A DNA stretch of 64,000 nucleotides. Source: Streptomyces sp. 71268. Its GTDB lineage: Bacteria; Actinomycetota; Actinomycetes; Streptomycetales; Streptomycetaceae. Position 1 is the first letter of the stretch; every line of letters starts with the position of its first letter. Below the pieces are notes generated by a model. It saw only the letters and a list, made by a program, of their open reading frames with translations, searched no databases and was not told the origin of the DNA. The stretch is taken from NCBI RefSeq assembly GCF_029392895.1, contig NZ_CP114200.1, positions 8,128,501 through 8,192,500 on the forward strand, read 5' to 3'. Made by a program: the position numbers and the translations under genes. Below are positions 1 to 64,000 of this stretch, one piece after another.

Positions 1-121
1 GGGGCGGCAGACGATGTCCTTCACGGCTCCATGATGGCGCGGACCCGGTCGGACGGTGGTTGTTTCGCCACCCGCCACCCGCCGGACCCGGACGCGAAAC
101 GTGGGCCGGGCGGCGGCGGGG
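1..121. other. Window edge, no gene seen
   Basis: GC-rich sequence downstream of the AraC-type gene. Open frames crossing it have random arginine/glycine/proline composition and look like shadows. No recognisable gene, terminator or site is seen. Confidence 0.4.
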
Positions 122-1105
122 CTACCGGCGGGCCGCGGTGGTGGAGGGGAGTTCGTGGAAGCGGGCGCGGTAGTCGCCGGCGAAGCGGCCCAGGTGGGAG
201 ATGCCCCACCGGTAGGCGATGGTGCCCACGCTGTCGGTGGTGGCGAGGATGTCCTGGCGGACGCGGTCCAGTCGCAGGTCGCGTACGTAGGCCAGGGGGG
301 ACAGGCCAAGGCGGTCGCGGAAGGCGGAGCTGAGGGTGCGCGGGGCGCATCCGGCGGCGTGGGCGATGTCGGCGAGGGTGATGCGCTCGGATAGGTGGGC
401 CTCGACGTAGGCGAGGGCCGCGCGCAGGGCGCGCGGGTGACCGGTTCGCGGGCCGCCCCGCAACGCGTCGGTGTGTGAGTGCGGCTGGGCCAGCAGCAGC
501 GCGGTGACGAGGCAACGGAGCTGACCGCGCTGGAGTTCGGGGCGCTGGAACAAGGGGTCGCCCGAGTCCAGTTGCTCCACCAGGGAGCGGACGAGCAGGT
601 GTACGGCCCGGCCCTTGGGCTCGGCCAGGTCGAGGGCGAAGTCGAAGCGGACGGTGGACCGAGGGCGAGCGCCGGTCAGCGTCGCGTACGCCTGGTCGAC
701 CAGGGCCGCGTCGATCCGCAGCCCCAGGAAGCGCGAGGAGGTGGCCCGTACGGGGCGCAGTTCCTGGGTGTCCCCGGGGTTGACCACGCCGGCCGTGGTG
801 GCGGTCAGGGTGGCGTCCACGCCGTCGCGGGACGCGGCGATGGCACCGGAGACGCCCAGGTTGACGAAGTAGGAACCGAGCCCTTCCGCCGCGCGGACGC
901 GCACCGTGAGCGGCGAGGCGAAGTAGCCGACGGCGAAGTCGTGCGCGGCCACCCCGCGCAGTTCGTGCCGCCCCGCGCACAGGCCGTCCAGCGGCGACGT
1001 GGTGACGGAGCCGCCGAACAGACGGGTGGCGGCGTTCAGCAGGTCGACGGGGTTTCGGGAGCGGGTGATGAGGAAGCCGCGCAGCGGAGTCGGCAACGCG
1101 CTCAC
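122..1105 (-). CDS. AraC-family transcriptional regulator
   Basis: A 327-residue regulator with an N-terminal sensing domain of the AraC-binding-like type (about residues 20-200) and a C-terminal double helix-turn-helix AraC domain (about 225-325). The first HTH is seen around ITLADIAHAAGCAPRTLS and the second around VGTIAYRWGISHLGRF. The GTG start is preceded by a strong, slightly repeated Shine-Dalgarno sequence (GGAGGAAGGAGG) ending right at the start codon. The monooxygenase gene lies just upstream on the same strand, about 108 bp away, so the two could be co-transcribed, or this regulator could control that gene. The effector is unknown. The domain call is firm and the target is inference. 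Confidence 0.9.
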   Translation of the reverse strand: MSALPTPLRGFLITRSRNPVDLLNAATRLFGGSVTTSPLDGLCAGRHELRGVAAHDFAVGYFASPLTVRVRAAEGLGSYFVNLGVSGAIAASRDGVDATLTATTAGVVNPGDTQELRPVRATSSRFLGLRIDAALVDQAYATLTGARPRSTVRFDFALDLAEPKGRAVHLLVRSLVEQLDSGDPLFQRPELQRGQLRCLVTALLLAQPHSHTDALRGGPRTGHPRALRAALAYVEAHLSERITLADIAHAAGCAPRTLSSAFRDRLGLSPLAYVRDLRLDRVRQDILATTDSVGTIAYRWGISHLGRFAGDYRARFHELPSTTAARR

Positions 1106-1213
1106 CCTCCTTCCTCCGGAGGCCGGGGGCCCGGGAGCCCGGAGTGCCCGTGCCGGACCCGGTGCCCTCGTGCGTGACCTGGCGACAGCCCATCGTACGC
1201 ACGGGCCAGTTGG

Positions 1214-2344
1214 TCACGCGGGCTCGGCCATCAGTCGGTGACACGCGTTGACCAGCGGATACGCCTCGTCGTGGCGCTGGGCACGCTCCAGGTCGGCGAT
1301 GGCTGTCGAGGTCTCCACCAGCGTTCGGCAGCGTCGGGCGCGTCGGCTGGTGAACGCCGCGAGACCGGCTCCGACCGACTCGTGCCGGTCCAGCTCCTGG
1401 GCCAGTACGAGGCCGTCCTCCATGGCCAGGGCCGCGCCGCTGGCCATCTGTGGCGCGGGCGCGTGGGCGGCGTCGCCGATGACCACGCCGCTGCCGTGGC
1501 TCCAGGGGCCCCGCAGGACGTGGGTCCGCACCGGACGGCGCACCACCGCGCGGCACTCGGCCACCAGCGGGACCAACTCCGCCACCCGGCCGGGGAAGGG
1601 TTCCAACAGCTCGGCCAGGCGCGGGACGAGTTCGGCCTCCGGGAGGACGTGGTGGGCCACCCCGTTCTCGGTCAGGAAGACGTACGCCCGGCTGGCCGAG
1701 AGGGGGACCAGGCCCGCCGTGTGGACCTTCCCGGCGAACTGGTGGATGCCGGTCGCCCACGAGGGGCGCGGAACCAGCGCTCGCCACACCATCTGCCCGT
1801 GGTAGCCGGGCTTGGGCCGGAGTCCGAGCAGTGCTCGTACCGAGGAACGGAGGCCGTCCGCCCCGACGACGAGGGTGGCCTCGCGCTCGGTCGCGTCCGA
1901 CAGGCGCACGCGGACCGCCGCCGCCCGCTGCTCCAGCGAGACGACGGTCCGCCCGTGCCGCACCAGCGCGCCGGACCGCTCGGCCGCCGCGTACAGGACG
2001 CGGTGCAGGGCCGGGCGCGCGATGCCGACCATCGCCGGCCGCCGCGCACCGAGCAGCCGGGGCAGCTCGATCCGGTCCGTGGGCTCGCCGCGCACGTTCA
2101 CGTGCGTGATCACGCTCATGCCGTGACCCTCGGCCAGACACGCGTCGGCGAGTTCCAGCTCGGCCAGCGCGCGCAGCGCCGGCCCGGTCAGGCTCAGGCC
2201 CCAACCGCTCGTCTCGCGCGCCGGGTTGGCCTCGACGACCTCCACCCGCCAACCCGCCCGCGCGAGGGCGGTGGCCGCCGCCAGGCCGGCGACACCCGCC
2301 CCCACGATCAGAGCCGTCCGCACGCCACCGTGCCCACCGTCCAT
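1214..2344 (-). CDS. FAD-dependent monooxygenase (PHBH fold)
   Basis: A 376-residue flavoprotein hydroxylase of the p-hydroxybenzoate hydroxylase/aromatic-ring hydroxylase class. Visible motifs are the Rossmann dinucleotide fingerprint GAGVAGLAAATALARAG near the N terminus, a DG motif (LVVGADGLRSSVR) in the middle, and the GD motif (VVIGDAAHAPAPQMASG) that binds the FAD ribityl chain. The chosen ATG gives a normal-length protein; the much longer open frame upstream overlaps cbiD and is a shadow. It would use NAD(P)H and O2 on an aromatic or polyketide-like substrate, or could act as a drug-inactivating hydroxylase. The substrate cannot be told from sequence. It lies upstream of the AraC gene on the same strand. 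Confidence 0.88.
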   Translation of the reverse strand: MDGGHGGVRTALIVGAGVAGLAAATALARAGWRVEVVEANPARETSGWGLSLTGPALRALAELELADACLAEGHGMSVITHVNVRGEPTDRIELPRLLGARRPAMVGIARPALHRVLYAAAERSGALVRHGRTVVSLEQRAAAVRVRLSDATEREATLVVGADGLRSSVRALLGLRPKPGYHGQMVWRALVPRPSWATGIHQFAGKVHTAGLVPLSASRAYVFLTENGVAHHVLPEAELVPRLAELLEPFPGRVAELVPLVAECRAVVRRPVRTHVLRGPWSHGSGVVIGDAAHAPAPQMASGAALAMEDGLVLAQELDRHESVGAGLAAFTSRRARRCRTLVETSTAIADLERAQRHDEAYPLVNACHRLMAEPA

Positions 2345-2541
2345 GTACGCCTCCAGAGGATCGCTTCGTCCGGGACCGTACGATCCGCCGACCCGCCGAC
2401 CTGTCCACATCCGGCGGCAACCATCCGCCGCCGGCGAAGAGTTGGCGGACCCTGGCCTGCTGCCTGCTGCCCGCTGCCCGCGTACGGCGTGGCCGGCTGG
2501 CCGCCCGTCGGTGGGTCTATTACGAGCCGCTGAGGGGAACG

Positions 2542-3681
2542 TCAACCGTCGCGTGGGCCGCGTGGGAGGGCGCGGCCCACGATCGTGCCGGCCCGGTCGA
2601 TGCAGATCACGTCCACCGCCACCGGCGCGCCGCGCAGCACCCCGAGGGCCTGTTCGCGCGCGGCCTCGGCCACCAGGTCGCCCAGCGGAACCCCGCGCGC
2701 CGCGCACAACTGCACCGTCTCCAGCCCCGTGTTGGCCGTCGCGACCGCCGCCGCCAACTCCTCGTCGGCCCCACCGGTGCGGGCGAGTTCGGCCAGGAAC
2801 CCCTTGTCCACCTGGGAGCGCGAGGAGTGCAGGTCCAGGTGGCCCGCCGCCAGCTTGGACAGCTTGGCGAAGCCGCCGGCGATGGTGAGCCGGTCCACCG
2901 GGTGGCGGCGCAGGTACTTGAGCACCGCGCCGGCGAAGTCGCCCATGTCGAGCAGCGCGTCCTCCGGCAGCGCGTGCTCGGCCACGGCGACCTTCTCGGA
3001 GGTCGAGCCGGTGCAGCCGGCCACGTGACGGCGCCCGGCCGCCCGCGCCACGTCCACCCCGCGCCGGATGCTGTCGATCCACGCGGAGCACGAGTACGGC
3101 ACCACGATGCCCGTCGTGCCCAGGATGGACAGGCCGCCCAGGATGCCAAGGCGCGGGTTCCAGGTGCTCCGGGCGATCTCCTCGCCGTGGTCGACGGACA
3201 CCTCGATCTCGACGTCGCCGCTCCCGCCGAGCCGCTCCGCCACCGCCGCGACGTGCTCGCGCATCATCTGCCGGGGCACCGGGTTGATCGCGGGCTCGCC
3301 GACCGGCAGCGGCAGGCCGGCGCGGGTGACGGTGCCGACCCCGGGACCGGCCCGGAAGACCACGCCCGAGCCGGGCGGCAGCGCCCGTACCCGCGCGCGT
3401 ACCAGCGCGCCGTGCGTGACGTCAGGGTCGTCCCCGGCGTCCTTGACGACGGCGGCCATCGCCCAGCCGGGGCCCGACTCCTCGGCCGCGAGCGCGAACG
3501 CCGGCCGCTGCCCCTTGGGCAGGGTGATGGTCACCGGGTCCGGGAAGTCGCCACCGAGCAGGGCGGTGTACGCGGCCGTCGTCGCGGCCGTGGCGCACGC
3601 GCCCGTGGTCCAGCCGGGCCGCAGCCCGGTGTGCTGGAGCTGGGCCTGCCGGCCGCCCACGGCCACCGGCTCGTCGCTCAC
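2542..3681 (-). CDS. cbiD: Cobalt-precorrin-5B C1-methyltransferase CbiD
   Basis: CbiD family, 379 residues. The N-terminal signature LRPGWTTGACATAA and the later STSEKVAVAEHAL and GFAKLSKLAAGHLDLHS stretches are typical. CbiD methylates C1 of the corrin ring intermediate with loss of the C20 acetyl fragment during cobalamin synthesis. A GTG start is chosen because the family signature begins about 25 residues downstream; the longer open frame adds only arginine/proline-rich sequence from the intergenic region. It is divergent from cobK across about 350 bp. Its presence together with CobG, CobH, CobI, CobJ, CobK and CobN is the usual mixed set of actinomycetes. Confidence 0.93.
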   Translation of the reverse strand: MSDEPVAVGGRQAQLQHTGLRPGWTTGACATAATTAAYTALLGGDFPDPVTITLPKGQRPAFALAAEESGPGWAMAAVVKDAGDDPDVTHGALVRARVRALPPGSGVVFRAGPGVGTVTRAGLPLPVGEPAINPVPRQMMREHVAAVAERLGGSGDVEIEVSVDHGEEIARSTWNPRLGILGGLSILGTTGIVVPYSCSAWIDSIRRGVDVARAAGRRHVAGCTGSTSEKVAVAEHALPEDALLDMGDFAGAVLKYLRRHPVDRLTIAGGFAKLSKLAAGHLDLHSSRSQVDKGFLAELARTGGADEELAAAVATANTGLETVQLCAARGVPLGDLVAEAAREQALGVLRGAPVAVDVICIDRAGTIVGRALPRGPRDG

Positions 3682-4034
3682 GCCGGCCGGCCCGCCGGGC
3701 GCGACCGCCGCGCTCCCGCCGTCCCGCGCGGGCCGCTGCTGGTCGGCCGCGTTCCGGTCGCCTCCTCCGTGTTCCCGCCGCTGGTCAGCCACGGGCCGCG
3801 CCGCTCGTCCGCGCCACCGGCGCCCCGGTCGGCCGCGGGCCCGGGTCCGGGGGCCGGGCGATCGGGCGCGAGGTGGCAGCGCGTACCGTACCGGGGGTGC
3901 CCACGCGCGCGCCCGCGCGCGGCGCGGCACCCGCCGCGCTGGCGGCACCGCCGCACCGGCGGGCCGAAAGGCCGGCCGCGCCCGTGAGCGTCCAGCGGGC
4001 GACCACCCCGCACCGCCTGACCGGGAGCACCACG
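3682..4034. other. Divergent intergenic region cbiD/cobK
   Basis: This 353-bp very GC-rich stretch separates the divergent cbiD and cobK starts and must hold both promoters. I looked on both strands for a cobalamin riboswitch box (GCCACTG-like) and did not find one. No convincing -10/-35 pair or ORF with normal codon use was seen. A GGGAG ribosome-binding site for cobK lies at its right end. Confidence 0.5.
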
Positions 4035-4802
4035 ATGACCGCGGCACCCCATGTGCTGATCCTCGGCGGCACCACCGAGGCCCGCCTCCTCGCGGCGGCG
4101 CTCGCCGCGGGCGACGGCGCCGGAGCGCGCCCGCCGCGCGTGACCAGCTCGCTCGCCGGCCGGGTCGCCGCGCCCCGGATGCCCGCCGGGCAGGTGCGTG
4201 TCGGCGGGTTCGGCGGGCCCGACGGGCTGGTCCGCTGGATGCGTGAGCAGCAGGTGGACGCGCTCATCGACGCCACTCATCCTTTCGCCGAGACGATCAG
4301 TTTCAACGCCGCCCGGGCGGCGGCCACCGCCCATGTTCCCCTGCTCGCCCTGCGCCGCCCCGGCTGGGTCCCGGGCCCCGGCGACCGCTGGCACCCGGTG
4401 GCCTCGCTGGAGGCGGCCGCCGGTGCGCTGGCCGGCCTCGGCGAGCGCGTCTTCCTCACCACCGGGCGGATGGGGCTGGCCGCCTTCGCGCACCTGGCCG
4501 AGCACTGGTTCCTGGTCCGCTCGGTGGACGCCCCGGACCCGCCGGCGCCGCCCCGGATGGAGGTCCTGCTCGCCCGTGGGCCCTTCGACCTCGCGGGCGA
4601 GGCGGAGCTGCTGCGGCGGCACCGGATCGACGTCCTGGTGACCAAGGACAGTGGCGGCCAGGCCACCGCCGCCAAGCTCACGGCCGCGCGCGAGGCCGGC
4701 CTCCCGGTGGTCGTGGTGCGCCGCCCGCCCGTGCCCGCCGGGGTGCCGGTGGTCAACGACGTACCGCAGGCGGCGCGCTGGCTGCGGGAGCGACTCGGCT
4801 GA
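4035..4802 (+). CDS. cobK: Precorrin-6A reductase CobK/CbiJ
   Basis: A 255-residue enzyme of the CobK/CbiJ family, which reduces precorrin-6A (or its cobalt form) to the dihydro product with NAD(P)H during cobalamin synthesis. The N terminus VLILGGTTEARLLA is the family's nucleotide-binding signature. IDATHPFAETISFNA (about residues 78-92) and VTKDSGGQATAAKL near the C terminus are also characteristic. The ATG at this position has a GGGAG ribosome-binding site seven bases upstream; an extended upstream frame is low-complexity. It is convergent with cobIJ, with strong stem-loops between them. Confidence 0.93.
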   Translation: MTAAPHVLILGGTTEARLLAAALAAGDGAGARPPRVTSSLAGRVAAPRMPAGQVRVGGFGGPDGLVRWMREQQVDALIDATHPFAETISFNAARAAATAHVPLLALRRPGWVPGPGDRWHPVASLEAAAGALAGLGERVFLTTGRMGLAAFAHLAEHWFLVRSVDAPDPPAPPRMEVLLARGPFDLAGEAELLRRHRIDVLVTKDSGGQATAAKLTAAREAGLPVVVVRRPPVPAGVPVVNDVPQAARWLRERLG

Positions 4803-4824
4803 GCCGACTCGACCGAACGCGGCG

Positions 4825-4868
4825 GCGGTCCGGGGCGCTCACCGCCGGATGACCGCGCCCCGGACCGC
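4825..4868. terminator. Stem-loop terminator, cobK/cobIJ convergent junction
   Basis: Perfect 13-bp inverted repeat (GCGGTCCGGGGCG and its complement) separated by 18 bases just after the cobK stop. No U tract, as usual in streptomycetes. Confidence 0.7.
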
Positions 4869-4895
4869 TCGCCAGCCGCCCGGCCACGGCGACGG

Positions 4896-4928
4896 GCCGG
4901 GCGCGCGGAACCGGCCGCGCGCCCCGGC
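4896..4928. terminator. Second stem-loop at cobK/cobIJ junction
   Basis: Arms GCCGGGCGCGCGG and CCGCGCGCCCCGGC pair with one irregularity around a short loop. It lies only a few bases past the cobIJ stop, so it would end cobIJ transcription from the other side. Confidence 0.6.
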
Positions 4929-4932
4929 CCGC

Positions 4933-6534
4933 TCAGCCCTGCGGGTAGTACCGGGGTGTCCAGACCACCTCGGTGCCGTCCCCCCGGCGCACCGTCCGCG
5001 TCTGGGACGAGCCGATCAGCAGAATGGTGCGCATGTCCACCTGCTCGGGGTCGAGGTCGGCCAGCCGTACGACGCGCACGCTCTCCTCCGGTCCGCCCAC
5101 GTCGCGGCCGAGCACCACCGGCGTGTCCGGGGCGCGGTGTTCGAGCAGCAGCTCGCGGGCCTTGCCCACCTGCCAGACACGACTGCGCGAGCCGGGATTG
5201 TAGAGCGCGAGGACCAGGTCGGCCGCCGCCGCCGAGCGCAGCCGCTCCGCGATCACCTCCCACGGCTTGAGCCGGTCGGACAGCGAGATCACCGCGTAGT
5301 CGTGCCCGAGCGGCGCGCCCGCCCGGGCGGCAGCCGCGTGCGCGGCCGTCATCCCCGGCAGCACGCGCACCGGGACCTCGCGGTACGGGGCGACCGACGC
5401 GGCCTCGAGGACGGCCGTCGCCATCGCGAACACGCCGGGGTCGCCGGAGGAGACCACCGCCACCCGTCGCCCGCGCCGGGCGAGGTCGAGCGCGAACTCC
5501 GCGCGCACCGCCTCCACCTTGTTGTCCGACGCGTGCCGCCGCTGCCCCGGCCGCACCGGCACCCGGTCCAGATAGGTGGTGTAGCCGACCAGGTCGTCGG
5601 CCGCCGCCAGGGCGCCGCGCGCCTCCGGCGTCAGCCACATCGGCCCGGCGGGACCGAGTCCGACGACCACCACCTCGCCGCCCGCCACCGGCTCGTCGCT
5701 CATCGCGGCCTCGTCGCTGATCGCGGGCTCCGCCGCGCGCCGCGCCTCGCCGGCGGCCGGGGCCGGGCGCTGGGCGCCGATCCGGCTCGGGACCAGGGCC
5801 ATCGAGAAGTACGGCACCGAGTCCGGGTCCACGTCCGCCAGCGCCTCGGTGCGTTCGGCGCCCATCGTGGCCCGCTCCACGTAACGCGCCTCCGCCAGCC
5901 GGCCGGAGCGCTCCAGGGCCCGTCGCACGGTGGGGAAGGTGCGTCCCAGCTTGAGTACGGCCGCGGAGTCCGTGGCGGCCAGACGGGCCGCCAACTCCTC
6001 CTCGGGCAGCGTGCCCGGCAGGATCGTCAGCACCTCCTCGGCCTCCACCAGCGGGCTGCCGGTCCGGGCCGCCGCGGCGCTCACCGAGGTGACGCCGGGG
6101 ATGACCTCCGTCGGGTAGCGGTCCGCGAGCCGCTTGTGCATGTGCATGTACGAGCCGTAGAACAGCGGATCGCCCTCGGCGAGCACCGCCACCGTGCGGC
6201 CCGCGTCCAGGTGCGCCGCCAGCCGGGCCGCGGCCTCGGCGTAGAAGTCCTCCATGGCGCCCCGATAGCCGCCGGGGTGGTCGGTCGACTCGGTGGTGAC
6301 CGGGTAGACCAGCCGCTCCTCGATGTGGTCGGGGCGCAGGTGCCGCTCGGCGATGGCGCGCGCGATGCTGCGGCCGTGCTGGGCGCTGTGGTACGCGACC
6401 ACGTCGGCGCCGGTGATGACCTCGACGGCCCGCACCGTCATCAAGGACGGGTCGCCGGGGCCGAGCCCGACCCCATACAGCCTGCCCGTGCCGTGCTCCG
6501 GCGCGTCGGCCGCCCGCTCCTGCTGCTCGCTCAC
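4933..6534 (-). CDS. cobIJ: Fused precorrin-2 C20-/precorrin-3B C17-methyltransferase
   Basis: A 533-residue fusion of two SAM-dependent tetrapyrrole methylases. The N-terminal half (about 1-250) is Cob[35 protein letters not shown] and [11 protein letters not shown] are the usual motifs. The C-terminal half (about 280-530) is Cob[28 protein letters not shown] and [10 protein letters not shown] serine/alanine-rich linker joins them. CobI methylates C20 of precorrin-2; CobJ methylates C17 with ring contraction. The GTG start overlaps the cobH stop as GTGA, so the two are translationally coupled. The same fusion is common in actinomycetes. Confidence 0.95.
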
Positions 6535-7157
6535 TCTTCCTCGCTCGCTATCGCGTTGATCGCGGCGGCGGCCATGGCGCTGCCGCCCCGCCGTCCGCGC
6601 ACCACCAGGTGGTCGAGCGCCGCCGGGTGCCCGGCCAGCGCCTCCTTGGACTCGGCCGCTCCGATGAAGCCGACCGGCACGCCGATGACCGCCGCAGGCC
6701 GCGGCGCGCCCTCCTCGATCATCTCCAGCAGGCGGAACAGCGCCGTCGGCGCGTTGCCGACGGCCACCACCGCCCCCTCAAGCCGGTCGCGCCACAGCTC
6801 CAGGGCGGCGGCGCTGCGCGTGGTGCCCAACTGCCGTGCCAACTCCGGGACCGTGGGGTCGGCCAGCGTGCACAGCACCTCGTTGTCGGCCGGCAGCCGC
6901 TTGCGGGTGACGCCGCTGGCGACCATGTTCGCGTCACACAGGATGGGCGCGCCGGCGCGCAGCGCCGCCCGGGCGGCGGCCACCACGTTCGGCGTGTACG
7001 CGAGGTCCTTGACGAGGTCGACCATGCCGCAGGCGTGGATCATCCGCACCGCGACCTGGCTGACGTCGGGCGGCAGGGCGTCCAGCGCGGCCTCGGCGCG
7101 GATGGTGGCAAAGGAGGCGCGGTAGATGGCCGCGCCGTCCTTCTCGTAGTCGAACAC
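6531..7157 (-). CDS. cobH: Precorrin-8X methylmutase CobH
   Basis: A 208-residue methylmutase that moves a methyl group from C11 to C12, converting precorrin-8X to hydrogenobyrinate. Family motifs are [18 protein letters not shown] (with the catalytic histidine) and [19 protein letters not shown], then [14 protein letters not shown]. The start is the GTG reading MFDYEKDG, where the conserved family N terminus begins; no ATG fits upstream. It overlaps cobIJ by four bases at its end. The upstream gap to cobG holds short imperfect repeats. Confidence 0.93.
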
Positions 7158-7248
7158 AGTGTCCTCGATGTCCCTTGATGTTCCTGATGGCCTTCGATGT
7201 CCCTCGGGCTGTGCCCGGCCCCGGCGCGACCGGGGCGGCGGCGTCGGG
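7158..7248. repeat. Imperfect short repeats between cobG and cobH
   Basis: On the minus strand the gap holds reiterated units close to GGGACATCGA and GGAACATCAA, spaced roughly 15 bases, in a patch lower in G+C than its surroundings. No hairpin or ORF explains them. They cover the region just upstream of the cobH start, where a ribosome-binding site would be expected but is not clear. Confidence 0.4.
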
Positions 7249-8905
7249 TTACGGCACCCGCCGCGCCGCCGCCACCGCTGCCGCCAACTCCGCGAGCGAC
7301 AGCGGCCCCAGGGGAGCCGCCGCCTCCGCCGGACCTGGCGCGTCCGGGCCGTACGGTGCGTTCGATGTGTCCGCGGGCTTCGTCTCCGCCGCGCCTGACA
7401 TCGGCCCGTCGAGCCGTGGAGTGGGCGCCACCTGGCGGGCCGCCGTACGCTCCGTACCCTCGATCGAGATCCGGTAGCCGTCGGCGCTCGCCAGCACGTC
7501 CACCCAACGGCCCCGTGGGTGGCCGCAGCGGCGCTCGCAGCCCGACCAGTACACCGGCAACGTCCGCGCCGGCCGCCGCTCGGCGGGCGTCGGCCCGGTC
7601 GGCGACGGCGCGGTCGCGGCCAGCGCGCCGGCCGCGTCCGCGCGCACGTCGGCCAGCGACTTCGCACAGCCGGGCCGCCCCGTACAGGCTCCGACGCCGT
7701 ACCAGGCGGACCCGGCGTCGGTGACGAGGCCGGCCTCGGCGAGCACGCCCAACCAGTGCCGGGCATCGGCCACGGCGAGCCCCGGGACCACCACGCCGCG
7801 CCAGGGTGTCACACGCGTCTCGCCCCGCCCCGCGCGGGCCGCGGCCACCAGCAGCCGCCACTGCGCGAGGGAGAGGCGGCCCAGCGGCGTGGCCACGCTC
7901 AGCGCGGCCCGCTCGCCGCCCGGCGCCGGGACCAGGCCGGGGGCCGGCGCCGCGTCGAGCCAGGTCGCCTCCGGCGTACCGCCGCCGGCGTGGCTGGCGG
8001 TCGCGTCCGCAGCGGGCACGGCCTCGGCCTCGATGCCCGCGCGCGCCAGCGCGGCGCGTAGCCGCGGCTCCGTGAGCGCGTGTCGCGCCGGCAGCTCCCA
8101 CACCCGCCACGCCTTGGCGCCGCTGTCCCTTCCTGCCTCGACAAAGGCGAGCGCGGTCAACAGGGCGGCGCGCGGCGCCGCGTCGGCCCGTACGCGCAGC
8201 GTCGGAGCGGGGGTGGCACCCTCGTACGCGCCGACGGGGCCGGGGGGCTCCCTCGCCGGGCGGGGCGGCGGGCGAGGTGTCGGCGCGCGCGCCGGTCGGC
8301 CGCTGGGGCGCGGACGCCCCCGGCGTGCGACCGGTCGCGGGGTCGGTCCCCACCCGCAGCAGGGCCCATCCGCCCGGCTCTGCGATCAATGTCACATCGG
8401 CGCCGAGCGCGGCCACATCGCCCCGGCCGTCGTCGACGGCGAACAGGAACCGCCCCGAAAGCCCCGCCACGGCCGGCGTCCCGCACAACAGGCCGTCCAA
8501 CTCCCGCACCCAGGCCGTCACGTCGGCCCGCCCCGCGCCGTCGAGCCCCGACAGGGGCGACAGGGCCACGTTGCGGACCCGCTCGTGCGTGTCCGACGGC
8601 AACAGGCCCGCCGACCGCAACCGCTCGGCAAGCTCGCCGCCGCACCCCGAGCCGAGCCCGCGCACCTGCACGTTGCCCCGCGAGGTCAGGTCGAGCGCGC
8701 CGTCGCCCAACGCCTCGGCCGCCAGCGCCAGTTCCTCCGCCTGGTCCGCCGTCAGCAACCCGCCGGGGAGCCGTACGCGCGCCAGGAAGCCGTCGTCGGC
8801 CCGGTGCAGCCGCAGCGCGCCGGGACAGGCGTCATCGCCCGTGCGGCTGCGCGGTTCCTCCCCAGTTGGGGCGGTTGTCGGGGTGAGAGGCATGGCGGCG
8901 AGCAT
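7249..8905 (-). pseudogene. cobG: Precorrin-3B synthase CobG, apparent frameshift
   Basis: Two adjoining frames together encode a CobG-like protein of about 550 residues. The first (from 8905) holds the N-terminal ferredoxin-like half (DLTSRGNVQVRGL). The second (to 7249) holds the C-terminal half with the Fe-S/siroheme cysteines in [10 protein letters not shown] and [10 protein letters not shown]. The frame changes in a proline-rich linker at a run of six G (8242-8247, plus strand); removing one base joins the halves smoothly as ...GPVGAYEGATPAPTLRVRA. CobG oxidises precorrin-3A to precorrin-3B with O2. All catalytic parts are intact, so this may be a sequencing error, a recent mutation or programmed slippage. 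The ATG at 8905 has GAGGGG upstream. Confidence 0.75.
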
Positions 8906-9199
8906 ACCGACGATCCCCTCGGCCGCACCGTCCCGCACCAGGTCAGCCCACCCGGCCCGAACGCCATCACCCGTGCCACCGCCTGCCCGCTGCCCGCGCC
9001 ACCGCCCGCACCCACCCGGTGGCGCACACCCCCGCCCACCCCCGGCGCCGCACCGCCCCGAGCCCGGGCCCACGGCCCGCGCGCCGCCGCCCCGGCGTGC
9101 CCTCCGCGAACCCCATACCAGTCCCGTCCGCGCACCGCGACCCCGCGTCGCTATCAGCCACCTGACCGGGAACGGAGCCAGCGACGCGGCCCCTGGTCG
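8906..9199. other. Divergent cobG/cobN promoter region
   Basis: About 290 bp between the cobG start on the minus strand and the cobN riboswitch on the plus strand. It is very GC-rich, with no ORF of normal coding character. I see no second riboswitch reading toward cobG. Confidence 0.4.
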
Positions 9200-9386
9200 G
9201 TCGTTACTATGCTCCCCGGCGGGCCCCCCGGTCCGCCGACGCCAGCGACGGCGCCAGGGGAGGAAGCCGGTGTGAGACCGGCGCGGTCCCGCCACTGTGA
9301 GTCCGGCAGCGATGCCGGACGAGCCAGGAACTCCTGCCGTCCTCCCACCCGCCCGGGGCGCGGACCCCGAGGAAGGCTGCTGCCGC
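9200..9386 (+). promoter_or_regulatory. Cobalamin (B12) riboswitch upstream of cobN
   Basis: The conserved core is clear: GGAAGCCGGTGTGAGACCGG near 9262-9281, then the B12 box GCCACTGTGA at 9291-9300, then GAGCCAGGAACTCCTGCC at about 9330-9348. The element ends shortly before the cobN ATG. In this family adenosylcobalamin binding represses expression of the downstream gene, usually by hiding the ribosome-binding site or promoting termination. The exact 5' limit is estimated. Confidence 0.93.
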
Positions 9387-12300
9387 ATGATCCTTTTGCT
9401 GTCGACGTCCGACACCGACCTGCTCAGCGCTCGTGCGGCGCAGGGCCCGGTGCCCTACCGACTCGCCAACCCGGCCCGGCTCAGCCTGGATGACCTGCCC
9501 GCCCTCCTGGAGGGCGTCTCCCTCGTCGTGGTCCGCCTGCTCGGCGGCGTACGGGCCTGGCAGGAAGGGCTCGACCTGTTGCTCGCGGGCGAGCGCCCGG
9601 TCGTCGTCCTCACCGGCGAACAGGCCCCGGACGCGCAGTTGATGGAAGCGTCCACCGTCCCCGTCGGCATCGCCGCCGAGGCGCACGCCTACCTCGCGCA
9701 CGGCGGGCCCGCCAACCTCGACCAGCTCGCCCGGTTCCTCTCCGACACCGTGCTGCTCACCGGCCACGGCTTCGAGCCACCGCACGCCGCGCCGACCTGG
9801 GGCCCGCTGGAGCGCACCGCGCGCGCCGACGCCAGCGGCCCCGTGGTCGCCGTGCTCTACTACCGCGCCCACCACATGAGCGGCAACACCGCCTTCGTGG
9901 ACGCGCTGTGCACCGCCATCGAGAACGCCGGCGGGCGGCCCCTGCCGCTGTTCGTCGCCTCGCTGCGGGCCCCCGAACCGGAACTGATCGAGGCACTCGG
10001 CGCGGCCGACGCGGTGGTGACCACCGTGCTCGCCGCGGGCGGCACCAAGCCCGCCGAGGCGTCGGCCGGCGGCGACGACGAGTCCTGGGACGCCGGGGCG
10101 CTGGCCGCCCTCGACGTGCCCATCCTGCAGGCCCTGTGCCTGACCGGCACCCGCGCCGCCTGGGAGGAGAACGACGAGGGCCTGTCCCCGCTGGACTCCG
10201 CCACCCAGGTCGCGGTTCCCGAGTTCGACGGCCGCCTGATCACCGTGCCGTTCTCCTTCAAGGAGGTGGACGAGGACGGGCTGCCGGTGTACGCCGCCGA
10301 CCCCGAGCGCGCCGCCCGCGTCGCCGGCATCGCCGTACGGCACGCCCGGCTGCGTCACGTACCGGCCGCCGACAAGCGCCTGGCCCTGGTGCTCTCCGCG
10401 TACCCGACCAAGCACTCGCGGATCGGCAACGCCGTGGGGCTCGACACCCCCGCCAGCGCCGTCGCCCTGCTGCGCAGGCTGCGCGCCGAGGGTTACGACC
10501 TCGGCCCCGAGGAGGGCGAGGAGGCGCTGCCCGGGCTCGCGTCCGGCAACGGCGACGAGTTGATCTACGCCCTGATCGAGGCCGGCGGCCACGACCAGGA
10601 GTGGCTCACCGAGGAGCAGTTGGCCCGCAACCCGGTGCGTATCCCCGCCGCCGACTACCGCCGCTGGTACGCCGAGCTGCCCAAGGAACTGCGGGACTCG
10701 GTGGAGGAGCACTGGGGCCCGCCGCCCGGCCGGATGTTCGTGGACACCAGCCGCGACCCGGAGGGCGAGATCGTGCTCGCCGCCCTGCGCCGCGGCAACC
10801 TGCTCGTCCTCATCCAGCCGCCGCGCGGCTTCGGCGAGAACCCCATCGCCATCTACCACGACCCCGACCTGCCGCCCTCGCACCACTACCTGGCTGCCTA
10901 CCGCTGGATCGCCGCCCCCCGGGAGGACGGCGGCTTCGGCGCCGACGCCATGGTCCACCTGGGCAAGCACGGCAACCTGGAGTGGCTGCCGGGCAAGAAC
11001 GCGGGCCTGTCCGCCGCCTGCGCCCCCGACGCCGCGCTCGGCGACCTGCCCCTGGTCTACCCCTTCCTCGTCAACGACCCGGGAGAGGGCACGCAGGCCA
11101 AGCGCCGGGTGCACGCGACGCTCGTGGACCACCTGGTGCCGCCGATGGCCCGCGCCGAGTCCTACGGCGACATCGCCCGCCTCGAGCAACTCCTGGACGA
11201 GTACGCGGCCATCTCCTCGATGGACCCGGCCAAGCTGCCCGCCATCCGCGCCCAGATCTGGACCCTGATCCAGGCCGCCAAGCTCGACCACGACCTCGGC
11301 CTGGCCGACCGGCCCGACGACGACGGGTTCGACGACTTCCTGCTGCACGTCGACGGCTGGCTCTGCGAGGTCAAGGACGTCCAGATCCGCGACGGGCTGC
11401 ACGTGCTCGGCAGCGCCCCGGCCGCCGCCGACCGGGTCAACCTCGTCCTGGCCATCCTGCGCGCCCGCCAGATCTGGGGCGGCACCACGGCCCTGCCGGG
11501 GCTGCGCGAGGCGCTCGGGTACGACGAGTCGGCCAACAGCCGCATCGGCGCCGACGAGGCCGAGGAGCGGGCCAGGGCGCTGGTGCAGGCCATGGACGAC
11601 GCCGACTGGGACATCGCCGCGACCGAGACGGTCTGCGCGACGCTGCCGGCCGACGCGCGCGAGGACGTCGCGGCCATCCTGGAGTTCGCCGCCCGCGAGG
11701 TGGTGCCCCGGCTCGCCCGCACCACCGACGAGATCGACCACGCCGTGCACGCGCTCGGCGGCGGCTTCGTGCCCGCCGGCCCCTCCGGGTCGCCGCTGCG
11801 CGGCCTGGTCAACGTGCTCCCCACCGGCCGCAACTTCTACTCCGTCGACCCCAAGGCGGTGCCGAGCCGCCTCGCCTGGGAGACCGGCCAGGCACTCGCC
11901 GACTCCCTCCTCGACCGCTACCGCACCGACAACGACGGCACCTGGCCGCAGTCCGTCGGCCTCTCGCTGTGGGGCACCAGCGCCATGCGCACCGCGGGCG
12001 ACGACATCGCCGAGGCCCTGGCGCTACTCGGTGTCCGCCCCACCTGGGACGAGGCCTCGCGCCGCGTCACGGGCCTGGAACCCATCCCGCTCGACCAACT
12101 CGGCCGCCCGCGCATCGACGTGACGCTGCGCATCTCCGGCTTCTTCCGCGACGCGTTCCCGCACGTGGTGGGCCTGCTGGACGACGCCGTACGCCTGGTG
12201 GCCGGCCTTGACGAGCCCGCCGCCGACAACCACGTACGCGCCCACGCCCAGGCCGACCTCGCCGCGCACGGCGACGAACGCCGCGCCACCACGCGCATCT

Positions 12301-13034
12301 TCGGCTCCCGGCCCGGCACCTACGGGGCGGGCCTGCTCCAGCTCATCGACAGCCGCGACTGGCGCACCGACGCCGACCTCGCCGAGGTCTACACCGTCTG
12401 GGGCGGCTACGCCTACGGCCGCGGCCTCGACGGCCGCCCCGCGCGCGAGGAGATGGAGAGCGCGTACAAGCGCATCGCGGTCGCGGCGAAGAACACCGAC
12501 ACCCGCGAACACGACATCGCCGACTCCGACGACTACTTCCAGTACCACGGCGGCATGGTGGCCACCGTGCGCGCGCTCAAGGGCACCGCCCCCGCCGCGT
12601 ACATCGGCGACAGCACCCGCCCGGAGACCGTGCGCACCCGCACCCTGCACGAGGAGACCTCCCGCGTCTTCCGCGCCCGCGTCGTCAACCCCCGCTGGAT
12701 CGAGGCGATGCGCCGACACGGCTACAAGGGCGCCTTCGAACTCGCCGCCACCGTCGACTACCTCTTCGGCTACGACGCCACCACCGGCGTGGTCGCCGAC
12801 TGGATGTACGACAAGCTCGCCCAGAGCTACCTGCTCGACCCGGAGAACCGCGCCTTCCTCGAAGAGGCCAACCCCTGGGCCCTGCACGGCATGGCGGAGC
12901 GGCTGCTCGAAGCCGAGAGCCGCGGCCTGTGGGCCGAACCCGACCAGGAGACGCTGGCCGCGGTGCGGGAGCTGTACCTGGAGACCGAGGGCAACCTCGA
13001 AGACGGCGCGGACGGTGGTGACGCCGATGCCTGA
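9387..13034 (+). CDS. cobN: Cobaltochelatase subunit CobN
   Basis: A 1215-residue CobN, the large catalytic subunit of the ATP-dependent aerobic cobaltochelatase, related to BchH/ChlH. Characteristic segments include LSAYPTKHSRIGNAVGLDTP (about residue 335), MVHLGKHGNLEWLPGKN (about 520), SVDPKAVPSRLAWETG and YGAGLLQLIDSRDW. It inserts cobalt into hydrogenobyrinic acid a,c-diamide together with an AAA+/MoxR-type partner, which is not in this window. The ATG follows the riboswitch directly, so expression should fall when B12 is abundant. Its last eight bases overlap the NUDIX gene. Confidence 0.96.
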   Translation: MILLLSTSDTDLLSARAAQGPVPYRLANPARLSLDDLPALLEGVSLVVVRLLGGVRAWQEGLDLLLAGERPVVVLTGEQAPDAQLMEASTVPVGIAAEAHAYLAHGGPANLDQLARFLSDTVLLTGHGFEPPHAAPTWGPLERTARADASGPVVAVLYYRAHHMSGNTAFVDALCTAIENAGGRPLPLFVASLRAPEPELIEALGAADAVVTTVLAAGGTKPAEASAGGDDESWDAGALAALDVPILQALCLTGTRAAWEENDEGLSPLDSATQVAVPEFDGRLITVPFSFKEVDEDGLPVYAADPERAARVAGIAVRHARLRHVPAADKRLALVLSAYPTKHSRIGNAVGLDTPASAVALLRRLRAEGYDLGPEEGEEALPGLASGNGDELIYALIEAGGHDQEWLTEEQLARNPVRIPAADYRRWYAELPKELRDSVEEHWGPPPGRMFVDTSRDPEGEIVLAALRRGNLLVLIQPPRGFGENPIAIYHDPDLPPSHHYLAAYRWIAAPREDGGFGADAMVHLGKHGNLEWLPGKNAGLSAACAPDAALGDLPLVYPFLVNDPGEGTQAKRRVHATLVDHLVPPMARAESYGDIARLEQLLDEYAAISSMDPAKLPAIRAQIWTLIQAAKLDHDLGLADRPDDDGFDDFLLHVDGWLCEVKDVQIRDGLHVLGSAPAAADRVNLVLAILRARQIWGGTTALPGLREALGYDESANSRIGADEAEERARALVQAMDDADWDIAATETVCATLPADAREDVAAILEFAAREVVPRLARTTDEIDHAVHALGGGFVPAGPSGSPLRGLVNVLPTGRNFYSVDPKAVPSRLAWETGQALADSLLDRYRTDNDGTWPQSVGLSLWGTSAMRTAGDDIAEALALLGVRPTWDEASRRVTGLEPIPLDQLGRPRIDVTLRISGFFRDAFPHVVGLLDDAVRLVAGLDEPAADNHVRAHAQADLAAHGDERRATTRIFGSRPGTYGAGLLQLIDSRDWRTDADLAEVYTVWGGYAYGRGLDGRPAREEMESAYKRIAVAAKNTDTREHDIADSDDYFQYHGGMVATVRALKGTAPAAYIGDSTRPETVRTRTLHEETSRVFRARVVNPRWIEAMRRHGYKGAFELAATVDYLFGYDATTGVVADWMYDKLAQSYLLDPENRAFLEEANPWALHGMAERLLEAESRGLWAEPDQETLAAVRELYLETEGNLEDGADGGDADA

Positions 13035-13479
13035 GCAGCCCGAACAGACTGAACGGCCCGCACAGGCCGAGCAACTCGCCGCCCTGGAGTCGGTGGCCTG
13101 GCTGTGCGTGCGCGACGGACGCCTGCTGGCCGTCCGCACCCACGGCAAGGACCGCTTCTACCTGCCCGGCGGCAAGCTCGAACCCGGCGAGAGCGGCCCG
13201 CGGGCGCTGGCCCGTGAACTCGGCGAGGAACTGGGCGTGCGGGCCGACGCGCGGGAGCTGACCGAGGCGTTCGTCATCGAGGACGAGGCACACGGACAGG
13301 GCGGCCGGCCGCTGCGCATGACCTGCTACACCGGCCCGGCCACCGGCGCCCTCCAACCCGACCGCGAGATCGCTGAACTGGACTGGTTCCGGGACCGCCC
13401 CGCCGACACGGAGCGCTGCGCCCCGGCGCTGCGACAGGTCCTGACACGGCTGACCACGGACGGCGTCCTGGCGCGCTGA
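13027..13479 (+). CDS. NUDIX hydrolase
   Basis: A 150-residue NUDIX-fold pyrophosphohydrolase. The Nudix box is seen from GGKLEPGESGPRALARELGEELGV, matching the G-x5-E-x7-REL-x2-E-E-x-G pattern and preceded by the usual F-Y-L-P strand. Substrates of the family are nucleoside diphosphates linked to another group; the specific substrate is unknown. The start overlaps the end of cobN by eight bases, implying translational coupling and riboswitch control together with cobN. That suggests a housekeeping or salvage role linked to corrinoid synthesis, but this is inference. A 16-bp perfect hairpin follows. Confidence 0.9.
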   Translation: MPEQPEQTERPAQAEQLAALESVAWLCVRDGRLLAVRTHGKDRFYLPGGKLEPGESGPRALARELGEELGVRADARELTEAFVIEDEAHGQGGRPLRMTCYTGPATGALQPDREIAELDWFRDRPADTERCAPALRQVLTRLTTDGVLAR

Positions 13480-13512
13480 CGGCGACCGTTCGCGCGGATC
13501 ACACGCCCCCGG

Positions 13513-13544
13513 CAGGCGGGCGGCCCGGCCGGGCCGCCCGCCTG
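13513..13544 (+). terminator. Terminator after cobN-NUDIX
   Basis: Perfect 32-base palindrome with arms CAGGCGGGCGGCCCGG and its complement and no spacer, forming a very stable hairpin 34 bases after the NUDIX stop. Confidence 0.75.
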
Positions 13545-13682
13545 TCCCGTCGCGTCCCGCCACGCGCTCCACGGTCTGCTTGCCGGCGGTCGTCGCACGC
13601 GGTGCGCACGGCGACCGCCGGCGGGACGTGGGGGAGCGCTGGCCAGGTGTGCGGGCGCCGGCCGCACGGGTAGGAGGCGGGG

Positions 13683-14201
13683 ATGCCGAATGCCGAGCCC
13701 GCCTCCCTCAGCCCCCTTCACCGTCTGCTCGCCGAGCGTGCCTGCGAGCGTCTGATCGCCGCGTTCGTCCGCGAACTCGACCTCGGCGATCCGGCCGCCG
13801 TGGCCGACCTCTTCACGGCCGACGGGGTCTGGGAGTGGCCCGACGGCGACCGCAGGATCGAGGGCCGGGACGCGCTGCGGGCCTACTTCGGCGCCCGCCC
13901 CGCCGACCGGCTCTCGCGTCGCGTGAGCACGAACGTCCTGGTCACCCTCGTGTCCCCGACGACGGCGAGCGCGACCAGCTACTTCACGACGTACCGCGTC
14001 GACGGTCACGGCGGCGGCATGGTGCCCGCGCGCGCTCCGGTGCAGGTAGGGCACTACGAGGACAGCTTCCGACAGGTGGGCGGCCGGTGGTTGCTGGCCA
14101 CCCGCACCGTCTTCCTGGCCTTCGCCGGGCCGACCGAGCGCCTGGCACCAGCCGACCACCCGGCACCGCCCGGGCGCGCGGTGCCGCCCGCACGGCCGTA
14201 G
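13683..14201 (+). CDS. SnoaL-like (NTF2-fold) protein
   Basis: A 172-residue protein of the SnoaL/NTF2-like cone fold. The pattern of an N-terminal helix (RLIAAFVRELDLGD), then DLFTADGVWEWPDG and GRDALRAYF, and a C-terminal strand ending in RWLLATRTVFLAF is that of polyketide cyclase-like or hydroxylating-dioxygenase-beta-like SnoaL_4 domains. The C-terminal 25 residues are proline-rich and probably disordered. The start has AGGAGG five bases upstream. Function is unknown; members include cyclases, isomerases and ligand-binding proteins. It precedes the glycosyltransferase locus by about 70 bp but probably has its own transcription. Confidence 0.75.
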   Translation: MPNAEPASLSPLHRLLAERACERLIAAFVRELDLGDPAAVADLFTADGVWEWPDGDRRIEGRDALRAYFGARPADRLSRRVSTNVLVTLVSPTTASATSYFTTYRVDGHGGGMVPARAPVQVGHYEDSFRQVGGRWLLATRTVFLAFAGPTERLAPADHPAPPGRAVPPARP

Positions 14202-14256
14202 CGAGGCGGTGCCCGGCGGTGCCACGGCAATGCGGTGGCGCGCTTGGCCGTCGCGC

Positions 14257-14262
14257 TAGCGT
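14257..14262 (+). promoter_or_regulatory. Candidate -10 element of a leaderless transcript
   Basis: TAGCGT ends eight bases before the ATG of the nine-codon upstream ORF, so transcription would start at or next to that ATG. The -35 region is not convincing (GGTGGC at a 17-base spacing). Confidence 0.4.
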
Positions 14263-14269
14263 CCCCGGC

Positions 14270-14299
14270 ATGTTCTTCTTCCAGCAGCTCTACGGCTGA
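14270..14299 (+). CDS. Nine-codon upstream ORF (candidate leader peptide)
   Basis: ATG plus eight codons and a TGA encode MFFFQQLYG. There is no Shine-Dalgarno sequence; the -10-like TAGCGT suggests leaderless translation. It stands 134 bases before the macrolide-glycosyltransferase start, and the gap holds two hairpins. This arrangement resembles leader peptides that control macrolide-resistance genes by drug-induced ribosome stalling. It lacks the R/K-x-R/K stall motif known for several macrolide leaders, so the drug or signal sensed, and whether it is translated at all, is open. Confidence 0.45.
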   Translation: MFFFQQLYG

Positions 14300-14306
14300 C
14301 ACGACG

Positions 14307-14374
14307 ACGGGCCCAGCGCCCGTTCCCGCCACGCCCAGCGGCGTACGGGGCGCGACCGGTCGAACCGTCGCGCC
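14307..14374 (+). promoter_or_regulatory. Hairpins between leader ORF and glycosyltransferase
   Basis: The first stem pairs ACGGGC (14307-14312) with GCCCGT (14318-14323). The second pairs GGCGCGAC (14349-14356) with GTCGCGCC (14367-14374). GCCCAG segments upstream can also pair with CTGGGC near 14381, so alternative folds are possible. This would suit an attenuator. Confidence 0.45.
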
Positions 14375-14433
14375 ACCCCCTGGGCGTCGGCTCGTCGTAC
14401 CCACCTCCCGTAGCACTGCCAAGGAGCACACCC

Positions 14434-15615
14434 ATGTCACGCCAGCGTGCCCACATCGCCATGGTCGGCATTCCCGCCGTCAGCCACGTCCTGCCCAGCC
14501 TGGAGATCATCCGGGAACTCGTCGCCCGCGGGCACCGGGTCACCTACGCCAACGACCCGGCCGTCGCCGACCTGATCGCCCCCACCGGCGCCGAACTGGT
14601 CGCGTACCGCTCGACGCTGCCGGTGGCCGAGAACGACTGGCCGGCCGACCCCGTCGCCGCCATGGGCCTCTTCCTCGACGACGCCATGCGGACGCTGCCG
14701 CGACTGCGCGCCGTCTACGACGCGGACCCGGCGGACCTCTACCTGTACGACATCGGCGGCTACGCGGCCCGCGCGCTGGCGGAGCGGCAGGGCCGGCCCA
14801 CCGTGCAGCTGTCCCCCAGCCACGTCGCCTGGGACACCTTCGAGGAGGAGGTCGGCGCCCAGCTCAGGGCGCTTCCGGGGGCGGACGCCTACTTCGCGCG
14901 GTTCGCCGCCTGGCTGGCGGAGTGCGGCGCCACCACGACCGACGCCGAGGAGTTCGGCGGGCGCCCGGCCCGCGCGGTGGCCATGATCCCGCGGGCCATG
15001 CAGCCGCACGCCGACACCGTGGACCCGCGGATCGTGAGCTTCGTCGGGCCGTGCCTGGGTGACCGGGCCGACCAGGGCTCCTGGACGCGCCCGGCCGACG
15101 CCGAGCGGGTGCTGCTGATCTCGCTCGGCTCGGCCTACACCCGGCAGCCCGACTTCTACCGCCGGTGCCTGGCGGCCTTCGGCGACCTGCCCGGCTGGCA
15201 CGTCGTGCTTCAGGTCGGGAAGTACACGGACCCCGCCGAGCTGGGGCGGATCCCGGCCAATGTCGAGGTGCACGCGTGGGTGCCGCAGGTGGCCGTGTTG
15301 CGGCAGGCCGACGCGTTCGTGACGCACGCCGGGATGGGCGGTTGTGGGGAGGGGCTCGACAGCGGCGTTCCGATGATCGCCGTCCCGCAGGGGGCCGACC
15401 AGTTCGCCAACGCCGACCGGCTCGTCGAACTGGGCGTGGCCCGGCGCATCGACACCGAGGACGCCACGCCGGAAGCGCTCCGCGCGGCCCTGCTCCAGCT
15501 CACCAGTGACGCCGAGGTCGCCCGCCGCCTCGCCGAGCTGCGGGCCCAGGCCAAGGCGGAGGGCGGCACCGCTCGGGCGGCCGACCTGATCGAGGCGGAG
15601 CTCCCGCCGCGCTGA
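14434..15615 (+). CDS. Macrolide-type UDP-glycosyltransferase (OleD/MgtA-like)
   Basis: A 393-residue GT1-family enzyme closely resembling OleD and Mgt, which transfer glucose from UDP-glucose to the desosamine 2'-hydroxyl of macrolides and so inactivate them. Shared segments include IAMVGIPAVSHVLPSLEIIRE at the N terminus (family: PxHxxPSLEVIRE), LPSHVAWDTFEEEV-like acceptor-side sequence, LISLGSAYTRQPDFYR, and the donor-binding WVPQVAVLRQADAFVTHAGMGG followed by PQGADQFANADRL. The family's catalytic N-terminal histidine appears as SHVLPS. The ATG has AAGGAG seven bases upstream. No macrolide synthesis genes are near, so a resistance or detoxification role is more likely than a biosynthetic one. 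Confidence 0.93.
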   Translation: MSRQRAHIAMVGIPAVSHVLPSLEIIRELVARGHRVTYANDPAVADLIAPTGAELVAYRSTLPVAENDWPADPVAAMGLFLDDAMRTLPRLRAVYDADPADLYLYDIGGYAARALAERQGRPTVQLSPSHVAWDTFEEEVGAQLRALPGADAYFARFAAWLAECGATTTDAEEFGGRPARAVAMIPRAMQPHADTVDPRIVSFVGPCLGDRADQGSWTRPADAERVLLISLGSAYTRQPDFYRRCLAAFGDLPGWHVVLQVGKYTDPAELGRIPANVEVHAWVPQVAVLRQADAFVTHAGMGGCGEGLDSGVPMIAVPQGADQFANADRLVELGVARRIDTEDATPEALRAALLQLTSDAEVARRLAELRAQAKAEGGTARAADLIEAELPPR

Positions 15616-15625
15616 GTCGCACCGC

Positions 15626-15660
15626 CGGCGCGGGCCACCGCACGTGGGCGGCCCGCGCCG
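15626..15660 (+). terminator. Terminator after glycosyltransferase
   Basis: Eleven-bp perfect stem (CGGCGCGGGCC with its complement) around a 13-base loop, 11 bases after the stop. Confidence 0.7.
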
Positions 15661-15686
15661 TGCCCGCCCGAGCCGCACCCGTCCGG

Positions 15687-15719
15687 AGGGCGGCCCAGGC
15701 GGGGTTCCCGGGCCGCCCT
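15687..15719 (-). terminator. Terminator of the minus-strand proline-rich gene
   Basis: Ten-bp perfect stem AGGGCGGCCC/GGGCCGCCCT around a 13-base loop, 26 bases past the end of the minus-strand gene at 15745. Confidence 0.6.
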
Positions 15720-15744
15720 GAGGCGGGCGGCCCCGGGCCGGGCC

Positions 15745-16275
15745 TCAGCCTCGCGGCGTCGCGCCGGCCCAGCGCGTGGGGGGCCAGGCGGGCCGGTTGA
15801 CGAGGTCCGCCCACTCCTGGTCGTACGCGCCCGGCACGGTCCGGCCCGCGCCGAGCCAGCGCTCCGCCAGCTCCGCGTAGATCGGCATGCCCGGCGCGTG
15901 GGGCGGGGCGGCGGCTGCGGGGCGGGCCGCGCCTGGGGGCCTGGCGCGGCCACCGGGGGGCGGGGCGGTGGCCGGGGGCCGGCTGGCCGGGGGTGCGGCC
16001 GGGCCCGGTGGGGCGGCCGGGGAGGCGAGGGGCGGGCCGCCGGGGAAGCCGGGCGGCGCACTGGCGCGTGGGCCGGTTGGCGGGTCGACCCGTACCGGCT
16101 GGGTGATCAGCGCCGGTGGTGGCGCCGGCCGCGCCGCTCGCACGGGCGTGGCCAGTCCTGGCGCGAGCTGCTGGTGAACCGTTTCCGCACCCGTTGTACA
16201 CGCGGGCTTCGCCTCGGTGGGAGGGCGGAGCGGTCGTCGGCGGTGGTATGAAGTGGCACGCCGCATCGTTGTCAC
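15745..16275 (-). CDS. Proline-rich hypothetical protein
   Basis: A 176-residue frame whose middle (about 35-125) is almost only proline and alanine, and whose C terminus is compositionally normal: MPIYAELAERWLGAG and VPGAYDQEWADLVNRPAWP suggest a short folded helix-rich module. A terminator-like hairpin lies just downstream on the same strand, which supports a real gene. The N terminus is uncertain because the first 30 residues are arginine-rich. It is divergent from the SIS gene, about 250 bp away. Function unknown; it may be a cytoplasmic or cell-surface low-complexity protein. It could also be shorter than drawn. Confidence 0.5.
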   Translation of the reverse strand: MTTMRRATSYHRRRPLRPPTEAKPACTTGAETVHQQLAPGLATPVRAARPAPPPALITQPVRVDPPTGPRASAPPGFPGGPPLASPAAPPGPAAPPASRPPATAPPPGGRARPPGAARPAAAAPPHAPGMPIYAELAERWLGAGRTVPGAYDQEWADLVNRPAWPPTRWAGATPRG

Positions 16276-16429
16276 GCCGAACCAACGCCCACGCCCGCTC
16301 GCCGGTCACGTTCCGGGTGGGTGCCTCACCCGCATCGGCGGGTACTCGAACGGGGTAGCGGCGGGTCGTTCGACGCCCCTCGCGCACCCGTCCGCCCGGG
16401 CTTCGCGCGGACGCCGCGACGCGCGCAGG

Positions 16430-16445
16430 AGTGGACTAGACCTCT
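16430..16445. promoter_or_regulatory. DasR-type operator (dre site)
   Basis: AGTGGACTAGACCTCT differs in only three positions from the 16-bp DasR consensus ACTGGTCTAGACCACT as I know it, and keeps the CTAGACC core. DasR is the GntR-type GlcNAc regulator of streptomycetes; glucosamine-6-phosphate releases it. Confidence 0.75.
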
Positions 16446-16465
16446 GGAGCGCTACGGGGTACAAA
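16437..16465 (+). promoter_or_regulatory. Candidate promoter of the SIS-crr-ptsI locus
   Basis: TAGACC (16437-16442) and TACAAA (16460-16465) are separated by 17 bases. The -35 element lies inside the DasR-type site, so a bound repressor would block it. Confidence 0.5.
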
Positions 16466-16522
16466 TAAGACGCGCGGGAGATCACTGTTCGCGCTTCACA
16501 GCGCCCACCGGGAGGCACCTAC

Positions 16523-17593
16523 ATGTCGGCGACGACTGCCGCTCAGCACCACGATCGACCGGGCCAGATCATGGCCGGTGAGATGGCCGAGCAGCCCGAG
16601 GTACTGCGTCGCATCCTGGAGGAGGGCGCCCCTCGCATCCGGGAGGTGGCCGAGGCCATCGCGGCCCGCCAGCCCCGGTTCGTCCTGCTGACCGCTCGCG
16701 GAACCTCGGACAACGCGGCGCTCTACACCAAGTACCTCCTCGAGGTGCGCCTCGGTCTGCCGTGTGGCCTCACGTCGATGTCCACGACCACGGCGTACGG
16801 CGCCAAGCCGGACCTGCGGGACGTGCTGGTGATCACCGTCAGCCAGTCGGGTGGCTCCCCGGACCTGGTGGCCTCCACCCGCGCCGCGCGCGAGGCGGGC
16901 GCGATCACGCTGGCCGTGACGAACAACGCCGACTCGCCGCTGGCCGAGGTCTCCGAGTACCACATCGACGTGCTGGCGGGCGAGGAGAAGGCGCTCCCCG
17001 CGACGAAGACCTACACCGCCGAACTGCTGGCCCTCTACCTCTTCGTGGAGGGGCTCGACGGAGGCGACGGCGCCGCGGCCAAGGTGCTGCCCGACCTCGC
17101 GCGGCAGATCCTGGACCGGCAGGAGGAGGTACGCACCCTGGCGGGGCGCTACCGCTTCGCCGAGCGTATGGTCCTCACCTCCCGTGGCTACGGCTACCCG
17201 ACCGCCAAGGAGGCCGCGCTGAAGCTGATGGAGACCAGCTACATCCCGGCCCTGTCGTACTCCGGCGCCGACCTGCTGCACGGCCCGCTGGCCATGGTGG
17301 ACAACGTGTCGCCGGTCATCGCCATCGTCACCGACGGGCGTGGCGGTGAGGCCCTGCAGCCGGTCCTGGAGCGACTCCGGGGCCGCGGCGCCGACCTGGT
17401 CGTGATCGGTACGCAGGCGGAGGTGGACAAGGCGTCGGCCGGGTTCGCGCTGCCCACCGATGGCGTGGTCGAGGAGGTCCAGCCCATCCTGGAGATCCTG
17501 CCGCTGCAGATGCTGGCGTACGAGGTGACCATCGCCCGGGGCCAGGACCCGGACGCGCCGCGTGCCCTGGCCAAGGTCACCGAGACCCACTGA
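16523..17593 (+). CDS. SIS-domain sugar-phosphate isomerase/deaminase (GlmS-C/NagB-II-like)
   Basis: A 356-residue protein with two SIS domains (about 45-180 and 205-345), equivalent to the isomerase half of GlmS without the glutaminase domain. Motifs are LLTARGTSDNAALYTKYLLE, ITVSQSGGSPDLVAS and LTSRGYGYPTAKEAALKLMET, and the C-terminal LAKVTETH matches the GlmS end. Such proteins act as glucosamine-6-phosphate deaminases or as amino-sugar isomerases. A GGGAGG ribosome-binding site precedes the ATG. The DasR-type site and the adjacent PTS genes point to amino-sugar metabolism. Confidence 0.88.
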   Translation: MSATTAAQHHDRPGQIMAGEMAEQPEVLRRILEEGAPRIREVAEAIAARQPRFVLLTARGTSDNAALYTKYLLEVRLGLPCGLTSMSTTTAYGAKPDLRDVLVITVSQSGGSPDLVASTRAAREAGAITLAVTNNADSPLAEVSEYHIDVLAGEEKALPATKTYTAELLALYLFVEGLDGGDGAAAKVLPDLARQILDRQEEVRTLAGRYRFAERMVLTSRGYGYPTAKEAALKLMETSYIPALSYSGADLLHGPLAMVDNVSPVIAIVTDGRGGEALQPVLERLRGRGADLVVIGTQAEVDKASAGFALPTDGVVEEVQPILEILPLQMLAYEVTIARGQDPDAPRALAKVTETH

Positions 17594-17616
17594 GCCGTGC
17601 CACACCGCGGTGGTGC

Positions 17617-17647
17617 GCCGACGGGGCCTGCGACCGGGCCCGTCGGC
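17617..17647 (+). terminator. Stem-loop between SIS gene and crr
   Basis: GCCGACGGG pairs with CCCGTCGGC, extended outward by GGTGG/CCACC-type pairing. It may partly end transcription before crr or stabilise a processed end. Confidence 0.55.
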
Positions 17648-17694
17648 CACCGCCGCGCCCGCACCACCCCACCCTCGCTGTTGAAAGGCTTCCC

Positions 17695-18144
17695 ATGTCG
17701 CTCGTGATGTCCCCGCTGGCCGGGCGTGCCATCGGCCTCGCCGCTGTTCCCGATCCGGTGTTCTCCGGGGCGATGGTCGGCCCGGGCACCGCCATCGACC
17801 CCGTCCGCGAGGAGGGCGTGGCCGTCGCCCCGGTCAGCGGCGTCATCGTGTCGCTGCACCCGCACGCGTTCGTCGTCGTCGACGACGAGGGCCACGGGGT
17901 CCTCACGCACCTGGGCATCGACACCGTGCAGCTCGCCGGCGAGGGCTTCGAGCTGCTGGTGAACAAGGGCGACACGGTGGCCACCGGTGACCCGGTGGTG
18001 CGCTGGAACCCGGCCGAGGTCGAGCGCGCGGGCAAGTCCCCGGTGTGCCCCGTGGTGGCGCTCGAGGCCACCGCTGACGCGCTCAGCGAGGTCGTGGAGG
18101 AGGGGGAGGTCGCCCCCGAGGGCGTGCTCTTCCGCTGGCAGTAG
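17695..18144 (+). CDS. crr: PTS glucose-type EIIA component (Crr)
   Basis: A 149-residue EIIA-Glc family protein. It takes the phosphate from HPr-His~P on the active-site histidine in LTHLGIDTVQL and passes it to an EIIB domain; the second conserved histidine is in HPHAFVV. In Streptomyces the single Crr serves the GlcNAc PTS (with NagE2/NagF) rather than glucose. It is followed by ptsI on the same strand and preceded by the SIS gene. A GAAAGG ribosome-binding site precedes the ATG. Confidence 0.95.
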   Translation: MSLVMSPLAGRAIGLAAVPDPVFSGAMVGPGTAIDPVREEGVAVAPVSGVIVSLHPHAFVVVDDEGHGVLTHLGIDTVQLAGEGFELLVNKGDTVATGDPVVRWNPAEVERAGKSPVCPVVALEATADALSEVVEEGEVAPEGVLFRWQ

Positions 18145-18283
18145 TAGGTCGTGAGCGGGTGGCCGTGGGGGCCACCCGCTCCGTACGGCGGGGCGGGGCG
18201 ACCGCCCCGCGTCGGCGTGTTCGCGGGACGTGCGCGGGCGCGGATGCGTTGGGTTTCATCGGGTGGAACGGGAGATGGGTGTC

Positions 18284-19954
18284 ATGGAGACGGTGCTGCG
18301 TGGCGTCGGCGTAAGCGACGGGGTAGCGGTGGGCGAGGTGCGCCACATGGGCACCGCCGTGCTGGAACCGCCGGTGCGTACGGTCGCCGCCGACGAGGTG
18401 GAGCGCGAGCAGGCGCGCGCTCGGCAGGCCGTGGAGTGGGTGGCCGCCGACCTGGTGGCGCGCGGCAACCTGGCGGGCGGTGAGGCCCAGGCCGTGCTCG
18501 AGGCGCAGGCGCTGATGGCGCGCGACCCGGAGCTGGCCACCGACGTGGAGCGCCGGATCGCCGAGGGCAGCACGGCCGAGCGCGCCGTCTACGACGCGTT
18601 CGCCGCCTACCGGGTGCTGCTCCTGGGGGCCGGCGACTACCTGGCCGGCCGGGTCGCGGACCTGGACGACGTACGCAACCGCCTGGTGGCCCGCCTCCTC
18701 GGCGTGCCGATGCCGGGCGTGCCGGACAGCGACCACCCGTACGTGCTGGTCGCGCGGGACCTGGCGCCGGCCGACACGGCGCTGCTCGACCCGGCGCTCG
18801 TGCTGGGCTTCGTCACCCAGGAGGGTGGCCCCACCAGCCACAGCGCGATCCTCGCGCGGGCGCTCGGGGTGCCCGCCGTGGTCGCGGTGCCCGGGGCCGG
18901 CGAACTTGTGGAGGGCACCACGGTGGCGCTCGACGGCGCCGACGGCCAGGTCGTGATCGAGCCGGGCGAGGAGCTGCGGGCCGAACTCGTGGCGCGGGCC
19001 GAGCAGCGCCGCGCCGCGGTGGCCTCGGTCAGCGGCCCCGGCGCCACCAGCGACGGGCACGCGGTGCCGCTGCTGGCCAACATCGGCGGGGTCGGCGACG
19101 TGGCCGCGGCCGTGCAGGCCGGCGCGGAGGGCGTGGGTCTGTTCCGGACCGAGTTCCTGTTCCTGGACGACCACAAGCAGGCCCCGTCGGTCGAGGTGCA
19201 GCAGGAGGCGTACCGGCAGGTCCTCGAGGCGTTCCCCGAGGGGCGCGTGGTGGTGCGGGTGCTGGACGCCGGCGCCGACAAGCCGCTGGACTTCCTCACC
19301 CCCGCCGAGGAGCCGAACCCGGCGCTCGGCGTGCGCGGCCTGCGTACCCTGCTCGACCACCCCGAGGTGCTGGCGGGCCAGCTCACGGCGCTGACGCGGG
19401 CCGCCGAAGGGCTGTCGGTGCGGCTTGAGGTGATGGCGCCGATGGTGGCCGACCGGGCCGACGCGGCCCAGTTCGCCGCGGCCTGCCAGGCCGCCGGGCT
19501 GCCGGCCAAGGTGGGCGCGATGGTGGAGATCCCCTCCGCCGCGCTGCGCGCTGGCGCGCTGCTGCGCGAGGTGGACTTCCTGTCGCTGGGCACCAACGAC
19601 CTGGCCCAGTACACCTTCGCGGCCGACCGGCAGACCGGTTCGCTGGCGCGGCTCCAGGACCCCTGGCAGCCCGCGCTGCTCGACCTGGTGCACGCGGCGG
19701 CGCAGGCGGCGCAGACGCGGGGCAAGAGCTGCGGGGTGTGTGGCGAGGCCGCCGCCGACCCGCTGCTGGCCTGCGTCCTGACCGGCCTGGGCGTCACCAG
19801 CCTGTCGATGAGCCCCACCGCCATCCCGCGGGTGCGCGCCACGCTGGCGCAGTACACGCTGGCGGCCTGCCAGGAGGCGGCCCGCGCCGCCCTGGCCGCC
19901 GACACGCCGCAGGAGGCGCGCGAGGCCGTCAAGGGCGTCCTCGGCGTGGCCTGA
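18284..19954 (+). CDS. ptsI: PTS enzyme I (PtsI)
   Basis: A 556-residue phosphoenolpyruvate-protein phosphotransferase. The phosphorylated histidine lies in QEGGPTSHSAILARALG (about residue 190). The PEP-binding TIM barrel includes GVGLFRTEFLFLD and FLSLGTNDLAQYTFAADR, with the active-site cysteine in GKSCGVCGEAA. It transfers phosphate from PEP to HPr. The ATG at 18284 is chosen over the one nine bases upstream because GGGAG is correctly spaced for it and the family begins METxLRGVGVS. A 16-bp perfect terminator follows. Confidence 0.95.
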   Translation: METVLRGVGVSDGVAVGEVRHMGTAVLEPPVRTVAADEVEREQARARQAVEWVAADLVARGNLAGGEAQAVLEAQALMARDPELATDVERRIAEGSTAERAVYDAFAAYRVLLLGAGDYLAGRVADLDDVRNRLVARLLGVPMPGVPDSDHPYVLVARDLAPADTALLDPALVLGFVTQEGGPTSHSAILARALGVPAVVAVPGAGELVEGTTVALDGADGQVVIEPGEELRAELVARAEQRRAAVASVSGPGATSDGHAVPLLANIGGVGDVAAAVQAGAEGVGLFRTEFLFLDDHKQAPSVEVQQEAYRQVLEAFPEGRVVVRVLDAGADKPLDFLTPAEEPNPALGVRGLRTLLDHPEVLAGQLTALTRAAEGLSVRLEVMAPMVADRADAAQFAAACQAAGLPAKVGAMVEIPSAALRAGALLREVDFLSLGTNDLAQYTFAADRQTGSLARLQDPWQPALLDLVHAAAQAAQTRGKSCGVCGEAAADPLLACVLTGLGVTSLSMSPTAIPRVRATLAQYTLAACQEAARAALAADTPQEAREAVKGVLGVA

Positions 19955-19971
19955 CCCCGCCCGCTCACCCG

Positions 19972-20017
19972 CCGCGCGCCGGCCGGACCGCGTCTCGCGG
20001 CTCCGGCCGGCGCGCGG
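19972..20017. terminator. Bidirectional terminator ptsI/TetR
   Basis: Perfect 16-bp inverted repeat (CCGCGCGCCGGCCGGA and complement) around a 14-base spacer, lying between two convergent genes. Confidence 0.8.
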
Positions 20018-20033
20018 CCGTCTCCGCGCCCGG

Positions 20034-20741
20034 TCAGGGCGTGGCGCCGCCCGCCTGACCGGACCGGGGCAGGGCGCCGTCCAGGATGTGGCTGAGGCCG
20101 TCCTCGTAGCGGTACTCGGCCTCCCAGTGGTGTGAACGACCCACCAGGCGGGCCAGGTTGGGGAAGTCGGCCGGGTCCCGGCTGGCCATGGCCACGTCGA
20201 TGTAGTGCGGCGCCGGCTCGCCCGCCTGCCCCGTGGCCACGTCCACCGCGCCCGGCCGGGGCGCGGCGGAGACGACCTGGCCGGCCGTGAAGTACCAGAT
20301 GGTCTGGTGCGTCCGGTAGGCGTGCTGGTCGTCGAGGCCGAGTGCCACGAGCGCGGCCATGATCTCCTCGGTCATCCAGACGGCCGACACCCCCACCAGT
20401 TCGCCGCGCGCGACGATCGGCACCACCCACGGGTTGTCCATGAACGCCCGGTACATCAGCGTGCACGCCGCCAGCAGGCGCTCCCGTGGCTCCTCGGGCA
20501 GCTCGGGCCGGGGCAGGCTGCGCGCGACGTGCTCAAGGACGAGCACGAGCAACTCGTCCTTGTCCCGTACGTGGTGGTAGACGGCCATCGGCGTGCTGCG
20601 CAGCGCGCTGGCCAGCCGCCGCATCGTCAGGTGCTCGGCGCCATCGCTGAGGATGATCTCGTGGGCCGCCTCGACGATCTGTTCGCGCGAGAGCCGCGGT
20701 GGCCGCCCCCGTCTCGGTCTGGTGGTCGTGTTCCCGGTCAG
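20034..20741 (-). CDS. TetR-family regulator, probable CTG start
   Basis: A 235-residue TetR regulator when read from CTG. The N-terminal helix-turn-helix RGRPPRLSREQIVEAA...TMRRLASALRSTPMAVYHHVRDKDELL is complete only if translation begins well upstream of the first ATG (20624), which falls inside the DNA-binding domain. No ATG, GTG or TTG exists in frame upstream, but CTG at 20741 is preceded by GAGGG at a seven-base spacing. The C-terminal part resembles TetR_C_1-like ligand domains. A near-perfect 20-bp inverted repeat at 20828 is a likely autoregulatory operator. Ligand unknown. Confidence 0.8.
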   Translation of the reverse strand: MTGNTTTRPRRGRPPRLSREQIVEAAHEIILSDGAEHLTMRRLASALRSTPMAVYHHVRDKDELLVLVLEHVARSLPRPELPEEPRERLLAACTLMYRAFMDNPWVVPIVARGELVGVSAVWMTEEIMAALVALGLDDQHAYRTHQTIWYFTAGQVVSAAPRPGAVDVATGQAGEPAPHYIDVAMASRDPADFPNLARLVGRSHHWEAEYRYEDGLSHILDGALPRSGQAGGATP

Positions 20742-21181
20742 CGCTCCGCCCTCACCGTCTCGCCCCGTCTCTCCTCGCCCGCGCCGCGCCCGTCCGTCAG
20801 AGCTGCCGCGGAGGCCTGAGGGTGCGTTTATCGTACGCGTACGTTAATTCGCGTCGGGCCTTGTCGCGGGCCGGCGCGCCGACCGTGGCGTGCCCGGCGG
20901 CGAGCCACGCTGTCCTTCGGGCGTCGTCCACCACCCTCGCCATCCTCACCACCGCACTGAGGGGCGGCATGCGCGACGGCGGGCCGGCACGGCCACACGG
21001 CGGGTGCCGGGACGCGCGCCCGCCACCGGGGGGCGAACGGAGCGCCGCGGGCGTGGCCGGTGGCGCCTTCGGCATGCGGATCGGCGGCGTACTGGCCGGG
21101 TGCCTCAACAGGCGCTGGGTGTCGCTCGTCCACCTGTCTTCCTCTCCCGCTTCGGTTCCCGTTACCCGCGACGGGTCCTCG
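20742..21181. other. Intergenic region upstream of the TetR gene
   Basis: About 440 bp between the P-type ATPase stop and the TetR start. Apart from the inverted repeat at 20828-20847 and the ribosome-binding site for the CTG start, I see no gene. Open frames here have no normal coding character. Confidence 0.45.
20828..20847. promoter_or_regulatory. TetR-type operator
   Basis: TTATCGTACGCGTACGTTAA is a 20-bp inverted repeat with one mismatched pair and a perfect CGTACGCGTACG centre, about 90 bp upstream of the TetR start. It is also one of the few AT-containing spots in the gap. Confidence 0.65.
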
Positions 21182-23239
21182 TCAGGCCGCCGCCCGCCTC
21201 CAGGCAGCGCCGCGCAGCAGTCGGAGGCCGTTCAGCCCCACGAGCACGGTGGAGCCCTCGTGGCCGGCGACGCCGAGTGGCAGCGGCAGGTGCCCGATCA
21301 GGTCCCAGGCCACCAGGGTGCCGATGCACACCGACGCGATGACCAGGTTCTGCCGGACCACCCGGCGGGCCCGGCGGGAGAGGGCCACCACGGCGGGCAC
21401 GGTGCCCAGTTCGTCGCGTACGACCACGGCGTCCGCCGTCTCCAGGGCCAGGTCGGAGCCGGCCCGGCCCATGGCGATGCCGCTGTGCGCCGCGGCGAGC
21501 GCCGGGGCGTCGTTGACCCCGTCCCCGACGACGAGCACCTTGCGCCCGGCCTCCTGCCAGGCCCGTACGGCCGCGACCTTGTCCTGCGGCAGGAGGTCGG
21601 CCCGTACGTCACCGATCCCGGTCTGGGCGCCGAGCCGGGCCGCGGCACGTCCGTTGTCGCCGGTGAGCAACGCGGGCTCGGCGCCGGTGAGTTCGCGCAG
21701 CGCGGCGACGGCGTCGGCCGCGCCCGCGCGCGTACGGTCCTCGACGGCCAGCACCGCCACGGGCCGGCCGGCGACCAGGACGACCACGGCGGTGCGGCCC
21801 GCGCCCTCCTCCTCGTCCACCACCCGCCACGCCTCGGCCACCTCCGGCGCGGCCTCGGTCACCGCCGGCGCGTCCTCGGTCACCGCCGCGGCGCGGGCGC
21901 GCTCGCCCAGCGTCGCGGCCGGGCTGCCGACCCGTACCTCCCGGCCCGCCACCACCGCGCGCACCCCGCTGCCGGGCGCGGAGGCGAACTCGCGGGCGGG
22001 CTCCAGGGTCAGGCCGCGCTCGCGCGCCGCGTCCACCACGGCCCGCGCCAGCGGATGTTCGCTCGGCTGCTCGGCGGCCGCGGCCAGCGCCAGGGCCGTG
22101 TCGCGCGCGGCCGCGACGGAGGTGTCGGCCGCGCCACCGCCCGGCGCCTCCCGCCCGAGCACCCGCACGGCCGCCACGCGGGGCGCGCCCTCGGTCAGGG
22201 TGCCGGTCTTGTCCAGGGCCACCTGGTCCACCTCGCCCAGCCGCTCCATCACCACCGCGGACTTCACCAGCACGCCGTGCCGGCCCGCGTTGGCGATCGC
22301 CGACAGCAGCGGCGGCATGGTGGCCAGGACCACCGCGCACGGCGAGGCCACGATCATGAACGTCATGGCGCGCAGCAGCGTCTCGGTGAACTCCGCGCCG
22401 AGCGCCAGCGGGACGGCGAACAGCGCCAGGGTGGCCACGACGACGCCGACCGAGTAGCGCTGCTCGACCTTCTCGATGAACAACTGGGTCGGCGCCTTGG
22501 TCTCGCTGGCCTCCTCGACCATGGCCACGATCCGGGCGATGACGAAGTCCCCGGGGTCGCGGTCAACGCGTACGCGCAGCGCGCCCGTGCCGTTCAGCGT
22601 GCCCGCGAACGCCTCGTCGCCAGGGCGTTTGGCCACCGGTAGCGGTTCGCCGGTGATGGTGGCCTGGTCCACGTCGCTGGCGCCCTCGACCACCGTGCCG
22701 TCGGCCGGCAGCCGTTCGCCCGGGCGCACCACCACCGTGTCACCGACCCGCAACTCGGCGACCCCCACGCGCTGTTCGGTGCCGTCGGCGGTCAGTCGCA
22801 GGGCGGTGGCCGGAGCCAGGTCGAGCAGGCCGCGCACCGAATCGGCCGTGCGCCGGGTGGCCAGCGCCTCCAGGGCGCCGGAGGTGGCGAAGATGACGAT
22901 CAGCAGCCCGCCGTCCAGGAACTGGCCGATGCTCGCCGCGCCCAGCGCGGCGACCACCATCAGCAGGTCGACGTCGAGGGTCCTGGCGCGCAGCGCCACC
23001 AGGCCCGCGTGGCCCGGCTCCCAGCCGCCCGCCGCGTAGCACACCGCGTAGAGCGGGCCCCACGTCCAGGCGGGGGCGCCGGCCAGGTCCAGGGGGAAGG
23101 CCAGCGCGAAGGCGAGCGCGGCGAGCGCGGCCCAGCGCACCTCGGGCAGCGCGGTCAGGCGGGTCGGGCGCGGTGGTGGCGGGCCACCCGGGGCGGCGGG
23201 GGAGGGGAGGCGGTGCTCGTCGACGAGCTGAGCTGCCAT
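21182..23239 (-). CDS. P1B-4-type heavy-metal P-type ATPase (cobalt/zinc/iron exporter)
   Basis: A 685-residue metal-transporting P-type ATPase. It has the phosphorylation motif ALDKTGTLTEG, the TGE actuator (ITGEPLPV), the hinge GDGVNDAPAL, the membrane SPC motif (ASPCAVVLA) and, near the C terminus, HEGSTVLVGLNGLRLL. The SPC plus HEGxT pair and the lack of an N-terminal cysteine-rich metal domain are marks of the P1B-4 group (CoaT/CtpD/CtpJ-like), which exports Co2+, and in some members Fe2+ or Zn2+. The ATG at 23239 has GAGG upstream. It is divergent from a SmtB/ArsR sensor with a shared operator. Confidence 0.92.
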   Translation of the reverse strand: MAAQLVDEHRLPSPAAPGGPPPPRPTRLTALPEVRWAALAALAFALAFPLDLAGAPAWTWGPLYAVCYAAGGWEPGHAGLVALRARTLDVDLLMVVAALGAASIGQFLDGGLLIVIFATSGALEALATRRTADSVRGLLDLAPATALRLTADGTEQRVGVAELRVGDTVVVRPGERLPADGTVVEGASDVDQATITGEPLPVAKRPGDEAFAGTLNGTGALRVRVDRDPGDFVIARIVAMVEEASETKAPTQLFIEKVEQRYSVGVVVATLALFAVPLALGAEFTETLLRAMTFMIVASPCAVVLATMPPLLSAIANAGRHGVLVKSAVVMERLGEVDQVALDKTGTLTEGAPRVAAVRVLGREAPGGGAADTSVAAARDTALALAAAAEQPSEHPLARAVVDAARERGLTLEPAREFASAPGSGVRAVVAGREVRVGSPAATLGERARAAAVTEDAPAVTEAAPEVAEAWRVVDEEEGAGRTAVVVLVAGRPVAVLAVEDRTRAGAADAVAALRELTGAEPALLTGDNGRAAARLGAQTGIGDVRADLLPQDKVAAVRAWQEAGRKVLVVGDGVNDAPALAAAHSGIAMGRAGSDLALETADAVVVRDELGTVPAVVALSRRARRVVRQNLVIASVCIGTLVAWDLIGHLPLPLGVAGHEGSTVLVGLNGLRLLRGAAWRRAAA

Positions 23240-23295
23240 GGCGGCGTACCTCTTCGCGGGCCGGGAAACGGACGGGGTCCCCCCACCATAGCCGA

Positions 23296-23319
23296 ACACA
23301 TGAAGAGATCTTCAAGTGT
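23296..23319. promoter_or_regulatory. ArsR/SmtB-type operator between ATPase and sensor
   Basis: A 24-bp inverted repeat with halves ACACATGAAGAG and ATCTTCAAGTGT, matching in 20 of 24 positions and holding a TGAA-AGATCT-TCA core. It lies between the two divergent starts, as for SmtB/CzrA-type repressors. Confidence 0.75.
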
Positions 23320-23340
23320 TTGCGTAGGGTCGCGACTACG

Positions 23341-23709
23341 ATGACCCGTATGGGACACGGAGCTAACGGAGCAAGGGGTGAGACCACCCCGGTGGAACTG
23401 CTCGACGCGGATTCCGCCGCCACCATCGCCGCCACGCTCCAGGCCCTGGCGACGCCGTCGCGGCTGATGATCCTCACCCGGCTGCGGCAGGGGCCCTGCC
23501 CGGTGACCGAACTGGCCGAAGCCGTCGGCATGGAGCAGTCCGCCGTCTCCCACCAACTGCGCCTGCTGCGCGCCCTCGGCCTGGTCACCGGCTCCCGGCA
23601 GGGCCGACGCATCGTCTACAGCCTCTACGACCACCACGTCGCCCAGCTCCTGGACGAGGCGGTCTACCACATCGAGCACCTGCGCCTCGGCGCCCGCGAC
23701 CTGCCCTGA
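23341..23709 (+). CDS. ArsR/SmtB-family metal-sensing repressor
   Basis: A 122-residue winged-helix repressor. The recognition helix is in VTELAEAVGMEQSAVSHQLRLL. The C-terminal helix YDHHVAQLLDEAVYHIEH keeps D-x-H followed ten residues later by H, as in the alpha-5 metal site of SmtB/CzrA/NmtR, but the last ligand is H where SmtB has E. This favours sensing of Zn2+, Co2+ or Ni2+ over arsenite. Metal binding would release the operator and switch on the divergent exporter. The start could also be the ATG nine bases downstream. Confidence 0.9.
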   Translation: MTRMGHGANGARGETTPVELLDADSAATIAATLQALATPSRLMILTRLRQGPCPVTELAEAVGMEQSAVSHQLRLLRALGLVTGSRQGRRIVYSLYDHHVAQLLDEAVYHIEHLRLGARDLP

Positions 23710-23814
23710 CCCGCCGCGCGCCCGGTCTTGGCGCCCCTCCGCAGGCCCGCCTCGGGTCGCGAGCCCGGACACGCAGCCCAGTCGCCCGTGGTGCTCCCCG
23801 GTCACCGGACGCCG

Positions 23815-25167
23815 TCAGCGACGGGAGGCGTCGGCGGCCCGCCCGTACGTCAGCCGCCGCAACGCCGCCTCGGCCGGCCCGCGCCGCCCCGCCCGCTCCA
23901 GCCCGTACGCCACCACCGCGCTCAGCAGCCACACGCCGACGGCGAAGGCCGCCATCCCGGCGCTGCCGAGCCCGGCGCCCAGGCCAAGGCCCCAGGCGGC
24001 GAGCAGCGGCGCGAAGACCAGCGAGTGCCCGAGGTAGCAGGACAGGGACCGCTTGCCGACGGCGCGCACCGCGCGCATCACCCGCCCGTGCCGAGGGCGG
24101 CGCGCGAGGCGGTCGGCCAGCAGGCCGAACAGCGCCACGTACCCGAGGCCGCCGGCGAGCCCGGTGCCGTCGAGGACCAGGCGCAGCGCGCCCTCCTCGG
24201 ACACCGCCTCGCCCGGCACGTCGAGCGCGCCGACGTGGGCGAGGGCCGAGGGCAGCGAGCCCGCCAGGCTGATCGTCAGGCCCACGGCGGCCGTCCAACC
24301 CAGCAGCGCGCGGTGCCGGTGCGGCTCTTCGAGCACCCGCCGTCGCGCCGCCCAGAACCCGAGCAGCACGGCCGCGTGCGAGGCGAAGGACAGCACCGGG
24401 CCGAGCGAGGTGATGAACGACCAGGTGAGCAGCCGCGTGCCGGCCGCGGCGAGCACGCTCTCCTCGCCCGAGGCGTACGCGTCGGACGACGGGTCGCCGC
24501 CCGTGCTGCCCAGGGCGCCGAGGTCGCCGCTGGCCACGGCCACAAGCCCGGGCGTCATCAGCGCGATCGACAGCCCGGCGGCTACCCCCGCCGCGATCAG
24601 CACCGTGCGGTCGCTCCGGCGCAGGAACAGCCCGCCGATCAACAGGCACACCACGCCGTAGAAGCCGATGATGTCGCCGCCGAGCAGCAGCGCGGCGTGC
24701 GCGAAGCCGAACGCCACCAACCACAGGCCCCGGCGGCGCAGCAGCCCGGCCGCGGCGCGCTCGCTGGAGCCGGCCGCGCGCTGGCGCAGCAGGAGTTGGG
24801 TCATCCCGTAGCCGAAGAGGAACGCGAAGAGCGGGTTGACCCGCAGGTCCACCACCGTGATGAGCAGGAACTGCGTGACCCGGTCGAGCACGGACCCCTC
24901 GTCGGGGTGCCAGCCGGACGGGCCGTGCCGCGCGTCCCAGAGGTGGAAGACCGTGTTGGACAACACGATCATGAGCAGCATCGTGCCGCGCGCGAGGTCG
25001 GGGGCCAGGCTGCGCTCGGCGTCGCGTACGCCGCCGCGTGCGGGCCGCCGGGAGGTGCCGTGCGCGGCGGACGCCGGGGGCGGCGCGGTGGGTGCGGTGG
25101 TGTCCGGCGGGGTTGCCGCGGCCACGTCGGCCGGCCGGAGCGCGCTGGTGTCATCCATGATCCGCAC
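23815..25167 (-). CDS. DUF418-domain membrane protein
   Basis: A 450-residue polytopic membrane protein with about ten hydrophobic segments. It has the DUF418 features: FLFGYGMTQLLL in the N-terminal part and the C-terminal RAVGKRSLSCYLGHSLVF block (family: GRMALTNYLxQS). The first 55 residues are proline/alanine-rich and cytoplasmic or unstructured. DUF418 proteins are related to YeiB; their role is not established. The ATG follows a -10-like TAGCGT by seven to eight bases with no Shine-Dalgarno sequence, so a leaderless message is possible; a second ATG lies nine bases downstream. Confidence 0.82.
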   Translation of the reverse strand: MRIMDDTSALRPADVAAATPPDTTAPTAPPPASAAHGTSRRPARGGVRDAERSLAPDLARGTMLLMIVLSNTVFHLWDARHGPSGWHPDEGSVLDRVTQFLLITVVDLRVNPLFAFLFGYGMTQLLLRQRAAGSSERAAAGLLRRRGLWLVAFGFAHAALLLGGDIIGFYGVVCLLIGGLFLRRSDRTVLIAAGVAAGLSIALMTPGLVAVASGDLGALGSTGGDPSSDAYASGEESVLAAAGTRLLTWSFITSLGPVLSFASHAAVLLGFWAARRRVLEEPHRHRALLGWTAAVGLTISLAGSLPSALAHVGALDVPGEAVSEEGALRLVLDGTGLAGGLGYVALFGLLADRLARRPRHGRVMRAVRAVGKRSLSCYLGHSLVFAPLLAAWGLGLGAGLGSAGMAAFAVGVWLLSAVVAYGLERAGRRGPAEAALRRLTYGRAADASRR

Positions 25168-25358
25168 GCTAGGAACGGGGCCGTGGGTGGGGCATCGGCC
25201 ATCGGTCGCGCGGCCGGTGACTTAAGTAGCCGGCCGGCGCCGGTCCTGTCGCCGAACGGAGCGGTGGCGGGCGGGGAGTTGGGCCGTGGCGGCGGTGTCG
25301 CTGTCACCGCCCCGCCGCCACCACCCACTGCGCGGCGGCGCGCCGGCGCCCCGGCGCG

Positions 25359-26012
25359 TCAGGGGAGCCGGGCCTCGACGCGGGCGAGTTGGGCGGCGAG
25401 GGCCTCCTCGAACGCGGCGCGGCGGTCCGCCCCGAGGGGGCGGATGTCGCGGGCGAAGTGGGCCAGGGCGGGGAAGCGTTCGGGGTCGGCGCCGAGCACC
25501 GCGACGCGGAACTGCTCCAAGCCCTGTTCGTACTCCTTGGCGCCGATGGTGCTCATGCCGGCTTCGGAGGCGATGAGCGCGGCGACGACGACCACGATGT
25601 GGTGGTACCGCACCGGCACCTCCTCGTCGGGCAGGCCGGACGCGCGCAGGGCCTGGAGCAGTGCCTCCATGACCCGCCGGGAGCCGGTGCCGCCGGACCC
25701 GTACCGTCCCCAGACCACGGCGAGTTGGGGCTGCTCGCCGAAGGTCTCACGCAGGCGCAGGGCCACCGCGGTGACGCGCTGCCGCCAGTCGCCCTCCGGG
25801 TGGTAGCCGTCCATCGCGCTCAGCAGGATGCGGTCGGCCGCCGCGCGGAGCAGTTCGGTCTTGTTGCGGAAGTGCCGGTAGAGGCTGGAGGAGTCGGTCC
25901 CGAGCACGGCGGCGAGCTTGCGCACGCTGAACGACTCGGCGTCGCTCGTACGCAACAGCTCCACCGCCGTGTCCAGGATCTCCTCGGTCGACCATCGCCT
26001 GCGGCCCGTCAT
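25359..26012 (-). CDS. TetR-family regulator
   Basis: A 217-residue TetR repressor. The N-terminal helix-turn-helix is FSVRKLAAVLGTDSSSLYRHFRNKTELL, and the C-terminal domain resembles TetR_C (tetracycline-repressor-like). It is divergent from an alpha/beta hydrolase gene, and a perfect palindrome lies in between, so it most likely represses that gene and itself. The ligand is unknown. Confidence 0.9.
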   Translation of the reverse strand: MTGRRRWSTEEILDTAVELLRTSDAESFSVRKLAAVLGTDSSSLYRHFRNKTELLRAAADRILLSAMDGYHPEGDWRQRVTAVALRLRETFGEQPQLAVVWGRYGSGGTGSRRVMEALLQALRASGLPDEEVPVRYHHIVVVVAALIASEAGMSTIGAKEYEQGLEQFRVAVLGADPERFPALAHFARDIRPLGADRRAAFEEALAAQLARVEARLP

Positions 26013-26050
26013 CTCGCCCCTCTCGTCAGCGCACAGCCTATTCTATGCAC

Positions 26051-26078
26051 TTGCTGTTGCACGCAGTGCGTGCATAAT
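26051..26078 (+). promoter_or_regulatory. Candidate promoter of the hydrolase/P5C-reductase pair
   Basis: TTGCTG (26051-26056) and CATAAT (26073-26078) with a 16-base spacer. The TetR-type palindrome fills the spacer. On the other strand TAGAAT (26042-26047 region) is a good -10 for the TetR gene. Confidence 0.5.
26058..26074. promoter_or_regulatory. TetR-type operator palindrome
   Basis: TGCACGCAGTGCGTGCA: perfect eight-base arms around one central base, sitting between the divergent -10 elements of the TetR and hydrolase genes. Confidence 0.75.
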
Positions 26079-26143
26079 CGAGTGCGACATGCGTACCAGC
26101 CACCACGGCACCCGGCACCTGGCCGGGAAGGGGAGAGGGACAC

Positions 26144-27106
26144 ATGAACGAGACCACCGACGCGATACGGCCGCCGGAGCCGGACTTCTCGGCCATCACA
26201 CCGGAGGAACTGCTCGTCTACCGCGCCGCGGAGAACCGCTTCCGGGCCTCCGTCGCGGCACGCGCGATCATCGGGGAGCCGCACGCCGGCGCCGCGATCG
26301 ACTGGCAGGAGATCGCGCTGCCCGACCGCACCCTGCCGGTACGGGTCTACCGACCGGCCCCGACGGGCGGTGACGAAGCCGGGACCCGTACCGAGCTGCC
26401 GCTCGTGGTCCACGTCCACGGAGGCGGCTTCGTGGGCACGGCGACACAGTGCGACTGGACCAACAGTCACCTCGCCGCGCGGCTGCCCGCCCTCGTCGTC
26501 TCGGTCGAGCACCGCCTCCTGGCCCCCGACAGCCCGCTGTCCAGCGCCGTCGACGACGGCTGGGACGCGCTCTGGCACGTGGTGCGCCACGCCGGGCGGT
26601 GGGGCGTCGACCCGGCGCGGGTGGCCGTCTTCGGCGAGAGCTGCGGCGCGCTGATCAGCGCGCTGACGGCCATCCGGGCGCGGGAGGCCGGCCTTCGGCT
26701 CAGGGCGCAGGTGCTGGTCAACCCGGCGGTCGACGTGACCGAGGCGATGTTCGACCACCCCTCGATCACCCGGTACGCGTACCAGCCGTCCCGGGCCCTT
26801 CCGCTCCTGCGGTACGTGCGGCGACTCGCCACCCCGCCGGGAGCCGACGCCCGCGCCCTCTCACCGCTGCACGCGGACGACCTGAGCGGGCTCGCCCCGG
26901 CGCTCGTGGTGGTGCCCACCCAGGACGCGCTCGCCGACCACGGCCGCCGCTATGCCGAACGACTGAGCCAGGCGGGGAATCCCGTGCGGCTGACCGAGTA
27001 CCCGGAAGCCAAGCACGCCTTTCTCACCCTGCCCGGGGTGGAACCGCAGGCCGAGGCCGCCCAGGCGGAGATCCTCGCGTTCCTCCGTACGGCCCTGGCG
27101 AAATGA
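26144..27106 (+). CDS. Alpha/beta hydrolase (HSL-type esterase)
   Basis: A 320-residue esterase of the hormone-sensitive-lipase group. It shows the oxyanion-hole motif HGGGF (about residue 92), the nucleophile elbow GESCG (about 166), and the C-terminal histidine in EAKHAF; the acidic residue is probably in TQDALADHG. The family hydrolyses short-chain esters, and some members act on drugs or lactones. The ATG is preceded by GGGAGAGGG. The next gene starts within its stop codon region, so both belong to one operon behind the TetR operator. Confidence 0.9.
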   Translation: MNETTDAIRPPEPDFSAITPEELLVYRAAENRFRASVAARAIIGEPHAGAAIDWQEIALPDRTLPVRVYRPAPTGGDEAGTRTELPLVVHVHGGGFVGTATQCDWTNSHLAARLPALVVSVEHRLLAPDSPLSSAVDDGWDALWHVVRHAGRWGVDPARVAVFGESCGALISALTAIRAREAGLRLRAQVLVNPAVDVTEAMFDHPSITRYAYQPSRALPLLRYVRRLATPPGADARALSPLHADDLSGLAPALVVVPTQDALADHGRRYAERLSQAGNPVRLTEYPEAKHAFLTLPGVEPQAEAAQAEILAFLRTALAK

Positions 27107-27117
27107 CGGGAGGAACG

Positions 27118-27906
27118 GTGTCCACCATGGAGGAGCACGCGGTGCGCGGCGTCGGCGTCATCGGAGTGGGCGAGATCGGCCGGGCCGTCGTCGAGGGCCT
27201 GCGCCACGGGGGCGGCGCGTCGCCGGAGGTCCACCTCTCTCCCCGGGGGGCCCGCACCGCCGCCGACCTGGCCGGGCGTTTCGAGGGCGTGCGGGTGTGC
27301 GCCTCCAACCAGGAGGTGGTCGACCGCTCCGAAGTGGTGATCATCGCCGTACGCCGCCAGGACCACCACGAGGCACTGGCCGGGCTGACGATCGAGGACG
27401 ACAAGACCGTGGTCAGCCTGATGGCCGGGGTCGCCATCGACGACCTGCGCCGAACCCTGGCCACCGACGCCCCGATCGTCCGCGCCATCCCGCTGCCCGC
27501 CGCGCGCGAGTGCCGCTCCGTTACCGTGACCTACCCCGCGCATCCGGTGGTGGACTCCCTCTTCGAGCGGTTGGGCGGGGCGCTCCCGGTCGCGGACGAG
27601 GACGCGTTCAACGTCTGCTCCGCGCTGACCGGGACCCTCACCGCCCACTACGCCTACCTCGCCACGCTCACCTCGTGGGCCACCGACCACGGCATCGCCC
27701 GGGAAGCCGCCGACCGGTACGTGCGCGGCCTGTTCCGCGACGTCGGCCGCTCGCTGGGCGACGAGACCCGTTCGCTGTCCCAACTCGCCACCGACCACGA
27801 GACACCCGGAGGAAACAACGAGCGCGTCCGCACCACCTGGTTCGACCCGGCCAACGCGGCGGCCCTGACGCGGGCCCTGGACGGGCTCCTCGCCGACCTC
27901 GGCTGA
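27118..27906 (+). CDS. Pyrroline-5-carboxylate reductase-like dehydrogenase
   Basis: A 262-residue NAD(P)-dependent protein of the ProC/F420-oxidoreductase-like family. The N-terminal Rossmann motif is GVIGVGEIGRAVVEGL, followed by VIIAVRRQDHHEAL and VVSLMAGVAIDDLRR (ProC: SxxAGV), with the IVRAIPLPAA segment matching ProC's RxMPNTP region. The C-terminal helical dimerisation domain is less conserved, so the substrate need not be pyrroline-5-carboxylate. The GTG is chosen because GGGAGG lies just upstream; an ATG at 27103 that overlaps the hydrolase stop as ATGA would add five residues. Confidence 0.78.
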   Translation: MSTMEEHAVRGVGVIGVGEIGRAVVEGLRHGGGASPEVHLSPRGARTAADLAGRFEGVRVCASNQEVVDRSEVVIIAVRRQDHHEALAGLTIEDDKTVVSLMAGVAIDDLRRTLATDAPIVRAIPLPAARECRSVTVTYPAHPVVDSLFERLGGALPVADEDAFNVCSALTGTLTAHYAYLATLTSWATDHGIAREAADRYVRGLFRDVGRSLGDETRSLSQLATDHETPGGNNERVRTTWFDPANAAALTRALDGLLADLG

Positions 27907-28018
27907 CCCGCCCAACGCACCGGTCCAACCACCGGCCACGCTCCCGTCGCGGTGCCCCGCCCCTCCCGGCGGGGCACCGCCCGCCGTGCGCCAACTCTTC
28001 CGCCGCCCCCGCCGGCGC

Positions 28019-28049
28019 TTGACCCTGTCGCAGCGACAACGTTTCTACT
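28019..28049 (+). promoter_or_regulatory. MerR-type promoter with 19-bp spacer
   Basis: TTGACC (28019-28024) and TCTACT (28044-28049) are 19 bp apart, and the spacer contains the dyad TGTCG-CAG-CGACA (28026-28038). This overlong spacer with a central dyad is the hallmark of promoters that MerR-family proteins activate by untwisting. The expected transcription start falls on the MerR gene's ATG, implying a leaderless message. Confidence 0.8.
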
Positions 28050-28055
28050 GGCGGT

Positions 28056-28856
28056 ATGCGCATCGGAGAACTCGCCGGCGTGGCCGGCGTCACCCCCCGC
28101 GCCGTGCGGCACTACCACCGCATCGGCCTGCTGCCCGAGCCCCCTCGGCACCCCAACGGATACCGGTCGTACTCGCTGCGCGACGCCGTCGAACTCGCGC
28201 GCATCCGCCGCCTCGTCGAACTCGGGCTGAGCCTGGACGAGGTGCGCGACGTCATCGTCGACGACGCCGGCAGGGAACTGGCCGAGGTGCTCGCCGAACT
28301 CGACGCCGACCTGGCGCGCCAGGAAGAGGCCATCCGGCAGCGCCGCGCGCGCCTGGCGCAACTGCTGCGACAGGTCGAGGAGGGCGGCCGGCTGCCCGCC
28401 CAGGCGCCGGTCTCACCGGCGCTGAACACCCTGTTCGACGAGATGGCCCGCGTCTCGGCCCGGCTCCCGGGCCCCGAGCCCGCCATGGCGGCCAAGGAGC
28501 GCGAGCTGCTGGCCCTGCTGGAGACCGCGCCCCCGGACGGCGCCGACCACGGTTGGCTGGACGGCCTGATGGGGGCGCTGGGGTCCGACCCGGAGGCGGT
28601 CGCGCGGGCGTACGAGGTCTACGCGCGGTTCGACGAGTTGGCCCAGGCACCCGAGGACGACCCCCGGGTGGAGGCGACGGCCCGCGCCGTCGTGGACTTC
28701 CTGCCGCCGCAGCTCATCGAGCACCTGGTCCCCACGGACGAGTGGGAGCCGGAGACCGCCGGCGGCTTCGCCACGGCACTCTTCGCGGACCTGGCGCCCG
28801 CACAGGCGGCCGCCGTGCGCGGCGCCATCCGGCTGCTCCAGGAGCGGGTCCGATGA
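28056..28856 (+). CDS. MerR-family regulator
   Basis: A 266-residue MerR regulator. The N-terminal winged helix RIGELAGVAGVTPRAVRHYHRIGLL is followed by the second helix-turn-helix (YRSYSLRDAVELARIRRL), a long dimerisation coiled coil (about 75-115, RQEEAIRQRRARLAQLL) and a C-terminal effector domain of about 140 residues without obvious cysteine metal ligands. Small-molecule sensing is more likely than metal sensing. The promoter in front suggests autoregulation. The last codons overlap the next gene as ATGA, so the membrane protein is probably in the same regulon. Confidence 0.92.
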   Translation: MRIGELAGVAGVTPRAVRHYHRIGLLPEPPRHPNGYRSYSLRDAVELARIRRLVELGLSLDEVRDVIVDDAGRELAEVLAELDADLARQEEAIRQRRARLAQLLRQVEEGGRLPAQAPVSPALNTLFDEMARVSARLPGPEPAMAAKERELLALLETAPPDGADHGWLDGLMGALGSDPEAVARAYEVYARFDELAQAPEDDPRVEATARAVVDFLPPQLIEHLVPTDEWEPETAGGFATALFADLAPAQAAAVRGAIRLLQERVR

Positions 28857-29710
28857 CCGGTCTGTCGGTGTTACGCGCGATCGTGCGGTGGTCGGCGGCG
28901 GCGATGGCGCTCGGGGAAGCGGCGCTGGTGCTGTGCCTGGCCTCCGGCACCCGCGTCGCGCCCGTGGTGCGGGCCGGTGTGGGGCTCGCGACGCTCGCCG
29001 CCGTGGTGGCCATGGCGACGCTCCTCGCGGTGGACTACCGCCGCCACCGGCGCACCGGGTTGGGCTGGCGCCCCGCCGCAGTGGCCGCCGTCGCGGACGG
29101 GGTGCCGACGCTCGCGCGCCGGCTCGTCGCCCACGAGGCGCGGCTGTTCACCAGCTCGCTGCGCTGGGTGACGCGCCGTGGGCCGCACGGCGTGCGCGCG
29201 GGTGACACGGCGGTCCCGTACGCGTCGGGGCAGGCGGCCGTCATGTACGGCTTCCTGTTCGTGAGCGTCGTGGAGACGGTGGCGCTCGCGTACCTCATCC
29301 CGTGGCCCCTGCTACACACCATCACCCTGGTGCTGGACCTGTGGGGCGTGTACTTCGTCATCGCCCTGCACGCCTCCTGCGTCGTACGCCCGCACGTCAT
29401 CGGCGCCGACGGCTCGCTGCGGCTGCGCTACGGGGTGCTGCTCGACATCCACGTCCCCGCCGGGCACATCGCGGCCGTCCGCGTCGACCGCCGCTTCCCC
29501 GAGAGCAGACTGGCGGCCGTCGACGCGAACGGCGTGGCCGAACTCGCCGTGGCCAGCCAGGTGACGGTCACCGTGGAACTGCGCGAGCCGGTGGTCTTCG
29601 TGCGTCCGCTCGGCAGGTTGGCGCGGGCCCGCACCTTCCGCTTCCACGCCGACGACCCGGCACCAGCCGTCGCCGCGCTCCGTGCCCGCGCGGCCCTCGA
29701 CGCCACCTGA
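28853..29710 (+). CDS. Conserved membrane protein co-transcribed with MerR
   Basis: A 285-residue protein with about four transmembrane segments, two near the N terminus (about 15-60) and two in the middle (about 125-165), then a soluble beta-rich C-terminal region (about 175-285, with RLRYGVLLDIHVPAGHIAAVRV). I do not recognise a named family; the C-terminal region looks like a PH-like or other beta domain on the cytoplasmic side. Translational coupling to the MerR gene suggests it is a target or part of the response. Confidence 0.75.
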   Translation: MTGLSVLRAIVRWSAAAMALGEAALVLCLASGTRVAPVVRAGVGLATLAAVVAMATLLAVDYRRHRRTGLGWRPAAVAAVADGVPTLARRLVAHEARLFTSSLRWVTRRGPHGVRAGDTAVPYASGQAAVMYGFLFVSVVETVALAYLIPWPLLHTITLVLDLWGVYFVIALHASCVVRPHVIGADGSLRLRYGVLLDIHVPAGHIAAVRVDRRFPESRLAAVDANGVAELAVASQVTVTVELREPVVFVRPLGRLARARTFRFHADDPAPAVAALRARAALDAT

Positions 29711-29749
29711 GTCACCCACCGCCCCCGCGCGACCCCGTCCGCCGCGCGG

Positions 29750-31228
29750 TCAGGGCCCCTCGGGCGGCGGGGCGAACCCCGCGCGCCGGGCCGTGGCGGA
29801 CAGGGTCTCCAGCGTCACCGGCGGCAGGTAGGCGCCGGCGGGGGTGCGGTGCCACCACTGGCCCGTCTCACGCAGCTCGCGCCAGGTGGTGAAGCGGTAC
29901 GCGTAGCGCCTGGCGCGCACCTGGGCGGGCGGCGCGTCGGGGAACGGGTTGGTGCGCAGCAGCCGCAGCGTCGCGCGGTCCCCCTCCAGCAGCTTGCCGA
30001 GCAACGGCGCGAACCAGGGCCGGGCGAAGGCGGGGGACAGCGCGGCGAACCACATCATCCAATCCAGCCGCCGGTGGTACGGGGCACACGGGCGCGGCAT
30101 GCGTCGTGGATCGCCCGGCTTGCCCTTGAACTCGTAGGCGCGCCAACGGGGTTCGTCCGTGCCGGGCGGGTCGTCGGTGCCCTCGATGACCACCTCGTGC
30201 CGGTGGCGGTTGACGCTGCCGAACGCGCCGTAGGCGCCGGCGATGTGGAACGGGTTGAACGAGGCGTTCATCCGCTGCCGCCTGGCCACCAGGTTGCGAG
30301 CGGGCCAGTAGCTGAGCACCAACACCAACGCGGTCGCGGCCAGCACCAGGACGGTGAACCACAGCGGGGGATCGCCGCGCTCGGCCGGCTCCGACAGGGC
30401 CAGGAGGTCGCCGATCAGATGGCCGTCGACGGCGGTCAGCGCGAGGGCGACGGTGATCCAGTTCAGCCAGGCGAAGTTGCCCGAGAGCACCAGCCAGAGC
30501 TGGGTGGCGACGATGGCCAACGCGGCCCAGGTGGCGACGGGTTGCGGGGCGAACAGGGCGAACGGGACGACGAGCTGGGCGACGTGGTTGGCCGCCGTCT
30601 CCACCCGGTGCAGCGGCCTCGGCAGCCGGTGGAAGAACCAGCTCAGCGGGCCCGGCATGGGCTGGGTCTCGTGGTGGTAGTCCAGACAGGTCAGCTCGCG
30701 CCAGCAGCGGTCGCCGCGCATCTTGATCAGACCCGCGCCGAACTCGACCCGGAACAGCAGCCAGCGCACCAACCACAGCACCAGCACCGGGGGACCGACA
30801 CGCGCGTTCCCCAGGAAAATGGCCAGGAAGCCGGCCTCAAGGAGCAGCGACTCCCAGCCGAACCCGTACCACGTCTGGCCGACGTTGACGATCGAGAGGT
30901 ACAGCGCCCACAGCGCGGCCCACATCAGCACACCGGCCCACAGCGGCACCGCGTCGGCGCAGCCCACCAGGACGGCCGCCGACAACGCGACCCCGAACCA
31001 GGCGACGGCGGCGAAGCGGCGGTCGGAGTACGAGAAGTGGAAGAGGCTGGGCGCGGCGCGGAAGGGCACCCGGGCCACGAACCGGGGGATGGGCGTGAGC
31101 CCGCGCTCGCCGAGCAGCGCCCGGAACTGGAGGGCGGCGGTCAGGAACGCCGTCAGGTAGAGGGCGGCCAGGGCCCGCTGGAATGCCAGCCGGCTCCACC
31201 AGTAGCCGTCCGCCGTGAACCACTCCAT
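29750..31228 (-). CDS. Lipase maturation factor family membrane protein
   Basis: A 492-residue protein of the LMF1 family. It begins with the typical WFTADGYWWSRLAFQRALA and keeps FGWESLLLEAGFLAIFLG, LIKMRGDRCWRELTCLDYHHETQPMP and RLDWMMWFAALSPAFARPWF. About eight to ten transmembrane helices occupy the first two thirds. The eukaryotic relative is an ER chaperone for lipases; the role of bacterial members is not established. The ATG with GGAG upstream is chosen over a longer frame that runs into the neighbouring gene's terminator. Confidence 0.9.
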   Translation of the reverse strand: MEWFTADGYWWSRLAFQRALAALYLTAFLTAALQFRALLGERGLTPIPRFVARVPFRAAPSLFHFSYSDRRFAAVAWFGVALSAAVLVGCADAVPLWAGVLMWAALWALYLSIVNVGQTWYGFGWESLLLEAGFLAIFLGNARVGPPVLVLWLVRWLLFRVEFGAGLIKMRGDRCWRELTCLDYHHETQPMPGPLSWFFHRLPRPLHRVETAANHVAQLVVPFALFAPQPVATWAALAIVATQLWLVLSGNFAWLNWITVALALTAVDGHLIGDLLALSEPAERGDPPLWFTVLVLAATALVLVLSYWPARNLVARRQRMNASFNPFHIAGAYGAFGSVNRHRHEVVIEGTDDPPGTDEPRWRAYEFKGKPGDPRRMPRPCAPYHRRLDWMMWFAALSPAFARPWFAPLLGKLLEGDRATLRLLRTNPFPDAPPAQVRARRYAYRFTTWRELRETGQWWHRTPAGAYLPPVTLETLSATARRAGFAPPPEGP

Positions 31229-31308
31229 GCCTCGCTCCTCGCCCTGCTCGCCCCGGAAGTGCGCCATGCGTACCACCCGAAGACCGGGCGCCGCCGCTTC
31301 CCGTGGGC

Positions 31309-31348
31309 GCCGCGTGTCGCCCGGGCCCGGGTCCGGGCGACACGCGGC
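31309..31348 (-). terminator. Terminator of the secreted peptidase gene
   Basis: Perfect 16-bp stem (GCCGCGTGTCGCCCGG and complement) with an eight-base loop, 11 bases past the peptidase stop. Confidence 0.8.
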
Positions 31349-31359
31349 GCGGCGGACGA

Positions 31360-32958
31360 CTACCGCGCCTGGTGCTCCGGCAAACCGGCCCCCCGGCAGG
31401 TGACGTCGGCGGCGGGGAGGTCGCCGGTGAGCAGGTACGTCGTCGTCGCGTGGTCCACGCACGGATTGCCCCGACTGGCGAAGACGCCGTGCGAGTAGTC
31501 GTCGCGCAGGGTGACCAGCCGCGCGCCCGGCAGTCGGGCCGCCAACCGCCGAGCCCCGGCCAGCGGGGTGACCGGGTCGTGCTCGCTGGCCACCAGCAGC
31601 GCCGAAGCCGCCCGCGGGCCGCCGAGCGGCGTGCGGTGGTGCGGCCGGTGGTGCCAGTACGCGCAGGCGCTGGCCTCCAGGCCGGTCACCAGCGGGTACG
31701 GGTCGAGCCGGCGCAGCCCGCGCAGGTCGGTGACCACCTCGCGCGGGCTCGGGCCCGGGCCGTCCGCGCACTTGACGACGCGGTTGGCCGCCTCGTAGTT
31801 GCGCGAGGCCGCGTCGCCGAACGGTGCCACGGGCCGCAGCTTGGCAACGTTGCCAGTGCGCAGGTAGTCGCGCAGCCCGTCGCCGAGCGGTGCCCAGCGC
31901 TCGGTGCGGCCGAGCGCCCGGTAGACGGCGCGGTCGAACTCGGCCGGGCCGAACCCGTCCACCGGGCGGGCCGCCAGTCGATCACGCGCCCGCGCGTACG
32001 CCGCCCGCACCTGGCCGGCACTCTCGCCGAGCCCGTACCGTCGCGGGTCGCCGGCCAGCCAGCCGAAGAGCACCTCACGCTGGCGCAGCAGCGCCGCGGC
32101 CTGTCGGACGTCGAAGTCGTGCCAATCCCACGGCCCGACAACGCTGTCCAGCACCATCCGGCCGGTGCGGTCGGGGAAGAGCGTCGCGTACGCCGCGCCC
32201 AGGTAGCTGCCGTAGGAGACGCCGAGGAAGTGCGTGCGGGGCTCGCCGAGCGCGGCGCGGATGGCGTCCATGTCGCGCGCCGTCGCCTCGGTGGACAGCG
32301 CGCCCAGCGCCGCCGGACCCGCGCCATCGGCGCAGTCCCCGGCCAGTTGGCGCAGCGCGGCCAGGTGGCGCCGCTCGCCGGCGGCGTCGGTCGGCAGCGG
32401 GTCGGTGCCCGGGCTCGCGAACAGGCCGCCCATCGGGCCGCAGTCGACGGGCGCGCTGCGCCCCACGCCGCGCGGGTCGAAGCCGACGACGTCGTACGCG
32501 CGACGCACCCGCTCCGGGAGCTTGGCGCGCTTGGTCACCGCATAGGGCAGTCCGGAGCCGCCCGGCCCGCCGGGGTTGACCAGCAGCGCGCCGCGCCGCT
32601 CGGCGGCGGTGCCCGAGGCGCGGACCCGGGAGACGGCGATGTCGAGCGTGGGCCCGGTGGGGCGGTTCCAGTTCAGCGGCACCCGCACCGTGCCGCACTC
32701 GACCCGCTCGCCGGGCGGCGGGGTCGGCAGCGAGGCGGGGCACGGGCCGAACTCGACGGCGGGGTGCGAGGCGGCGTGCGCGGACGGGGACGCCAGCGCT
32801 GATATCGGCGGTATGGGCGATATCGGCGGTATGAGCGCGGCGATGGCGGCGGCGAGCGCGGTCGTGGTGGCGGCGCGGCGGGGGCGTGACGTGGTGGTTC
32901 GGGCGGTCGTCGCGGCGGTCGGCGGCGCGGGTGTCGAGGTCGGGGTGGTGGATGGCAT
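31360..32958 (-). CDS. Secreted tripeptidyl aminopeptidase-like hydrolase
   Basis: A 532-residue alpha/beta-hydrolase-fold exopeptidase of the SlpD/SlpE/Tap type. An N-terminal signal peptide (hydrophobic core about 32-60, cleavage near AHA-AS) precedes the mature enzyme. Motifs are NPGGPGGSG (oxyanion hole), DPRGVGRS, the nucleophile elbow GVSYGSYLG, the acidic residue in SEHDPVTP and the C-terminal histidine in DDYSHGVFASRGNPC. It would cleave N-terminal peptides outside the cell. The start is divergent from the zincophore-like cluster, and the Zur-like box lies 46 bp upstream, so it may share zinc control. Confidence 0.9.
   Translation of the reverse strand: MPSTTPTSTPAPPTAATTARTTTSRPRRAATTTALAAAIAALIPPISPIPPISALASPSAHAASHPAVEFGPCPASLPTPPPGERVECGTVRVPLNWNRPTGPTLDIAVSRVRASGTAAERRGALLVNPGGPGGSGLPYAVTKRAKLPERVRRAYDVVGFDPRGVGRSAPVDCGPMGGLFASPGTDPLPTDAAGERRHLAALRQLAGDCADGAGPAALGALSTEATARDMDAIRAALGEPRTHFLGVSYGSYLGAAYATLFPDRTGRMVLDSVVGPWDWHDFDVRQAAALLRQREVLFGWLAGDPRRYGLGESAGQVRAAYARARDRLAARPVDGFGPAEFDRAVYRALGRTERWAPLGDGLRDYLRTGNVAKLRPVAPFGDAASRNYEAANRVVKCADGPGPSPREVVTDLRGLRRLDPYPLVTGLEASACAYWHHRPHHRTPLGGPRAASALLVASEHDPVTPLAGARRLAARLPGARLVTLRDDYSHGVFASRGNPCVDHATTTYLLTGDLPAADVTCRGAGLPEHQAR
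32801..32833. repeat. Tandem 18-bp repeat inside the signal peptide
   Basis: GATATCGGCGGTATG occurs twice with an 18-bp period and encodes a repeated P-P-I-S/P-I unit in the hydrophobic core of the peptidase signal sequence. Confidence 0.6.
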
Positions 32959-32996
32959 GGCGGAGCTCGCAATCGGAAGATCAGTGGTTCAGCTAG

Positions 32997-33025
32997 GTGA
33001 CAATGAAAATGATTATCGATAGCGT
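32997..33025 (+). promoter_or_regulatory. Promoter of the zincophore-like cluster
   Basis: GTGACA (32997-33002) and TAGCGT (33020-33025) are separated by exactly 17 bp. The expected start is about 80 bases before the first GTG. The spacer is occupied by the Zur-like box. Confidence 0.7.
33004..33018. promoter_or_regulatory. Zur-like zinc box
   Basis: TGAAAATGATTATCG matches 13 of 15 positions of the actinobacterial Zur consensus TGAAAATGATTTTCA as I know it, keeps the 7-1-7 dyad, and is strikingly AT-rich for this genome. It sits between -35 and -10, where a repressor would exclude RNA polymerase. DmdR/IdeR iron boxes look different (TTAGGTTAGGCTAACCTAA-like). Confidence 0.75.
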
Positions 33026-33111
33026 GTGCTCTTGGTCAACACGGTCCCGGCCGCCAGGGGGCTCCCCCTCGCGTGCCCGGACCCCCAAGTGCCCTGGCGA
33101 AAAGGAGAGTT

Positions 33112-34368
33112 GTGGGTCACCTTCTGATGATCGAAAGCTGGGTGGGGTCCATGAGCCGGCTGCTGCCGCGCGCCGTGCGGGAGAGCGGGCACGAGTTCAC
33201 GTTCCTCACCCGTGACCTGCACCACTACCTGCGCAGCGCCCCCGAGGGCGCCAGCCACCCGCTGCTCGGCGCGCGCAACGTCCTCACCCTGGACACCAAC
33301 GACACCCAGGCCCTGCTCCCACGGGTGGAGCGGCTGCACGCGGCGCTCGGTTTCGACGGGGTCATCACCTCGTGCGACTACTACCTGCCGGCCGTCGCCG
33401 AGGTCGCGGCCCGGCTCGGACTGCCCGGCGCGCCGCCCGGCGCCGTGGCGGACGCCTGCCGCAAGGACGCCACGCGGCGCGTGCTGCACGCCGCCGGGGT
33501 GCCGGGGCCACGGTTTTCCGTCTGCGACGACTGGGCCCAGGCCGCCGAGGCGGCCCGCGAGATCGGCTACCCGCTGGTCATCAAGCCGGTGGACCTGTGC
33601 GCCGGCATGTTCGTACGGCGCGTCGACGACGAGGGCGACCTCTCCCGCGCCTACCGGGCCCTCGCCGACTTCCCCGTCAACGCGCGCGGCCAGCGGCGCG
33701 CCCCGCAGGTGCTCCTCGAAGAACTCCTCGAAGGGCCCGAAGTCAGCGTCGAGACCGTCTCGTTCGACGGCAAGAGCCACGTCGTGGGCGTCACCGACAA
33801 GAGCATCGGCGGGGCGCCGGCGTTCATCGAGACGGGCCACATGTTCCCCGCCGCCCTCGACGCCGAGGCCACCACCGCCGCCGCGAGCACCGCCCAGGAC
33901 GCGCTGGCCGCGCTCGGCCTCGACCACGTCGTGGCACACACCGAGATCAAGCTCACCGCGCACGGCCCCCGGGTCGTGGAGGTCAACCCCCGGCCCGCCG
34001 GCAACCGCATCACCGAACTCGTACGCCACGTCACCGGCATCGACCTCGCCGCGGCCTTCGTGGACGTCGCCCTGGGCAACACGCCCGACCTCGCCGCCCG
34101 CGACACCGGCCTGACCAGCGCCGCCATCGGCTTCCTCGTACCGGAGACCGCGGGCGTCCTGGACGCCATCGAGGGCGCCGACGGCCTCGCCGAGCGCCCG
34201 GGCGTTCTGGAGGCCCAACTCGCCCAGCCGGGCACCACGGTCAAGGCGGCCGGCAGCAACAACGAGTACCTCGGCCACGTCATGGCCGCCGACCCCGCGG
34301 GCAGCGGCGCCCGCTCCCGGGTCGAGGAACTGCTCGCAGCGCTGCGCCCGCGGGTGGCCACCCGATGA
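33112..34368 (+). CDS. ATP-grasp carboxylate-amine ligase
   Basis: A 418-residue ATP-grasp enzyme, first gene of the Zur-box cluster. The N-terminal domain (about 1-110, IESWVGSMSRLLPRAVRESGH) resembles the substrate domain of BacD-like L-amino-acid ligases. The ATP-binding core has YPLVIKPVDLCAGMFVRRV, LLEELLEGPEVSVE and the Mg-binding EVNPRPAGNRI. Such enzymes activate a carboxylate as acyl phosphate and join it to an amine, typically making dipeptides or amino-acid amides. The GTG start has AAGGAG upstream. It overlaps the next gene as ATGA. It probably performs the main condensation step of an unknown small chelator. Confidence 0.88.
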   Translation: MGHLLMIESWVGSMSRLLPRAVRESGHEFTFLTRDLHHYLRSAPEGASHPLLGARNVLTLDTNDTQALLPRVERLHAALGFDGVITSCDYYLPAVAEVAARLGLPGAPPGAVADACRKDATRRVLHAAGVPGPRFSVCDDWAQAAEAAREIGYPLVIKPVDLCAGMFVRRVDDEGDLSRAYRALADFPVNARGQRRAPQVLLEELLEGPEVSVETVSFDGKSHVVGVTDKSIGGAPAFIETGHMFPAALDAEATTAAASTAQDALAALGLDHVVAHTEIKLTAHGPRVVEVNPRPAGNRITELVRHVTGIDLAAAFVDVALGNTPDLAARDTGLTSAAIGFLVPETAGVLDAIEGADGLAERPGVLEAQLAQPGTTVKAAGSNNEYLGHVMAADPAGSGARSRVEELLAALRPRVATR

Positions 34369-35189
34369 GCACCGCCCTCGGCGCCGCCACCGGGTACGCC
34401 GACCTGCTCCGCCGGGTACGGGCCGGCGAGTTCGGCCCCGACCCCGCGACCCAGCGGGTCTCCGTCGCCTTCAGCACCAGCCAGGCCGTACGCCACGAGG
34501 GCCGCGGCGGCGGATACCGCAACGAGGTGCTCAGCCTGCGCCTGGCCGAGGCCGTCGGCTCCTGCGCGGTGGAGCCGGGCGCGCTGCCGGCCGCCGCGCT
34601 CGACGACTGCGTCGGCGCCGACGTCGCCACCCTGCTCACCCACCCGCTGCCCGCCGTGCGGGTGGCCGCGCTCGACGCGTACCTGCTGCACGCCCTGCCG
34701 CACCACACGGCCGACGGCGCCCGCCCCTACCCGCTGCCCGCCGGCAGCTCGCTGCACAAGTCGCGGGCCCGCGCCCGCGCCGTCACCGCCCTCCTGGAGC
34801 CGGCCCGCCCCGAGCGGGTGCTGGTCATCGGCGTCGTCAACTCGCTGCTCGAGGCGTTGCGGGAGCGCGGCATCGGCTACCTGCCCTGCGACCTCAAGGG
34901 CGGCAGCACCGAGTGGGGCGAGCCCGTCAGCACGGACGCGGCGGCCGAACTGGAGCGCTGCGACGCCATCCTGGCCTCCGGCATGACGCTGGGCAACGGC
35001 ACCTTCGAGGAGCTGCGCGAACACGCCGCGCGCCACGACAAGCCCCTGGTGATGTTCGCCCAGACCGGCAGCGCCATCCTGCCCCGGCTGATCGGCGCGG
35101 GCGTCAGCGCCGTGTGCGCCGAGCCGTACCCGTTCTTCTGGCTCGACGGCGGCCCCGGCGTCATCTACCGCTACGGGGGGCCCTGTTGA
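34365..35189 (+). CDS. DUF364-type putative heavy-metal chelation protein
   Basis: A 274-residue protein of the Rossmann-like DUF364 family, with an N-terminal DUF4213-like domain (about 10-95). The C-terminal core shows RVLVIGVVNSLLEALRERG, ILASGMTLGNGTFEEL and VMFAQTGSAILPRLIGAG, as in proteins named putative heavy-metal chelation proteins. The biochemical activity of the family is not established. It is coupled by ATGA to the ligase gene and by TTGA to the PLP enzyme, so the three are surely made together. In this pathway it might bind the metal, the product or a nucleotide-activated intermediate. Confidence 0.82.
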   Translation: MSTALGAATGYADLLRRVRAGEFGPDPATQRVSVAFSTSQAVRHEGRGGGYRNEVLSLRLAEAVGSCAVEPGALPAAALDDCVGADVATLLTHPLPAVRVAALDAYLLHALPHHTADGARPYPLPAGSSLHKSRARARAVTALLEPARPERVLVIGVVNSLLEALRERGIGYLPCDLKGGSTEWGEPVSTDAAAELERCDAILASGMTLGNGTFEELREHAARHDKPLVMFAQTGSAILPRLIGAGVSAVCAEPYPFFWLDGGPGVIYRYGGPC

Positions 35190-36256
35190 CGACCACCGCG
35201 CTCGCACCCACCGCGAGCCACGAACTCCTCGCCCTGCTCGGCCGCACCCCGCTCGCCCGCGTCACCGCCCCGCTGCCCCATCCACACCCCGGCTTCTGGG
35301 CCAAGCTCGAAGGACTCGGCACCGGCGGCATGAAGGCGCGGGCCGCCGTCGCCATGTTGCTCGGCGCCCGGGAACGCGGCGAACTCGCGCCCGGCGCGCC
35401 CGTGGTGGAGTCCACGTCGGGCACCCTCGGCATCGGCCTGGCCTTTGCCGGGCAGGCGCTCGGCCACCCCGTGGTCCTCGTGTGCGACGACGAACTCGAA
35501 CCGTCCATGCGCCAGTTGCTGCGTGCCCACGGCGCCCGTCTGGAGATCGTCGAACACCCGGCGCCGCACGGCGGCTGGCAGGCCGCCCGCATCCGCCGGC
35601 TGCGCGAACTGCTCGCCGCGCTGCCCGGCGCGTACTGGCCCGACCAGTACAACAACCCCGACAACGTCGCCGGCTACGCCTCGCTCGCCGCCGAACTCGC
35701 CGTCCAACTCGACCACCTCGACATCCTGGTGTGCAGCGTGGGCACCGGCGGCCACAGCGCCGGCATCATCGGACCGCTGCGCCGCCACTGGCCGGCGCTG
35801 CGGCTGATCGGCGTGGACGCCACCGGCTCCACCATCTTCGGGCAGCCCGCCAGGGCGCGCCTGATGCGCGGCCTGGGCAGCAGCATCCACCCGCGCAACG
35901 TGGCCTACCACGCCTTCGACGAGGTGCACTGGGTGGGCCCGGCCGAGTCCGTCCACGCGTGCCGCCGGCTCGCCAGGTCCAGCTTCGTCAGCGGCGGCTG
36001 GAGCACCGGGGCCGTCGCGCTGGTCGCGGCGTGGGCGGCCCGCGTGCACCCGGGGGCCGTCGTCGCCACCGTCTTCCCCGACGGCCCGCACCGCTACCTC
36101 GGCAGCGTCTTCGACGACGCCTTCACCACGGCCCACGGCATCGACCCGGACCGCGCCGCCACCCGGCCCGTGGAGATACCGCACCCGCGCGCCGCGGAGG
36201 CCGCCGGGTGGGCGCGCTGCACCACGGTCATCGACCCCCTGGAGGGCACCCCATGA
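35186..36256 (+). CDS. Cysteine-synthase-like PLP enzyme
   Basis: A 356-residue fold-type II PLP enzyme. The PLP-binding lysine is in GGMKARAA (family: SVKDR). The substrate loop reads ESTSGTLGIGLAFAG where cysteine synthases have TSGNTGIGLA, so the usual asparagine is replaced. The phosphate loop is SVGTGGHSAGI. The C-terminal SSFVSGGWSTGA resembles the region that holds the pyridine-nitrogen contact. Related enzymes replace the beta substituent of O-acetyl- or O-phosphoserine with sulfur or nitrogen nucleophiles (CysK, SbnA). No SbnB partner is present. The TTG start overlaps the previous stop as TTGA, with a run of G as ribosome-binding site. Confidence 0.85.
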   Translation: MTTTALAPTASHELLALLGRTPLARVTAPLPHPHPGFWAKLEGLGTGGMKARAAVAMLLGARERGELAPGAPVVESTSGTLGIGLAFAGQALGHPVVLVCDDELEPSMRQLLRAHGARLEIVEHPAPHGGWQAARIRRLRELLAALPGAYWPDQYNNPDNVAGYASLAAELAVQLDHLDILVCSVGTGGHSAGIIGPLRRHWPALRLIGVDATGSTIFGQPARARLMRGLGSSIHPRNVAYHAFDEVHWVGPAESVHACRRLARSSFVSGGWSTGAVALVAAWAARVHPGAVVATVFPDGPHRYLGSVFDDAFTTAHGIDPDRAATRPVEIPHPRAAEAAGWARCTTVIDPLEGTP

Positions 36257-37344
36257 AGACCACCCTGCGCACCGTCCGGCTCCGGCTCGCCGAACCCCTG
36301 CGCATCTCACGCTCGGTGATGGACGCCCGCGACGCGGTGTGGCTGACCATCGAGCACCGTGGCCTGCGCGGCCACGGCGAGGTGGTGGCCAGCGTCTACT
36401 TCGGCCTCGACGCCGACACCATCGGGCACCTGCTGACCGACGCCGGGCTCGACCTCGCCCGCCACCCCGATCCGGAGTCCGCGCTCGGCGCCCTGCGCGC
36501 CGGCGAGCTGCCCGCCGACGGGACGCCGCCCGCCGTGGTCGCCGCGGTCGAGGCGGCCCTGCTCGACCTCGTGGGCAAGCGCGCCGGGGCCCCGGCCCAC
36601 CACCTGATCGGCACGCTCACCCCGCCGGCCGCCGCGACCGCCCGCACCATCGGCATCACCTCCGCCGTCAGCGCGGCCGTACGCGCCCGGTGCCTGGCCG
36701 ACAGCGGGTTCCGCACCATCAAGGTCAAGGTGGGCGCGGCCGACCCGGAGGCCGACCTGGAGCGGGTGCGCGTCATCCGGGCCGAGGCCCCGGGGCCGCG
36801 CCTGCTGCTCGACCCCAACGGGGCCTGGACGGTGGACGAGACGCGCGCGCTGCTGCCCCGGTACGCCGAACTCGGCGTCGAGGCCGTCGAACAGCCCATC
36901 GCCCCCGGCACCCCGGACGCCCTCGCGGCCATCGCCGCCGAGTCGCCTCTGCCGATCATCGCCGACGAGGACGCGGTCAGCATCGAGGACGTGCGCCGCC
37001 TGGCCGGGCGGGTCCAGGGCGTCAACGTCAAGCTCGCCAAGTGCGGTGGCGTACACGCGGCGCTGCGCATCGGCGAACTCATCGCCGGCACCGGCACCTC
37101 GCTCATGCTCGGCTGCCTCACCGCCAGCTCCCTGGGCATCGCGCCCGCCGTACACCTGGCCGACCGGGCCCGCTGGGTGGATCTGGACGGACACCTCCTG
37201 CTCGCGCACGACCCGTGGACGGGCATCGGCGGCACCGACGGCACCGTCCGCGCCAGCGCCCACGCCGGCCTGGGCGTACGCCCCGCGCGCCCGGCCGCGC
37301 CCGAGCCCCGCCCGGCCCAGGCGCCACCCCGACTCCGCACGTGA
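36253..37344 (+). CDS. Dipeptide-epimerase-like enolase-superfamily enzyme
   Basis: A 363-residue enolase-superfamily enzyme of the muconate-lactonising subgroup. It keeps the K-x-K pair (K157, K159 in TIKVKVG), the metal ligands D187 (LLLDPNGAW), E213 (VEQPI) and D238 (IIADED), and the opposite lysine near 260-263 (VKLAKCGG). This two-base arrangement fits 1,1-proton transfer, as in L-Ala-D/L-Glu epimerase and other dipeptide or N-acylamino-acid racemases. Next to an ATP-grasp ligase, a dipeptide or amide intermediate is a natural substrate. It overlaps the PLP gene by ATGA. A stem-loop lies just after it. Confidence 0.88.
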   Translation: MKTTLRTVRLRLAEPLRISRSVMDARDAVWLTIEHRGLRGHGEVVASVYFGLDADTIGHLLTDAGLDLARHPDPESALGALRAGELPADGTPPAVVAAVEAALLDLVGKRAGAPAHHLIGTLTPPAAATARTIGITSAVSAAVRARCLADSGFRTIKVKVGAADPEADLERVRVIRAEAPGPRLLLDPNGAWTVDETRALLPRYAELGVEAVEQPIAPGTPDALAAIAAESPLPIIADEDAVSIEDVRRLAGRVQGVNVKLAKCGGVHAALRIGELIAGTGTSLMLGCLTASSLGIAPAVHLADRARWVDLDGHLLLAHDPWTGIGGTDGTVRASAHAGLGVRPARPAAPEPRPAQAPPRLRT

Positions 37345-37753
37345 CGGGCCGGCCGCCGGCCGGTGGTCCCACCCGCGCCGGCGGCCGGACGGGACCGGAC
37401 GAGGCGGCGCGCGGCGCGGCGGCCGACCCGGCGGTACGCGGCGCGGTGCGCGGCCGCCGGCCGGCACGGAACCCGTTCACCCGCGCCGCATGACGCCCGG
37501 CCGTGCCCGGCCCGGAGCCACCGGCACGCGAACCCGCCCCGGCCGGAGCGGGTTCGGCCGCGCGGCGGTGGCGTGCGAGACGGCGTACGAGCGGCGCGTC
37601 GCGGCCCGCCGTCGCACAGCCGCGTGGACCCGCCGCGCCCGGCGACCAGGGGTGCCGGCGGCCGGCCCGACCCGGCCCCATCCGCCTCGTACCAACGAGC
37701 CACACAGCCCGCGCGCCCCGTGAACCCACCCCCACCAAGGAAGAGAGCCTGCC
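37345..37753. other. Intergenic region between epimerase and MFS genes
   Basis: A 409-bp gap inside the cluster. Apart from the hairpin at its left end I see no gene with normal coding character, no second Zur box and no clear promoter. The MFS ribosome-binding site (AAGGAAGAGAG) is at its right end. Read-through or an unseen promoter must serve the downstream genes. Confidence 0.5.
37351..37386 (+). terminator. Stem-loop after the epimerase gene
   Basis: GGCCGCCGG pairs with CCGGCGGCC, with an inner GGTGG/CCACC pairing. It is seven bases past the epimerase stop and could attenuate transcription into the exporter genes. Confidence 0.65.
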
Positions 37754-39268
37754 GTGAAGACCTGGCGCGAGATGCGCGGATTCCCGCTGGCCATCCGCCT
37801 CCTGCTGGTCAACCAGCTCGGCGTGAACACCGGCTTCTACCTGCTCATCCCCTACCTCGCCACGCACCTCAGCGAGGACCTCGGGATGTCCGCCGCGGTG
37901 GTCGGCATCGTGCTGGGCGTGCGCAACCTCAGCCAACAGGGGCTGTTCATCATCGGCGGGTCGGCCGCCGACCGGCTCGGCGCCCGTGGCGTGATCATCG
38001 CCGGTTGTGGGCTGCGCACGCTGGGGTTCGCGCTGTTCGCGCTCGGCGACGGGCTGCCGGTGCTGCTGGCCGCCTCCGTGCTGAGTGGGCTGGCGGGCGC
38101 GTTGTTCAACCCGGCCGTACGCGCCTACCTGGCCCAGGAGGCGGGGGAGCGGAAGGCGGAGGCGTTCGCGCTGTTCAACGTCTTCGCCACCACCGGCGCG
38201 CTGGTCGGGCCGCTGCTCGGCAGCGCCCTGCTACTGGTCGACTTCCGCGCCTCGGCGCTCACCGCCGCCGCCATCTTCGCGCTGCTCACCGCCGCCCAGG
38301 CGGTGGTGCTCCCCGCCCGCCCGGTGCCGCCGGCCCGAACCAGCGTGCTCGGCGACTGGCGCGAGGTCGTCTCGCACCGCGCCTTCCTCGCCTTCTCGCT
38401 CGCCATGGTCGGCATGTTCGCCATGGAGAACCAGCTCTACCTGCTGCTGCCCGACGCCGCGCGGCGCGCCAGCGGCTGGGAGGGCGCGGCGGGGCTGGTC
38501 TTCCTCGTCGGCACGGTCGCCAACCTGGCCCTGCAGATGCGCGTCACCGGGCGGCTCGGGCAGCGGGGCGCCCGGCCCCGCTGGATCGCCCTCGGGCTGG
38601 CCGTGATGAGCCTGGGGTTCGTGCCACCGCTCCTGGTGGCCGGTCGGGGCGCGCCCGACGGCGCGCTGGCGGCGGGCCTGGCGCTGCTGCCGGTGCTCGC
38701 CGGGGCGCTGCTGCTCTACCTCGGCGCCATGATGGCGCAGCCGTTCGTGATGGAGCTGATACCGGGGTTCGGCCGCGCCCACCTGACCGGCACCTACTTC
38801 GGCGTCTTCTACGTCGTCTCCGGCATCGCGGCGGCCCTGGGCAACACGGCCGTCGGCTGGGCGATGGACGCCGGCGAACGGGGCGGGGCGCACTGGCTGC
38901 CCTGGGTGTGCTGTCTCGGCTTCGGCCTCGCGTCGGCCAGCGGCGTGGCCTGGCTGCACCGGCTGCGCGCCCTGCCCACCCCCGGCGGCGCGCCCGTCGC
39001 CGAGCCACCCGACGCCACCCGCGCGAAACGCCCCGCCGCCCCACCCGCCGTCCCGTACCCGCAACGGCCCGCCGACCAGGTCGTGCCCCGCGCCGACCGG
39101 GCCGACGCGCCGACCCCGGCCCACCGACCCGCCGCCGACCCGGCCACCACGGCCCCGGCCGCGCCCACTCCGGCCCGGCGATCCGCCACCCGCGCCCACC
39201 CCGCGGCCGCCGCCGCGAGGCGACGCGCCGCCGGCACCAGCGACGACCCGACGGGAGCAGCCCGATGA
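37754..39268 (+). CDS. MFS exporter
   Basis: A 504-residue major-facilitator protein with about 12 transmembrane helices (residues 12-410). The motif-A-like loop is GGSAADRLGARGVIIAG, and the N-terminal half starts IRLLLVNQLGVNTGFYLL. It belongs to the drug-exporter-type group used by metallophore and antibiotic loci. The last 85 residues or so are a proline/threonine/alanine-rich, probably disordered cytoplasmic tail, which is unusual for the family. GTG start. It overlaps the methyltransferase as ATGA. Its likely role here is export of the cluster's product. Confidence 0.88.
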   Translation: MKTWREMRGFPLAIRLLLVNQLGVNTGFYLLIPYLATHLSEDLGMSAAVVGIVLGVRNLSQQGLFIIGGSAADRLGARGVIIAGCGLRTLGFALFALGDGLPVLLAASVLSGLAGALFNPAVRAYLAQEAGERKAEAFALFNVFATTGALVGPLLGSALLLVDFRASALTAAAIFALLTAAQAVVLPARPVPPARTSVLGDWREVVSHRAFLAFSLAMVGMFAMENQLYLLLPDAARRASGWEGAAGLVFLVGTVANLALQMRVTGRLGQRGARPRWIALGLAVMSLGFVPPLLVAGRGAPDGALAAGLALLPVLAGALLLYLGAMMAQPFVMELIPGFGRAHLTGTYFGVFYVVSGIAAALGNTAVGWAMDAGERGGAHWLPWVCCLGFGLASASGVAWLHRLRALPTPGGAPVAEPPDATRAKRPAAPPAVPYPQRPADQVVPRADRADAPTPAHRPAADPATTAPAAPTPARRSATRAHPAAAAARRRAAGTSDDPTGAAR

Positions 39269-40239
39269 CCGACGCCACCACGACACACCCACCCGCAGAC
39301 CACCCTCCCACCGACCACCACACAGCCGACCATCCGTCAGACGCCGGCCTGCCCACCGGCTCCACCCCGCCCGGGCCACAGTCGCCGGCGCCCCGCACGA
39401 CCACCCCCGACCCGGCGACCAGCGACCCCGCCCCGCCCGCGCAGGCCCCGGACAGCGGCAACCTGCTCACCGACAACCCCGAGCTGTACGAGGCGCGCTT
39501 TCCCGACCCGCACGCCCTCGCGGCCCGCTGGGTGGAGGCGACCCTACGGGCGTACGGCGCCGGGCCGCGCGTCCTCGACCTCGGCTGCGGCACCGGACGG
39601 GACGCGGCCCACCTGCACGCCGCGGGCCGCCGCGTCGTGGGGGCCGACCTGTCCCAGGCGATGCTGACGCACGCCAGGCGGCACTACCCCGGGCCCACCT
39701 ACGTCACCGCCGACCTGCGCGGATTCGACTTCGGACCGGGCGCCTTCGACGCGATCACCTGCCTGGACAGCGCCCTGCTGTACTGCCACACCGGCGACGA
39801 ACTCGACGGACTGCTCGCCTCCTGTCGGCACGCGCTCGCCCCCGGCGGGCTGCTCGTGGCCGAGCTGCGCAACGGGGCGTTCTTCCTGGGCAACACCGAA
39901 CTCCTGGACGCCCCGACGCGCTCCACCCTGACCTGGCAGGGCGTCAGCTACACCGCGCTCACCACGCTCTGGCTCGACCGCGCCGCCCAACTGTTGCGCC
40001 GGCGCCGGGTGTGGACCTCGGACGACGGTTCGCCGCCCGTCACCCAGCACTCCGCGTGGCGGCTGCTGTTCCCGCAGGAGCTGCGCCACCTGCTGGCCGC
40101 GCACGGCTTCCGCGTACGGGAGCTGCACGACGGGCCTGGACCGCGTACCGAGCCCGCGTGGCACGAGGACGCGCCGCCGCCGCGCGGCACGGCCGACGAC
40201 GACCGGCTGCACCTGGTCGCCGAGCGCCTGGCCGACTAG
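39265..40239 (+). CDS. SAM-dependent methyltransferase
   Basis: A 324-residue class I methyltransferase. A 60-residue N-terminal extension is threonine/proline/histidine-rich and probably disordered. The folded part has VLDLGCGTGRDAAHL (motif I), VVGADLSQAML (motif II) and FDAITCLDSALLY (motif post-I/IV), and ends with a beta strand RLHLVAERLAD. It resembles small-molecule N- or O-methyltransferases of the methyltransferase_25/11 type. It is coupled to the MFS gene; the disordered exporter tail and this N-terminal extension form one continuous low-complexity DNA stretch across the junction. It probably modifies the chelator. Confidence 0.86.
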   Translation: MTDATTTHPPADHPPTDHHTADHPSDAGLPTGSTPPGPQSPAPRTTTPDPATSDPAPPAQAPDSGNLLTDNPELYEARFPDPHALAARWVEATLRAYGAGPRVLDLGCGTGRDAAHLHAAGRRVVGADLSQAMLTHARRHYPGPTYVTADLRGFDFGPGAFDAITCLDSALLYCHTGDELDGLLASCRHALAPGGLLVAELRNGAFFLGNTELLDAPTRSTLTWQGVSYTALTTLWLDRAAQLLRRRRVWTSDDGSPPVTQHSAWRLLFPQELRHLLAAHGFRVRELHDGPGPRTEPAWHEDAPPPRGTADDDRLHLVAERLAD

Positions 40240-40336
40240 CGCCCGCCGCCCGCTCGCCCCCGGCGCGGCCATGCCGTCGCCGCACCGCCAGCCGCCCCCC
40301 ACGTTCCGCACCCGTTCCCCGTACAAGGAGTCTCCC

Positions 40337-41923
40337 GTGACCGCATCCGCTCACCCCGACCGCGCCTTTCCCGCTCTGCGGCGGCGCGGGTTCCTCGCCG
40401 CCGGCGCCGCGGCCGGCCTCGGCGCCCTCGCCCTGACCGGCTGTGGCGGCGGCGCCGAGGACGCCGGCGCCGCCGGCGGGGACGGCAAGCCCCGGCGCGG
40501 CGGCCGGCTGCGCGCGGCGTTCGCCGGTGGCGGCGCGGCCGAGACGCTCGACCCGCACCTGAGCAACCTGTTCGCCGACGCCGCCCGCGCCAAGGCCCTC
40601 TACGACAAGCTCGCCGACTGCGGGGCCGACATGTCGGCCAAGCCCCGCCTAGCCGCCTCCTGGGAGCCGGGCCCCCGGCTCGACCGCTGGAAGGTCACCC
40701 TGCGCGAGGCCACCTTCCACGACGGCAGGCCGGTCACCGCCGACGACGTGCTCTACAGCTACCGCCGCATCGCCGACCCGCGAAAGACCTACCGGGCCAA
40801 GGCGTCCCTGGAGCCCATCGACCTGAAGGCGAGCCGCGCCCTGGACGCGCGCACCGTCGAGTTCCGCCTCAAGCGCCCCACCGCCGAGTTCCCCAACGTG
40901 CTGGCCGCGTTCGGCGCGTACGTCATACCCCGCGACACCGAGCGGTTCGACCGGCCGATCGGCTCCGGCCCCTTCCGCTTCGTCTCCTTCACCCCCGGCC
41001 GCTCGTGCGCCGTGCGCCGCTACGACGACTACTGGGACGGCGCCCCCTACCTGGACGAGCTGGAGTTCGTCATCGCCAACGAGGAGTCCGCGCGGATCAA
41101 CGCGCTGCTCGGCGGGCAGGTCGAGTACGCGCACGAGCTCAACCCCGCCACCGCGCGCGCCCACGAGAACCGGGGCCAGATCGCCATCGTGCGACTGCGC
41201 AACAGCGCCATGCAGGCGTTCGCGATGAAGACCGACCGCGCGCCGTTCGACGACCCGCGGGTGCGCCAGGCGTTCTTCCTCATCGCCGACCGCCAGGAAC
41301 TGGTGGACGGCGCGCTGTCGGGGGCCGGCGAGATCGGCAACGACCTGTTCGGCAAGGGCTACCAGTACTACGCGGCCGACCTGCCGCAGCGCGCACAGGA
41401 CCTGGACCGGGCCCGACACCTGCTCAAGCAGGCCGGCGCCGAGGACCTGCGGGTCACCCTGGACACCTCCGAGGTGGCCGCCGGATTCACCGAGGCCGCC
41501 GGCATCTTCCGCGACCAGGCGGCCAAGGCCGGCGTCACCGTCAAGGTCAGGTCCGGCAGCAAGGACACCTACTGGAGCGACGTCCTGAACTCCGGCACCC
41601 TGTGCTGCTACCGCTCGGGCGCCATGCCCATCGAGTCGCACATCTCACAGCGGCTGCTCACCGACTCCTCCACCAACGCCACCCACTGGCGCCACCGCGA
41701 CTTCGACGCCCAGTACCAGCAGGCCCAGTCCACCAGGGACCCGCGGGCCCGCGCCGCCGTCTACGAGCGCATGCAGCGCCGCCTGCACACCGAGGGCGGC
41801 TTCCTGGTGTGGGGCTTCGCCGACTGGATCGTCGGCACCACCAGGAAGGTGGCCGGCGTGCGCTCCGGCGCGCCCGCCAACACCCTGGACTGGGCCCGCT
41901 TCGACAAGGTGTGGCTGCGGTGA
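40337..41923 (+). CDS. ABC substrate-binding lipoprotein (family 5, Opp/Nik-type)
   Basis: A 528-residue solute-binding protein of family 5 (peptide/nickel/opine). A twin-arginine-like, lipoprotein signal is seen: RRRGFLAAG then LALTGCGGG with the lipidated cysteine. The mature protein shows LDPHLSNLF, ATFHDGRPVTADDVLYSYRRI, PIGSGPFRFV and the C-terminal GFADWIVG. Relatives include OppA, NikA and CntA, the last binding metal-staphylopine. AAGGAG lies six bases before the GTG. It heads a complete importer (four genes, all with four-base overlaps). In the cluster's context it likely captures the metal-loaded product. Confidence 0.9.
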   Translation: MTASAHPDRAFPALRRRGFLAAGAAAGLGALALTGCGGGAEDAGAAGGDGKPRRGGRLRAAFAGGGAAETLDPHLSNLFADAARAKALYDKLADCGADMSAKPRLAASWEPGPRLDRWKVTLREATFHDGRPVTADDVLYSYRRIADPRKTYRAKASLEPIDLKASRALDARTVEFRLKRPTAEFPNVLAAFGAYVIPRDTERFDRPIGSGPFRFVSFTPGRSCAVRRYDDYWDGAPYLDELEFVIANEESARINALLGGQVEYAHELNPATARAHENRGQIAIVRLRNSAMQAFAMKTDRAPFDDPRVRQAFFLIADRQELVDGALSGAGEIGNDLFGKGYQYYAADLPQRAQDLDRARHLLKQAGAEDLRVTLDTSEVAAGFTEAAGIFRDQAAKAGVTVKVRSGSKDTYWSDVLNSGTLCCYRSGAMPIESHISQRLLTDSSTNATHWRHRDFDAQYQQAQSTRDPRARAAVYERMQRRLHTEGGFLVWGFADWIVGTTRKVAGVRSGAPANTLDWARFDKVWLR

Positions 41924-42873
41924 GATCGCTCCGCTCCTGGCTCGCCCGACGGCTGCTGCTCGGCCTCGTGCAGACCGTGGCCGTGGTGCTGCTGGTCTTC
42001 GCGCTCACCGAGGCGCTGCCGGGCGACGCCGCTGTCGCGCTGGCCGGCGACGACCCGGACCCGCGACGCATCGAGCGGATCCGCGCGGCGATGGACCTCG
42101 ACCGGCCCGCCCTTGAGCGGTTGGCGGACTGGACCGGCGGGCTGCTCCGCGGCGACTTCGGCACCTCGCTGGCGTCCGGCCGACCCGTCGCCGACTACCT
42201 CTCCGCCGGCTTCGGGCCCACGCTGGTGCTCGCGGCACTCACGGTGGCGCTGCTGGTCCCGATCTCGGTCGGGCTCGGCGTGCTCGCCGCCCGCCGCGAG
42301 GGCGGCGCCCTGGACCGGCTCATCAGCTCGGTGACGCTCGGCGTGTACGCGGTGCCGGAGTTCGCCTTCGGCGTGCTCCTGGTCACCGTCTTCGCGCTGC
42401 GCCTGGACTGGCTGCCACCGACCGCCGTCGGCTACGGCACCGACCTGCTGGCCCACCCCGCCGTGCTGGTGCTGCCGGTCCTCGTACTGCTGTCGCGACC
42501 GGTGTGCTCCATCAGCCGACTGGTCCGCGCCGGCATGATCGACGCGCTGGCCGCCCCGTACGCCGCGCAGGCCCGCCGCTACGGGGTGAGCGGGGCCCGC
42601 GTGTGCTACGCCCACGCGCTGCCCAACGCCGTGGCGCCCGCGGCCCAGCAACTGGCCCGCACCGTCGACTGGTTGCTGTGCGGCGTCATCGTCGTGGAGG
42701 CGCTGTTCGTCATCCCCGGGCTCGGCACGGTGCTCATCGACGCGGTCGCCGCCCGCGACGTGCCGGTGGTACAGGGCCTCGCGGTGATCTTCGGCCTGCT
42801 CGCGGTGGTGCTCAACCTCGCCGCCGACCTGGTCGCGCACCGCTTCGCCCCGCGTACGGGGGTAGCCGCGTGA
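41920..42873 (+). CDS. ABC permease (OppB/NikB-type)
   Basis: A 317-residue DppB/OppB-like permease with six transmembrane helices. It begins RRLLLGLVQTVAVVLLVFALTEALPGDAA and keeps the EAA-loop region YAAQARRYGVSGARVCYAHALPNAVAP and the C-terminal LFVIPGLGTVLIDAV. Its GTG overlaps the binding-protein stop as GTGA. It pairs with the next permease. Confidence 0.92.
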   Translation: MRSLRSWLARRLLLGLVQTVAVVLLVFALTEALPGDAAVALAGDDPDPRRIERIRAAMDLDRPALERLADWTGGLLRGDFGTSLASGRPVADYLSAGFGPTLVLAALTVALLVPISVGLGVLAARREGGALDRLISSVTLGVYAVPEFAFGVLLVTVFALRLDWLPPTAVGYGTDLLAHPAVLVLPVLVLLSRPVCSISRLVRAGMIDALAAPYAAQARRYGVSGARVCYAHALPNAVAPAAQQLARTVDWLLCGVIVVEALFVIPGLGTVLIDAVAARDVPVVQGLAVIFGLLAVVLNLAADLVAHRFAPRTGVAA

Positions 42874-43886
42874 ACCCGACCGATCCCCGCACCCCGGGTG
42901 CCCCGACCGCCCCCACCACCGCACATGCCAGCACCCCACCGGAGCCGACGCCCGGCGCGCCGCGCCGGCGCCGGCCCGCGCCCGGCAGGTTCGCGCTCGG
43001 CCTGCTCGTCCTCGCCCCGCCGCTGCTGCTCGCCCTGTTCGGGCCGCTGTTCGCGGGCGAGGCGGGGGAGCGGGGCGTGTCCTTCACCGCCGGCGACGGG
43101 CACTGGCTCGGCACCGACTTCGTCGGCCGCGACGTGTGGCGACAGGTGCTGCTCGGCGGCCACTCGGTGGTGCTCGTCGCGCTGTCGGCGACGCTCCTGT
43201 CCTACGTCGTCGCCCTGCCGGTCGGCCTCACCGCGGCGCTGACCCGCCGTGGCTGGCTGGAGGAGGCGCTGATGCGCCCGCTGGACGTGCTGCTCGCCGT
43301 GCCGTCGCTGCTCCTCGTGTTGCTTGTCGCCGCCGTCTACAGCCCGGGCACGCTGGGCCTGGTGCTGCTGGTGGCGCTGGTCAACATCCCGGACGCGGCC
43401 CGCATGGTCCGCGCGTCGGCGGCGGAGGCGGCCTCCCGCCCGGCCGTGGAGGCGCTGCGGATGCAGGGCGAGAGCTGGTGGCGGATCGCGGTGGGCTACG
43501 TCGGCCGCGCCACCCGGCGCACCCTGGTCGCCGACGCGGGCGTGCGCCTGACGGGCGTGCTGTACCTGGTGGCCACCGCCGCGTTCCTCGGCGTGGGCGT
43601 CGCGCCCGACGCCGCCGACTGGGCCGTCATGGTCGACCGCAACCGCACCGGTCTCTTCCTCCAGCCGTGGGCGGTGGTGGTACCCGCGCTGCTGATCGTG
43701 GGCCTGTCGATGGGCACCAACCTGCTCTTCGACGCCGCCCTCGCGCCCCGGGCCGACCGCCCGGCCCGCCCCCGCCCAGCCCGGCGCCGCCTGGCCCGCC
43801 CGCGCGCGGGCGCCCCGGCCGAGGGCCGCCCCGGGGCCACCCGGCGCTCCGCGCGCCCCACCCAAGGAGAGGAGAAGCACCGGTGA
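42870..43886 (+). CDS. ABC permease (OppC/NikC-type)
   Basis: A 338-residue DppC/OppC-like permease. An N-terminal proline-rich cytoplasmic stretch (about 1-38) precedes the first helix; then HWLGTDFVGRDVWRQVLLGG is the family's periplasmic signature, followed by five helices with the EAA-like MQGESWWRIAVGYVGRATR. The C terminus is arginine/proline-rich. GTG start overlapping the previous stop. Confidence 0.92.
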   Translation: MNPTDPRTPGAPTAPTTAHASTPPEPTPGAPRRRRPAPGRFALGLLVLAPPLLLALFGPLFAGEAGERGVSFTAGDGHWLGTDFVGRDVWRQVLLGGHSVVLVALSATLLSYVVALPVGLTAALTRRGWLEEALMRPLDVLLAVPSLLLVLLVAAVYSPGTLGLVLLVALVNIPDAARMVRASAAEAASRPAVEALRMQGESWWRIAVGYVGRATRRTLVADAGVRLTGVLYLVATAAFLGVGVAPDAADWAVMVDRNRTGLFLQPWAVVVPALLIVGLSMGTNLLFDAALAPRADRPARPRPARRRLARPRAGAPAEGRPGATRRSARPTQGEEKHR

Positions 43887-45538
43887 ACGCCGACGTGCGG
43901 GCCGTCGCCGAAGTGCGGGACCTGCGGATCGAGGTGGCGGGCCGGGCCCTGGTGGACGGCGTGAGCCTGCGCGCCCGGCCGGGCCGGGTGACCGCGCTGG
44001 TCGGCGCCTCCGGCAGTGGCAAGACCACCACTGGCCTGGCCCTGCTCGGCAGTTACCCGGCGGGCGCCGTCGTCAGCGGCGAGATACGGGTCGCCGACGG
44101 GCTCGCCGGCTACGTGCCCCAACACCCGGCGGCCGTGCTCAACCCGGCCCGGCGCGTGGGCGCGCTGCTCACCGACATCGCCCGCCGTCAGGTGCGCGAG
44201 CTGCCGCGCGGGCGGCGGCGGGCCGCCGCCCGCGAGCGGGTGCTCAGCGCGTTGGCCGCGGCCCACGTCGCCGACGGCCCGGAGACCGTCGAGCGCTACC
44301 CGCACCAGCTCTCGGGCGGACAGCAACAGCGCGTCGTACTGGCCCAGGCGCTCCTGCTCGGCGCGCGCGTCATCGTCGCCGACGAGCCCACCACGGGGCA
44401 GGACGCGCTGACCAAGCGCCGGGTGGTGGCCGAACTCGCGGCCGTGGCCCAGCGCGGCATCGCGCTCGTCCTGCTCAGCCACGACCTGGAGGTGGTGCGC
44501 GAACTGGCCGACGACATCCTGGTGTTGCGCGCCGGCCAGGTCGTCGAGGAGGGCCCAGCCGACCGACTCCTGACCGACCCGCGACACCCGTGGACCCGAC
44601 AGCTCCTGGCCCCGCCGCCGACCCCCGCCCACGGCCACCCGCGCGCCGCGCCACCCACCGCCCGCGCGGACACGGACGACGCGGGCCCGCGCCGCGCGTC
44701 CCCGCCCTGCGCCGAGGGCCTGGTCGTACGGGGACTCACCGCGCGGCACCGCGCCGGCGGGCGCCGGGGCGGGGTCGCCGTCGTACACGGCGCCGACCTC
44801 GCCGTGGCCCCGGGGGAGTCCCTGGCCCTGGTCGGCCGGTCCGGCAGCGGCAAGACCACGCTGGCCCGCTGCGTGGCCGGGCTGCACCGGGACTTCGCGG
44901 GCCGGGTACTCCTGGACGGCGCGGAGCTGCCGCGTAGCCTGCGGGACCGTACCCGGGCCGAACTGGCCGCCGTGCAGTACGTGTTCCAGGACGCCCGGGC
45001 CGCCTTCGACGCGTACCGGCCCGTGCTCGACCAGGTGGCCCGCACGGCGGTGCGGCTGCGCGGGGCCACGCCCGGCGCGGCGCGCGAGCAGGCCACGACG
45101 ACGCTCGCCGCCACCGGTCTGAGCGAGGAGCTGGCCGCGCGCCGGCCGGAACAACTCTCCGGCGGGGAGTTGCAGCGCGCGGCGCTGGCCCGGGCCCTGC
45201 TCGCCCGGCCGCGGGTGCTGCTGTGCGACGAGGTCACCTCGGGGCTCGACGCCGTCACCCGGCACGGCATCCTGCGCCTGCTCGCCACGCTGCTGCGCAA
45301 CCGAGGGGACCTGGCGCTGGTCCTGATCACGCACGACCTGGAGACGGCCGCGCTCGCCCACCGCGTGGCCGTGCTCGACGCGGGCGAGATCGTCGAGCAG
45401 GGCACGGCCCACCAGGTCCTCACGGCGCCGCGCCACCCCTTCACAGCCTCGCTCGTAACCGCGAGCCAGCCGTACGCGCCCGGCGCTGGCGGCGAGGCCG
45501 ACGACACCGTCGTCGCGGACCAGCCGGCGCCGCCGTAG
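43883..45538 (+). CDS. Fused dual ABC ATPase (OppD-OppF-type)
   Basis: A 551-residue protein with two complete nucleotide-binding domains, so one gene replaces OppD and OppF. The first half has Walker A GASGSGKTT, signature LSGGQQQR and Walker B VIVADEPTTG. The second has GRSGSGKTT, LSGGELQR and VLLCDEVTSG. A linker of about 50 residues joins them. Its GTG, after AAGGAGAGGAG, overlaps the OppC-type stop. It energises import of the cluster's ligand. No downstream gene belongs to this operon. Confidence 0.93.
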   Translation: MNADVRAVAEVRDLRIEVAGRALVDGVSLRARPGRVTALVGASGSGKTTTGLALLGSYPAGAVVSGEIRVADGLAGYVPQHPAAVLNPARRVGALLTDIARRQVRELPRGRRRAAARERVLSALAAAHVADGPETVERYPHQLSGGQQQRVVLAQALLLGARVIVADEPTTGQDALTKRRVVAELAAVAQRGIALVLLSHDLEVVRELADDILVLRAGQVVEEGPADRLLTDPRHPWTRQLLAPPPTPAHGHPRAAPPTARADTDDAGPRRASPPCAEGLVVRGLTARHRAGGRRGGVAVVHGADLAVAPGESLALVGRSGSGKTTLARCVAGLHRDFAGRVLLDGAELPRSLRDRTRAELAAVQYVFQDARAAFDAYRPVLDQVARTAVRLRGATPGAAREQATTTLAATGLSEELAARRPEQLSGGELQRAALARALLARPRVLLCDEVTSGLDAVTRHGILRLLATLLRNRGDLALVLITHDLETAALAHRVAVLDAGEIVEQGTAHQVLTAPRHPFTASLVTASQPYAPGAGGEADDTVVADQPAPP

Positions 45539-45565
45539 CAGCCGGTCGGGGGAACGGGGATCGGT

Positions 45566-45628
45566 CCGGCGGTTCGAGGTGTTGACTTAAACAATTGTTG
45601 AAGTCATACGTTCGTCTCGAACCGCCGG
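45566..45628. repeat. Long inverted repeat enclosing a second palindrome
   Basis: Perfect 13-bp arms CCGGCGGTTCGAG (45566-45578) and CTCGAACCGCCGG (45616-45628) flank 37 bases that themselves contain the near-perfect palindrome at 45583-45606. As RNA or extruded DNA it could fold into a nested hairpin just before the ABC exporter gene. Confidence 0.75.
45582..45610 (+). promoter_or_regulatory. Promoter and MarR-like operator of ABC exporter
   Basis: TTGACT (45582-45587) with CATACG (45605-45610) at a 17-bp spacing forms a plausible promoter. Inside it lies an inverted repeat of halves TGACTTAAACAA and TTGTTGAAGTCA (11 of 12 pairs, centre AACAATTGTT), typical of MarR-family operators. No MarR gene is adjacent. 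Confidence 0.65.
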
Positions 45629-45661
45629 TCAGGCGGTGCGCCACCCATCGAGGAGAGCCCC

Positions 45662-47623
45662 ATGGACATGGAAGTCACCGCCTGGACATCGCTCCACCAC
45701 GCGATGAACGCCAAGAACGACCAGCGCCCCTTCTCCCGGGCAGCCCTGCGCCGCATCGCGCGCTTCGCCAGGCCGCACCGCCCACAGATCATCAAGTTCC
45801 TGGTACTGAGCGTGGTCACCGCCGCGCTCGCGGTCGCCACACCGGTCGTCGCCGGCTGGGTGGTCAACGCCATCGTGGACGGCGACGCGGTACGCGAGGT
45901 CGTCGGCCTCGCCGTGCTGATCGCCGCCATCGCAGTGGCCGAGGCCGGCCTCGGCCTCACCCAGCGGTGGTTCTCCGCCCGCATCGGCGAGGGCCTCATC
46001 CTCGACCTGCGCCGGGCCGTCTACGACCACGTACAACGGCTGCCCGTCGCCTTCTTCACCCGCACCCGCACCGGCGCGCTCGTCAGCCGGCTCAACAACG
46101 ACGTGATCGGCGCCCAACGGGCCTTCAGCGACACGCTCTCGGGCGTGGTCAGCAACGTCGTCACGCTGCTGCTGACGCTCGGCGTGATGCTCAGCCTCTC
46201 CTGGCAGATCACCCTGCTGGCGCTGGTCCTGTTGCCGGTCTTCGTGCTGCCGGCCCGCCGGATGGGCGCCCGACTGGCCCGGCTCCAGCGCGAGGCGGCC
46301 GCCCACAACGCGGCCATGAGCACCCAGATGACCGAGCGGTTCTCGGCGCCCGGCGCCACCCTGGTCAAGCTGTTCGGCCGCCCGGACGACGAGTCGGCGG
46401 AGTTCGCGGCCCGGGCGAGGCGGGTGCGGGACATCGGAGTGCGCAGCGCGATGGTCCAGACGGTGTTCATGACCGCCCTGACCATGGTCTCGGCCCTGGC
46501 CCTCGCCCTGGTCTACGGGCTCGGCGGCTACTACGCGCTGCGCGGCAGCCTGGACGCCGGCGCCGTCGTCGCCCTGGCCCTGCTGCTGACCCGCCTGTAC
46601 GCCCCGCTGACCGCGCTGGCCAGCGCCCGGGTGGAGATCATGAGCGCCATGGTCAGCTTCGAGCGGGTCTTCGAGGTGCTGGACCTTGAGCCGCTGATCA
46701 CCGAGAAGCCGGACGCCCGCACGGTCTCTCCGGGCCCGGTCTCGGTCGAGTTCGACGCCGTCGACTTCGGCTACCCCGCCGCCGACAGGGTCTCCCTCGC
46801 CTCGCTCGAAGAGGTCGCCACGCTCGACACCCGAGGCGGCGAGCAGGTGCTGCACCAGGTCTCCTTCCGCGCCGAGCCCGGCCAGATGGTCGCCCTGGTC
46901 GGCTCCTCCGGCGCGGGCAAGTCCACCATCGCGCAACTGCTGCCCCGGCTGTACGACGTGGACGCCGGCGCGGTACGCGTCGACGGCGTGGACGTACGGG
47001 ACCTGACCGCCGCGTCCGTCCGCGAGACCATCGGCATGGTCACCCAGGACGGCCACCTCTTCCACGAGTCCATCCGCGCCAACCTGCTCCTCGCCCGCCC
47101 CGACGCCACCGACGAGCAGGTGTGGGAGGTGCTGCGCCGGGCCCGGCTCGACGGGCTGATCGCGGCGCTGCCCGACGGGCTCGACACCATCGTCGGCGAG
47201 CGCGGCTACCGGCTCTCCGGCGGCGAGCGGCAACGCCTGACCATCGCCCGGCTGCTGTTGGCCAGGCCGCAGGTGGTCATCCTCGACGAGGCCACCGCGC
47301 ACCTGGACTCCACGTCGGAGGCGGCCGTGCAGGAGGCCCTGGCCGAGGCGCTGGAGGGCCGGACCGCCGTGGTCATCGCCCACCGGCTGTCCACGGTGCG
47401 CGCCGCCGACCTGATCCTCGTCATCGAGGAGGGCCGGGTCGTCGAGCGGGGCACCCACGCCGAGCTGCTGGCCCAGCACGGCCGGTACGAGCAGCTCTAC
47501 CGCACCCAGTTCGCCGACACGGACACCGACACCGAGGCTGGCACCGGGGCCGGGGCCGCCGACGGGCCGACCACTCCGGCGGGCCCTGACGCTCCCGAAC
47601 CGCTGGCCACGGCGGCCCCGTGA
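45662..47623 (+). CDS. ABC transporter, fused permease-ATPase exporter
   Basis: A 653-residue half-type exporter of the MsbA/LmrA-like (ABCB) class. Six transmembrane helices (about 45-340) are followed by a nucleotide-binding domain with Walker A GSSGAGKST (about 425), LSGGERQR and Walker B VVILDEATAHLDS, then the H-loop AHRLSTVRAAD. A roughly 30-residue insert (SLASLEEVATLD) occurs just before the nucleotide-binding core. The C terminus is acidic/proline-rich. It has no partner half-transporter nearby, so a homodimer is likely. GAGGAG precedes the ATG. Substrate unknown; drugs or lipids are usual. Confidence 0.93.
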   Translation: MDMEVTAWTSLHHAMNAKNDQRPFSRAALRRIARFARPHRPQIIKFLVLSVVTAALAVATPVVAGWVVNAIVDGDAVREVVGLAVLIAAIAVAEAGLGLTQRWFSARIGEGLILDLRRAVYDHVQRLPVAFFTRTRTGALVSRLNNDVIGAQRAFSDTLSGVVSNVVTLLLTLGVMLSLSWQITLLALVLLPVFVLPARRMGARLARLQREAAAHNAAMSTQMTERFSAPGATLVKLFGRPDDESAEFAARARRVRDIGVRSAMVQTVFMTALTMVSALALALVYGLGGYYALRGSLDAGAVVALALLLTRLYAPLTALASARVEIMSAMVSFERVFEVLDLEPLITEKPDARTVSPGPVSVEFDAVDFGYPAADRVSLASLEEVATLDTRGGEQVLHQVSFRAEPGQMVALVGSSGAGKSTIAQLLPRLYDVDAGAVRVDGVDVRDLTAASVRETIGMVTQDGHLFHESIRANLLLARPDATDEQVWEVLRRARLDGLIAALPDGLDTIVGERGYRLSGGERQRLTIARLLLARPQVVILDEATAHLDSTSEAAVQEALAEALEGRTAVVIAHRLSTVRAADLILVIEEGRVVERGTHAELLAQHGRYEQLYRTQFADTDTDTEAGTGAGAADGPTTPAGPDAPEPLATAAP

Positions 47624-47685
47624 ACACCCGGCCCCGCCCACCGCGCGGGCCACTGACCCCCGGCCCCCGAGGCCGGCCCCACCAA

Positions 47686-47726
47686 GCCGGCGCCCTCCCC
47701 GTCACCGTGACGCGGAGGGCGCCGGC
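47686..47726. terminator. Terminator, ABC exporter/kinase convergent junction
   Basis: Perfect 13-bp stem GCCGGCGCCCTCC/GGAGGGCGCCGGC with a 15-base loop between two convergent genes. Confidence 0.8.
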
Positions 47727-47822
47727 GCGTTCACGGCCGAACGCCCCCGGCGGCCCGCCCACACGAGAACCGGGCCCGTAAGGGCCGCCCCACCCGGGCC
47801 CGTACCGCCACGGCCCCTGCCG

Positions 47823-48740
47823 TCACAGGCCCGCCAGCTCGGCCAGCGCAGCGGCCTGCGCCATCTCCTCCGCGCCGTCGGCGACCTCGCCCATGGCCGC
47901 GAACCACAGGGCGCTCTCCACCGTCCGCGCCACCGACCAGGCCAGCAGGCGCCGCGGGTCCTCGCCCACCGCGTCCGCGACCAGGGCGTACCGGTGAGCC
48001 AGCACCGGAGCCGGGTCGTCGTGCTCGAACGGCTCGTCCAACTGGGTGAGCAGCGGCCACGGGTCGTAGCCGGGGTCGCCGACCATCGGCTTGGGGTCGA
48101 TGGCCAGCCAGGGCCGACGCTCGCTGGCCAGCACGTTGCCGGGGTTGAAGTCGCCGTGCACCACGACCTCGCGGGTCGCCGACCGCGGCAACGTCCGCAG
48201 CAGGTCCACGCCGATGGCCACGAGCCCCGGGTCGTAGTCGGGCCGCAGCCGCGCCATGCGCTGCTCCACCAGCGTGGCCCACTCCCGGGCGACCTCCGCG
48301 AGCCGTTCGAGCCCGGCGGCGGGCGGCGGCGCGGACCACAGCCCGTTCAGCAGCTCCGCCGCGGCGGCGAGCCGGGCGTCGGGGGAGTGGCGGCCGTCCT
48401 CGCCCAGCTCGGTCCCCGGCACGCAGCGCTCCACCAGCAGCGCGTGCCGCCGCTCGTCGGCGGCCAGCAGGTGCACCGCGCCGTTGCCACCCCAGGTGCG
48501 CAGCCCCGCAGCCTCGCCGGCCGCCTCGCGGTGCGGCCAGGTCAGCTTGAGCACGGCCGAGCCGCCGTCGGGCAGCGCGGCCGGCGCCACCCACGAGCAG
48601 CTTCCGCCGTGGATCGGCGGGCCGAGCCGCAGCGACCAGCGGTCCCGGAACTCCGCGATGAGCGCCGGCAGCTCCGCGAGCCACGTCCGCCCGGACGCGG
48701 TCCTGGACATCTCGGTGACGACCGGCAGGTCGCCCGGCAC
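47823..48740 (-). CDS. Aminoglycoside phosphotransferase-like kinase (APH6/hydroxyurea type)
   Basis: A 305-residue kinase of the aminoglycoside/hydroxyurea antibiotic resistance family. It shows GSCSWVAPAALPDGGSAVLKL (nucleotide-binding lysine), LLVERCVPGTEL, the catalytic VVVHGDFNPGNVL and the metal-binding IDPKPMVGDPGYD. These are the APH(6)/streptomycin-3''-type motifs. Whether it inactivates a drug or acts on a normal metabolite is not known. The start is uncertain: I take a GTG where the conserved part begins; an ATG at 48968 would add a 76-residue proline/alanine-rich stretch. It is divergent from the UvrA-like gene. Confidence 0.85.
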   Translation of the reverse strand: MPGDLPVVTEMSRTASGRTWLAELPALIAEFRDRWSLRLGPPIHGGSCSWVAPAALPDGGSAVLKLTWPHREAAGEAAGLRTWGGNGAVHLLAADERRHALLVERCVPGTELGEDGRHSPDARLAAAAELLNGLWSAPPPAAGLERLAEVAREWATLVEQRMARLRPDYDPGLVAIGVDLLRTLPRSATREVVVHGDFNPGNVLASERRPWLAIDPKPMVGDPGYDPWPLLTQLDEPFEHDDPAPVLAHRYALVADAVGEDPRRLLAWSVARTVESALWFAAMGEVADGAEEMAQAAALAELAGL

Positions 48741-49217
48741 CAGCGCGGAGCCCTCGACATCGGACGCACGGCCGCCCCGCGACCGGGCGACGGGACCCGA
48801 AGCCACGGGCGGGGACGTGGACGATCTGGGGGTTGTGCCGGCGGGGGCGAGGGGGCAGGCGGGCCCGGCGGCCGGTGCCGTGACCGGGGTCACGGCCGGG
48901 CCGGCGACCGGGAGGGTGGGGCCGAGGGAAGCGGTGGGTAAGGCGGGAGGTATCGACGCGGGCGACATGGGAGCAGGGTAAGCCGGCTCGGGGGAGGAGT
49001 TCGCGGGAGTTTTCGGCGACCGCGCCGGCCCGCGCTCGCCCGCGCCTGTCTGGGCCCCGCTGGGGTCGCGGGGTGCCGCCCCGGCCCCGGTCACCGGCCC
49101 CGCGCCCGGCCCCGGCCACCGCTCCGGTTCCGGCCACTGCCCCGCCCGCCGCCGCTCGGCGCACCGGGTGGGGTGACCCGGCGTGGCGGCGGGTGGCACG
49201 GGGCTGATCATGGAGGG
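48741..49217. other. Divergent region, APH-like/UvrA2-like genes
   Basis: About 480 bp rich in CCGG, CCGGCC and GGCCCCGGCC runs. On the minus strand it can be read as a proline/alanine-rich extension of the kinase up to 48968. I see no separate gene and no convincing operator. Confidence 0.4.
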
Positions 49218-51746
<2,529 letters not shown>

Positions 51747-51755
51747 CACGGCGCC

Positions 51756-51813
51756 GGGCACCTCGGTGCCCCGTACGGCGCTGGCCGCCCGTCAGCGCCC
51801 GCTGGCCAGCGCC
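51756..51813 (+). terminator. Terminator after UvrA2-like gene
   Basis: Two hairpins: GGGCACC/GGTGCCC (51756-51771) and the perfect 10-bp stem GGCGCTGGCC/GGCCAGCGCC (51777-51813). Confidence 0.65.
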
Positions 51814-51968
51814 CCCGGCGCCGGGCCGGTCGGCCAGCGCGGCGTGAACACCCGTCACCCGGCGCGTGTCGACCGGCCCGTGCCCCTCCCGCCTGCGCCG
51901 ACGCCCGGTTCGACCGCCCGTCGTGGAGTGTCGGTATGGGGAGATGGGAGGTGAAGTGACCCTACAAA

Positions 51969-53435
51969 ATGAGCCATGTGGCGCGTTATAGCATGATGTC
52001 CGTTATGAAGAGAAAACGAATAGGACTACTGGGCGCGGGAATGACCGTGCTCACCGGCGCCGCCCTGACGGTGCTGGGCCTCGGCTCCACCACGGCCTCG
52101 GCCGCACCGCTGCCGGGCGGCCTCGGTCCCTGCGCGGGCCCGGCCTGCCCCGGCTCGGCGCAGAACCCGAACAACGGGCCCGTCGCCGGGTACGACGAGA
52201 ACATCAACGTGTTCGTGGGCGGCGACTTCCGGGTCGGCGGCTCCGCCGCCGAGGCCGAGGGGAAGATCGTCACCCTGGGCGACTTCTCGATGAACAAGAC
52301 CTCCGGGTCCAGCGTCTACAACGTCGGCGTGGTCGGGGTCGGCTCGCGCGTTCCACCGCCCAACGGCTCCGACTTCCTGACGGTCGGCGGTGACCTCACC
52401 GTCGCCGATGGCCAGCGGCTGCTCGCCGAGGAGGGCTCGATCTCCGGAAAGGTGACCTACGCCGGCGAGCGGAGCGGCCGGACCGAGCCCGACGCCGTCC
52501 ACGCCCCCGACGCCGCGGCCCCCTACGCGGGTCTGCGCGGCGCCCTGACCACCTCAAGCGGCTGCTACGCGCACGTGGCCGGTGGGGCCCGCCCGGCGAC
52601 CGGCACCGCGGTCAACCAGGGTCACCAGACCCTCTTCCGTGGCGACGGCAGCTCCCGGCTCCAGGTCTTCAACGTCGACTTCGACCTCGTCTCCCCGAGC
52701 GGCGGCGACCAGGGCATGGCCTTCGAGGGCATCCCCGAGGGCGCCACCGTCCTGGTCAACATGCTCGGCGACAGCCGGACCATCAGCAGCTACGTCGGCC
52801 ACGACGTCGGTCCCGATGGCCTCCGCGAGCGGCTGCTGTGGAACTTCCCCGACGCCTCGTCGATCACCATCAAGGGCAGCGCCCAGTTCCAGGGTGCCGT
52901 CCTGGTCGGTTCGCCGCGGAGCACGACGAAGGTCTCCGTACCGGGGATGAACGGGCGCTTCTACACGGCGGGTTCGCTGGACCACACCGCCTCCTCCGGC
53001 GCGGAGTTCCACGGCTACCCGTTCACCGGCGACCTGCCGTCCTGCGGCACCCCGCCCACCCCCACCCCGACGCCCACCCCGACCGGGCCGACGACGGAGC
53101 CGACCGGTCCGACCGACCCGACCGGCCCGACGGAGCCGGGGGAGCCGAGCCCGACGGAGACCACCCCGACCACGGGGCCGACCGCTCCGACCGTCGAGCC
53201 GAGCGCGTCGGTCACCGGCCCGACCGGCGCTCCGGTCGGGACCGCCGACCCCACCGCGCCCGCCGGGGCCGGCGGCGCGTCCTCGGCCGGCGGTAGCGGC
53301 GGAGGCGAGAGCGACGACGGGCAACTCGCGCTCACCGGCGCGCTCGGCAACCCCTGGGTGATGGGCGCCGCGGCGTTCGCCATCGCCGTGGGCACGGCCC
53401 TGACGGTGCTCGTCCGCCGGCGGCGCCTGGGCTGA
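51969..53435 (+). CDS. Choice-of-anchor A protein with LALTG sortase signal
   Basis: A 488-residue surface protein. A signal peptide (about 13-45, ending TASA-AP) is followed by a choice-of-anchor A domain (about 50-360: NINVFVGGDFRVGGSAAEAEGKI, FNVDFDLVS, LWNFPDASSITIKGSAQFQGAVLV). A 100-residue Pro/Thr/Gly-rich stalk made of T-G-P-T and T-P-type repeats leads to the sortase motif LALTG, a transmembrane helix and an RRRR tail. Streptomycete class E sortases use LAXTG. Adhesion or ice-binding-like roles are seen in relatives. The start could also be the ATG at 52005 (MKRKRIG), closer to a normal signal peptide. Confidence 0.88.
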   Translation: MSHVARYSMMSVMKRKRIGLLGAGMTVLTGAALTVLGLGSTTASAAPLPGGLGPCAGPACPGSAQNPNNGPVAGYDENINVFVGGDFRVGGSAAEAEGKIVTLGDFSMNKTSGSSVYNVGVVGVGSRVPPPNGSDFLTVGGDLTVADGQRLLAEEGSISGKVTYAGERSGRTEPDAVHAPDAAAPYAGLRGALTTSSGCYAHVAGGARPATGTAVNQGHQTLFRGDGSSRLQVFNVDFDLVSPSGGDQGMAFEGIPEGATVLVNMLGDSRTISSYVGHDVGPDGLRERLLWNFPDASSITIKGSAQFQGAVLVGSPRSTTKVSVPGMNGRFYTAGSLDHTASSGAEFHGYPFTGDLPSCGTPPTPTPTPTPTGPTTEPTGPTDPTGPTEPGEPSPTETTPTTGPTAPTVEPSASVTGPTGAPVGTADPTAPAGAGGASSAGGSGGGESDDGQLALTGALGNPWVMGAAAFAIAVGTALTVLVRRRRLG

Positions 53436-53483
53436 GCCCCTCCCCGGGCCCGCCGAGTGGTGCCCGGGTAGCCGACAGCGCGC

Positions 53484-53521
53484 GGGCGCTCGGCCGGAGT
53501 TCCGCTCCCGGCCGGGCGCCC
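53484..53521. terminator. Terminator, surface protein/permease junction
   Basis: Fourteen-bp stem (GGGCGCTCGGCCGG with its complement, one G-U pair) around a ten-base loop between convergent genes. Confidence 0.7.
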
Positions 53522-53555
53522 TGCTCGCGCCGCGCGGTCGCGGGGTGAGCGGCCG

Positions 53556-55034
53556 TCAGTCCCGCCCGTGCTTCCCGCCCGCCCCGGCGGCGGGCCCGGT
53601 GAGCCCCGCCGGACCACCCGCGGCCGGCCTGGCCAGCTCCGAGTGCCGGTAGGAGTAGGCGAAGTAGACGATCAGGCCGATGCCGAACCAGGCCGCGAAG
53701 CGCACCCAGGTGTGCCACTGGAGGTAGGTCGTGAGCCAGATGGAGGCGCCCACACCGATCAGCGGCACGATCGGCATGCCCGGGCAGCGGAAGGAGCGCG
53801 GCAGGTCGGGGCGCCGGTAACGCAGCACGATCACCGCCACGCAGACCACGACGAAGGCCAGCAGGATGCCGATGTTGGTCAGCTCGGCCGCCTCGCCGAT
53901 CTCCACGAAGCCGGCGATCCCGGCCGAGGCGACGCCCGCGATCCAGGTGACCCGGGTCGGCACGCGCCGCGTCGGATGTGTCTTGGCGAACCACTTCGGC
54001 AGCAGGCCGTCCCGGCTCATGGAGAACCACACCCGCGTCACACCCAGCATGAAGGTGAACATCACGGTGAGGATGCCGATGATCGCGCCCACCGCGATGA
54101 CGTCCGCGATGCCGCCGAGCCCCACGGACTTGAAGGCCGTGGAGAAGCCGCTCTCCGCGTCCACCTCCGTGTAGTTCTGCATGCCCGTCAGGACCAGGCA
54201 GGCCAGCACGTACAGCACCATCGAGATGGCCAGCGAGTACAGGATCGCCTTCGGCATGTGGCGCTGCGAGTCCTTGGACTCCTCGGCCGCCGTGCTCATC
54301 GCGTCGTAGCCGAAGACCGCGAAGAAGACCGTGGCCGCCCCGGTGAAGGCGCCGCCGACGCCGTACGGGAAGAAGGGCGAGTAGTTGCCGGTGTCGACGT
54401 GGAAGAAGCCCACGACGATCACGAGCAGCACCACCAGCACCTTCAGCACCACCACGACCATCTCGAACCGGGCCGCGCTCCTGATGCCGAGGTTCAGCAG
54501 GTACGCCACGAACAGGCACAGGACCAGCGCGAACAGGTCAACCTTGTGACCGTCGCCGGTGCCCGGCGCGCCCAGCATCCAGTTCGGCAGGTCGGCCCCC
54601 ATCTCTCCCACCAGGAAGGAGAAGTAGCCCGAGATGCCGATGGCCACGACCGCCACGATGGCCGTGTACTCCAGCAGCAGGTCCCAGCCGATCAGCCACC
54701 CCACCAGCTCGCCGAGGACCGCGTAGCCGTAGGTGTAGGCGGAGCCCGCCTTCGGGATGAGCCCGGCGAACTCCGCGTAGGAGAAGGCCGCCGCCGCGCT
54801 CGCCACGCCCGCGATCAGGAACGAGATCAGCACGGCGGGCCCGGCCGTCCCGTTGGCGACGGTGCCCGCCAGGGTGAAGATCCCGGCGCCGATGATGCCG
54901 CCGACGCCGATCGCCGTCAGGTGCCACAGGCCGAGGCTCCGACTGAGCTGCTCGCTCGCGGCGCCCTCGGCCTCCTCGATGGTCGCTATGGGTTTGCGTC
55001 GCAGTACGCCGTGCCCTGGTCGGAGTCTGGCCAT
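53556..55034 (-). CDS. APC-family amino-acid permease
   Basis: A 492-residue amino-acid/polyamine/organocation transporter with 12 transmembrane helices. The first helix has the unwound GVGGIIGAGIFTLAG motif that binds the amino-acid backbone; AGLIPKAGSAYTYGYAVLGELVGWLIGW and FFAVFGYDAMSTAAEESKD are typical of the cationic-amino-acid (CAT/YfnA-like) subgroup. It most likely imports basic amino acids or similar substrates. The ATG has GGGGAGG upstream; a longer frame enters the intergenic region. Confidence 0.92.
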   Translation of the reverse strand: MARLRPGHGVLRRKPIATIEEAEGAASEQLSRSLGLWHLTAIGVGGIIGAGIFTLAGTVANGTAGPAVLISFLIAGVASAAAAFSYAEFAGLIPKAGSAYTYGYAVLGELVGWLIGWDLLLEYTAIVAVVAIGISGYFSFLVGEMGADLPNWMLGAPGTGDGHKVDLFALVLCLFVAYLLNLGIRSAARFEMVVVVLKVLVVLLVIVVGFFHVDTGNYSPFFPYGVGGAFTGAATVFFAVFGYDAMSTAAEESKDSQRHMPKAILYSLAISMVLYVLACLVLTGMQNYTEVDAESGFSTAFKSVGLGGIADVIAVGAIIGILTVMFTFMLGVTRVWFSMSRDGLLPKWFAKTHPTRRVPTRVTWIAGVASAGIAGFVEIGEAAELTNIGILLAFVVVCVAVIVLRYRRPDLPRSFRCPGMPIVPLIGVGASIWLTTYLQWHTWVRFAAWFGIGLIVYFAYSYRHSELARPAAGGPAGLTGPAAGAGGKHGRD

Positions 55035-55490
55035 GATGTCCTCCCCGCCGACAGTTGACGGCGGATCATGATGGCCCAGCGCCGGGGAGGAAGATAGACG
55101 CCGCTCCGTGGCAATTTCCCGCCTCCGTCGGATGCCGAGGCCCGCGCCGTCCGCGCGCCACGGCCCCGTCTTCCGGCCACGACCACGCCCCTGTCGCCTT
55201 CCGGACCGTGCCACGCCGCGCCACCCGACCCCACCCACCCGGCGTCGGCCCGCCAGCCACCCGGGAAGCGGAACCGGAACCCGACCGGCCACCTGGAGGC
55301 CACGCCCCCGCCGCCACGCCAGTGGCCCACCCCCGACAAAGAACCGGCGTTTTCCGGCCACCTGCTCGTCACCGTGCGCACCTCGGATGGCCGCGCGCCC
55401 ACCCCCTCGCGGCAGCAGCCGGCACCCGCACCCCCCGTCCCGGGGCCACACCCGGGGACCGGCCCAGGCGAGCGCCGCCGGCCGGCCGGC
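55035..55490. other. Intergenic region upstream of the permease
   Basis: About 456 bp. Just before the permease ribosome-binding site the minus-strand message would form a hairpin (CCGCCG-8-CGGCGG, about 55047-55066), and TATCTT-like sequence near 55092 is a possible -10 element. The rest is GC-rich with no frame of normal coding character. Confidence 0.4.
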
Positions 55491-56171
55491 TCAGCGGCGC
55501 GCGGCGGGCGGCCAGGATCCGGGGGCCAGCACGCCCAGTACGTACGCCCGCGCCACCAGCGCCGTACGGTTGGGCACCCGCCAGCGCCGGGAGAGTCGCG
55601 TCAGGTGGTAGTTGACGCCGTCGACCGTCAGGCCCAGGGCCTTGCCCATGGCCGCCGTCGTCGCGCCGGAGGCCGCCAGCGCCAACACCCGCTCCTCCAC
55701 CGGGCTCACCTCGGCCCTCTCAGGCCGCGCGGGGCACTCGTCGCCCACACGTAACAGCACCAACAGCGCCGGCCGGTTGGGCGCGGCGTCGCCGACCGGG
55801 TCGATGCTCAACTCGCCCTCCCGTTCGGCCCCGTCCCCGCCCATCCGCCAACACACCCGCACCAGGTAGCGGGACCGGTAACCGAGACGCAGCGCCTCGC
55901 CCAGCCGCTCCAACTGCGCCCCGTCCCGTGGCTGGAACAGGTCGAGGAGGTTGCGCCCGTTGAGCCGACCGGGCGCTTCGCCCCACTGGTTGGCCATGGC
56001 CGGGTTGGCGATGAGCACCTCACCGTCGGACCGGGACACCGCGACCGGCAACGGCAGCCGATCCAGCAGTGTCAGGAAGTAGTTGCCCCAGCCGCCCGGA
56101 CGCTCCACACCACCGTTCGCACCACCCGCGCTCCGCGCACCACCGGCACCACCCGCGCCGCCCTTGGCCAT
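55491..56171 (-). CDS. PAS-LuxR transcriptional regulator
   Basis: A 226-residue regulator. After a glycine/alanine-rich N terminus comes a PAS domain (about 35-145: LLDRLPLPVAVSRSDGEVLIANPAM) and a LuxR-type helix-turn-helix (about 165-220: VSPVEERVLALAASGATTAAMGKALGLTVDGVNYHLTRL). PAS-LuxR proteins such as PimM activate secondary-metabolism genes. The ATG at 56171 has GGAG eight bases upstream; a TTG at 56225 would add 18 residues. It is divergent from the P450 gene and an inverted repeat lies between them. Confidence 0.85.
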   Translation of the reverse strand: MAKGGAGGAGGARSAGGANGGVERPGGWGNYFLTLLDRLPLPVAVSRSDGEVLIANPAMANQWGEAPGRLNGRNLLDLFQPRDGAQLERLGEALRLGYRSRYLVRVCWRMGGDGAEREGELSIDPVGDAAPNRPALLVLLRVGDECPARPERAEVSPVEERVLALAASGATTAAMGKALGLTVDGVNYHLTRLSRRWRVPNRTALVARAYVLGVLAPGSWPPAARR

Positions 56172-56215
56172 CGCCCCGCTCCACGCCTCGTCCGCAAGTG
56201 CGGCCCGTGAGAAAC

Positions 56216-56235
56216 CACTGCACAATCATGCAGTG
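56216..56235. promoter_or_regulatory. Inverted repeat between PAS-LuxR and P450 genes
   Basis: CACTGCA-CAATCA-TGCAGTG: perfect seven-base arms, six-base spacer, 42 bp before the P450 ATG and 44 bp before the regulator ATG. It is a good candidate binding site for the PAS-LuxR protein. Confidence 0.65.
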
Positions 56236-56277
56236 ACCAAGCGGTAGCCGGCCAACCGGGCTGGTGACGCTGGAGAC

Positions 56278-59200
56278 ATGAACGACACACACCTACTCAG
56301 CGCCGAAGGCCGCGCCGCGACTCCCAGCACCCCGCCCCGGGCCGCGCCCCGCTCCCTCGACACCATCCCGCTCGTGGACATCTCGGCGACCGGCCTCGGG
56401 CCCTCGCCCCTGCAACAGGCCATGGAGCTGGCCCGCCACCACGGACCGATCTTCCGCCGCCGGCTGCACGGCCGCGACACGCTGTTCGTCTCCTCCCTTG
56501 AGCTGGTCACCGACCTCGCCGACGAGGAGCGCTTCGCCAAGGGCATCTCACCCACCCTGCACAGCGTGCGCGAGTTCGCGGGAGACGGCCTGTTCACCGC
56601 GTACAACGACGAACCCAACTGGGCCAAGGCGCACGACATCCTCATGCCCGCCTTCGCGCACGGCTCGATGCGGACCTACCACGCGGCCATGCTCCGCGTC
56701 GCCCGCCGGGTCGTCGAACGCTGGGACCGGCACGCCGCCGCGGGCGCCCCGGTCGAGGTCGCCGACGACATGACCCGGATGACGCTGGACACGATCGGAC
56801 TCGTGGGCTTCGGCTTCGACTTCGACTCGTTCGCGCGGGAGACCCCACACCCCTTCATCGACTCCATGGTGCGCTGTCTCCAGTGGAGCATGACCTCCGT
56901 CGGCCGCGCCCAGGGCGGCGACTACCGGGCCGAGGACGAGGCGTTCCGCGCGGATACGGACTACCTGGCCTCCGTCGTGGACGAGGTCATCGCCGCCCGC
57001 ACCGCGTCCGCGGCCACACGGCCGGCCGGCCAGCGCTCCGGCGACGACCTGCTCGGCCTCATGCTCACCGCCCGGCACCCGGCCGACCAGACCCCGCTCG
57101 ACCTGGCCAACATCCGCAACCAGGTCATCACCTTCCTCATCGCCGGCCACGAGACCACCTCCGGCGCCCTGTCCTTCGCCCTCTACCACCTGCTCAAGGA
57201 CCCGCTCGCGCTGCGCCTGGTCCAGTGCGAGGTGGACGAGCTGTGGGGCGACGACCCCGACCCCGCCCCGGCCTTCGAGGACATCGGCCGGCTGCGCTTC
57301 ACCCGGCAGGTGCTGAACGAGGCGCTCCGGCTGTGGCCCACCGCGCCGGGCTTCACCCGCCAGCCCCGCGCGGACACCGTCGTCGGTGGCCGGTACCCAC
57401 TCGCCGCCGACCAGCGCGTCACCGTCCTGATCCCCATGCTGCACCGCGACCCGGCGGCCTGGGGCGACAACGTCGAGCTGTTCGACCCCACGCGCTTCAC
57501 GCCGGAGGCGGAGCAGGAGCGCTCGCCGCACGCGTACAAGCCCTTCGGCACCGGGCAGCGCGCGTGCATCGGACGGCAGTTCGCGCTGCACGAGGCGACC
57601 ATGCTGCTCGGCCTGCTCGCGCACCGCTACCGCCTGGTCGACCAGGCCGACTACCGGCTGCGCGTCAAGGAAACACTGACCCTGAAGCCGGACGGCCTGA
57701 CCCTCACCCCCCGCCCGCGCACCGCCGCCGACCGGCGCGCGAACCGGTCCCTGCCCGGTGCGCCCACCGCACTCGCGGCCCGGCCCCCGGCCGTGGCCAC
57801 CCCCGAGCCCGACGCCGGCCTGCCGCGCCGCGTCCGCCAGGGCACCGGCGCGCTGTTGCTGCACGGCAGCAACTACGGCACCTGTTGTGAACTGGCCCAC
57901 CACCTCGCCGACGAGGCCACGGCGATCGGCTGCGCCACCGAGGTGGCCGCGCTCGACGCGTACGCCGGCGAACTGCCCACCGACCGCCCCGTGGTCATCG
58001 TGGCGGCCTCGTACAACGGCAAGCCCACCGACGACGCGGCACGCTTCGTCCGCTGGCTCACCGACGCCCCGGCCGGCGCCGCGCGCGGCGTGACGTACGC
58101 CGTGCTCGGCGTCGGCGACCGCAACTGGGCCGACACCTACCAGCACGTGCCCACCCACGTCGATGACCGTCTGGGCGCGCTCGGCGCCACCCGCCTGCTG
58201 CCCCGCGCGGAGGCCGACGTCTCCGGCGAACTCGCCGACACCGTGCGGATGTTCACCAGCGGGCTGCGTCGCGCGCTGCTGGAGCGGTACGGGGACCCTG
58301 CGGCCACCGGCCAGGACGAGTCCGCGGCGCGACCCGGCTACACCGTCACCGAGGTACGCGGCGGCCCGCTGGACGCGCTGGTCGAACGCCACGGCCTGAC
58401 CGCGATGACCGTCACCGAGGCCCACGACCTGACCGCCCCCGGCCACCACAAGCCCAAGCGCTTCCTCCGGCTCGACCTGCCCGCCGGCACGGGCTACCGC
58501 ACCGGCGACCACCTCGCGCTGCTGCCCGCCAACGCGCCGGAGGCCGTGGACCGCGCGGCGCGCGCCCTCGGCGTCCGCCCCGACGCCCTCCTCGACATCC
58601 GCGCCACCCGCCCCGGCCGCACCAGCCTGCCCGTCGACCACCCGCTCACCGTCCGCGAACTCCTCACGCACCACCTGGAACTCGGCGCGCGAGCCACCTC
58701 GGACCAGCGTGCCGCCCTCGCCGCGCACCACCCCTGCCCGCCCGAGCGCGCGGCGCTCACGGCCCTGCCCGCCGACGACCCGAGCACCGTCATCGACCTG
58801 GTCGAGGCCAACCCCGCGCTGCGCGGCGCGCTGCCGTGGCCGGTCCTGCTCGACCTGCTGCCGCCGCTGCGCCCGCGCCACTACTCCATCTCCTCCGCGC
58901 CGGCCCAGCGCCCGGGCAGCGCCGACCTGATGGTCTCCCGCCAGGCCGGCGGAGTCGGTTCCGGCTACGCCCACCGGCTGCGACCGGGGGAGCGGGTGTG
59001 GGCGCGCGTCCAACCCTGCCGCGACGCCTTCCGGCTCGACCCGACAGACCCCACGCCGGTGATCATGGTCGCGGCGGGCACCGGCCTGGCTCCGTTCCGC
59101 GCCGCCGTCGCCGACCGGGTGGCGGCCGGGCAGCGCACCCCCGCGCTGCTCTACCTCGGCTGCGACGCGCCAGAGGCGGACCTGTTGCACGCCGAGGAGT

Positions 59201-59505
59201 TGCGCGCGGCCGAGCGGGCCGGGGCGGTGACCCTGCGCCCCACCTTCAGCACCCGGCCCGAGCTGCACGGCCGCTACGTCCAGCACCGCATCGCCGCTGA
59301 GGCGAACGAGGTCTGGTCGCTGCTCGCTGCCGGGGCCCGGGTCCGGGTGTGTGGTGACGGCCGGGCGATGGCGCCGGGGGTGCGCGCCGCCTTCCGTGAT
59401 GTCCACAAAGCCCACGCGGGCGGCTCGGCCGCCGACGCGGAACGGTGGCTTGGCGCCCTGGTCGCCGAAGGGCGGTACGTGGAGGACGTCTACGCCGCCG
59501 GCTGA
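56278..59505 (+). CDS. Self-sufficient cytochrome P450/reductase (CYP102-type)
   Basis: A 1075-residue fusion like P450 BM3. The haem domain (about 1-480) has AGHETTSGALSFAL (I helix), ALRLWP (K helix) and the cysteine loop FGTGQRACIG. An FMN flavodoxin domain follows (about 525-665: LLHGSNYGTCCELAHHLAD), then the FAD/NADPH reductase (about 700-1075) with HYSISSAP and GTGLAPFRA. The family hydroxylates medium/long-chain fatty acids with NADPH and O2 in one polypeptide. The flavodoxin's usual GSNYGT loop is kept. It is divergent from a PAS-LuxR gene. GGAG is close to the ATG. Confidence 0.95.
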   Translation: MNDTHLLSAEGRAATPSTPPRAAPRSLDTIPLVDISATGLGPSPLQQAMELARHHGPIFRRRLHGRDTLFVSSLELVTDLADEERFAKGISPTLHSVREFAGDGLFTAYNDEPNWAKAHDILMPAFAHGSMRTYHAAMLRVARRVVERWDRHAAAGAPVEVADDMTRMTLDTIGLVGFGFDFDSFARETPHPFIDSMVRCLQWSMTSVGRAQGGDYRAEDEAFRADTDYLASVVDEVIAARTASAATRPAGQRSGDDLLGLMLTARHPADQTPLDLANIRNQVITFLIAGHETTSGALSFALYHLLKDPLALRLVQCEVDELWGDDPDPAPAFEDIGRLRFTRQVLNEALRLWPTAPGFTRQPRADTVVGGRYPLAADQRVTVLIPMLHRDPAAWGDNVELFDPTRFTPEAEQERSPHAYKPFGTGQRACIGRQFALHEATMLLGLLAHRYRLVDQADYRLRVKETLTLKPDGLTLTPRPRTAADRRANRSLPGAPTALAARPPAVATPEPDAGLPRRVRQGTGALLLHGSNYGTCCELAHHLADEATAIGCATEVAALDAYAGELPTDRPVVIVAASYNGKPTDDAARFVRWLTDAPAGAARGVTYAVLGVGDRNWADTYQHVPTHVDDRLGALGATRLLPRAEADVSGELADTVRMFTSGLRRALLERYGDPAATGQDESAARPGYTVTEVRGGPLDALVERHGLTAMTVTEAHDLTAPGHHKPKRFLRLDLPAGTGYRTGDHLALLPANAPEAVDRAARALGVRPDALLDIRATRPGRTSLPVDHPLTVRELLTHHLELGARATSDQRAALAAHHPCPPERAALTALPADDPSTVIDLVEANPALRGALPWPVLLDLLPPLRPRHYSISSAPAQRPGSADLMVSRQAGGVGSGYAHRLRPGERVWARVQPCRDAFRLDPTDPTPVIMVAAGTGLAPFRAAVADRVAAGQRTPALLYLGCDAPEADLLHAEELRAAERAGAVTLRPTFSTRPELHGRYVQHRIAAEANEVWSLLAAGARVRVCGDGRAMAPGVRAAFRDVHKAHAGGSAADAERWLGALVAEGRYVEDVYAAG

Positions 59506-59530
59506 GCCCGCCCGGCCCGCCGAGGTCGCC

Positions 59531-59731
59531 TCAGTCGACCACGCTGGTCTGGCCGAAGATGGCCGCGTGCTCCAACACGTCCTCCATCGGGTCGTCGATC
59601 TGACCGGTGGAGATCAGCGCCACGACCGGGGCGTTGTGCGAGTTGGTGTGCGTCTCGTCGGCGTGCGCGACCCCGGCCGGCATCGCGGACACCAGCAGCG
59701 TCGCCCCCACGGCGGACAGCTTGAAGTTCAT
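59531..59731 (-). CDS. Small secreted hypothetical protein
   Basis: A 66-residue protein with a signal peptide (MNFKLSAVGATLLVSAMPAGVAHA, cut after AHA) and a 42-residue mature part, acidic and without cysteines: NSHNAPVVALISTGQ, IDDPMEDVLEHAAIFG. A perfect GAGGAG lies five bases before the ATG, so it is a real gene. I recall similar short secreted proteins in Streptomyces but cannot name a function. A longer frame starting at 59785 has no ribosome-binding site. Confidence 0.82.
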   Translation of the reverse strand: MNFKLSAVGATLLVSAMPAGVAHADETHTNSHNAPVVALISTGQIDDPMEDVLEHAAIFGQTSVVD

Positions 59732-60331
59732 GTCGTCTCCTCGCCTTGACTGTTCATCGGACCATGCGTCGACCTGCGTATCCACTCGAACGGCCGCAAG
59801 GTCACGGCGGGGCGCGCAACATCATCCGAACGATTGCGGCACCGGCCGCGGACGAGGGTCGCTCGTCGGCTCCCGTCCTCCGACCCGAAGCGGCGGTGCC
59901 ACGCGACGCGTGACGAACGACAGCCAGTCGCGCACCGCACCGGCGTACGACGCCGCCGCGGTGCGCGGAGGGTGAGGCCGAACGACGCGGGGCCCGCGCG
60001 CCGTCGCCGTCGCCGTCGGACCAGCCCACACCAGATCCGCCCAACGCGGGGGACGAGCCCCATCGGCCAGTTCCCGGGGTGCCGCTCGGGGCGACCACGC
60101 TCATCGGGGTGCCCACGCTGTGCACGACGCCGGTCGCCAAGGGGCCTTCGTCAACCCCCGTTCCAATGTGGGCTTTTGAGCCAACTCACGGCAGCAAGAC
60201 CACCCCGCAACGGAGCCCCGCTGCCGGCTCGTCTTCGGCCGAACCCCACCGTGGTGGCCGCGGGGCCCGTCCCGTACGCTGACGCGCGGTGGCGACGGCA
60301 GGCGTGTGGTGGAGTCGACGGGGGCGGGGAC
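59732..60331. other. Intergenic region
   Basis: A 600-bp gap between the divergent small secreted gene and the PI-PLC gene. I see no frame with normal coding character, no strong hairpin and no clear operator. Both promoters must lie here. Confidence 0.4.
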
Positions 60332-61375
60332 ATGAACAAGACGGCACTGCGGAGCACGGTCACCATCGCGGCACTGGCGGCCCTGGTCGCCGGCGCGGCC
60401 CCGGCCGGAGCCGGTGAGCGCGCCGGCGCGGACACCGCGTACTCGGCGACGACCTCGGTCGGCGTGCACAACGCGTACGAGAAGGGCGCCTTCCCCTACT
60501 TCGCGGACGCCCTCGACTCCGGGGCCGGGCTGCTCGAACTCGACGTGTGGACCAACACGTTCGGGCCCGGGTGGCGGGTGTCGCACAGCAACCCGCTTGG
60601 CAACGACAACAACTGCGCGGGCGCGGCCTCCCCGGCCGAACTGCGCGGCGGCAAGCGGGACCAGAGCCTGCCGGGGTGCCTGGCCGACATGCGGACCTGG
60701 CACGACGCACACCCCGGCCACCGTCCGCTGCTCATCAAGATCGAGCTGAAGGACGGGTTCAACGACAAGCGCGGCCGGGGCCCCGACGAGCTCGACGCGC
60801 TACTGGGCGAGACCCTGGGCGACGCCCTGTTCCGGCCGGGCGACCTGGCCGCAGGCCACGCCACCCTGGACGAGGCGGTCCGGGCCAGGGGCTGGCCCAC
60901 GCGCGGCGCGCTGGCGGGCAAGTTCATCGTGGAGCTGATCCCCGGCACCGTCGAGGAGAACAACCCGCTGGACACGCTGTGGACCGACCGCGAGTACGCC
61001 ACCCACCTGCGGGACCTGGCCGCCCGTGGCGAACTCGGCCGCGCCGCCGCCTTCCCCGCCGTGCACGGTGCGGCGGCTGGCGACCCGCGCGAGCGCTATC
61101 GCGACCCGGCGATCCGGCCGTGGTTCGTGCTCTTCGACGGCGACGCGACCAGCTACGCGGGCGATGCCATCGACACCGCGTGGTACGACCGGCGCCACTA
61201 CCTGCTGGTCATGACGGACGCCCACCGCGTGCCGCCGGCCATCGACGGCACCCGCCCCACCGAGGAGCAGGCCCGCACCCGGGTCGGCGAGTTGGCCGCC
61301 CGACACGCGAGCTTCGCCACCGCCGACTGGTACCCGCTGCCGAGCGTCCTTGCCACGGTGGTCCCGCGCGGCTGA
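60332..61375 (+). CDS. Secreted phosphatidylinositol-specific phospholipase C-like enzyme
   Basis: A 347-residue secreted protein with a signal peptide (cleavage near AGA). The Ca2+-dependent PI-PLC-like fold is seen in VGVHNAYEKGAFPYFADAL (catalytic histidine), GAGLLELDVW (E-x-D metal ligands), WRVSHSNPLGNDNNC (second histidine), then HRPLLIKIELKD. The family cleaves phosphatidylinositol or glycosylated lipids outside the cell. The ATG has GGGGCGGGGA upstream. Confidence 0.88.
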   Translation: MNKTALRSTVTIAALAALVAGAAPAGAGERAGADTAYSATTSVGVHNAYEKGAFPYFADALDSGAGLLELDVWTNTFGPGWRVSHSNPLGNDNNCAGAASPAELRGGKRDQSLPGCLADMRTWHDAHPGHRPLLIKIELKDGFNDKRGRGPDELDALLGETLGDALFRPGDLAAGHATLDEAVRARGWPTRGALAGKFIVELIPGTVEENNPLDTLWTDREYATHLRDLAARGELGRAAAFPAVHGAAAGDPRERYRDPAIRPWFVLFDGDATSYAGDAIDTAWYDRRHYLLVMTDAHRVPPAIDGTRPTEEQARTRVGELAARHASFATADWYPLPSVLATVVPRG

Positions 61376-61390
61376 CCCCGCGCCACGGCC

Positions 61391-61428
61391 GGCGGACGGC
61401 CACCGGCCCGCCCCGGGGCCGTCCCGCC
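61391..61428. terminator. Terminator, PI-PLC/dodecin junction
   Basis: Stem GGCGGACGGCC paired with GGCCGTCCCGCC (one-base bulge) between convergent genes. Confidence 0.6.
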
Positions 61429-61442
61429 GCGCGGCGGCTCGG

Positions 61443-61661
61443 CTACGCGCCCGGCTCCTCCAGGCGGAAGCCCACCTTGAGGCCGACCTGGTAGTGCTCG
61501 ACCTTGCCGTCCTCGATCTGCCCGCGTACCTCCTTGACCTCGAACCAGTCAAGGTTGCGTACGGTCTGCGCGGCGCGGCTGATGCCGTTGCGGATCGCGG
61601 CGTCCACGCCCTCGTGCGACGTGCCGACGATCTCGGTCACCCGGTAGGTGTGGTTGGACAT
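61443..61661 (-). CDS. Dodecin
   Basis: A 72-residue dodecin, a dodecameric flavin-binding protein. Family features are YRVTEIVGTSHEGVDAAI at the N terminus, the flavin-stacking tryptophan in LDWFEVKEVRG, and the end HYQVGLKVGFRLE. It stores or buffers FMN, riboflavin or CoA. It is upstream of nothing obviously related; the universal stress gene lies further upstream on the same strand. Confidence 0.95.
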   Translation of the reverse strand: MSNHTYRVTEIVGTSHEGVDAAIRNGISRAAQTVRNLDWFEVKEVRGQIEDGKVEHYQVGLKVGFRLEEPGA

Positions 61662-61843
61662 ATCTGAAACTCCCCGGTCACTGGGGTGCTGCTCGGTCCC
61701 CACCACCGTGCCCCACCCGGGCGCCCGGCGCGAGCCGGGACCCGCGTCCGGCACCACCCCGGCGCCGCACGCGCCGGACACCGCACGCCCGGGCCCGCTC
61801 CCCGCGCGCCCCGCGACCCGTCGGCGCCGGGTCGGTGGCCCGG

Positions 61844-62305
61844 TCAGGGAACGACGGTCACCGGCCACCGCCCGGCCTTGACCAGCCGAATCGCCACCGA
61901 GCCCACGATCCGGTGCCCGGCCTGCTCCGAGGCGCCCACCACCACCGCGTCGGCCTTGAGCTGGTCCGCCACGGAGACCAGGCCGCTGTACGGGTCGCCG
62001 ACGTGCGTGTGGAACTCCCAGCGCACCTCGAAGACACCCCGCAGCCGCTCGGTGGCCTCCCGCATCTCCGCGATCAGCTCCTCCGCGACCTCGCCCGTGG
62101 TGTCCGCCACCGGCGCCCCGAAGGCGGCGCTCGCCGGCAGCACGGGCTGCACGTACACGACGGCGAGCAGCGCGTTCTGCCGCCTGGCCAGCCCTGCCGC
62201 GTACGCCACCGCGCGCCACGAGGACTGCGAGCCGTCGAGGCCGGTCACGATGACCTTCGGGCCGTCCGTACCGCGTTCGAATTGTCCGGGAGTCTTGTCC
62301 ACCAC
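61844..62305 (-). CDS. Universal stress protein (UspA family)
   Basis: A 153-residue single-domain Usp. It begins VIVTGLDGSQSSWRAVAYAAGLA and ends DAVVVGASEQAGHRIVGSVAIRLVKAGRWPVTVVP; the G-x2-G-x9-G-S motif for ATP binding appears as GASEQAG...GSVA. Role in stress adaptation. The GTG start lacks a Shine-Dalgarno sequence but follows a -10-like TAACCT by about eight bases, so a leaderless message is likely. Confidence 0.9.
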   Translation of the reverse strand: MVDKTPGQFERGTDGPKVIVTGLDGSQSSWRAVAYAAGLARRQNALLAVVYVQPVLPASAAFGAPVADTTGEVAEELIAEMREATERLRGVFEVRWEFHTHVGDPYSGLVSVADQLKADAVVVGASEQAGHRIVGSVAIRLVKAGRWPVTVVP

Positions 62306-62671
62306 GGGTGTGAGGTTAACGGTCGGTACGTCGCCCCCGGTGGCCGGCCGGCGCGTGCGGCTCAGCCACGGGCCCGACCAGGCCCGCGACCGCGCCCCGC
62401 ACCGCGCCGACCACCCGACAGGGCCGGCTGTCGCCGCCCGACGGCCTCGCACGCGCGTGCCCGCCGGGGCGCCCGGGCGCGCGAGGGTGGACAGGCGGCG
62501 CGCGAGCGCGGCGGGGGCTGCCCCCGGGCGCCCGGGGGCAGGAACAAGTGAGACAGATCGGCAGGTGCCGCTCTCGTTCTCGATTTTGAGTTGCCTCGGC
62601 GCGCCGATCCTTGTCAGCGTTGCCTTACGGGCGTGCCGCTGCCATCGCGGCACCCGACGAGAGGTGGCCGC
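62306..62671. other. Divergent region, Usp/DedA genes
   Basis: A 366-bp gap between divergent genes. The only marked structure is the 12-bp palindrome TCGGCGCGCCGA at 62596-62607. No gene is seen. Confidence 0.4.
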
Positions 62672-63412
62672 ATGGACACCGCACCACTGGCCCACTCCCT
62701 GACACCCCTGGTGGGCCTCGTCGGCCCCGACGTCCCGTACGCCACCACGGTGGCCGCCTGGCCGGCCCTGGCCGGTGGCCTGGAGCAGGAGCTGACGCAC
62801 GGCGCGGCCTGGGCCTACGCGCTGCTGGTCATCACCACCCTGCCGCCGCTGGTACCCAACTCGGCCCTGCTGGTCACCAGCGGGGTGCTCGCCGCGCGCG
62901 GCAGCCTCGACATCGCGCTGGTGCTCTGCGTCGTCGCCGGCAGCGCCCTGCTGGGCGACGGGCTGCTGCACTGGTTCGGCGGCCGGTTCAGGGACCGGGT
63001 CAGCCACTGGGCCGCCCGCACACCCCGGCGCAAGGCGCTCCTCGGATGGTCGGCCAGCCAGATACAGCGGCACGGGGTGCCGTTCGTCATCGCCGTGCGC
63101 TTCCTGCCAAGCGGCCGGCTGGTGGGTGCGCTCGGCGCCGGCGCCATCGGCTACCCGCTGTACCGCTACCTGATCGGCGCCGGAATCGCCGAGTCCATCT
63201 GGGCGCTCTACTCGGTCGGCCTGGGCTACCTGGGCAGCGCGGCGGCCCGCGGTGAACTCCAGGCCATCGCCATCGGCTGCGGGATCTCCCTCCTGGTGGC
63301 CCTCAGCAGCGCCCTCATCCAACTCCGGGCCCGACACAGCGCCGGCCCCGGCGGCTCGTCCGGGCCCGACGGCGACCCCGGTGAACAGGGCTCACCTCCG
63401 CGCCGACCGTGA
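62672..63412 (+). CDS. DedA/VTT-family membrane protein
   Basis: A 246-residue protein with about five hydrophobic segments. The VTT/DedA core is seen in LPPLVPNSALLVTSGVLAARG, LLGDGLLHWFGGRF and VRFLPSGRLVGALGAGAIGYPLYRYL. Members work in lipid scrambling or undecaprenyl-phosphate translocation and envelope stress resistance. The usual PGE motif is PLVPNSA here. The ATG follows GAGAGG. The last 30 residues are Gly/Pro-rich. Confidence 0.85.
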   Translation: MDTAPLAHSLTPLVGLVGPDVPYATTVAAWPALAGGLEQELTHGAAWAYALLVITTLPPLVPNSALLVTSGVLAARGSLDIALVLCVVAGSALLGDGLLHWFGGRFRDRVSHWAARTPRRKALLGWSASQIQRHGVPFVIAVRFLPSGRLVGALGAGAIGYPLYRYLIGAGIAESIWALYSVGLGYLGSAAARGELQAIAIGCGISLLVALSSALIQLRARHSAGPGGSSGPDGDPGEQGSPPRRP

Positions 63413-63515
63413 CCGCCATCGCTCGCCGCTAACTCCCGCACTATGCGATCCTCTTGGGGAACGGCCTGCTGAACGGCCCCGCTAGAGCACGGTGTGGCGA
63501 GAACGGGAGAAACGA

Positions 63516-63626
63516 ATGCGCGGCACGTCCGTCGAAGACGGCGTAGACATACAGCACGCGGCCGAGGTCACCGGCCGACCCCACCCCAGGGTGCGGGCCG
63601 CCGCGACCACGGTGTCGCCCCGATGA
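63516..63626 (+). CDS. 36-residue ORF coupled to metallophosphoesterase
   Basis: A small ORF (MRGTSVEDGVDIQHAAEV...) with a good GGGAG site seven to eight bases before its ATG, ending in TGA that overlaps the next gene's ATG as ATGA. It is hydrophilic with no signal peptide. It may be a real small protein or a translational leader for the downstream gene, which has no strong ribosome-binding site of its own. Confidence 0.5.
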   Translation: MRGTSVEDGVDIQHAAEVTGRPHPRVRAAATTVSPR

Positions 63627-64000
63627 GCGGCGGCGCGCACCGAGGCGACCTCCTCGCCATCAGCGACCTGCACGTCAGCTACGAGGACAACCGCGCCATC
63701 AGCGAGAAGCTGCGCCCCGGCTCGGACGGGGACTGGCTCATCGTCGCGGGCGACGTCGGCGAGGTGTTCGGCGACATCGAGCGCACCCTGCGGCAGCTCA
63801 GCGAGCGGTTCGCCAAGGTCATCTGGGTGCCGGGCAACCACGAGCTGTGGACCCACCCCAAGGATCCGGTGGAGCTGCGCGGCGTCGCCCGCTACGACGC
63901 GCTGGTCGAGATGTGCCGCTCGGTGGGCGTCGCTACCCCCGAGGACCCGTTCCTGGTCTGGGAGGGCGCCGGGGGCCCGCTGACCATCGCCCCGGTCTTC
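63623..64000 (+). CDS. Metallophosphoesterase (partial, window edge)
   Basis: The first 126 residues of a calcineurin-like phosphoesterase. The metal-binding blocks are visible: ISDLHVSYE (D-x-H), IVAGDVGEVFGD (GD) and VPGNHELWT (GNHE). The rest lies beyond the window. In streptomycetes such genes often precede a phosphopantetheinyl transferase, which cannot be checked here. The start is the ATG overlapping the small ORF's stop. Confidence 0.88.
   Translation, partial: MSGGAHRGDLLAISDLHVSYEDNRAISEKLRPGSDGDWLIVAGDVGEVFGDIERTLRQLSERFAKVIWVPGNHELWTHPKDPVELRGVARYDALVEMCRSVGVATPEDPFLVWEGAGGPLTIAPVF

What the first reader, a model, noticed from the sequence alone, without database searches (positions are those of the whole stretch)
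33004..45538. Candidate undescribed Zur-controlled metallophore system without NRPS genes
Ten same-strand genes behind a Zur-like box combine synthesis (ATP-grasp ligase, cysteine-synthase-like PLP enzyme, dipeptide-epimerase-like enolase, methyltransferase, DUF364 protein), export (MFS) and re-import (family 5 binding lipoprotein, two permeases, fused ATPase). This make-export-reimport logic is that of staphylopine-type metallophores, but the chemistry is different: no nicotianamine-synthase-like gene, opine dehydrogenase, NIS synthetase or NRPS is present. Known zinc-controlled actinomycete chelators that I can name are coelibactin (NRPS) and [S,S]-EDDS; I cannot say how close this cluster is to the EDDS genes. 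Function as a zincophore is inference from the box and the transporter class.
Basis: partly seen in the sequence, partly recalled or inferred. Interest (0 to 1): 0.92.

Follow-up and report, generated by a model that had tools for sequence, protein, structure and literature searches.

The report
Zinc-scavenging chelator operon without NRPS
A soil bacterium of the Streptomyces type carries a ten-gene operon that very probably makes, exports and takes back a small zinc-grabbing molecule when zinc is scarce, using an enzyme set that matches none of the known kinds of metal scavenger we could test.

Summary
In detail: ten same-strand genes (33112-45538) follow a Zur-like box (33004-33018) lying between a putative -35 and -10. 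DUF364 homologues at 63% identity or more (type A) occur in 40 of 150 Streptomyces genomes, the window's included. Of 24 type A loci fetched, 23 keep all ten genes in order and 22 keep the box within 3 mismatches, 60-156 nt upstream. A second operon family (type B; DUF364 at 37-43%; 27 of 150 genomes) shares the PLP enzyme, DUF364 and an MFS gene (13 of 13 loci read), mostly with a FecCD-type importer. It carries Zur-like boxes too: 10 of 13 within 3 mismatches, 13 of 13 within 4. Type A and B PLP enzymes form one clade (100/99) apart from SbnB-linked SbnA.

The operon encodes no nicotianamine synthase, opine dehydrogenase, SbnB, NIS synthetase or NRPS. Best reading: an NRPS-independent zincophore system with a new biosynthetic core, working like staphylopine systems without belonging to them. 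Product, metal and Zur binding are inferred. The EDDS genes were not retrieved, so that comparison is open.

The parts
33004..33018 (+). Zur-box-like 7-1-7 palindrome TGAAAATGATTATCG
   Evidence: within 3 mismatches in 22 of 24 type A loci; most conserved island upstream
32997..33025 (+). Putative promoter: -35 GTGACA 32997-33002, 17-nt spacer that holds the box, -10 TAGCGT 33020-33025
   Evidence: read; TGACAA before the box in 17 of 24 loci and TANNNT after it in 22 of 24; not flagged by the stricter consensus scan
33012..33039 (-). Putative divergent promoter TTGACC-16-GATAAT overlapping the box, for the hydrolase gene
   Evidence: its -35 (5 or 6 of 6 letters) kept in 14 of 14 loci with the hydrolase and 3 of 10 without
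31360..32958 (-). Alpha/beta-hydrolase with TAP-like C-terminal domain, probable co-regulated partner
   Evidence: divergent neighbour in 14 of 24 loci
33112..34368 (+). ATP-grasp ligase with L-amino acid ligase C-domain (LAL_C2)
   Evidence: best solved match L-amino acid ligase BL00235
34365..35189 (+). DUF364 protein, core enzyme of unknown reaction
   Evidence: 27.9 bits, cut-off 23; model with mean pLDDT 92
35186..36256 (+). SbnA-related PLP enzyme (PALP), SGN motif changed to SGT; start TTG 35186
36253..37344 (+). Enolase-superfamily, dipeptide-epimerase-like protein
   Evidence: K157, K159, D187, E213, D238, K263 and D310-x-D312 invariant in 28 of 28 rows
37754..39268 (+). MFS exporter
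   Evidence: direction of transport inferred
39265..40239 (+). SAM-dependent methyltransferase
40271..41923 (+). Family 5 solute-binding lipoprotein
   Evidence: lipobox LTGC
41920..42873 (+). ABC permease (Nik/Opp type)
42870..43886 (+). ABC permease (Nik/Opp type)
43883..45538 (+). Fused ABC ATPase, last gene of the conserved unit
   Evidence: no common gene follows it in eight downstream stretches

Best explanation
An NRPS-independent zincophore operon. Shown: gene content, conserved order, conserved box. Inferred: with enough zinc, Zn-Zur sits on 33004-33018 inside the promoter spacer and blocks RNA polymerase; in zinc starvation the ten genes are transcribed together. The SbnA-derived PLP enzyme couples an activated serine-type amino acid to an amine (beta-replacement) to give a poly-amino-carboxylate core, and DUF364 acts on that core. 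The ATP-grasp ligase adds an amino acid by an amide bond, the epimerase inverts one residue and the methyltransferase methylates. The MFS protein exports the chelator, the lipoprotein catches its zinc complex and the Nik/Opp-type ABC transporter brings it back. The data make a Zur-linked make-export-reimport unit likely; order of steps and structure of the product are guesses.
For: Box within 3 mismatches in 22 of 24 type A loci, against 17 such sites in the whole 8.38 Mb genome; box the most conserved upstream island. Gene order conserved in 23 of 24 fetched Streptomyces loci and in L183, L185, L192. Type B operons with the same PLP/DUF364 core carry Zur-like boxes: 10 of 13 Streptomyces loci within 3 mismatches, 13 of 13 within 4; 12 of 12 loci from other genera within 3; 67 of 80 named loci (some repeat genomes already counted). 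Controls: SbnB-family loci, 0 of 100 short loci, 0 of 19 longer stretches (L139 left out), 1 of 9 further stretches. No iron-type (DmdR) box within 5 mismatches in the 13 type B stretches scanned (the operon start of L059 lay outside that scan). DUF364 with a PLP gene in 62 of 62 full-length named type B loci. Types A and B meet in 1 of 150 genomes where 7.2 is expected (P = 0.0012, relatedness not corrected), as for alternatives of one function. Importer classes as in opine-like zincophores (PMC7438024). Ka/Ks well below 1 for all ten genes.
Against: No experiment. The box has 2 mismatches and an imperfect right arm. Three of 27 type A loci lack a good box: L083 (5 mismatches), L095 (4), L183 (none within 3). 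G307 (L083/L217) keeps only the first five genes, and the binding-protein match of L095 falls in two pieces. The binding protein's best solved matches are opine, peptide and nickel binders and do not point to zinc; the ATPase comes close to a nickel model (296 against 318.7 bits). The own genome has a related PLP-ATP-grasp-MFS-methyltransferase locus with no DUF364, no importer gene like those of type A or B and no box within 3 mismatches, so part of this enzyme set also serves something else. EDDS genes not compared.
Confidence: 0.74

Rival explanations
1. It is a member or close variant of the aminopolycarboxylic-acid metallophores ([S,S]-EDDS, EDHA), so the kind is already known.
For: EDDS is Zur-controlled in an actinomycete (PMC9252823, PMC6103462, passages) and the PLP enzyme is related to SbnA.
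Against: No SbnB partner in the operon; the SbnA equivalog cut-off is missed (243.5 against 350 bits); PLP enzyme in a clade apart from 15 SbnB-linked SbnA; the two over-cut-off SbnB genes of the own genome lie elsewhere, next to NRPS genes and without box. That EDDS and EDHA need an SbnB-like partner is recalled, not tested.
Confidence: 0.13
2. It is a metallophore for another divalent metal (nickel, cobalt, copper) that happens to be under Zur.
For: Binding protein, permeases and ATPase score best or near best against nickel-type models, the ATPase close to the NikD cut-off (296 against 318.7 bits); zincophores carry other metals too (PMC7438024).
Against: All these models stay below their cut-offs. 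The operator is Zur-like and the genome's other best site lies at the zinc transporter locus.
Confidence: 0.09
3. The enzymes make a dipeptide-like antibiotic or signal; the importer scavenges peptides and the box is incidental.
For: L-amino acid ligase, epimerase and MFS fit a dipeptide natural product. A related locus without importer or box exists in the same genome.
Against: Importer, exporter and enzymes stay together in 23 of 24 fetched loci and the box in 22 of 24; a second operon type links the same core to Zur-like boxes.
Confidence: 0.05

Closest known systems
Opine-like zincophores (staphylopine, pseudopaline, bacillopaline, yersinopine)
   Same: Make-export-reimport operon; dipeptide/oligopeptide-type importer (type A) or FecCD-type importer (most of type B), the two importer classes described for opine-like zincophores, with MFS export in some actinomycetes (PMC7438024, passages)
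   Different: No nicotianamine-synthase-like CntL and no opine dehydrogenase CntM; instead PLP enzyme, DUF364, ATP-grasp ligase, epimerase, methyltransferase
[S,S]-EDDS and EDHA aminopolycarboxylic-acid metallophores
   Same: Actinomycete chelators; EDDS is Zur-controlled (PMC9252823, passages); their use of SbnA-like enzymes and lack of NRPS is recalled
Coelibactin
   Same: Zur-controlled putative zincophore of Streptomyces (PMC6103462, PMC12161575, passages)
   Different: Non-ribosomally synthesised peptide (start of abstract of PMC3430247, listing)
Staphyloferrin B SbnA / Dap synthases
   Same: Best solved match of the PLP enzyme is SbnA
   Different: SGN motif is SGT in type A (9 of 9) and SGI in type B (12 of 12), against N in 13 and S in 2 of 15 SbnB-linked enzymes
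DUF364 protein Dhaf4260 (PDB 3l5o)
   Same: Pfam family PF04016; a role in metal chelation was proposed in 2010 from structure and genome context (PMC2954201, passages)
   Different: The window protein matches no solved chain by sequence up to E = 1; the passages seen name no Zur link and no Streptomyces operon

Membership tests
Opine-like zincophore | Nicotianamine-synthase-like CntL | tested here: not met
   No such Pfam or NCBIfam match in the ten proteins
Opine-like zincophore | Opine dehydrogenase CntM | tested here: not met
Opine-like zincophore | Exporter plus dipeptide-type or FecCD-type importer in the operon | tested here: met
   description of the class in PMC7438024 (passages)
NRP metallophore | NRPS genes in the cluster | tested here: not met
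   No NRPS domain in the ten proteins
NIS siderophore | IucA/IucC synthetase | tested here: not met
Aminopolycarboxylic-acid metallophore (EDDS, EDHA) | SbnB-like partner of the SbnA enzyme (feature recalled) | tested here: not met
   Absent from the ten proteins; own SbnB genes lie elsewhere
Aminopolycarboxylic-acid metallophore (EDDS, EDHA) | Homology of the enzymes to the EDDS or EDHA genes | not testable with these tools
   Loci not retrieved; papers not held
SbnA equivalog (TIGR03945) | Score over the curated cut-off | tested here: not met
   243.5 against 349.95 bits
SbnA / cysteine synthase | PLP lysine and SGN motif (roles recalled) | tested here: inconclusive
   Lysine motif kept in 26 of 27 rows; SGN is SGT
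DUF364 (PF04016) | Score over Pfam's cut-off | tested here: met
   27.9 against 23 bits
Dipeptide epimerase | KxK and K catalytic lysines, three metal ligands, DxD motif (meaning recalled) | tested here: met
   Invariant in 28 of 28 rows
Dipeptide epimerase | Score over a curated equivalog cut-off | tested here: not met
   Best 212 against 400 bits, DgcA
Zur regulon | Zur box at the promoter, conserved | tested here: met
Zur regulon | Zinc-dependent Zur binding and zinc-responsive transcripts | not testable with these tools
   Needs experiment

The most novel reading that the evidence does not exclude
A two-branch actinomycete family of NRPS-independent zincophores defined by a PLP enzyme (SGN changed to SGT or SGI) plus DUF364, under Zur, present in nearly half of the Streptomyces genomes sampled; DUF364 would thereby get its first physiological role, as an enzyme of zinc-chelator synthesis, and the type A product would be a ligase-built, epimerised, methylated dipeptide-like chelator of new structure.
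Probability: 0.55. Interest if true: 0.86.

Novelty: new variant of a known kind. Interest (0 to 1): 0.76.

Why it matters
The actinomycete zinc chelators named in the papers seen here are coelibactin and EDDS (PMC6103462), besides gene clusters predicted for opine-like zincophores (PMC7438024). A PLP/DUF364 core, found next to Zur-like boxes in nearly all loci read and judged by DUF364 present in 66 of 150 Streptomyces genomes, and also in Amycolatopsis, Prauserella, Actinophytocola and Actinopolymorpha, would be a common extra route that rules keyed to known enzymes may not name. It gives a direct test for the function of DUF364, for which a chelation role was proposed in 2010 (PMC2954201), and a genomic signature (PLP SGT/SGI + DUF364 + Zur box) for finding new chelators.

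Tried and rejected
Considered and rejected: exporter gene 45662-47623 as part of the system (a close homologue follows only in the sister strain L216 among 8 downstream stretches); control by the iron regulator DmdR in type B (best site in 13 scanned stretches has 6 mismatches); membership in the opine, NIS and NRP classes. The two over-cut-off SbnB genes of the own genome lie in other loci (L129, L130) beside NRPS genes.

Led nowhere: the search for the EDDS locus through SbnB in 6 genomes behind named loci, 19 genomes of the genus of G805 and 297 of its family, with nine stretches read and 100 SbnB-family loci scanned for Zur-like boxes (0 of 100). The first gene caller placed genes wrongly in this GC-rich DNA and was replaced. 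L139 was fetched among the SbnB stretches by mistake: it is part of a type B locus and is left out of that control. The structure of DUF364 was predicted but could not be compared with known folds. Two rows of the Ka/Ks table (SBP of L080, MFS of L089) had a stop inside the aligned stretch, not followed up. L183 dropped out of the PLP tree, which therefore has 9 type A rows; the tree tool warned of long branches. Possible link of type B to the S. coelicolor SCO0472-0476 Zur locus: SCO0475 responds to zinc chelation and an SCO0476 orthologue was tested in S. roseosporus (PMC4726154, passage and legend), and S. filamentosus has a type B locus (L255), but whether these are the same genes was not settled.

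Literature searches for a prior description: (30 of 167 listed; 20 of 2,169; 25 of 170; 15 of 15; none found; 7 of 7; 25 of 1,147; 6 of 6; 20 of 38), 106 (8 of 15). No title or abstract start in those listings describes a Zur-linked DUF364 or PLP/ATP-grasp metallophore operon; the library is open-access only. Kallifidas 2010, Spohn 2016 and Spohn 2018 are not held. All papers cited were seen as passages found by terms, PMC3430247 as a listing.

Full report
What is there. The window lies at 8128501-8192500 of an 8.38 Mb single-contig genome of Streptomyces type; the DUF364 protein is 96% identical to one named Streptomyces buecherae. Ten genes run on the + strand from 33112 to 45538. Seven of nine junctions overlap by 4 nt, and the epimerase-MFS junction has a 409-nt spacer. 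Pfam and NCBIfam give: ATP-grasp with L-amino acid ligase C-domain; DUF364; PALP, best NCBIfam model SbnA; enolase superfamily, best solved matches dipeptide epimerases and muconate-cycloisomerase-like proteins; MFS; methyltransferase; family 5 binding lipoprotein; two Nik/Opp permeases; fused ABC ATPase. No NAS-like, opine dehydrogenase, IucA/IucC, SbnB or NRPS match appears among them.

The box. TGAAAATGATTATCG at 33004-33018 has 2 mismatches to the palindrome used as query, and no shuffle of the window gave a match. By my reading it has one mismatch to the S. coelicolor ChIP-chip motif (PMC5472717, passages). Genome-wide 17 distinct sites lie within 3 mismatches and three within 2, none closer; the reversed control pattern gave 3 matches against 21. 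Of the other two 2-mismatch sites, one is the promoter of a zinc ABC transporter locus whose best family models are zinc transporters, all below cut-off, followed by a Fur-family gene. The other (8312050) was not followed up. In the upstream alignment the box sits between a -35-like GTGACA (32997-33002) and a -10-like TAGCGT (33020-33025) with a 17-nt spacer; TGACAA precedes the box in 17 of 24 loci and TANNNT follows in 22 of 24. The stricter scan does not report this pair. It reports a divergent promoter on the other strand overlapping the box (33039-33012), which would serve the alpha/beta-hydrolase gene 31360-32958. That gene is the divergent neighbour in 14 of 24 loci. Its -35 is kept in 14 of 14 of these and in 3 of 10 without the gene (Fisher P = 0.0003, relatedness not corrected).

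Conservation of the unit (type A). DUF364 at 63% identity or more occurs in 40 of 150 Streptomyces genomes, the own one included. I fetched 24 of the other 39 loci. All ten genes are present in the same order in 23 of 24; one of these (L079) is completed by a second stretch (L216), and in L095 the binding-protein match falls in two pieces. The exception, G307, has only the first five genes and a 5-mismatch box, and is the one genome with both types. The box is within 2 mismatches in 11 loci and 3 in another 11, with 4 in L095 and 5 in L083. In 20 of the 22 it lies 104-119 nt upstream of the ligase gene, in the other two 60 and 156. Box columns average 0.92 conservation against 0.60 for the other aligned upstream columns. 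Past the ATPase no gene is common to the eight downstream stretches read; L214 and L215 share their neighbours, and the window's exporter gene recurs only in the sister strain L216. Three further type A loci, two of them from other families, keep the ten-gene order; two of these three have a box within 3 mismatches. Ka/Ks is 0.08-0.52 for all genes in three comparisons. Outside Streptomyces the protein is uncommon: 5 of 296 genomes of the phylum matched the single sequence.

A second operon type (type B). DUF364 at 37-43% identity occurs in 27 of 150 genomes, G307 among them. I read 13 of these loci (L059-L071). All 13 have an SbnA-like PLP gene, and all 13 an MFS gene like those of L062 or L063. 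FecCD, ABC and Peripla_BP_2 genes occur in 11 of 13; L059 instead has a family 5 binding protein, permeases and ATPase 44-50% identical to those of the window; no importer was recognised in L060. GHMP-kinase-like genes occur in 11 of 13; methyltransferase-like or PhyH genes in L059, L060, L061. Zur-like boxes lie at the operon start in 10 of 13 within 3 mismatches and 13 of 13 within 4. In a class-wide sample 34 of 394 genomes match the DUF364 profile, 30 strongly, 15 of these outside the genus. I read 14 of those 15: 2 are type A and 12 type B, and all 12 type B have a box within 3 mismatches, one of them perfect. A scan of named genomes kept the best 80 of 214 relatives: Streptomyces, three Amycolatopsis, one each of Prauserella, Actinophytocola and Actinopolymorpha. 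Some repeat genomes already read. Of these 80, 67 have a box within 3 mismatches and 52 within 2; of the 13 without, seven are shortened by contig ends. Controls: SbnB-family loci, 0 of 100 short loci, 0 of 19 stretches of 10-20 kb, 1 of 9. In 62 of 62 full-length named loci DUF364 is accompanied by the PLP gene.

The PLP enzyme. In a tree of 41 proteins, type A (9) and type B (12, plus own-genome paralogue L199) form a clade with support 100/99, apart from 15 SbnB-linked SbnA and four other own-genome PALP paralogues; branches are long and the tool warns of this. The SGN motif is SGT in type A (9 of 9) and SGI in type B (12 of 12), but N in 13 and S in 2 of 15 SbnB-linked enzymes. This points to changed chemistry; which, is not shown.

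How it probably works. Inference from families: de-repression by zinc loss; the PLP enzyme builds an N-substituted diaminopropionate-like core from an activated serine (SbnA chemistry, recalled); DUF364 modifies it. A 2010 structure paper put the DUF364 active site between two domains and suggested condensation or hydrolysis in making metal chelators (PMC2954201, passages). The ligase and epimerase pair makes and inverts a dipeptide-like bond; the catalytic residues and the D310-x-D312 motif are invariant in 28 of 28 rows. An ATP-grasp ligase plus a dipeptide epimerase has been used in place of an NRPS in an engineered route (PMC13338154, passages). Then methylation, MFS export, capture by the lipoprotein, ABC uptake. 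The two importer classes seen, dipeptide/oligopeptide-type and FecCD-type, are the two described for opine-like zincophores. There the dipeptide-type class generally goes with a histidine racemase, as type A goes with an epimerase (PMC7438024, passages). That parallel may be chance.

Against. There is no experiment. Three of 27 type A loci lack a good box. The own genome carries a PLP-ATP-grasp-MFS-methyltransferase locus, with a gene 34% like GHMP kinase of type B but without a Pfam match, and with no DUF364, no importer like those of type A or B and no box within 3 mismatches. So the ligase and PLP enzymes are also used for something else. The binding protein does not point to zinc, and the transporter leans to nickel-type models, all below cut-off. 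EDDS and EDHA genes could not be compared. EDHA is an 11-kb cluster, scab_5231 to scab_5311, missed by the antiSMASH analysis of that study (PMC8914351, passages).

Verdict. It works like a staphylopine-type system but is not one by enzyme content. Filed as a new variant of a known kind, with a reasonable chance that the PLP/DUF364 core defines a separate zincophore class. The claim that it is undescribed rests on the listings in an open-access library.

Noticed in passing
window 9260-9333 (+) and 2542-13034: Cobalamin riboswitch (Rfam RF00174) just upstream of a CobN gene (9387-13034), with CbiD-type (2542-3681) and fused CobI/CobJ-type (4933-6534) genes on the other strand: a cobalamin biosynthesis locus.
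   Followed up: partly
L203 8950-14010 (G000:C1:1824950-1830010): A related own-genome locus with type-B-like PLP, ATP-grasp, MFS and methyltransferase genes and a gene 34% like type B GHMP kinase (no Pfam match), but no DUF364, recognised importer or Zur box: perhaps a different natural product from the same enzyme stock.
   Followed up: partly
L060 3713-4921 and 5870-6139: An S-adenosylmethionine synthetase gene lies divergently beside a type B operon with two 1-mismatch Zur-like boxes between them and the operon.
   Followed up: no
L083/L217 (G307): The one genome with both operon types keeps only the first five type A genes, without methyltransferase and importer, and a degenerate box: possible decay or importer sharing.
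   Followed up: partly
L011 (G000:C1:8312050): The third 2-mismatch Zur-like site of the own genome, near unassigned genes.
   Followed up: no
L088, about 1695 nt upstream of the ligase gene: A 1-mismatch Zur-like site on the far side of the hydrolase gene.
   Followed up: no
window 37345-37753: A 409-nt spacer between epimerase and MFS genes; a similar spacing is seen in the sister strain L079.
   Followed up: no
window 47823-48740 (-) and 49218-51746 (+): An aminoglycoside/hydroxyurea-kinase-like gene and a UvrA-like ABC protein follow the operon and its exporter neighbour (coordinates).
   Followed up: no
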